Shown here: positions 1 through 22,984 of the stretch, piece by piece | How positions within the stretch are numbered: the stretch's first letter is position 1 | How the letters are laid out: every line of letters begins with the position of its first letter | DNA from: a virus | Reading direction: 5' to 3' (one strand) | Length of the DNA stretch: 22,984 nt | Virus record (IMG/VR): IMGVR_UViG_3300025818_002939 | Span: 1 to 22,984 of that record | Notes under the pieces: generated by a model | What the model was told of the DNA's origin: nothing | Seen by the model: the letters and a program-made list of their open reading frames with translations, nothing else | The model's database searches: none | Program-made: the position numbers and the translations under genes

Positions 1-17
1 CCCTTGATAAACAAGGG
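1..17 (-). terminator. Hairpin downstream of the tRNA-Asn remnant
   Basis: A perfect 6-bp inverted repeat (CCCTTG / CAAGGG, loop of five) lies 7 bases past the CCA end of the tRNA remnant. That is where the tRNA terminator is expected on the minus strand. The U-tract, if present, would lie outside the window. Confidence 0.5.
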
Positions 18-23
18 TAAAAT

Positions 24-70
24 TGGCTCCGCGAGCAGGACTCGAACCTGCGACCCAGTGATTAACAGTC
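24..70 (-). other. Attachment-site remnant: 3' half of tRNA-Asn (GUU)
   Basis: Read on the minus strand, this is the 3' part of a tRNA-Asn: anticodon loop CTGTTAA (62-68, anticodon GTT at 64-66), variable region, T-arm GCAGG-TTCGAGT-CCTGC, acceptor strand and encoded CCA (24-26). The 5' strand of the anticodon stem fails after two pairs (positions 69-70), and no D-arm or 5' acceptor follows. The gene is therefore cut near the anticodon, the usual crossover zone of tyrosine integrases that use tRNA genes. The sequence to the left continues like the normal downstream flank of a tRNA gene, and the sequence to the right is phage-like. I infer this is the distal att site of the prophage; the restored full tRNA should lie at the other end. 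Confidence 0.8.
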
Positions 71-140
71 GTAAGCACCTGTTGAAATCAAAAGATTATC
101 CTGGCCCGGACAAGTCCAGGAACCCCGATTCTTTGGGTGT

Positions 141-164
141 TTTTGGACCGGATTTTGGACCGGA
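141..164. repeat. Perfect tandem 12-bp direct repeat next to att
   Basis: TTTTGGACCGGA occurs twice head to tail (141-152 and 153-164), about 70 bp inside the att remnant and upstream of the first plus-strand gene. Nearby are GGAC-AA-GTCC inside CCTGG...CCAGG (about 101-121) and CCGCG-tttgtt-CGCGG (180-195). Arm-type integrase or excisionase sites, or an operator for the accessory operon, are possible readings. Nothing in the sequence decides between them. Confidence 0.6.
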
Positions 165-231
165 AAATTCACTGACTAACCGCGTTTGTTCGCGGCTATG
201 TCCCAACACTTTTGACCAAGGAGAAGACAAT

Positions 232-540
232 ATGAACCACAAATTCCGCAAAAAGCCCGTCGTTATTGAAGCTTTCCAAATGACGAAAGAGCGCCGCAAG
301 GACAATAGAGATTGGCCCGTATGGCTTGAGGAGGCTTGGAATAAAAACGACGACGAACCCGGCGCTTTGCGTCTTATAAACCCCTCGCTAAACGACGATG
401 AAGGCGCATTGATGATCAACACGCTTGAGGGCGTGCATGAAGTGTCTTGGGGCGACTACATTATCAGAGGTGTAAAGGGTGAACTGTACCCCTGCAAGCC
501 TGACATTTTCGAAGAAACCTATGAATTGGACCGGATTTAA
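232..540 (+). CDS. Conserved phage protein (PGDYG-like), 102 aa
   Basis: The start is the ATG at 232 behind AAGGAGAA. A longer frame reaching back through the tRNA remnant is artefactual. The protein opens with the KFRKKPVVIEAFQ signature and has a C-terminal WGDYIIRGVKGELYPCKPDIFEETY-type block. This pairing is common in small hypothetical proteins of temperate phages and resembles the PGDYG-type family. No biochemical role is established to my knowledge. It is the first gene of the plus-strand accessory run, with 11 bases between its stop and the next start. No promoter was identified in the 160 bp upstream. Family resemblance is from memory; the coding call itself is secure. Confidence 0.85.
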   Translation: MNHKFRKKPVVIEAFQMTKERRKDNRDWPVWLEEAWNKNDDEPGALRLINPSLNDDEGALMINTLEGVHEVSWGDYIIRGVKGELYPCKPDIFEETYELDRI

Positions 541-551
541 GGAGAGATAAT

Positions 552-803
552 ATGACAGTAATTCAATACAAAATGCTGGATTGTGGCGAATTCATTCCTC
601 AGTTCGTCTGGGATGAGATTTGCAGCTTCGCGGCCAAGGCCAAAAAAGGAAAGAGGCATAAGAGATTAGCCAGCAAGATGGCTTGCAATTGGCACCTAAC
701 CGGCGATGTTTGGGGAAAGACCAGAACTATCGTTGGCCCCACAAAGTGCAAGAAAAGCCGAGAACAAAGGCTCCGTTCCCTGCAAAAAGAGAGAGGCCTT
801 TAG
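552..803 (+). CDS. Hypothetical phage protein, 83 aa, basic
   Basis: Not recognised. The ATG follows AAGGAGAGATAAT, a strong ribosome-binding site. The N-terminal half is neutral and aromatic-rich. The C-terminal half is strongly basic (KAKKGKRHKR, KCKKSREQRLRSLQKERG), which suggests nucleic-acid binding but nothing more specific. It lies in the same plus-strand series as the PGDYG-like gene and ends three bases before the 38-codon ORF at 807. Confidence 0.65.
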   Translation: MTVIQYKMLDCGEFIPQFVWDEICSFAAKAKKGKRHKRLASKMACNWHLTGDVWGKTRTIVGPTKCKKSREQRLRSLQKERGL

Positions 804-806
804 ACC

Positions 807-923
807 ATGAGAGAACTTGAAACAGTTATTGCAGAGGCTAGGAAACTAGCAGAAAAGCTTCACGGCAAAGAAGCCGCGCTAGTTTACGAGATGATCCATC
901 ATCTGGAGACAAGTCGTGACTAG
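807..923 (+). CDS. Small ORF, 38 aa, helical
   Basis: ATG at 807, stop TAG at 921-923. The product is charged and looks like one amphipathic helix (RELETVIAEARKLAEKLHGKE, then a His-His pair). AGAGAGG about 11 bases upstream gives a fair ribosome-binding site at the very end of the preceding gene, and the next gene's GTG (916) overlaps its 3' end by 8 bases. This tight stacking is the main reason to believe it is translated. Function unknown. Confidence 0.5.
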   Translation: MRELETVIAEARKLAEKLHGKEAALVYEMIHHLETSRD

Positions 924-1179
924 CTACTCATTTGAACTACGGCAGTGGTGGAGTGATGAGACAGCGAGATCAAAGCACGAGGAACAGTCAAACGACTTCC
1001 AGAGTTGGACCACTTACTATTGGGGCGCTCGCAATAACCCTGCTGTGCCTATCTCTTTGGTGGTCAAAGATAGCTCTGACCACATTGCGCACATGAGCTA
1101 CACGCCAGAAGAAGCCATCGACCTAGGCCAACGCCTTATAATGGCGGGGCTAGAGGCTAAGGAGGCATCATGCACCTAG
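916..1179 (+). CDS. Hypothetical phage protein, 87 aa
   Basis: Starts with GTG at 916, overlapping the 38-codon ORF by 8 bases, and ends 10 bases inside the next gene, so the run looks translationally coupled. The product is rich in Trp and Tyr in its first half (QWWSDE, SWTTYYWG). It ends in a helical segment of the form YTPEEAIDLGQRLIMAGLEAKE, a pattern seen in small phage proteins of unknown role. No motif that names a function. Confidence 0.65.
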   Translation: MTSYSFELRQWWSDETARSKHEEQSNDFQSWTTYYWGARNNPAVPISLVVKDSSDHIAHMSYTPEEAIDLGQRLIMAGLEAKEASCT

Positions 1180-1475
1180 TTTGCTCAAAGTGCGGCGAGT
1201 CTATCACCAATCAGGAAGAGAACGATCTAATTTATAGTAAATTGTGCATCGCTTGCAGCACGATAAAGACACGTGTCGATTTTCCCGAATATCCGCTTCG
1301 CACGCCCCGCGATTGGCCAAATGGGGACATGCAGGATTTCCCGAAAGACAATGTGCCAGACTTTCCAACATCGAAGGAAGCTATAGGATGGGGGGTGGAA
1401 AAATCCTTCTGGTTAATGAATTTATTCCAGAAGCAGTCCAAACCTATAAAGCAAATTACCCTACCACTCCGGTAG
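1170..1475 (+). CDS. Zinc-ribbon-like phage protein with out-of-frame foreign 3' end
   Basis: ATG at 1170 behind AGGAGGCATC. The N-terminus has CSKC near residue 5 and CIAC near residue 27, a two-CxxC pattern fitting a small zinc ribbon. A Pro/Asp-rich stretch follows (VDFPEYP, DWPNGD, DFPKD, PDFPT). From about codon 72 (1384) onward the DNA is that of the methyltransferase gene read in the wrong frame, so the last ~30 residues are probably not native and the original 3' end is lost. It is best read as a phage gene broken by insertion of the restriction-modification block. Confidence 0.55.
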   Translation: MHLVCSKCGESITNQEENDLIYSKLCIACSTIKTRVDFPEYPLRTPRDWPNGDMQDFPKDNVPDFPTSKEAIGWGVEKSFWLMNLFQKQSKPIKQITLPLR

Positions 1476-2410
1476 AAATGATCGACATTAGGAAAATCAC
1501 TCGTCGTGGTGGACGACAGTATGTATTAGACTGGTTTAAATCTTATGGAATTGAGGAAGGTAATTACGACATCTTAGATGGTTCTCCTCCGTGCTCGACC
1601 TTTTCAACTTCTGGAAAGGGAAAGAAAAAAATAGAAGAGAAGAATGTAAAATACTCAGATACCACACAAGACCGTATCGGGATGCTGATCCACGATTTTG
1701 TGTATATAGCAAACTGTACCAAACCGAAGGTCTGTGTGATTGAGAATGTCCCCTCAATCAAATCGTCAGATGTATTCCACCACGCACTCAACCGTCTTCG
1801 TCGATGGGGGTACAAGGTAAATTTCAAAGTGTTGTGTTCCTCCAATTTTGGCGTTCCACAACGAAGAAATAGACTAATCGCAATAGCGGTTAGACCAGAT
1901 ATTTGTCGCAAGGTAGGCATAAAATCAGAAAGGGATCTCCTAGAGATTTATCCTCAGGGATCAATCTATGAACCAACACTTAGAGATGGACTTCAGGGTT
2001 TGGAGATAGATCCGACGCAAAGAAATTATCTACTGATGTCGTCGGTGAAGTCCTCTGCCTATGAGATATTGAAGTCTATTCCTAAAAATCCATCCCGCCC
2101 GATTGGAGTTGGTAATATCGATCCGGACTGGACATCGGATTTTAACCTAGTTCGAGCAAGTTGGGATCACCCATCGCCCACTCTGACCCAGATGGGACAA
2201 CAAGGTGGTGGCGGTGGAATCCACCATCCCGATGAAGATAGAGTCTTTACGACTGATGAACTCAAAAGATTGATGGGATTACCGGATGACTTCCGTTTGA
2301 CCGGAACCTTTAACCAGAAAGCAGAACGATGTGGACGGATGGTTACACCTCACTTGTATAAACATCTATCAAGGTCGATATATGAAAAAGTGATCCTCCC
2401 ATCACGATAA
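1388..2410 (+). CDS. 5'-truncated C5-cytosine DNA methyltransferase (Dcm-type)
   Basis: From ATG 1388 (340 aa) the protein carries the C5-methyltransferase motifs: motif IV PPC with catalytic Cys69, motif VI ENV at 119-121, motif VIII QRRNR at 158-162, a target-recognition stretch, then motif IX/X-like segments (TTDELKRLMGLPDDF and GRMVTPHLYKH). Missing is motif I (F-x-G-x-G), which binds S-adenosylmethionine and should lie about 20 residues before the GGKILLVNEF segment. A GTG frame can be read from 1244, but its first 48 codons are the zinc-ribbon gene in another frame. GAAGGAAG at 1373-1380 is a usable ribosome-binding site, so a shortened protein may be made. Without motif I it is probably inactive. 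Its stop lies 10 bases before hsdM. Confidence 0.85.
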   Translation: MGGGKILLVNEFIPEAVQTYKANYPTTPVEMIDIRKITRRGGRQYVLDWFKSYGIEEGNYDILDGSPPCSTFSTSGKGKKKIEEKNVKYSDTTQDRIGMLIHDFVYIANCTKPKVCVIENVPSIKSSDVFHHALNRLRRWGYKVNFKVLCSSNFGVPQRRNRLIAIAVRPDICRKVGIKSERDLLEIYPQGSIYEPTLRDGLQGLEIDPTQRNYLLMSSVKSSAYEILKSIPKNPSRPIGVGNIDPDWTSDFNLVRASWDHPSPTLTQMGQQGGGGGIHHPDEDRVFTTDELKRLMGLPDDFRLTGTFNQKAERCGRMVTPHLYKHLSRSIYEKVILPSR

Positions 2411-2420
2411 AGGATTTTTT

Positions 2421-4133
2421 ATGAATAACACAACCAACCTGTCGTCATTAATTTGGTCATCAGCAGATGATGTCCTTCGTGGTCTCTTCAAACCATCTGA
2501 GTATGGTCGGGTCATCCTTCCTTTCGTCGTCATGAGACGTCTAGATTGTGTTCTAGAACCTAAAAAAGACGAGGTATATGAACTCTATAACAAGTTCAAA
2601 GATCAACTCTCAGACCCCTCTCCGGTCATTCTAAGACAGGTTAGACTACCATTCTTCAATACCTCTAAATTTGATCTTTCACGTATCAAGAGTGATCCGA
2701 CAAACGTGTTGATGAACTTCAATAACTACGTTCAAGGTTATTCAAAGAATGTTCTCGACATCATTGAAAACTTTTCAATCAACCCATTAGTCGAGAAACT
2801 TCACAAAAATAAACGTCTGTATCTACTGATCGATAAATTTACAGAGTTTGATTTACATCCCGACAAGATAGACAACCACCAAATGGGGTCGGTCTATGAA
2901 GAACTTCTTCGTAAATTCTCTGAGATGTCTAATGAAGAAAGTGGTGACCACTTCACTCCCCGTGATGTCGTTAAACTTCTTGTATCCTTTGTTTTTGGTG
3001 GGGATAAAGAAGACCTTCAAGGTGAGGGAAAAATAAGATCAGTCTTTGATCCGTGTTGTGGAACAGGAGGGATGTTAACCATCGGTAAGGAGTGGGTCCT
3101 TGAGAACATTAACCCAAACCTTAAGATCGATTTATATGGTCAAGAACTAAACGATGTAACCTATTCAATCTGTAAGTCTGATCTTCTCATGATGGATGAG
3201 AATCCTGAAAACATTCAGGGTCCAACATCGTCCATATCAGATGATCGTCATCAAGGTCGAAAATTTGATTACATGATCACCAATCCACCATTTGGGGTTA
3301 GTTGGAAGTCCGAAGCAGATTTTGTGAAAGAAGAAGCAAAAGACCCCAATGGTCGTTTCTTCGTTGGAACACCACGGACATCAGACGGTTCTTTGTTGTT
3401 CCTTCAACACCTAATTCACAAGATGAACCCTGAGGGTTCTCGTATCGGTATCGTATTTAATGGTTCACCTTTATTTACAGGTGATGCTGGTAGTGGTGAG
3501 TCTGAGATCCGTAAATGGATCATCGAAAACGACTGGTTGGAATGTATTATTTCACTTCCTGATCAGATGTTTTTCAATACCGGTATCACCACTTATGTTT
3601 GGATAGTTACCAACAAAAAGTCACCTGTCAGACGAGGAAAAGTTCAATTAATAGATGGATCCTCTTTTTTTCAAGTCATGAAGAAATCACTGGGGTCTAA
3701 AAGAAAATGGATTTCACCCGAACAGTCAGATGAACTGTTTAAGTTATATCTAAACTTTGAAGACGGAGAATTCTCTAAAATTTATCCAAACAATTTCTTC
3801 GGTTATACTAAGGTGTTCGTTGAACAACCACTCATCGAAAATGGTGATATTAAAACCGACAAAAAAGGTAATCCAAAACCAGACACGTCAAAACGGGATA
3901 CAGAACGTGTTCCTCTTTCGGAAAATATTGATGATTATTATGACCGTGAAGTAAGACCCCACCTATCCGACTCTTGGATGGATCGTTCAAAAGACAAGGT
4001 TGGTTATGAAATAAATTTCACAAAATACTTTTACAAATTCACACCTTTAAGAGGTCTAGATGCGATCTCTAGTGATCTCAAAACTCTTGATGATGAGATT
4101 CAAACGTTGTCGTTGGAGATTACCGGTGAATAA
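2421..4133 (+). CDS. hsdM: Type I restriction-modification methyltransferase subunit HsdM
   Basis: Full-length N6-adenine methyltransferase subunit (570 aa). Visible: an N-terminal helical domain typical of HsdM, HFTPR at 177-181, motif I D-PCCGTGG at 210-217 (SAM binding), and motif IV NPPF at 288-291 (catalysis). In the family, two HsdM and one HsdS form the methylase that modifies both strands of a bipartite target, with DNA specificity set by HsdS. Translation starts at ATG 2421 behind AAGGA, and hsdS starts within its last codons. The coding sequence is more AT-rich than the virion genes and appears intact, so modification activity is plausible. Confidence 0.96.
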   Translation: MNNTTNLSSLIWSSADDVLRGLFKPSEYGRVILPFVVMRRLDCVLEPKKDEVYELYNKFKDQLSDPSPVILRQVRLPFFNTSKFDLSRIKSDPTNVLMNFNNYVQGYSKNVLDIIENFSINPLVEKLHKNKRLYLLIDKFTEFDLHPDKIDNHQMGSVYEELLRKFSEMSNEESGDHFTPRDVVKLLVSFVFGGDKEDLQGEGKIRSVFDPCCGTGGMLTIGKEWVLENINPNLKIDLYGQELNDVTYSICKSDLLMMDENPENIQGPTSSISDDRHQGRKFDYMITNPPFGVSWKSEADFVKEEAKDPNGRFFVGTPRTSDGSLLFLQHLIHKMNPEGSRIGIVFNGSPLFTGDAGSGESEIRKWIIENDWLECIISLPDQMFFNTGITTYVWIVTNKKSPVRRGKVQLIDGSSFFQVMKKSLGSKRKWISPEQSDELFKLYLNFEDGEFSKIYPNNFFGYTKVFVEQPLIENGDIKTDKKGNPKPDTSKRDTERVPLSENIDDYYDREVRPHLSDSWMDRSKDKVGYEINFTKYFYKFTPLRGLDAISSDLKTLDDEIQTLSLEITGE

Positions 4134-5400
4134 TTACGACAATTATAAATCGACAGGTCACCATTGGATTGGAGACATTCCTTCTTGTTGGGATTGTAAT
4201 CGTGTTGGAAGGACAACCTATGTCAAAGGTCGAATTGGTTGGAAAAACCTTCGAGCAGAAGATTTTACGGATAATGGACCTTATCTGGTAACAGGAACAG
4301 ATTTTGATTCAGGGAAAATTAACTGGTCAAAATCTCACCATGTGGACGATGAAAGATATGATGAAGACCCATTTATTCAATTGGAGAAGCAAGATGTTTT
4401 GATAACAAAAGATGGGACTATCGGAAAAATAGCATATTTAGATGACATACCAGATAGAGCAACTTTGAATAGTGGTATTTTTGTTACTAGACCATTATCG
4501 AATGACCTATACACTCAGAGATATTTCTTTTGGATAGTCTCATCACCTTTATTCGACGAATTTGTCAGATATAACTCATCGGGTTCCACTATTCTTCATT
4601 TATATCAAAATGTATTTGAAAGATTTTTCTTTCCTATTCCTTCAATCGAAGAACAAAAACTGATCTCTCGTTACCTCGATAAAAAGACCAGTCAGATTGA
4701 TTCATTGGTCGAGAAGATTCAGAAGAAAATTGAACTCCTCAAAGAACAACGAACCTCATTAATCAATCATTATGTCACCAAAGGTCTCGACCTAAATGTT
4801 GAGATGAAGGACAGTGGTGTTGAGTGGATTGGTGAGATACCGAAACATTGGACAATTGTAAGACTGAGGTTCCTGTGTGATATCAAGACTGGAGGAAAGG
4901 ATACGCAAGATAACGTTGAAAACGGTTCTTATCCTTTTTTTGTGAGGTCACCTAATATTGAAAGAATAAATTCTTTTTCCTTTGACGGAGAAGCAGTTTT
5001 AACATCAGGTGATGGAGCAGGTGTTGGTAAGATTTTCCATTATTATGTTGGAAAATTTGACTACCATCAACGAGTATATAAATTTTCAAATTTCAAAGAC
5101 ATAATGGGAAAGTACTTCTATTGGTTTTTGAAAGAAAACTTTCAGTATGAAATTCTTCGTTGGAATGCTAAATCGACCGTAGACTCTGTAAGATTACCAT
5201 TTCTCCAAAACTTCCCAATGGTACTTCCACCGATCGAGGAACAAGAGAATCTCTTATTAAAGATTGACTCTATTGATGATCGTGTTGAAAAACTCATCCA
5301 ACGTTTGATGAATAAAATAGAAATTTTAAAAGAATATCGACAGTCTCTGATTTCTTCAGTTGTTACCGGTAAGGTCAGGATAACGGAGGACATGATATGA
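4126..5400 (+). CDS. hsdS: Type I specificity subunit HsdS
   Basis: The best start is GTG 4126 (424 aa), 8 bases inside the end of hsdM and behind TTGGAGATTACC; the product then begins NNYDNYKSTGHHWIGDIP. The protein has the two-fold plan of HsdS: target-recognition domain 1, a central conserved helix pair (IEEQKLISRYLDKKTSQID...), a second WIGEIP entry segment, target-recognition domain 2, and a C-terminal conserved helix pair (IEEQENLLLKID...). The recognition sequence cannot be predicted here. Both halves look complete, so it should assemble with HsdM. The stop overlaps the next start as ATGA. Confidence 0.95.
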   Translation: MNNYDNYKSTGHHWIGDIPSCWDCNRVGRTTYVKGRIGWKNLRAEDFTDNGPYLVTGTDFDSGKINWSKSHHVDDERYDEDPFIQLEKQDVLITKDGTIGKIAYLDDIPDRATLNSGIFVTRPLSNDLYTQRYFFWIVSSPLFDEFVRYNSSGSTILHLYQNVFERFFFPIPSIEEQKLISRYLDKKTSQIDSLVEKIQKKIELLKEQRTSLINHYVTKGLDLNVEMKDSGVEWIGEIPKHWTIVRLRFLCDIKTGGKDTQDNVENGSYPFFVRSPNIERINSFSFDGEAVLTSGDGAGVGKIFHYYVGKFDYHQRVYKFSNFKDIMGKYFYWFLKENFQYEILRWNAKSTVDSVRLPFLQNFPMVLPPIEEQENLLLKIDSIDDRVEKLIQRLMNKIEILKEYRQSLISSVVTGKVRITEDMI

Positions 5401-6047
5401 GTGGTCTGAGTCCTACCGAAAAACGGTTTGAAGAACATATTGAAGACCACCTGAAGTCAGTTGGATATTCGACCACCCACTTTAGTGAATATGACCGTAA
5501 TCTTTGTTTGATCCGAGATCACGTCATCGATTTCATCAAAAGAACACAACCCGAAGAATGGGGACGTCTCCAAGATATTTACGATGTAGATACTGAGAAC
5601 AAGATTCTTTCAAGAATCTCATCAGAGATATCCAAACGGGGGATTATTGACGTATTAAGACACCAAGTAGTTGATCGTGGTGTATATATTAATCTGTGTT
5701 ATTTCGAACCCAAGAGTGACCTCAATCCAGACCACTTAACACTATATCAATCAAACCAATTCACGGTAGTTCGACAACTTCATTATTCCAATCAGAATGA
5801 AAACTCGATTGATATGGTTTTGTTCCTAAACGGTCTCCCAATTGTGACTAGGTTCTGGAAAGGCAAGTTCGTACAATGGACGCATGAGCTTGAGGGCGCT
5901 TCCTTTAAGGACGCACGAACCTTAATCGCAAGGGCCGCAAATAAAGGCGGACTGGTATGCGAAGAATTCCGCACTCCAAGAAGAAAGGGGAAGGAAAAGC
6001 CTCCCGCATTTAGCGCCGAGATTTACCACTTTCATGATTTTCACTAG
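5397..6047 (+). CDS. Truncated HsdR N-terminus fused to phage-type C-terminal tail
   Basis: ATG 5397 follows AACGGAGGACATG and overlaps the hsdS stop. Residues 1-151 match the start of type I restriction subunits: a FIKRTQPEEWGRL-type segment, DVLR, NQFTVVRQ, and NSIDMVLFLNGLPIVT with the nuclease Asp at 139. In intact HsdR an E-x-K motif follows within a few residues, then about 800 residues of helicase motor; all of that is absent. From about 5849 the frame continues with 65 residues of different character (DARTLIARAANKGGLVCEE, RRKGKEKPPAFSAEIYHF), which resemble the last helix and wing of a winged-helix protein. No restriction activity is expected. A residual role in binding HsdM/HsdS is conceivable but unproven. 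Confidence 0.85.
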   Translation: MSGLSPTEKRFEEHIEDHLKSVGYSTTHFSEYDRNLCLIRDHVIDFIKRTQPEEWGRLQDIYDVDTENKILSRISSEISKRGIIDVLRHQVVDRGVYINLCYFEPKSDLNPDHLTLYQSNQFTVVRQLHYSNQNENSIDMVLFLNGLPIVTRFWKGKFVQWTHELEGASFKDARTLIARAANKGGLVCEEFRTPRRKGKEKPPAFSAEIYHFHDFH

Positions 6048-6049
6048 GT

Positions 6050-6334
6050 CTAGTTCCCGCCCCCACCCTTAGAAGCCAGCACCCTCTTGCTAGCCCGTAT
6101 TTGCTCTCTGAGCACAATATGGTCCTTGGTGAACTCTGCGGGGGCAGATCCTTCAGGTTGACCCTCTAGCCAGTCTGCTAGCTCTGCAATGAAGGGTTCA
6201 TCGTATTGCTTAAGCTCTGGCAAAGCAGAGACGTACACCAGCCTAGAGCCCGTTGTCTCGCAACCTGTTAGCAGCACGCTTGTTACAAAGAGGCCGCTTA
6301 TTAGCAGCGTCGACTTGAGCTTTACGGATTTCAT
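6050..6334 (-). CDS. Rz1-like outer-membrane lipoprotein spanin
   Basis: 94 aa. N-terminal lipoprotein signal: MKSVKLK, hydrophobic core, lipobox LLTGC with Cys25 as the lipidation site. The mature part is short and ends in a Gly run. The start codon lies inside the preceding spanin gene in a different reading frame (overlap 6243-6334), the classic Rz/Rz1 arrangement. Its role would be to pair with the inner-membrane spanin and fuse the two membranes after the endolysin has cut the wall. It is the last gene of the late operon; its stop codon is separated from the convergent HsdR-fusion stop by only two bases, leaving no room for a terminator. Confidence 0.88.
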   Translation of the reverse strand: MKSVKLKSTLLISGLFVTSVLLTGCETTGSRLVYVSALPELKQYDEPFIAELADWLEGQPEGSAPAEFTKDHIVLREQIRASKRVLASKGGGGN

Positions 6335-6527
6335 TTTCTGTCTTTCTAACTCGTTCGTTTTCGGCGGCTAGTTTCGCTTGGTTCTTTGCGTTAGCTTCTG
6401 CTTTGCCTTCACTCTTTTTCTTTGCGCCATATGCCTTGAGGCCAAGTAGCAACAGAGCAAGAGCACCGACCGCCTGAACGATACGATTGTTAGTAAAGAA
6501 GCCGATTATTGCGGGTATGCCGATCAT
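6243..6527 (-). CDS. Rz-like inner-membrane spanin
   Basis: 94 aa, type II membrane topology: one transmembrane segment (about residues 14-33, NRIVQAVGALALLLLGLKAY) followed by a Lys/Glu/Ala-rich helical region (about 36-75) suited to the periplasmic coiled coil of an i-spanin. Shorter than lambda Rz (153 aa) but with the same plan, and followed by an overlapping lipoprotein gene. The ATG at 6525-6527 overlaps the stop of the 24-codon micro-ORF upstream (ATGA), so the two are likely coupled. Confidence 0.82.
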   Translation of the reverse strand: MIGIPAIIGFFTNNRIVQAVGALALLLLGLKAYGAKKKSEGKAEANAKNQAKLAAENERVRKTENEIRKAQVDAANKRPLCNKRAANRLRDNGL

Positions 6528-6598
6528 TGCGGAACTCCAAAATTAACAACCAACATCGCTAGGATCACCGCGGCGGATATTGCTAATAAAATACGCAT
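6524..6598 (-). CDS. 24-aa membrane micro-ORF in the lysis cassette
   Basis: ATG at 6596-6598 overlaps the amidase stop (TAATG), and its TGA at 6524-6526 overlaps the Rz start (ATGA). The 24-residue product is one hydrophobic helix with a basic N-terminus (MRILLAISAAVILAML, then VVNFGVPQ). Overlap at both ends makes translation by coupling likely and argues against chance. A role as a lysis accessory peptide, or simply as a coupling bridge, is inference. An alternative is a non-functional spacer. Confidence 0.5.
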   Translation of the reverse strand: MRILLAISAAVILAMLVVNFGVPQ

Positions 6599-7476
6599 TA
6601 CGCCTGCCCTTTTTCGTGGTCTTCCTTGCGGGCACGCTCAACCTTGTTTGCTTGTACACGCTGTAAAATGAACAACACAGCGGCACCGAACAACAAAACG
6701 CCAATCCCGACTTCAATGTATTGTGACCAGCCCCACGCGGTTTTAGCTATTTCCGTTACAGCATTTGGGTCGGCGGCGATCTCTTGAGCGCCTTCTAGGA
6801 ACGGTTTAGCCGTGGCTCCGATACCTGACACGACCCCGACTGTAGATCCTACCCACGAAGTGGCTTTCTGCTTTTTCACAGCTTTGATCGTTCGGCTTTC
6901 GCTCAGATTTCGGCGCGGCTGAATCTCGAAGTATTGCAAGGCCCCTTGAACAATCGCATAGGCGAGATCTTCCACCTCCTGCGGCTCGTCCACCTTTGCG
7001 CAATTCTTGGGATTGCTACCAAAGAACGGTTCAATTAGGATCGTTGGTGCCTTGCCGGCCATAAGGCTTCGGGAGCCCCTGCCGCCATCCGCACGGACCT
7101 TCACCCCACGGTCAGGGAGGCCCAGAGCGTCGACCATTTTATCCTGAACGTAGCCAGCCAGAGCCATAGAGCCAGGCGTGCCAGATGATAAAACCTCTGT
7201 GCCTGTTGCTGTCTTGCCCGCCGCGTTGAAATGCAGCTCTATCGCGGCATCAGCGCCCCATTGATCAACCTCCTTGTAAACGTCGATGACTTCTTGGGGA
7301 TACCCGACGCCAGGCTTCCTAAAGAAGATTTGAGACTCTACAGAAGCGTCAGCGTAGGCGTGAATACACTTTGCAAGGCCAGTATTAAATTCAAATTCAG
7401 ACTGCCCATTGTCAGCCCTAACCGCGCCTTGTTTTTGGCTGTTGTGGCCAACGATGATTGCTAGTTTTTTTGACAT
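6598..7476 (-). CDS. Endolysin: N-acetylmuramoyl-L-alanine amidase (Amidase_3) with C-terminal membrane anchor
   Basis: 292 aa from ATG 7476. Zinc-amidase signatures: GHNS with His11, Glu27 (S-E-F-E-F-N), His82 in ELHFN, and catalytic Glu149 in ILIEPFFGSNP. This family cleaves the bond between N-acetylmuramic acid and the stem peptide. After the catalytic domain (to ~195) comes a low-complexity linker and one transmembrane segment near 252-272 (EVGIGVLLFGAAVLFILQ), then a basic tail. There is no N-terminal signal or SAR segment. A TTG start 13 codons upstream (7515) would lie within the preceding gene and is unlikely. AAGGAGG at 7500-7506 is separated from the ATG by a hairpin plus eight U, see the terminator entry. 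Confidence 0.92.
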   Translation of the reverse strand: MSKKLAIIVGHNSQKQGAVRADNGQSEFEFNTGLAKCIHAYADASVESQIFFRKPGVGYPQEVIDVYKEVDQWGADAAIELHFNAAGKTATGTEVLSSGTPGSMALAGYVQDKMVDALGLPDRGVKVRADGGRGSRSLMAGKAPTILIEPFFGSNPKNCAKVDEPQEVEDLAYAIVQGALQYFEIQPRRNLSESRTIKAVKKQKATSWVGSTVGVVSGIGATAKPFLEGAQEIAADPNAVTEIAKTAWGWSQYIEVGIGVLLFGAAVLFILQRVQANKVERARKEDHEKGQA

Positions 7477-7499
7477 AAAAAAAACCGCCTCAAGGGCGG
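7477..7499 (-). terminator. Terminator-like hairpin between Shine-Dalgarno and start of the endolysin gene
   Basis: On the minus strand the order is AAGGAGG (7506-7500), stem CCGCC / GGCGG with a 5-base loop (7499-7485), eight T (7484-7477), then ATG. It has the form of an intrinsic terminator, but it lies exactly between an optimal Shine-Dalgarno and the endolysin start. The stop codon of the upstream membrane gene is in the loop. Folding would leave an 8-base effective spacing, so it may help initiation, attenuate transcription, or both. Confidence 0.65.
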
Positions 7500-7789
7500 C
7501 CTCCTTTTCTGGCAACCACCCAGAAACTCACGGCTAGAATGACTATGCCGTAATCTTTCAAAACCCAGAACGGCAGCTGTAGGTCCGAGGGTGATATGCC
7601 GGTTTGAAGATAGTAGATGTTTCGCCCGAATTGGCCGATTAAGCCCGCGGCTATGACGCTAAGACCCAACCTGTGCCACTTAGGAGCCTTAACCAGGCCC
7701 TCGTGCGACTGTAGAATGGCAATGATTGAGATCGCCCCAATAGGATCAGCTATTAAGATCCCATAGACAGCAATTAGCTCAATCATCAT
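7490..7789 (-). CDS. Three-helix membrane protein, holin or antiholin candidate
   Basis: 99 aa with three hydrophobic segments: about 3-27 (IELIAVYGILIADPIGAISIIAILQ), 42-60 (LGLSVIAAGLIGQFGRNIY) and 74-93 (PFWVLKDYGIVILAVSFWVV), ending in a short basic tail. That size and topology fit a class I holin. It starts 11 bases inside the end of the preceding membrane gene and precedes the endolysin. Which of the two neighbouring membrane proteins is the holin cannot be decided from sequence. Two adjacent ATG codons (7787 and 7784) are available. Confidence 0.7.
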   Translation of the reverse strand: MMIELIAVYGILIADPIGAISIIAILQSHEGLVKAPKWHRLGLSVIAAGLIGQFGRNIYYLQTGISPSDLQLPFWVLKDYGIVILAVSFWVVARKGGRP

Positions 7790-8105
7790 CTGTCTTACCG
7801 CCCCGCAAAGAGTTTACCGTTTTGATCGGGTCTTTTGAAAAGCGGTCCGCTATTTTGAAAAGCCCCGACAAGAGGTACATTGCAAACAGCCCTGTTAAAA
7901 AAGCTGCAGCACCTTGTGAATGCTCTTTGAGATCCCAAAGGTCGCTTATTAGCGGCGTGAAGTAAGCGGCACAAAAGGCCCCTGCTATCACTGAAAGCAG
8001 AGATTTCCGCCATGTCAGTTCAGGTAAAAAGGCCAATGAAACTACTCCGCCAACAAAGCCCGCTATGAATTCGGGAAATTTAAATCCAAGAAGATTTTCT
8101 ATCAT
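7779..8105 (-). CDS. Holin-like membrane protein, 108 aa
   Basis: Three predicted membrane segments: about 12-29 (PEFIAGFVGGVVSLAFLP), 35-54 (LLSVIAGAFCAAYFTPLISD), and 66-84 (AAAFLTGLFAMYLLSGLFK). A charged C-terminus follows (SKDPIKTVNSLRGGKTDDD). The pattern matches class I holins, including small ones in proteobacterial temperate phages, and the gene opens the lysis cassette. Its ATG (8103-8105) follows AGGG. It overlaps the next membrane gene by 11 bases. The holin call rests on topology and position, not on a named family match. Confidence 0.7.
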   Translation of the reverse strand: MIENLLGFKFPEFIAGFVGGVVSLAFLPELTWRKSLLSVIAGAFCAAYFTPLISDLWDLKEHSQGAAAFLTGLFAMYLLSGLFKIADRFSKDPIKTVNSLRGGKTDDD

Positions 8106-8200
8106 CGCCCTATCATTTCTGGCAGTTGTCAGCCTGGTTGGATTGTGTCATTTTGGCCTTGCATTACGGGGCCGAGATGAACTGGTCCAGGGTTGTTTAG

Positions 8201-8229
8201 GGCGCGGCTTAGGCTGCGCTCTTTTTTTA
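8201..8229 (+). terminator. Plus-strand intrinsic terminator facing the late operon
   Basis: GCGCGGC (8202-8208), loop TTAG, GCTGCGC (8213-8219), seven pairs with one G-U, then TCTTTTTTT. It reads as a strong terminator on the plus strand only; the minus strand has no U-tract after this stem. No plus-strand gene lies just upstream. It may stop transcription running through from the accessory operon, which ends at 6047 with no terminator of its own, or define an antisense or small RNA in the 8106-8226 gap. Confidence 0.65.
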
Positions 8230-10164
8230 TGCGCGCACGTCACCGTAGATTACGTGACCCCAGGAGCCCGCATTGCCGTACGCTGGGCGATTTAGCGTTG
8301 TCGTTGCTAGCTGGTCATTTGCTGAGATAACAGACCCGGCTTGGCCGTTGGCTACGTAAAGATCAAAGCTATCGCCATGGGCGTCGGTGTTGTTGCCTGT
8401 GATATCCCCAGATGCCACATTGACTTCACCGCCTGCCGTGTAAACACCATTTCTCTCGCAAAGAGTGATAACAGTGCCTGGAACAACAGCCCGTCCCGAG
8501 TAATTGTCTATTCCGTTCTTGCAATAAGCAATAACAAGGCTCGGGTCTCCTAAAGCGCCAGCTGCTTCTATAAACCCGCCGGGCCTAATTTCGATACCTG
8601 CGCCGGGGAAATCAACGATCCCGATGTTTTCTATTTTGACATTGCCGCCATTTCTAGCCCCACTTCTGTCACCTACAACAAGACCGTCAATTCCTGGGTT
8701 GCCTTTAATAAGAAAATTCTTAAACAGACCTAGATTTCCCAAGATTGCCAACCCTTGGCTTTCGCAAATCAGGTGGGTTGGGAATTTGCCTTCCATCATC
8801 GCAATATCTGTCGCCTTGACGTCCACAAAATCGGAAAGCTCCGGCATGTCTGTTACATTTTGACCGGTCAAAATGATGTTAGAGCCAAACGGATGCTCAA
8901 AGGCCATCAACGGGGTTTCCACCAACTGCGGTGTTATCTCATGCTCACCAAACACCGAGATTGTAAGGCGCTTTTTATTGTCGATTGCGTGAGGTTGGAG
9001 AAACTCAAAAACATCGTTTAAGTCATCAAATATCGCGCCTGAAGTCCCTGGCGCTTTAACTTCGATTGTGGCGTTGTCGTCCAGGCAAAATGCGTTTAGG
9101 CGTTGGATTTGCGGGCATGCAAAAGCATAAGCCGCTCTCTTGCCGATCTCATCCAATGCAGGCCCGTCAAAGTGGAGATCATTGGTTTCGTCATTAATCC
9201 CAAGGCCTTCTGTTGGGATAACCATGTGCGTTGCGGACTGGCCTCGGGAAAGCCATTGCTTTGTGAAACTTTGCGCTCCCCACCTTTTATAAAGAAGAAC
9301 ATCTAAGAATCTTGTTTTATCGGTCCACCAAGTTTGCGCGGCAAGGCTGTTTTTAAATTCTAGTGATTGATCGTAGTAATCATCGAGCGGGTTGGAGTTA
9401 TCGCTTTCGCCCTGCGTCCAAAGCATGGCTGAAACATCCGAGGCCCCTAAAGCGTTGAGTGCGTCTTGCACGTCCTCAAGTAAAGGAGACCACATATCCA
9501 CACCGCCGACGGGCTCCGTCGGGATAGCCAGCCCATTAGCCGGGTTTGTCCAAAACCTAATCGGCAAACCGCCCTGAACGTTTAGAACGATCATTACTTC
9601 TAAACCGTACAGCAGGGCCAATTCGTTCGCCATTTGCAGGGTAGAGCTGTTTTTTCCTACCTCGAACGGTTCAACGCCGTTTTCTGCTTGAACAAAACCC
9701 TCTACTGTTGTGTCCCATACCTTAACTAAGTTAGATATCGTGTCGTTACCCCCGACGCCCTTACCGACTGCGTTCGACTGGCCGGAGGCGATCAAGATAA
9801 TGCGTAAAACATCACCAGAACAAACCACAGTGGGGATTAGCTGAAGCCCCCCACTATCGCTTGAACCAGCCCCAGCAACCGCGCCTTCGACATGGACGTA
9901 ATCTGACGGATAGCCCTGGATTGACTCATTTATATCGCTATGAATGTCCACTTTGTAAGAGCCAGCAGGCACATAGATTTCCGGGAATGTGCCTGTACTG
10001 TCAGCGACAATCGGTGTAGGATTAAACGTTTCAAACAAAACGTCGCTGTAGGTCTGCACGGGCGTTGATGAATCTGCCTCAAACAGATATAGTTTTGCTC
10101 CCGGCACGGCTTCGCCGTTAGGACCGAGCGCTCGAACAGCGCCCCCTTGTAGGAGTCTTGCCAT
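8227..10164 (-). CDS. Tailspike with SGNH/acetylesterase domain and beta-helix
   Basis: 645 aa. Residues 1-95 form an adaptor-like domain common in phage fibres and spikes (NGEAVPGAKLYLFEA, VQTYSD, PVADSTG-type pattern, SYKV). Residues ~118-350 look like an SGNH hydrolase of the sialate-O-acetylesterase type: GQSN at 128-131 (nucleophile Ser130), GG at 198-199, WTQGESD at 249-255, and D-L-H-F at 329-332 (His331). Residues ~355-645 are Gly/Asn-rich repeating strands typical of a right-handed parallel beta-helix. The family removes acetyl groups from polysaccharide, so a receptor-modifying role on O-acetylated surface glycan is a reasonable inference. The ATG at 10164 follows AAAGGA. It lies at the P22 gene 9 position, after the gp16-like gene. 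Confidence 0.88.
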   Translation of the reverse strand: MARLLQGGAVRALGPNGEAVPGAKLYLFEADSSTPVQTYSDVLFETFNPTPIVADSTGTFPEIYVPAGSYKVDIHSDINESIQGYPSDYVHVEGAVAGAGSSDSGGLQLIPTVVCSGDVLRIILIASGQSNAVGKGVGGNDTISNLVKVWDTTVEGFVQAENGVEPFEVGKNSSTLQMANELALLYGLEVMIVLNVQGGLPIRFWTNPANGLAIPTEPVGGVDMWSPLLEDVQDALNALGASDVSAMLWTQGESDNSNPLDDYYDQSLEFKNSLAAQTWWTDKTRFLDVLLYKRWGAQSFTKQWLSRGQSATHMVIPTEGLGINDETNDLHFDGPALDEIGKRAAYAFACPQIQRLNAFCLDDNATIEVKAPGTSGAIFDDLNDVFEFLQPHAIDNKKRLTISVFGEHEITPQLVETPLMAFEHPFGSNIILTGQNVTDMPELSDFVDVKATDIAMMEGKFPTHLICESQGLAILGNLGLFKNFLIKGNPGIDGLVVGDRSGARNGGNVKIENIGIVDFPGAGIEIRPGGFIEAAGALGDPSLVIAYCKNGIDNYSGRAVVPGTVITLCERNGVYTAGGEVNVASGDITGNNTDAHGDSFDLYVANGQAGSVISANDQLATTTLNRPAYGNAGSWGHVIYGDVRA

Positions 10165-10185
10165 TTTGTATTTTTTCCTTTAGAT

Positions 10186-10205
10186 TGACCAGCTTATGAC
10201 CAGCT
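10186..10205. promoter_or_regulatory. Two copies of TGACCAGCT one helical turn apart
   Basis: TGACCAGCT at 10186-10194 and again at 10197-10205, 11 bp start to start, in the 49 bp between the tailspike start (minus strand, 10164) and the plus-strand membrane ORF start (10214). Same-face spacing between divergent starts suggests an operator. No convincing sigma70 promoter could be matched nearby. Confidence 0.4.
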
Positions 10206-10213
10206 GAAACGAG

Positions 10214-10492
10214 ATGAATTTGTTACGACCACACAAGCCCCATGATCCACATGAGACTATCGACCTCCCACCGGACCAATATGGCAGAGGGGAGCCCAAG
10301 AAGTGGAAAATTTGGCGTTATCATATAAAAACTATGTTAATCTGGTGTGTTATCTGGGTGCCCGCAATAGCCGGTTCATGGGCGCTGGTGTCTGCGTTGG
10401 ACTGGTTATCATATCAGGTGTCGCTGCCAATATTTCTCCTGACGAGCCTGCTAGTCGTTGCGTTGATCTTGATACTGCCTGGGGGGGAATAG
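10214..10492 (+). CDS. Antisense-oriented two-helix membrane protein (moron candidate)
   Basis: 92 aa on the strand opposite the late genes, overlapping antisense with the last 143 bases of the gp16-like gene. Hydrophilic N-terminus (HKPHDPHETIDLPPDQYGRGE), a basic aromatic stretch (KKWKIWRYHIK), then two strongly hydrophobic segments (about 40-62 and 70-89) ending in PGGE. This layout looks like a real small inner-membrane protein. P22 carries sieA and the immI genes in the same interval (gene 16 to gene 9), so a superinfection-exclusion or lysogenic role is a positional inference. ATG 10214 follows GAAACGAG, a weak ribosome-binding site. It could still be a chance frame. Confidence 0.55.
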   Translation: MNLLRPHKPHDPHETIDLPPDQYGRGEPKKWKIWRYHIKTMLIWCVIWVPAIAGSWALVSALDWLSYQVSLPIFLLTSLLVVALILILPGGE

Positions 10493-11900
10493 GGCTAACC
10501 CCACTCGCCACGGCATCCCGCAAAGACCGGGACGCGCCAACCATCGATTTGTCTGCCGATTTAGCCGCAAAATGGCCGACCCCCGGAATGATAATGTTTC
10601 CCCCTGGAATCATTGATCCGACCCCCTGACCGACGCCAAACGACACAACTCCGCGAGGAGCGAATTTAGCTAATAGCCGCGTGGCGGCTCCGCTTGTTTT
10701 TGCGCTCGCCATTTGCTTGACTAGTGCTACCTCCTCCTTACTGAACCCCCTGACCTTCTTGTCTTGTATCTTGTTGTAGAGAGTTTTCATTTCTCTCCTT
10801 ATCGTATTAGCCATGCCTGATTGGGTGAATTGTCCGGTCGCGTCGACTTCTGCCTTATCTAGTATTCGTTCAATGATCTTGGTTTTTGCTTTCCTGGTGT
10901 TTAGTTGCCTTGCTTGCTTGAGTATCTTCACGCCAGCAGCGTTGCCTGTGATTTGTGACGGGTTTAGGTTATCCGAAAACTCGTCAATCACATCTTTCAT
11001 TATTTTCAATTTTTGAACATCTTGTGGTTGCGCTCTTTTGATGGACTTCCCGACTACCTGCCTAAGCTCGTCCAATGCCTCCAGGCTTAATTCTCGTCCT
11101 GCTACGTCTTGCAGGTCATCAACAATGCCTGCTGTGTTGGGCCGAAGTGTTGAATTGACTCGCCCAGCGGACACACGCATTTTGTTGGCAAGTTTCGTCG
11201 CCGCTTCTTCGCTTATGACAACCCCAGCCTCCCGAGAAGCGCGATAAAGATCATCGGTTTGCTTTGCGAGCTCTTCGACAGCCGGGGCTACTGCTTTTGC
11301 GCCTCGCGAAGCAGCCGCCTTGGCAACAGCGTTACCTATCTTTTGAACTGCCGCCCCCCCAGCGGCCCCAAAAGCTGCTCCCTTGATAGCCCCCTTTAAG
11401 CGTCCTTCCACGTCTTCACCAGAACCAGAGCCATAAAGGCCACCATATGCGGCTCCCTCTACCCCTGCCCCCACGACAGACCCTAAAGGCGTAACTGCTT
11501 TTCCTGCCAATGTTATCCCAGATTTTGCCAGACCCACCCCGCCCGCCACGCCGCCGGTGATTTGTCCGGCTATTCGAGCGGTCTTGTTGTGCTGCTCGTC
11601 AAAAGCATCTATTCCGCGTTCTTTAGTGAGCGCTTTATCGTAGTCGCCTAAGTACCCGAACCCGCTATTAAAGCCTGCCGCTATTTCGTCTGCGTAACCG
11701 AGAGTCGCAAGGTCAGCGAAACCGCGAACGTAAGCGTCTGCCGTCTCCAAAGGGCCGCCACCAAGTCTATTTGGGGTTTGTTGCGGCTGTGCCGTGGCCG
11801 CTGCTTGGCTCCGACGGTCAAGCTCGGCCTGAGCAGCTGCCGCCATTTGACGCCGCTGAAGTTCCGCCCTCGCGGCTTCCTGTAATTGATTATTGTCCAT
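10350..11900 (-). CDS. Ejection protein, P22 gp16-like
   Basis: 516 aa. A charged, Gln/Ala-rich N-terminal helix (QEAARAELQRRQMAAAAQAEL) is followed by a glycine/alanine-rich hydrophobic stretch (about 95-190, with ITGGVAGGVGLAKSG and GAAFGAAGGAAVQ) that could insert in membrane. A helical region comes next, then a second Gly-rich stretch (GVVSFGVGQGVGSMIPGG). This matches gp16 of P22-like phages, which is ejected with the DNA and helps it cross the inner membrane. It follows the gp20-like gene with an 11-base overlap, again as in P22. The identification rests on composition and gene order rather than a signature motif. Confidence 0.72.
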   Translation of the reverse strand: MDNNQLQEAARAELQRRQMAAAAQAELDRRSQAAATAQPQQTPNRLGGGPLETADAYVRGFADLATLGYADEIAAGFNSGFGYLGDYDKALTKERGIDAFDEQHNKTARIAGQITGGVAGGVGLAKSGITLAGKAVTPLGSVVGAGVEGAAYGGLYGSGSGEDVEGRLKGAIKGAAFGAAGGAAVQKIGNAVAKAAASRGAKAVAPAVEELAKQTDDLYRASREAGVVISEEAATKLANKMRVSAGRVNSTLRPNTAGIVDDLQDVAGRELSLEALDELRQVVGKSIKRAQPQDVQKLKIMKDVIDEFSDNLNPSQITGNAAGVKILKQARQLNTRKAKTKIIERILDKAEVDATGQFTQSGMANTIRREMKTLYNKIQDKKVRGFSKEEVALVKQMASAKTSGAATRLLAKFAPRGVVSFGVGQGVGSMIPGGNIIIPGVGHFAAKSADKSMVGASRSLRDAVASGVSPIPPQAVSRSTQRLAGSSGEILAATPDMITSPTQTPAPMNRLLRAPR

Positions 11901-13101
11901 TGATTATTGCCTGCAATTGTTCGTCAGTATACCCCGACATATCAAAATCCGACCCGCCGACGGTCGCCGCTGCGGCGTCAGGCTCTATGGTTGTTGAAAA
12001 ATCTGTAATTGTCCTAGACGGCTCAAAACCGTAAGTGTTAGCGATGCCCTCATACTGGGACCGAAGATTGTCGACGTCTTGTCTTGCGCCATCGTAAAGC
12101 GCCTTAGCGCTGCCGACAAAATCGTCTCTCTGTTCTGGCGATAATCTCTGACCCGTCGACATCTGTCGTATTGCGTAAGCAATAGGTCGGGGGATTGTAA
12201 CCCCCGTCTCTTCGGATTCCTGCAACCACGCAGACGCCTTTGCTGCTGTGGCGAATTCACTCTCCCTAACTACTGACCCCGGGTCTAGTATCTTCATGTA
12301 ATTGAAGATCAGAGACAAATCGCCAGCTGGGCTCGGGTCTCTTGCGGAGTTAACGATCCTTCCATAGGCCTGAGACTGCTTCGAGAACGCCCTAACCTGC
12401 GGAATCGCGTTCCACTCTTTTCGGAGATCGCTTTCGCCCTTTACATCCTGGAGGGATGCCGACCTTTCTTTTTCGGCAGCCTTTTGAGCGGCGGCGGCCT
12501 GTTGCGCTTGCAACCGCTGCTGCTGAAGTTGGTAATTCCTATCCGCATCATTTCTGCCGGCGGCGAATTGCTGTTGTTGCAGCCCGAAAGTTCTATCTGA
12601 GTTAGCTTGCTGTTGCACTAGCTGTTGGCCACGCTGATCGAAAGTAGCGTTCCATTGGTCAACACCTGTTTGGAAGTCTCGCAAGTCGCGCTCGTCTAAG
12701 ATTTGTCCCTCAACACCCCGAGACGCCGCGATAATAGCGGGCAGCTGCTCGAATGTGTATTGCGCAGCATCATCCTGGCTTAATACTCCCATTTGCACCA
12801 AAGAGCCCTTTGCCATCTCGAATTCTTCAGGCGTTTTTACACCGTAAGCCGCCGCCGCAATCGTTCCCATGCGTTTAGCTTGACCCTCTTGGGCTCTGTC
12901 TTGATACTGGGATGCCAGGCCGGGATCAATTTGCGCAAGCTTGTTTATCGCGGGCTGGTTGCCCGCCATGATCTGGCCACCGCTAGACGCGTATAGATCA
13001 TAAAGTTTATTCCTTCGCCCAGCTTCTCGCATAAAATCACCGGCCTGAGCACCTCGCTGCATGTTGCCAACAATGTCAGCTTGTTGTAATTGCGCGACCA
13101 T
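11890..13101 (-). CDS. Ejection protein, P22 gp20-like
   Basis: 403 aa from ATG 13101, which overlaps the stop of the gp7-like gene (TGATG); a TTG one codon upstream is unlikely. Very rich in Gln and Ala: the middle (about 140-215) is a long Gln-rich helix with repeats such as LQQQQF, LQQQRLQAQQAAAAQK. The C-terminal part has helices with conserved-looking SGxARDPSPAGDLSLIFNYMKILDPGSVV. That DLSLIFNYMKILDP-type segment is common in phage DNA-ejection proteins. Gene order (gp7, gp20, gp16) supports a role in the DNA-ejection conduit. Confidence 0.75.
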   Translation of the reverse strand: MVAQLQQADIVGNMQRGAQAGDFMREAGRRNKLYDLYASSGGQIMAGNQPAINKLAQIDPGLASQYQDRAQEGQAKRMGTIAAAAYGVKTPEEFEMAKGSLVQMGVLSQDDAAQYTFEQLPAIIAASRGVEGQILDERDLRDFQTGVDQWNATFDQRGQQLVQQQANSDRTFGLQQQQFAAGRNDADRNYQLQQQRLQAQQAAAAQKAAEKERSASLQDVKGESDLRKEWNAIPQVRAFSKQSQAYGRIVNSARDPSPAGDLSLIFNYMKILDPGSVVRESEFATAAKASAWLQESEETGVTIPRPIAYAIRQMSTGQRLSPEQRDDFVGSAKALYDGARQDVDNLRSQYEGIANTYGFEPSRTITDFSTTIEPDAAAATVGGSDFDMSGYTDEQLQAIINGQ

Positions 13102-13700
13102 CAATAACTCCCGTACCCGTTCAACCCGGCAATGCCCGCTAGGTTGTTGAAACCACCGGTCAATGCGTTTGCCTGATTAATATAACCCGAGGCTCTAGCA
13201 TCACCTGCAAGCCGGTTATTCTGGCCGACTGCGTTAGCATAGTTCTGACCAAGCGCTGCTTGTTGACCCGTCGCGGTCTGCCCCGCTCCCGACAAAGAGG
13301 CCAACCTGTTGAGGTGCTGTCCGTATTGCTGATCTGCCAAACCCGTAGCAAAGCGAGCGCCTGATTTTAGCGTGTCCGAGGAAAGCCTTAGCCCCCTGGC
13401 GGAAGCTCCCTGCTCAATGGCTCTCATTCCTTCCCCAAGTTGGAACTGGTAACCCGGTGCCTGCTGGAACCCTGCGTAAGTCTCAGGTGCTTCACCAAGG
13501 CCCAGCTCGCTCTGGTAGGCCGCTAGCGCATTAGCTCCGGCTTCTCGATATGGAGCCCCGAATTCAAGACTATCGTTGTACATGCGGGATTGCAGAGCAT
13601 TGCTCCGATTGCTCGCTTTTTCTTGAGCTTTAGCGGCTTTGTTAGAGCCGATTAAGCCAGCAACGGTGCTACCGATAGCTAAAGCTGTTCCAAGAGCCAT
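13101..13700 (-). CDS. Ejection protein, P22 gp7-like
   Basis: 199 aa. Hydrophobic N-terminal helix (MALGTALAIGSTVAGLIGSNKAAKAQEKA), then a GAPYREAGANALAAYQ segment and a long Gly/Ala/Gln-rich remainder with AIEQGASARGLRLSSDTLKS, ending GLNGYGSY. This pattern is frequent in phage internal virion or DNA-transfer proteins placed between tail and gp20/gp16 genes. In P22, gp7 is ejected first and is processed at its N-terminus; whether that happens here is unknown. ATG 13698-13700 follows GAGGAAAACATAA, overlapping the end of the acetyltransferase gene. Confidence 0.72.
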   Translation of the reverse strand: MALGTALAIGSTVAGLIGSNKAAKAQEKASNRSNALQSRMYNDSLEFGAPYREAGANALAAYQSELGLGEAPETYAGFQQAPGYQFQLGEGMRAIEQGASARGLRLSSDTLKSGARFATGLADQQYGQHLNRLASLSGAGQTATGQQAALGQNYANAVGQNNRLAGDARASGYINQANALTGGFNNLAGIAGLNGYGSY

Positions 13701-14117
13701 TTATGTTTTCCTCACAAAAGAGTTTTCTTTTTTCTCAAAGCCGCGACGGGCTAAAACCTTCTCTACTCGGTCCCCGGAAAACGGGTCCAGTGTCGACATT
13801 CTTATTTCATTTACGTTTTTGGCAAGGCACCAGTCTTCAAAGGCACCCAGAAGCTTGAGCCCTTGCCTGTCTTCTGAATACCAAGCCAGTTCATGCGCTT
13901 GGCGGTAGCTTCGATTGCACCATAGAGGGGCGATAAACCCGGCAATGAAGCCCTTTTCAGACAGAAAGGCCGCGCCTTCGCTATCACTAACCAACCAGTG
14001 ATAAAAACCTACCAAATCCTCCTTGTTCGGAGTTGGCGACCCGGCCTTGTAAGCAAAAATGAAACTGAGCTTTACTAATTGCTCAACATCGTCTTTCGTG
14101 GCTTCCTTAAGGTTCAA
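13701..14117 (-). CDS. GNAT-family acetyltransferase-like protein in the gene 14 slot
   Basis: 138 aa. GNAT pattern: N-terminal strand and helix (LKEATKDDVEQLVKLS), GAAFLSEKGFIAGFIAP (central strands), ELAWYSEDRQGLKLLGAFEDW where RQGLKLL fits the acetyl-CoA-binding R/Q-x-x-G-x-G/A turn with its third Gly replaced, then VNEIRMSTL and RRGFEKKENSFVR as the last strands. The start appears to be TTG 14117, overlapping the end of the needle gene; no ATG is available nearby. In P22 the gene at this place is 14, needed for head assembly. Whether this protein acetylates anything or is a virion component with a GNAT fold is open. Confidence 0.75.
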   Translation of the reverse strand: MNLKEATKDDVEQLVKLSFIFAYKAGSPTPNKEDLVGFYHWLVSDSEGAAFLSEKGFIAGFIAPLWCNRSYRQAHELAWYSEDRQGLKLLGAFEDWCLAKNVNEIRMSTLDPFSGDRVEKVLARRGFEKKENSFVRKT

Positions 14118-14409
14118 GGGCTGTTACTCTCGCGTCTAAAGAGGCGATTTGGCTATCGTGTGTGGCGTCAGTCGCTTCCAATGTGTCAGCCCTAACTTCA
14201 AGGCCTGTGACTCTTGCGGTCAGAGCCTCCAACGCCGTTTCAAGCGTTTCGTGGGAGACCTTCAAAGCTTCGTGATCTTGTCGCAACTCATTGATCGCCT
14301 TAATGAAGTCTCTTGACCATGCGCTAAATTCTTGAGCGGGGAGAACCTCGCCGTTCTCGGCAATCCGGCCAATCGGTGACCGCGTTCTAAAGTCTCTAAC
14401 TTGGCTCAA
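14107..14409 (-). CDS. Coiled-coil protein, tail-needle (gp26-like) candidate
   Basis: 100 aa. After ~40 residues with no clear motif (RTRSPIGRIAENGEV), the rest is heptad-rich: LRQDHEALKVSHETLETAL, LTARVTGLEVRADTLEATD, SQIASLDARVTALE. Trimeric coiled coils with this kind of repeat form the P22 gp26 needle, and the gene sits directly after gp10, as gene 26 does. It is less than half the length of P22 gp26 (233 aa) and lacks a globular tip. TTG 14409 seems to be the start, just inside the gp10-like gene end. Confidence 0.6.
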   Translation of the reverse strand: MSQVRDFRTRSPIGRIAENGEVLPAQEFSAWSRDFIKAINELRQDHEALKVSHETLETALEALTARVTGLEVRADTLEATDATHDSQIASLDARVTALEP

Positions 14410-15742
14410 TCGTCATTCCCAGCACATCTCTTGGCAAAGGATCAGTAACGCGGATCTTGAACTGGAATCTTGTGTATTGCCCAAGCGCCCGCCACTCAAC
14501 CGCACCGTTGTAATTGCCTCTTGCTTTTGCTGTTTTCCACTTTTCGAGGCCCCAGTGCCTTCCGTCTTTGGTGGTTTGAAGCATAACGCTAGCGCCTTCT
14601 GGCTCTGTGCCAGTTCGAAAAAACGTTGCAATCCTGGCTATCGAAAACGGGTTTACACCTCTAACAACTGGCGCGCTTACCATTTCAGCGGCGATATAGT
14701 CCCCCATGTCACTATAGGTCTCTTCGTCCACGAGACAGAGATAGCCGGTTGATGTGCCTAAATATTGCTTTCCGTCCGCTAATGCTGAGCAGGTAGCGAC
14801 CCAGGCCCCGTCTTTTAGCCCCGTTGTCCTCTCTGACCAAAGATTGGTTGTCAGGTCAAAAGCCAACGTCTGCCCATTTGTGACGATACAATAGAAGTAA
14901 TGGCCACGATCCAAATAGACAAAACCGCCCTTTGCACCATCCGTTTTTATTCGCTCTTCGATCTCTCTTGTTGATATTACCGCCGGAGTGGAGCCAGACG
15001 ACCTATAGGCAACGTTGTTGTGACCTACCCAAAAAACGGAATTGTCAGCCTTGGCTACTGTCGCGCCATTTTGACAGCCCGTTTCAATCGCCGCGCCGTT
15101 TACCCGCACGAACGGGAAGCCCGACCCACCGCCATTGTAGAAAATTTCTGTTGTGTCTGTGCCGTGTAGCCATAATTCCCCATGATCGGAAATCACCGAA
15201 ACGATTTTGTCTGATGAATATGAGGCAGTATTAAAATTCAGACCAGTAAATGTCGTCCCGTCATCGAGCGCAGAAACGGTGATGATATCTTTGCGGCCCT
15301 GCCCCTCACCAGCAACGATGAAATACCCATCTTGATAAGCAACAGATCGCGGGATTTCCACGTCCCCAGTGTCCACACTTTGCATAGAACCGTTGTTTTT
15401 GTTCCAAACAAAGTATGCTCCACCCATAACAACCGCGACCTCGTTGTCGCTCCTGGCCAAGGAAGCCGAGGACGCGTTGTTTAACGCTCCGAGATCATAC
15501 CTAATATTCCTTCGAACCTTCCAAAGCCGCTCGTTCGCAACGGCGTAGATCGTATCGCCGACACTGTCGAGCGCTAGAACCGGAGCGCCAAATTCTACAA
15601 CTTCTTTTAACCCTGACCTTCCAATCAAGACCGCTTCCGACATAGCATTGGAAGGCCTAAGTGAATAGTTAACTAACCTTTCGCCGTCGTAGCCAAAAGC
15701 GTAAGGCCTGGAGCCTGATTGCCTTGCTGGAATTGTCAGCAT
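14396..15742 (-). CDS. Packaged-DNA stabilization / tail hub protein, P22 gp10-like
   Basis: 448 aa, made mostly of beta-propeller-like repeating strands. Begins MLTIPARQSGSRPYAFGYDGERLVNYSLRPS and includes ISDHGELWLHGTDTTEIFYNGG and VFWVGHNNVAYRSSG, segments frequent in gp10 homologues of P22-like phages. In P22, six gp10 bind the gp4 ring and close the DNA exit channel before the needle is added. Its ATG overlaps the stop of the gp4-like gene by one base (TGATG). No truncation visible. Confidence 0.87.
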   Translation of the reverse strand: MLTIPARQSGSRPYAFGYDGERLVNYSLRPSNAMSEAVLIGRSGLKEVVEFGAPVLALDSVGDTIYAVANERLWKVRRNIRYDLGALNNASSASLARSDNEVAVVMGGAYFVWNKNNGSMQSVDTGDVEIPRSVAYQDGYFIVAGEGQGRKDIITVSALDDGTTFTGLNFNTASYSSDKIVSVISDHGELWLHGTDTTEIFYNGGGSGFPFVRVNGAAIETGCQNGATVAKADNSVFWVGHNNVAYRSSGSTPAVISTREIEERIKTDGAKGGFVYLDRGHYFYCIVTNGQTLAFDLTTNLWSERTTGLKDGAWVATCSALADGKQYLGTSTGYLCLVDEETYSDMGDYIAAEMVSAPVVRGVNPFSIARIATFFRTGTEPEGASVMLQTTKDGRHWGLEKWKTAKARGNYNGAVEWRALGQYTRFQFKIRVTDPLPRDVLGMTIEPS

Positions 15743-16083
15743 CAGAAATAGTCACCTGTTTCAATTGGATCCTCAGGGACCGCTTTGAAATCACGCGCCC
15801 TAACACGGCGATGACCCCAGGTCGCTAACCCAACGTATTGAGGCTTGCTAAATCCAGTTGAGACAGTGCCAGCAAGCCAGCAAGCAAATGGGTCCAAAAG
15901 TTCGTCAGGGATAGTATCGAGATCCCAATCAACGCCGCCGCCATTTATCTCTTTATGCTCATCATACAGAGATTCCAGCACCGTCACACAGCGCTTGTAG
16001 TGGTCTGCGTCAGGTTCTTCATGTACCGCCGTCACTTCGATTTTTCGAAGCGCTTCGGTGATTACATCAAGCCGCGTTTTCAT
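15742..16083 (-). CDS. Head-tail connector, P22 gp4-like
   Basis: 113 aa, mainly helical, starting MKTRLDVITEALRKIEVTAVHEEPD and with a central LYDEHKEINGGGVDWDLDTIPDELLDPFACWLAG block. This is the usual pattern of gp4 and related adaptor proteins that extend the portal ring: N-terminal helices and a DxIPDEL-type segment. Shorter than P22 gp4 (166 aa). ATG 16083 overlaps the preceding small gene by 17 bases, and the gp10-like gene follows with a one-base overlap, exactly as in the P22 order. Confidence 0.82.
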   Translation of the reverse strand: MKTRLDVITEALRKIEVTAVHEEPDADHYKRCVTVLESLYDEHKEINGGGVDWDLDTIPDELLDPFACWLAGTVSTGFSKPQYVGLATWGHRRVRARDFKAVPEDPIETGDYF

Positions 16084-16288
16084 TTACTTCTGCTTTAGCC
16101 TCTGCTTCTGCTTCAATTTCCTCTTTGGTGCGCCGTTTGCGTTTTGGTTTGTCTATCAATTCAAACCAACCATGCCCTTCCAACTTCTCAGCAACATCGT
16201 CCAAAACAGGGGTGGGAAGGTCTTTTTTGAAGTTCTTCCCGCAGATAACCAAGTTTTTGTGCGGCCCTCTAAAAATAACAGTTTTCAT
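16067..16288 (-). CDS. Small basic/acidic protein between capsid and connector genes
   Basis: 73 aa. N-terminal globular part (VIFRGPHKNLVICGKNFKKDLPTPVLDDVAEKLEGHGWFELI), then a basic patch (KPKRKRRTKEE) and an Ala/Glu tail. Small proteins with this FRGPHKNL-like start and charged tail are often found between phage capsid and head-completion genes; I cannot give a firm name. The ATG follows GGGAAAGAG, just after the terminator behind the capsid gene. Confidence 0.7.
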   Translation of the reverse strand: MKTVIFRGPHKNLVICGKNFKKDLPTPVLDDVAEKLEGHGWFELIDKPKRKRRTKEEIEAEAEAKAEVNENAA

Positions 16289-16300
16289 TCTCTTTCCCTC

Positions 16301-16326
16301 AAAAGAAAGGCGGCCCGAAAGCCGCC
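16301..16326 (-). terminator. Intrinsic terminator after the major capsid gene
   Basis: On the minus strand GGCGGC (16326-16321), six-base loop, GCCGCC (16314-16309), then TTTCTTTT (16308-16301). It starts 21 bases after the capsid stop and just before the next ribosome-binding site. A partial terminator here would raise capsid mRNA relative to the tail genes. Confidence 0.75.
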
Positions 16327-16347
16327 CTCCGATGTTAAGCGTCGTAG

Positions 16348-17445
16348 TTAAGCGTCGTAAGCCGTAGCAACGAATCCAGTAACCATGCCCCAGTCTTTGT
16401 CAGCGTATTGAAGTTTCTCAACGCCTCGCAACTCCATGAAGCCAACGCCATGCACAAACTCATAGTCCGTCTCTTTCCTCAGCGTCGTCTTGGTACGCTT
16501 TGCCCATGCGGTTGCAAGTGCCTGAGCGCCGCACAGATAGACAGGTGATAGATCGGCGTTTGAAGCGCCAACATTATCTAGAACCCCAATTTCTGGGATT
16601 TCCCGAATAACCACACCGTCATAGAGTAGTGAAGTTGTGCCCGTGAAGAGTGGATTGCTTTTACCGCGGGCCATCGCGTCCTTATGGTCGGCGTCCATGT
16701 TATTTTTCAGATCACGAAACGCTAACGAGTTAACAAACATGACGAATGTTTCTTCGTCTTCGCCGTATGTGAATGGACGAATACCGTTTCCGTTAACATT
16801 GGTCGCGGTCTGCGCAATGCGCTTCAGCAAGGAAACCGTTGATTCGTTGAGCTTCATGCTGCTGTCTACAGCAGCCAATGAGCCCGAATGGTCATTAGTC
16901 GCCCCGCCGGCTGGCGCTGTCTGATCGACGTTCCCTTTAGCGTTACCGAATAGAACCCGGTCAACATTAGCATCTAACCAGGCGTCTTTTTGCGCTTCTG
17001 TCGCCGTGTCGTAATTAACTCCACCAACAGATCCCATAGCCGCGATCAGGTCATTGCGGAGATACTGCATTTGCAGATCTTTAAGAGCAACTTTGCCAGC
17101 ATTGCGAATATTGATCGGGCTCGCTTGTTCTTCTTCCACAGTAACCGCCGTTGCATCGCGAACTACGCTGACTGTGATCTTATGGCCATCATTGGGCAGC
17201 GCCTTTTCATTACCGACAAGGCTGGTTGAACCATCGTTGGCTCCAGCACTAGCATCTAGAGCTCCAACAAGTGGAATAGTGATCGCATCGCCACGTTTTT
17301 TAGTTAGATCCTCCTTAACTTGGATAATCGAATTTTGGCTTGTGCCCATATAGCGCTTGAAGCGATTGGCACGAACGTATTCGGCGTGGTGTTTATCGTC
17401 CCATTGTTGGACGCGGTTAGCTGCGGAAATTGTCGTATTGGTCAT
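16348..17445 (-). CDS. Major capsid protein (N4-gp56 / DUF4043-like family)
   Basis: 365 aa, one of the best-expressed-looking genes of the run. Starts MTNTTISAANRVQQWDDKHHAEYVRANRFKRYMG; VKEDLTKKRGDAITIPLVG and VEEEQASPINIRNAGKVALKDLQMQ follow. Those are the landmarks of the N4-gp56-like capsid family, with an HK97-type fold expected. Near the C-terminus TTLRKETDYEFVHGVGFMELRGVEKLQY is also typical. It follows the scaffold gene by 12 bases (ATG preceded by GAGAAG) and is followed by an intrinsic terminator. The exact family (P22 gp5 versus N4-gp56) is from memory of motif style. Confidence 0.88.
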   Translation of the reverse strand: MTNTTISAANRVQQWDDKHHAEYVRANRFKRYMGTSQNSIIQVKEDLTKKRGDAITIPLVGALDASAGANDGSTSLVGNEKALPNDGHKITVSVVRDATAVTVEEEQASPINIRNAGKVALKDLQMQYLRNDLIAAMGSVGGVNYDTATEAQKDAWLDANVDRVLFGNAKGNVDQTAPAGGATNDHSGSLAAVDSSMKLNESTVSLLKRIAQTATNVNGNGIRPFTYGEDEETFVMFVNSLAFRDLKNNMDADHKDAMARGKSNPLFTGTTSLLYDGVVIREIPEIGVLDNVGASNADLSPVYLCGAQALATAWAKRTKTTLRKETDYEFVHGVGFMELRGVEKLQYADKDWGMVTGFVATAYDA

Positions 17446-17457
17446 ATTCTTCTCTCT

Positions 17458-18222
17458 TTAGGAGAACAGCTCGTCAAGCGACGTGGGGCCGCTCCATTGC
17501 GGTTGTTCTCTTTTTCCTAAATTGGGTGTTTTTGAAAGTGACGGCGGTGCCGTCGGCGTAGGAGCCTGAATTTCCGAGGCGGCTTGAGCAGCTAGCTCCT
17601 CTTGAAGCTCTTTTTTAAGCTCTTCACGAAGGGTGCTTTTATAAGCTTCTGGATCAGTGCCTATCTCAGCAAGCGCTGTCTGCTGCTTGTGCCAGTTAAC
17701 AACAAATCCATACGGGTTTGGTGCGTTTCGCAACTGGATATCGAGTGAAGGGTCTTTTGATTTGGCTGTAAGAAAAGCGTCGGTAGCACTGTCCACAACT
17801 TCGTCGCCAACTTGACTGCGCATGACCATTTCTGACATGTCCAGCTTCTGATTGAAATGCTGGGTTGCAATCATCTTGGCGTGTTGGGTTAGTGCTTTTT
17901 CTGGATCAGCATAAAATTCAACAGGATCTTCTTGCTGTTCCTGCGGAGGCTGTTGGGATCGCGCTTTTAACGCTTCCATTTCCTCCTTTAGCTGTCGCTT
18001 TTCTTTCCTTAAAGCAGTCGCTACAGCTGCGGGGATCATATTTTGGCCATCACCCGGCGGCGGTGTTTCTTGTTCGCCCGTTTCTGGCTCTGCCTCATTA
18101 GCCGCTTCTTCGGCTACCTCGACTTCTTCGACTGCTTCTTCAACTTCTTCCTCGATTGTTTCTTCAACGCCTTCCATTTCTGGAATAGGGTCGTCAGAAA
18201 GTATTGCCTCTAAATCAGACAT
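17458..18222 (-). CDS. Scaffold protein
   Basis: 254 aa, strongly acidic at the start (an unbroken Glu/Val/Ala-rich stretch about residues 15-50), then a charged coiled-coil region (RKEKRQLKEEMEALKAR, QQPPQEQQED) and a helical middle, ending TSLDELFS. Acidic, helical, low-aromatic proteins between portal and capsid genes are scaffolds that guide prohead assembly and then leave; position and composition are the basis. The 77-bp gap to the portal gene has AGGA before the ATG. In P22 a basic C-terminal helix-loop-helix binds the coat protein; here only the run GKREQPQW near the end is basic. Confidence 0.82.
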   Translation of the reverse strand: MSDLEAILSDDPIPEMEGVEETIEEEVEEAVEEVEVAEEAANEAEPETGEQETPPPGDGQNMIPAAVATALRKEKRQLKEEMEALKARSQQPPQEQQEDPVEFYADPEKALTQHAKMIATQHFNQKLDMSEMVMRSQVGDEVVDSATDAFLTAKSKDPSLDIQLRNAPNPYGFVVNWHKQQTALAEIGTDPEAYKSTLREELKKELQEELAAQAASEIQAPTPTAPPSLSKTPNLGKREQPQWSGPTSLDELFS

Positions 18223-18299
18223 TGGTGTTTTCCTATTTACGCTTGGATTTGCTAAATCGACCGTATCGTCGTCGTCACGTTTCGACCGTTACCCCGTCG

Positions 18300-20138
18300 T
18301 CAGGCTGTCTCAAGAAGGGCCAAAGCCTCTCCCTCAAGAGCAGAGTTTTCCATGTGCTGTTTTTGCGCAGCGGCTTGCTCTTTACTTGCCCTAGCAAGGC
18401 TTAAAGCCATATCCGCTTCTGCTTTTTGTTGCTCGCTTTGTGCCTGTGCTTCCGCTGCTTGAGCTTGGCTTTGTGATTGCCCTTCGAGCATTTCAATTAG
18501 CTTGTCTTTAATGTCTTTTTTCAGGTTTGGAGCCGCTTCGATCAAGATAGCTGGCGGAACCGACCCTGGCATTGAGGTTGCTAGGTTCACTAACTGTTCG
18601 AAGGTCTCACCCTGCAACGTAACTTGATCCGGCACCTCTTCAAGCATGATATCAACGTCCATTTTTGCGACGCTATTCTTTGTTCTGACGACCATTTGCA
18701 ATCGAGGGTCATTCGGCACAAGATTTATCCGCCGAGCTATCGCCTGAACCTCTTCTGGTTGCATACCTTCAAGCTCTTCCTTGAGCGTGACAGGTCGATT
18801 AATGCCAACGAATTTCATATTTCGTTCGTCGTCAGTTACGCGGAGCCATCGCTCCTCGGTCCAAAGCTGGCGAACTAAAGCCCAAATCTGACGATACACA
18901 GCTCTTGTGAACTGGCTCAAGCCATCCGTCAAAGGCGCGATCTCAATCATACCGCCTTGTTGTCGAGCAAGAATTGCGCGGCCTGATTGGCTTTCGCTTT
19001 CTCCCTTCCCTGCGAGACCCGAATTCGCCCCCATTAGGTCAATCTCGCTTTTGGCCTCTTGCAAAAGCTGGAATTGTCCTGCTGTTTGATCTTGATTCGA
19101 CAAGACCTCAAAAGGTGCCCTTGTGCTGTTCGGGTCGACCACATCATATTCAATATGACCGTCAGGCTTGGCCATTTCAGCCTTGACCGTCGCGGCTTTA
19201 ATCGCGCCCTTTTGCGCTGCTGTCTGACGAGTGTTTAGGCTGTGAAGCAATTTAGACCGGCGCTTGTTGATCTCGTCTTGTGGGTCAAGCATGTCTTTAA
19301 CGATGCCGTAGCGTTGGTTGTCACGGTCAACGTAAGCCGACTGCATGATCAGAGGGCAGAGGCTTTGGCCGTCTTCGTCGCGGTAAGGGCTAGCTCCTTG
19401 CTCAAGAATGCCACCGAACACAAATTTCGCCCAATTCCACTCGCCACCACGATTGTAATAAACAAGAACGCAAACAACACGCTTGCGACGAGGGTCTGAC
19501 CACACAAACCTTGACGGCTTATCGTCAAAAGTGTCGTCAATGCTGTCTTCACGTCGGATTGACCCGTCGATGATGTCTTCTTTACCGGGATATTGAGCCT
19601 TCAAGCTATCTGTGTCCGACCAAATAACCGCGCCCTTGTATCTAGCGTCAGAAAAGTCCTCTTCCTTTGAATGAGGATCGTAAAACAGACGGTCAAAGGA
19701 GTAGTAATTGAGAACAATTTCCGGCTCACCACGATTGTTGTTTTCATGGACGATCTCAACGCCACCAAGACCCTCAACAAGAATGTTCTCCCATATCTTA
19801 GACCGCTTCTTGTCCCAGTCTGTATTCTCAGCAACAAAGCGCAGTGCATCGGTTGCTGAACTGGCTTCTTGTTCGTGCTTTGGCGTCCGCGGAAAGGCCT
19901 TTGGATCTGTCCTTGACTGCATCTCGAGACCACGCAGCCAATCCACTTTACGCCTAACCCGGTTAATAACAATAGGCGCTTGTTTGCGTTTCTGAAGTGC
20001 CGCCGCCTCTTCCGGCGTCCACTGCTTGCCGTCGTAGTAATCTCTACACTTGTGTGACGTTAGTCTGGCGTCAACTCCCGCTTCCTCAGACTCGCGGAAC
20101 ATGTCGCGAAGGCTTTCAATGCCTATGCTACTTTCCAT
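18300..20138 (-). CDS. Portal protein, P22/Sf6 type
   Basis: 612 aa, somewhat shorter than P22 gp1 (725 aa). Early segments RDYYDGKQWTPEEAAALQKRKQAPIVINRVRRKVDWLRGLEMQSRTDPKAFPR are characteristic of this portal class, as are IWENILVEGLGGVEIV and the MLDPQDEINKRRSKLLHSLNTRQ helix. The C-terminal part is a Gln/Ala-rich helix (QSQSQAQAAEAQAQSEQQKAEADMALS), like the barrel of P22-type portals. The portal ring forms the DNA gate and connects head to gp4. It overlaps the end of terL by 16 bases. Confidence 0.93.
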   Translation of the reverse strand: MESSIGIESLRDMFRESEEAGVDARLTSHKCRDYYDGKQWTPEEAAALQKRKQAPIVINRVRRKVDWLRGLEMQSRTDPKAFPRTPKHEQEASSATDALRFVAENTDWDKKRSKIWENILVEGLGGVEIVHENNNRGEPEIVLNYYSFDRLFYDPHSKEEDFSDARYKGAVIWSDTDSLKAQYPGKEDIIDGSIRREDSIDDTFDDKPSRFVWSDPRRKRVVCVLVYYNRGGEWNWAKFVFGGILEQGASPYRDEDGQSLCPLIMQSAYVDRDNQRYGIVKDMLDPQDEINKRRSKLLHSLNTRQTAAQKGAIKAATVKAEMAKPDGHIEYDVVDPNSTRAPFEVLSNQDQTAGQFQLLQEAKSEIDLMGANSGLAGKGESESQSGRAILARQQGGMIEIAPLTDGLSQFTRAVYRQIWALVRQLWTEERWLRVTDDERNMKFVGINRPVTLKEELEGMQPEEVQAIARRINLVPNDPRLQMVVRTKNSVAKMDVDIMLEEVPDQVTLQGETFEQLVNLATSMPGSVPPAILIEAAPNLKKDIKDKLIEMLEGQSQSQAQAAEAQAQSEQQKAEADMALSLARASKEQAAAQKQHMENSALEGEALALLETA

Positions 20139-21406
20139 GATTCCTCTTCCTCATCGTCGTCATTAAGCAGGTAATCTGCGCCACGGCTGTAACTCGTTAA
20201 CTGATCGATATTATCCAAGACGGTGCCCTTACGGTGCAGCCCTTCCGCTCCGTATCTTAGGCCATCCATCAAATGATTGTTTTGGTCCAAAACGACCGAC
20301 AAGACCTCTTCTGTCTTGGGGTCTACTTTGTAAGAGTACTTTTTAAGCTCGTTTTGAGTGTTGACGCATCTGGGATGCACAACGATATCGAACGACTTCA
20401 AGAAGTTAATGCCATGCTCAATTGAGCCCTTACCTTTACGACACGCTTGAATTCTTTTAATCCCGTGACGCCTGCAATAGTCGATGGACTCTGGCCGAGC
20501 ATTATCAGCAATCACTGGATACTTTGTTGATCCTGGTATCTGACTTATCAGGCTCGGCAGGCGTTCCATTTCAACACCAACTTCGTAAACCTCGTGATCG
20601 ATATAGAGTGTTTTTCTGTTGCTTTTGCCGGGTAGAATGCAAAACCTTAATCCTGCTGTAGGATCTTGAGAGAAGCCCCAGTCAATGCCATAAAACCAGA
20701 TGATGTTGGCTGGCACTGCCAATTCTTTGACAGTGTATTCTTTAAACACCCGACTTTGTGAATGCTTAGCGTATTCGCCTAGCCAAATGTGGTTGTATTC
20801 TTCAATGTCTGCCCGCTTGTCGGCTTCTGCGTCGTCTTTAATGACTTGTGGGCAAAACGGGTTATCCACATAGTTCACATGAACTAAAACCGCCCTGCCT
20901 TTGTTCTTCCTAAACAGCGCCTCTATCGGGTCCGTTGGCTCGTTTGGGTTCCAAGAAAACCACAGTTCTGAGTCTTCTTCCCTGATTGTCGGGACAAGCA
21001 GCTTGAGCGAGCGTTTCGAAGCGTTTTGGGCTTCTTCGAACCAAGCTGTATTGAATCCCTCTAGAGACTTGACTGAATCTGCTGTGTGGTCTTGCATTCC
21101 CTGAAACAGGAATAGACCACGGCCACTTGTTGACCTTATTTCGCCGTCTACACTGCGAAAAAGATGCTGAACATTCATTGATCTGACCTTAGTCTCAATC
21201 AACGCCTTGGCTGAATGCTGCAAATCCTTCTGAACTTCGCGCAAGCAAACCGTTTTATGGTGTGGATCGCGGATATGGTTGATAACGGCTTTTTCTGCGA
21301 ACCTGTGTGACTTCCCGCTCCCTCGTCCACCTTTAGCCCCTTTGAAACGCGCCCTCTTCTCAAGAGGCAGCGACCATCTAGGCGTCGGTATTTGGAGTAG
21401 GGTCAA
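20123..21406 (-). CDS. terL: Terminase large subunit
   Basis: 427 aa, ATP-driven packaging motor and nuclease. Walker A GGRGSGKS at 26-33; Walker B-like TAWFEEAQ near 120-127; RNase H-fold nuclease acids Asp242 (GIDWGFSQDP), Asp301 (IADNARPES) and Asp381 (HLMDGLRYG). The motifs fit the PBSX/Sf6 gp2 type of large terminase, usual for headful packaging. The only start that leaves Walker A intact is TTG 21406; the next upstream codon but one is a stop. It overlaps terS by 29 bases. Confidence 0.96.
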   Translation of the reverse strand: MTLLQIPTPRWSLPLEKRARFKGAKGGRGSGKSHRFAEKAVINHIRDPHHKTVCLREVQKDLQHSAKALIETKVRSMNVQHLFRSVDGEIRSTSGRGLFLFQGMQDHTADSVKSLEGFNTAWFEEAQNASKRSLKLLVPTIREEDSELWFSWNPNEPTDPIEALFRKNKGRAVLVHVNYVDNPFCPQVIKDDAEADKRADIEEYNHIWLGEYAKHSQSRVFKEYTVKELAVPANIIWFYGIDWGFSQDPTAGLRFCILPGKSNRKTLYIDHEVYEVGVEMERLPSLISQIPGSTKYPVIADNARPESIDYCRRHGIKRIQACRKGKGSIEHGINFLKSFDIVVHPRCVNTQNELKKYSYKVDPKTEEVLSVVLDQNNHLMDGLRYGAEGLHRKGTVLDNIDQLTSYSRGADYLLNDDDEEEESWKVA

Positions 21407-21770
21407 CGACTACCAACTCAATCTTGGTCGGCGTCATCGTGCCATCTGAGCTGCTTAGATCTAGTTTCTCGCCATAAGCTTTAGGTTTGAGTTTTGACGC
21501 AACCCACTTTCTGGCATCAATCCTCAACCGATCTTTTTGCCAATCCGTCGATTTGTCTGCGATCTCTACAATCTCTTCAGCATAATGGTCCGCACATTCT
21601 TGTTTTGCGCGCACGTATTGGTCAACCAAAGTTTGATCAGCGTCTAACCATTTATAGAAAGCGGCACGCGAGGGATAGCTCTTGTCTCCCTCTACAATAG
21701 AGCGAAGAGAGCGTCCCTTAGAGATTTCAGAGCATATGTCATCAAAGATCTCTTGAGTGAATTCTGTCAT
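21378..21770 (-). CDS. terS: Terminase small subunit, Sf6 gp1-like
   Basis: 130 aa from ATG 21770; a TTG frame seven codons further upstream exists but adds no family-like residues. Pattern of the Sf6-type small terminases: FDDICSEISKGRSLRSIVEGDKSYPSRAAFYKWL (helix-turn-helix for pac recognition), DQYVRAKQECADHYAEEIVEIAD (oligomerisation helices), RLRIDARKWVASKLKPKAYGEK. It recognises the packaging start and stimulates the large subunit. No clear Shine-Dalgarno precedes the ATG. Upstream is the ~540-bp non-coding stretch ending in a terminator-like hairpin, so expression probably depends on readthrough or antitermination. Confidence 0.92.
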   Translation of the reverse strand: MTEFTQEIFDDICSEISKGRSLRSIVEGDKSYPSRAAFYKWLDADQTLVDQYVRAKQECADHYAEEIVEIADKSTDWQKDRLRIDARKWVASKLKPKAYGEKLDLSSSDGTMTPTKIELVVVDPTPNTDA

Positions 21771-21795
21771 TTGTGTTTCTATTGAGTTCAAGCAT

Positions 21796-21827
21796 AAAAA
21801 CCCCCGCTGATTTAACTACGAGGGTTT
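21796..21827 (-). terminator. Terminator-like hairpin just upstream of terS
   Basis: On the minus strand AAACCCTCG (21827-21819), 12-base loop, CGGGGGTTT (21806-21798), nine positions with one mismatch, ending in five T (21800-21796). It would end a transcript coming from the right, about 26 bases before the terS ATG. In lambdoid phages late genes sit behind such a terminator and need a Q-type antiterminator; the same may hold here. Confidence 0.6.
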
Positions 21828-22277
21828 CAAGCGACCGGGAGACGCCCAGTCCAAAAAGTTAGATCCGCTTTTACCTGCGCGTCAGCGGAATACGCGCCAA
21901 AGGTTATATACCTTTGCAGGGTTTTGACCCGAGCGCCGTAGCTAGCTTACACTCGGAATATAAGTGCTTGGCAGCACCTATCTAAAAGCAAAAGCCCCGA
22001 AAGTTCCTACTTTAAACCCCGCGTGATACGTAGGGCTTCGAAACAATCAGGGCTTCGCAAAGGTCTAAATTGCAGAGAGACGCTCAAACCAGGGATCAAA
22101 CCAATAATTCGAAACGCCGAATCTGGGCTATCACATGCAAAGCGCTCTGCCTTGTTCGCCTCGCAATAGGTTACGTCACCCTACAAAAGACTTCAACGGA
22201 GGCGCTTCTCTGAGAGGCAGTCGAAGTACTATTGTCTATATTTAAACTGAAGAAGGAGACAGCTTTGCTGATCTTAG
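21796..22277 (-). ncRNA. Candidate structured ~480-nt RNA or late leader ahead of terS
   Basis: No gene could be found in 21771-22330. Between the candidate promoter at 22283-22311 and the terminator at 21796-21827 neither strand has an ATG except one palindromic CATG (22134-22137); on the minus strand that ATG is followed at once by TGA. The stretch is dense in stems: 22191-22226 (CTTCAAC/GTCGAAG); 22072-22150 (GCAGAG...CTCTGC with CGCT...AGCG, enclosing CCAG...CTGG and ATTCG-AAACGC-CGAAT); 21992-22038 (AAGCCC...GGGCTT around AAAGT-TCCT-ACTTT); 21964-21977 (GTGCT-TGGC-AGCAC); 21919-21930 (GGGT/ACCC); 21898-21916 (CAAAGGT/ACCTTTG); 21877-21897 (GCGCGT/ACGCGC). AGGGCTTCG is repeated at 22032 and 22049. 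I could not fit a tRNA or tmRNA. Strand is inferred from promoter and terminator. Confidence 0.45.
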
Positions 22278-22282
22278 CCAAG

Positions 22283-22311
22283 ATCCTACCCGAATCCGTA
22301 ACAGTTGTCAC
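22283..22311 (-). promoter_or_regulatory. Candidate late promoter (sigma70-like)
   Basis: Minus strand: -35 GTGACA (22311-22306), 17-bp spacer, -10 TAGGAT (22288-22283), with A/T-rich tracts just upstream (TAGTTAAAAAAG, AACTGAAAAA). It starts 20 bp after the stop of the DUF6362-like gene and would start transcription near 22276 into the structured region and the packaging genes. The -10 is only a 4/6 match. Confidence 0.5.
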
Positions 22312-22330
22312 GCGCTTTTTTAACTATTTT

Positions 22331-22747
22331 TCAGTTAATATATTTGTAAGCCAGATACTTGAGGCCATCTTTGTACCGTCGATGCATAGCCATTTTGTTA
22401 GTACTGCGCGCTCTTGCGAGATCTTGAAAGGATCTTTTTGCTTTCCCAGTACCTGCGTCTATAAGCAGTCTTTGGGCCACAACCCACCGAACAGGCTCTT
22501 CGGGTATCGCTTTTATACGCTCAACCCAGGTGTCAAAATGCGTGATGTCGTCTGGTGCGGGCCTAGGTGGTTTAGGTATCGCCTTCATATCGGCATAATC
22601 TGAGGCTTCAGGGACGATTTGAGGCCAGTACGCTTTCGCATCCTGTGGATAGCATCCATGGGCTGGCATAGCGTTTAGCGTGGCTCCTGCTCTTTTCAGC
22701 TCTTCTGACACTACGGCGATTTTCTCGTCAATTGGAGCGCTTGCCAT
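22331..22747 (-). CDS. DUF6362-like helix-turn-helix protein
   Basis: 138 aa from ATG 22747, which follows AGAAGGTCTTT with good spacing; a longer frame to 22807 runs over the previous gene and is less likely. The plan fits phage proteins of the DUF6362 type as I remember them: an N-terminal helix (RAGATLNAMPAHG), Y-W-P motif (AYWPQIVPEASDYADMK), Pro-rich linker (PKPPRPAPDD), helix ending in WVVAQRLL, and a C-terminal helix-turn-helix (SFQDLARARSTNKMAMHRRYKDGLKYLA) like sigma region 4. Placed between early and late genes, it could regulate the late promoter, but no function is established. Confidence 0.68.
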   Translation of the reverse strand: MASAPIDEKIAVVSEELKRAGATLNAMPAHGCYPQDAKAYWPQIVPEASDYADMKAIPKPPRPAPDDITHFDTWVERIKAIPEEPVRWVVAQRLLIDAGTGKAKRSFQDLARARSTNKMAMHRRYKDGLKYLAYKYIN

Positions 22748-22922
22748 AAAGACCTTCTGCAACATTGATAATGGTTTGTTTTGTGAAAGAGTCATGGATA
22801 TCGTCAATCGGTATCATAGCGACGCCTTGATTTTTCCATGCTGCGACCCTTAACTCAGCATAGTCTTCATCATCCCAAGTTTTGGGTTGTGACCGGCCTA
22901 GCTGTGAACTTAGTTCAGTCAT
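22728..22922 (-). CDS. Hypothetical phage protein, 64 aa
   Basis: Not recognised. Acidic N-terminal half (QPKTWDDEDYAELRVAAWKNQGVA), then IPIDDIHDSFTKQTIINVAEGLYGKR. It overlaps the following DUF6362-like gene by 20 bases and lies about 23 bases downstream of the predicted transcript start of the promoter at 22952-22980. No Shine-Dalgarno is evident before the ATG, so initiation may be nearly leaderless or inefficient. Confidence 0.6.
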   Translation of the reverse strand: MTELSSQLGRSQPKTWDDEDYAELRVAAWKNQGVAMIPIDDIHDSFTKQTIINVAEGLYGKRSN

Positions 22923-22951
22923 TGGACAAATGATCGTTTTTCACAAGTTAC

Positions 22952-22980
22952 GTTATACCATATTGGCGTCTTATGTTCAA
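22952..22980 (-). promoter_or_regulatory. Sigma70-type promoter for the 64-aa / DUF6362-like genes
   Basis: Minus strand: -35 TTGAAC (22980-22975), 17-bp spacer, extended -10 TGG-TATAAC (TATAAC at 22957-22952; 5/6 match). Predicted start is near 22945, giving a leader of about 23 nt before the 64-aa gene. Confidence 0.65.
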
Positions 22981-22984
22981 TAAC

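Follow-up and report, generated by a model that had tools for sequence, protein, structure and literature searches.

An intact hsdM–hsdS pair beside an hsdR stub in a tailed phage: a candidate modification-only fragment of a mobile type I restriction-modification locus

The window, by which we mean the whole stretch of DNA that was analysed, is an entire linear IMG/VR record, 22,984 bases long (IMGVR_UViG_3300025818_002939). Its minus strand carries the terminase, the portal, a tail-spike-like gene, the amidase and other late genes, and at its left end small plus-strand genes come after half of a tRNA-Asn-like sequence (Table 1). ARAGORN found no complete tRNA at this place, and the half is, judging from its sequence, a probable remnant of an attachment site at the phage end. 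Past the right end of the window, close relatives carry a repressor-like HTH gene and a DnaD-like helicase-loader gene. Taken together, the tRNA-Asn-like half, the small plus-strand genes and these two genes of the relatives suggest a probably temperate phage whose accessory region is bounded by the lysis genes and the attachment site. It is here, in the same record as the terminase, portal and amidase, that genes of a type I restriction-modification system are found.

Table 1 Features of the window, with position, strand and the evidence for each
Feature	Position	Strand	Evidence or remark
3' half of tRNA-Asn-like sequence, from the anticodon loop up to the acceptor end	28..75	−	Read from the sequence: GACTGTTAATC...GGTTCGAGTCC...GGAGCCA
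Phage accessory gene, phrog_419 family (function unassigned in the family)	232..540	+	E 2.5e-30
5' part of phage gene, CxxC...CxxC zinc-ribbon-like N-terminus, interrupted by the block	1170..1381	+	Frame goes on inside the block as far as 1475
Captured block, comprising everything that matches the intact L093 locus (3765-8237)	1382..5848	+	blastn edges; GC and codon usage
C5-cytosine methyltransferase remnant, 340 aa from ATG 1388 (AAGGA upstream)	1388..2410	+	91.5% amino acid identity to L093
hsdM, complete, 570 aa, FDPCCGTGG and NPPF motifs	2421..4133	+	Pfam N6_Mtase 6e-58, HsdM_N 3e-22
hsdS, complete, 424 aa, GTG start	4126..5400	+	Pfam Methylase_S 2e-29
hsdR stub, codons 1-151	5397..5849	+	Pfam HSDR_N 2e-8, match ends at residue 151
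3' part of phage gene, continuing the frame of the hsdR stub	5849..6047	+	Codon usage
Lysis end, phage late genes (spanin-like genes, amidase)	6050..7515	−	Convergent with the block
Portal and terminase large subunit genes	18300..21406	−	Mark the record as a tailed phage

The reference for the block is a 15.3-kb contig (IMGVR_UViG_3300020169_001442, hereafter L093) that came up in a scan with HsdM and in which the gene series is complete: a PP-loop ATPase and C5 methylase fusion, hsdM, hsdS and an hsdR of 979 aa. By blastn the window matches it at 85% of nucleotides over 1382-4172, 92% over 4637-4852 and 89% over 5331-5848. The homology is confined to 1382-5848, with the alignment ending at both points. 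The GC content is 0.485 to the left of the block, 0.389 inside it and 0.495-0.501 to the right, and the codon usage changes at the same edges, being phage-like in the flanks and donor-like in the block. The initial annotation had described a foreign restriction-modification block, more AT-rich than the virion genes, with broken genes at its edges and whole genes inside; the Pfam matches, the comparison with L093 and the composition bear this out, and the edges that it placed at 1384 and 5852 hold to within 2-4 bp.

Both outer genes of the block are incomplete. The C5 methylase is without its N-terminal PP-loop ATPase domain and its Pfam match (1e-39) begins only at profile position 16, so that motif I (FxGxG), which binds SAM and reads STFAGGGGSSTG in L093, is missing and the remnant is predicted to be inactive. 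In L093 the 662-aa fusion (2805-4793) adjoins the type I locus, its ATPase part resembling asparagine synthase and QueC, with distant relatives in jumbo phages. At the other end hsdR breaks off within the PD-ExK site, past the conserved Asp (SIDM..LFLNGLPIVT) but short of the ELK. The HsdR of the window ends in SIDMVLFLNGLPIVT, where full-length relatives go on with xELKN, the ExK of the nuclease, and the MELKN just past the cut is conserved in relatives. Because the break comes before ExK, the catalytic lysine and the entire motor are gone, and the 151-codon stub contains no ExK and no SF2 translocase motifs. This stub is the sole hsdR in the window, with no functional cognate nuclease nearby in a record that is part of a phage genome.

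The two inner genes are whole while the C5 methylase and hsdR are broken, which leaves only the capacity for modification, as the initial annotation had proposed. HsdM has the N-terminal HsdM_N domain together with the SAM and NPPF motifs, and HsdS the target-recognition domains and conserved spacers, of a type I methyltransferase (HsdM2S1). The target-recognition parts of HsdS are far from those of L093 (34% amino acid identity) and over the corresponding regions, 4172-4637 and 4852-5331, there is no nucleotide similarity at all, but the conserved spacers are kept and are similar. Since the recognition regions are dissimilar while the spacers are alike, the HsdS of the window probably differs from that of L093 in its DNA specificity, with domain exchange as the probable origin. 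The HsdM of the window also shows more replacements than the L093 HsdM when both are set against outgroups, which may reflect local recombination.

The block is collinear with the intact C5-hsdM-hsdS-hsdR locus and is joined to the phage DNA at non-homologous points, in agreement with the illegitimate exchange proposed earlier. The sequence TAGG, present at both edges and first read as a possible microhomology, does not serve as evidence for it: at the right edge it already lies outside the donor homology, and a shared 4-mer occurs in 19% of random placements of two ±5-nt windows. The stretch 1382-5848 is 4467 bp long, a multiple of 3, and when exactly this is taken out, positions 1170 to 6047 read through as a single open frame of 136 aa, though a 1-in-3 coincidence would give the same. 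What had been taken for two broken phage genes may therefore be one gene, cleanly interrupted. Profile matches to the joined frame were insignificant, and neither homologues of the two flanking parts nor a relative with the site empty were found in IMG/VR or the phage records.

Between the window and L093 the dN/dS is 0.046 for the C5 remnant, 0.068 for hsdM and 0.052 for the hsdR stub. Such low values in the stubs indicate constraint during nearly all of the divergence; more replacements would be expected had the sequence long been without use, and so most of the divergence from L093 is, on these ratios, older than the break and the break itself is recent. L093 is the only other locus found with the order C5-hsdM-hsdS-hsdR. 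Bacterial HsdM relatives (63-89%) occur in SAR116 and other Alphaproteobacteria, Gammaproteobacteria, Prochlorococcus, a Nitrospira bin and others; seven of them have a full hsdR and none has a C5 gene beside hsdM. A search of the bacterial genomes with hsdM relatives for the PP-loop and C5 fusion gave weak C5 matches only, none adjoining hsdM. The initial annotation had derived the block from a bacterial defence island and had looked to an intact bacterial locus of the same order as a check. This origin is not supported, as the bacterial loci found are hsdM-hsdS-hsdR without the C5 gene and the locus of the same order, L093, sits between serine recombinases. The donor was probably a mobile element like L093.

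The best reading, to which we give a probability of about 0.6, is that the phage carries the block at its accessory end as HsdM2S1 cargo for modification only, and that this protects it from a type I enzyme with the same recognition site. On this reading a marine tailed phage, probably temperate, recently took up 4467 bp from the interior of a mobile type I restriction-modification locus by illegitimate recombination, in what may have been a single event, and the piece came to lie among the accessory genes, with the late genes on one side and the attachment site on the other. The recent capture itself is well supported. The break has cost the C5 methyltransferase its SAM motif I and HsdR everything from just before the catalytic ExK, the whole hsdM-hsdS pair being left over, and expression could come from the plus-strand genes upstream. 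The window shares with type I systems such as EcoKI and EcoR124I an HsdM with HsdM_N and N6_Mtase domains, a two-domain HsdS, an HsdR N-terminal domain and the gene order M-S-R with overlapping genes; it differs in that its HsdR, a stub without ExK or motor, cannot restrict. In these known systems HsdM2S1 methylates without HsdR, and from the block, accordingly, methylation at one bipartite site is expected and no cutting. HsdM and HsdS would form an M2S1 adenine methyltransferase acting on the phage DNA and, in a lysogen, also on that of the host, and the progeny or prophage would be shielded against restriction by a type I enzyme that shares this specificity.

Truncated hsdR genes of this family were found at two further loci. 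L084 (IMGVR_UViG_3300038314_001501) is a siphophage record of 42 kb in which tail, HNH and replication genes are present. At 7989-10499 it has, like the window, an hsdM (76%), an hsdS and a truncated hsdR, which here has 58 codons and ends in TAG; no second hsdR is present in the record. It differs from the window in that its hsdS is of half length (211 aa, one recognition domain) and the genes belong to the early region, where their neighbours are an HNH gene and a replication gene. The other locus, at 7974-11398 of L100, belongs to a Prochlorococcus genome; hsdM and hsdS are intact, the hsdR homology stops at about codon 80, and no other hsdR of this family was found in the genome. Because the break points and the flanks differ, the three stubs look independent in origin. 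We considered whether viral contigs lose hsdR in general and rejected this: where the sequence of a more distant viral hsdM locus reaches far enough downstream, hsdR is nearly always complete, and most of the loci that lack a full hsdR are interrupted by the contig end. The loss of hsdR is thus no general rule, and the pattern is confined and its numbers small.

The block could instead be passenger DNA, captured recently by accident and without function, in which hsdM and hsdS have merely not decayed so far. The edges lie inside genes and both edge genes are broken, promoter-like sites are not in excess and the break is recent, so the intactness of the two genes taken alone is weak evidence of selection. 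However, an unrelated phage and a further unrelated genome also keep hsdM-hsdS with an hsdR stub, and the block of the window lies on the same strand as the accessory phage genes, behind them and with ribosome-binding-site-like sequences of its own, and on balance we think a capture without function unlikely.

It would seem still more unlikely that phage DNA was artificially joined to bacterial or mobile-element sequence during assembly or library preparation. Such artefacts do exist in related assemblies: in L003 (6204-7874, joint near 7467) the terminase of a contig of the same phage, 99% identical over this gene, runs in frame into a fragment of an RpoD-like sigma factor, the joint being an acidic low-complexity DDDEEE stretch, and this contig is evidently chimeric. 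The left junction of the window is seen in one assembled record alone; a search for its exact pattern in viral contigs, and scans with the neighbouring genes, gave no other match, though the window's own record was possibly left out. The right junction is contained in a separate IMG/VR record, L092, which corresponds to positions 2475-14044 of the window with 2 mismatches in 11.6 kb but may come from the same reads. As the right junction is identical in this record and the mismatches lie elsewhere, a simple sequencing error, about which the initial annotation had been concerned, does not account for it. Phage-like sequence flanks the block on both sides, which would call for two artefacts, and unlike the acidic repeat of L003 neither edge shares a long word with L093. 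The lack of a repeat and the phage-like sequence on both sides thus make an artefact less likely.

In lactococci, a plasmid-borne HsdS adds a new restriction specificity through the resident HsdR. That the intact hsdM-hsdS pair would likewise recruit a putative resident HsdR of the same family, giving the lysogen a new restriction specificity and a defence against superinfection, is very improbable: although members of the family with a full hsdR occur in marine Alphaproteobacteria, Prochlorococcus and others, a compatible HsdR in the host of this phage is only presumed.

Returning to protective modification as the favoured role, the closest counterpart of the block in gene order, L093, matches it at 85-89% of nucleotides in the coding parts but has complete genes and serine recombinases on both sides. 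A Mycoplasma anatis prophage (MW353166) also has hsdM-hsdS followed by phage genes with no hsdR in the adjacent genes, but its HsdM is distant (28% over half its length) and no stub or C5 remnant is annotated. In the P1-like phage vB_EcoM-673R5 (ON470615), hsdM, hsdS and hsdR are likewise annotated on a phage, some in pieces; there hsdR is in two pieces and hsdM possibly split, and both the family and the phage are different. Protective methylation by mobile elements has been described, mostly with type II-like enzymes, in a review (PMC12707154) that cites Murphy et al, 2013 and covers phage orphan or 'Trojan horse' methyltransferases. These are alike in being phage modification genes without a working partner nuclease, but most are single-subunit type II-like enzymes, whereas the window has a type I pair of two genes, next to which part of the nuclease gene can still be seen. 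Phage-borne protective methylation is already known, so the window is a good new example of it, not a new type of system.

Its value would lie in being a readable recent case of a phage turning a restriction system into protection, with the modifying half kept and the cutting half lost in one piece. Seen beside the independent hsdR stubs of L084 and L100, it suggests that reduction to hsdM-hsdS can recur among type I systems of this family. More tentatively, and we regard this as rather doubtful, phages may repeatedly turn this marine type I family modification-only by breaking hsdR near its start, which would make the stubs a recurrent adaptive state and not chance debris. If so, the hsdR-stub loci would amount to Trojan-horse type I methylation.

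Among the late genes, the tail-spike-like protein encoded at 8227-10164 reads 'GQSNAVGKG', as in SGNH carbohydrate esterases, and both differences between the window and L092 (9358 and 9663) fall in this gene. A small GNAT-like protein, recognised by eye, is encoded at 13701-14117 within the late operon.
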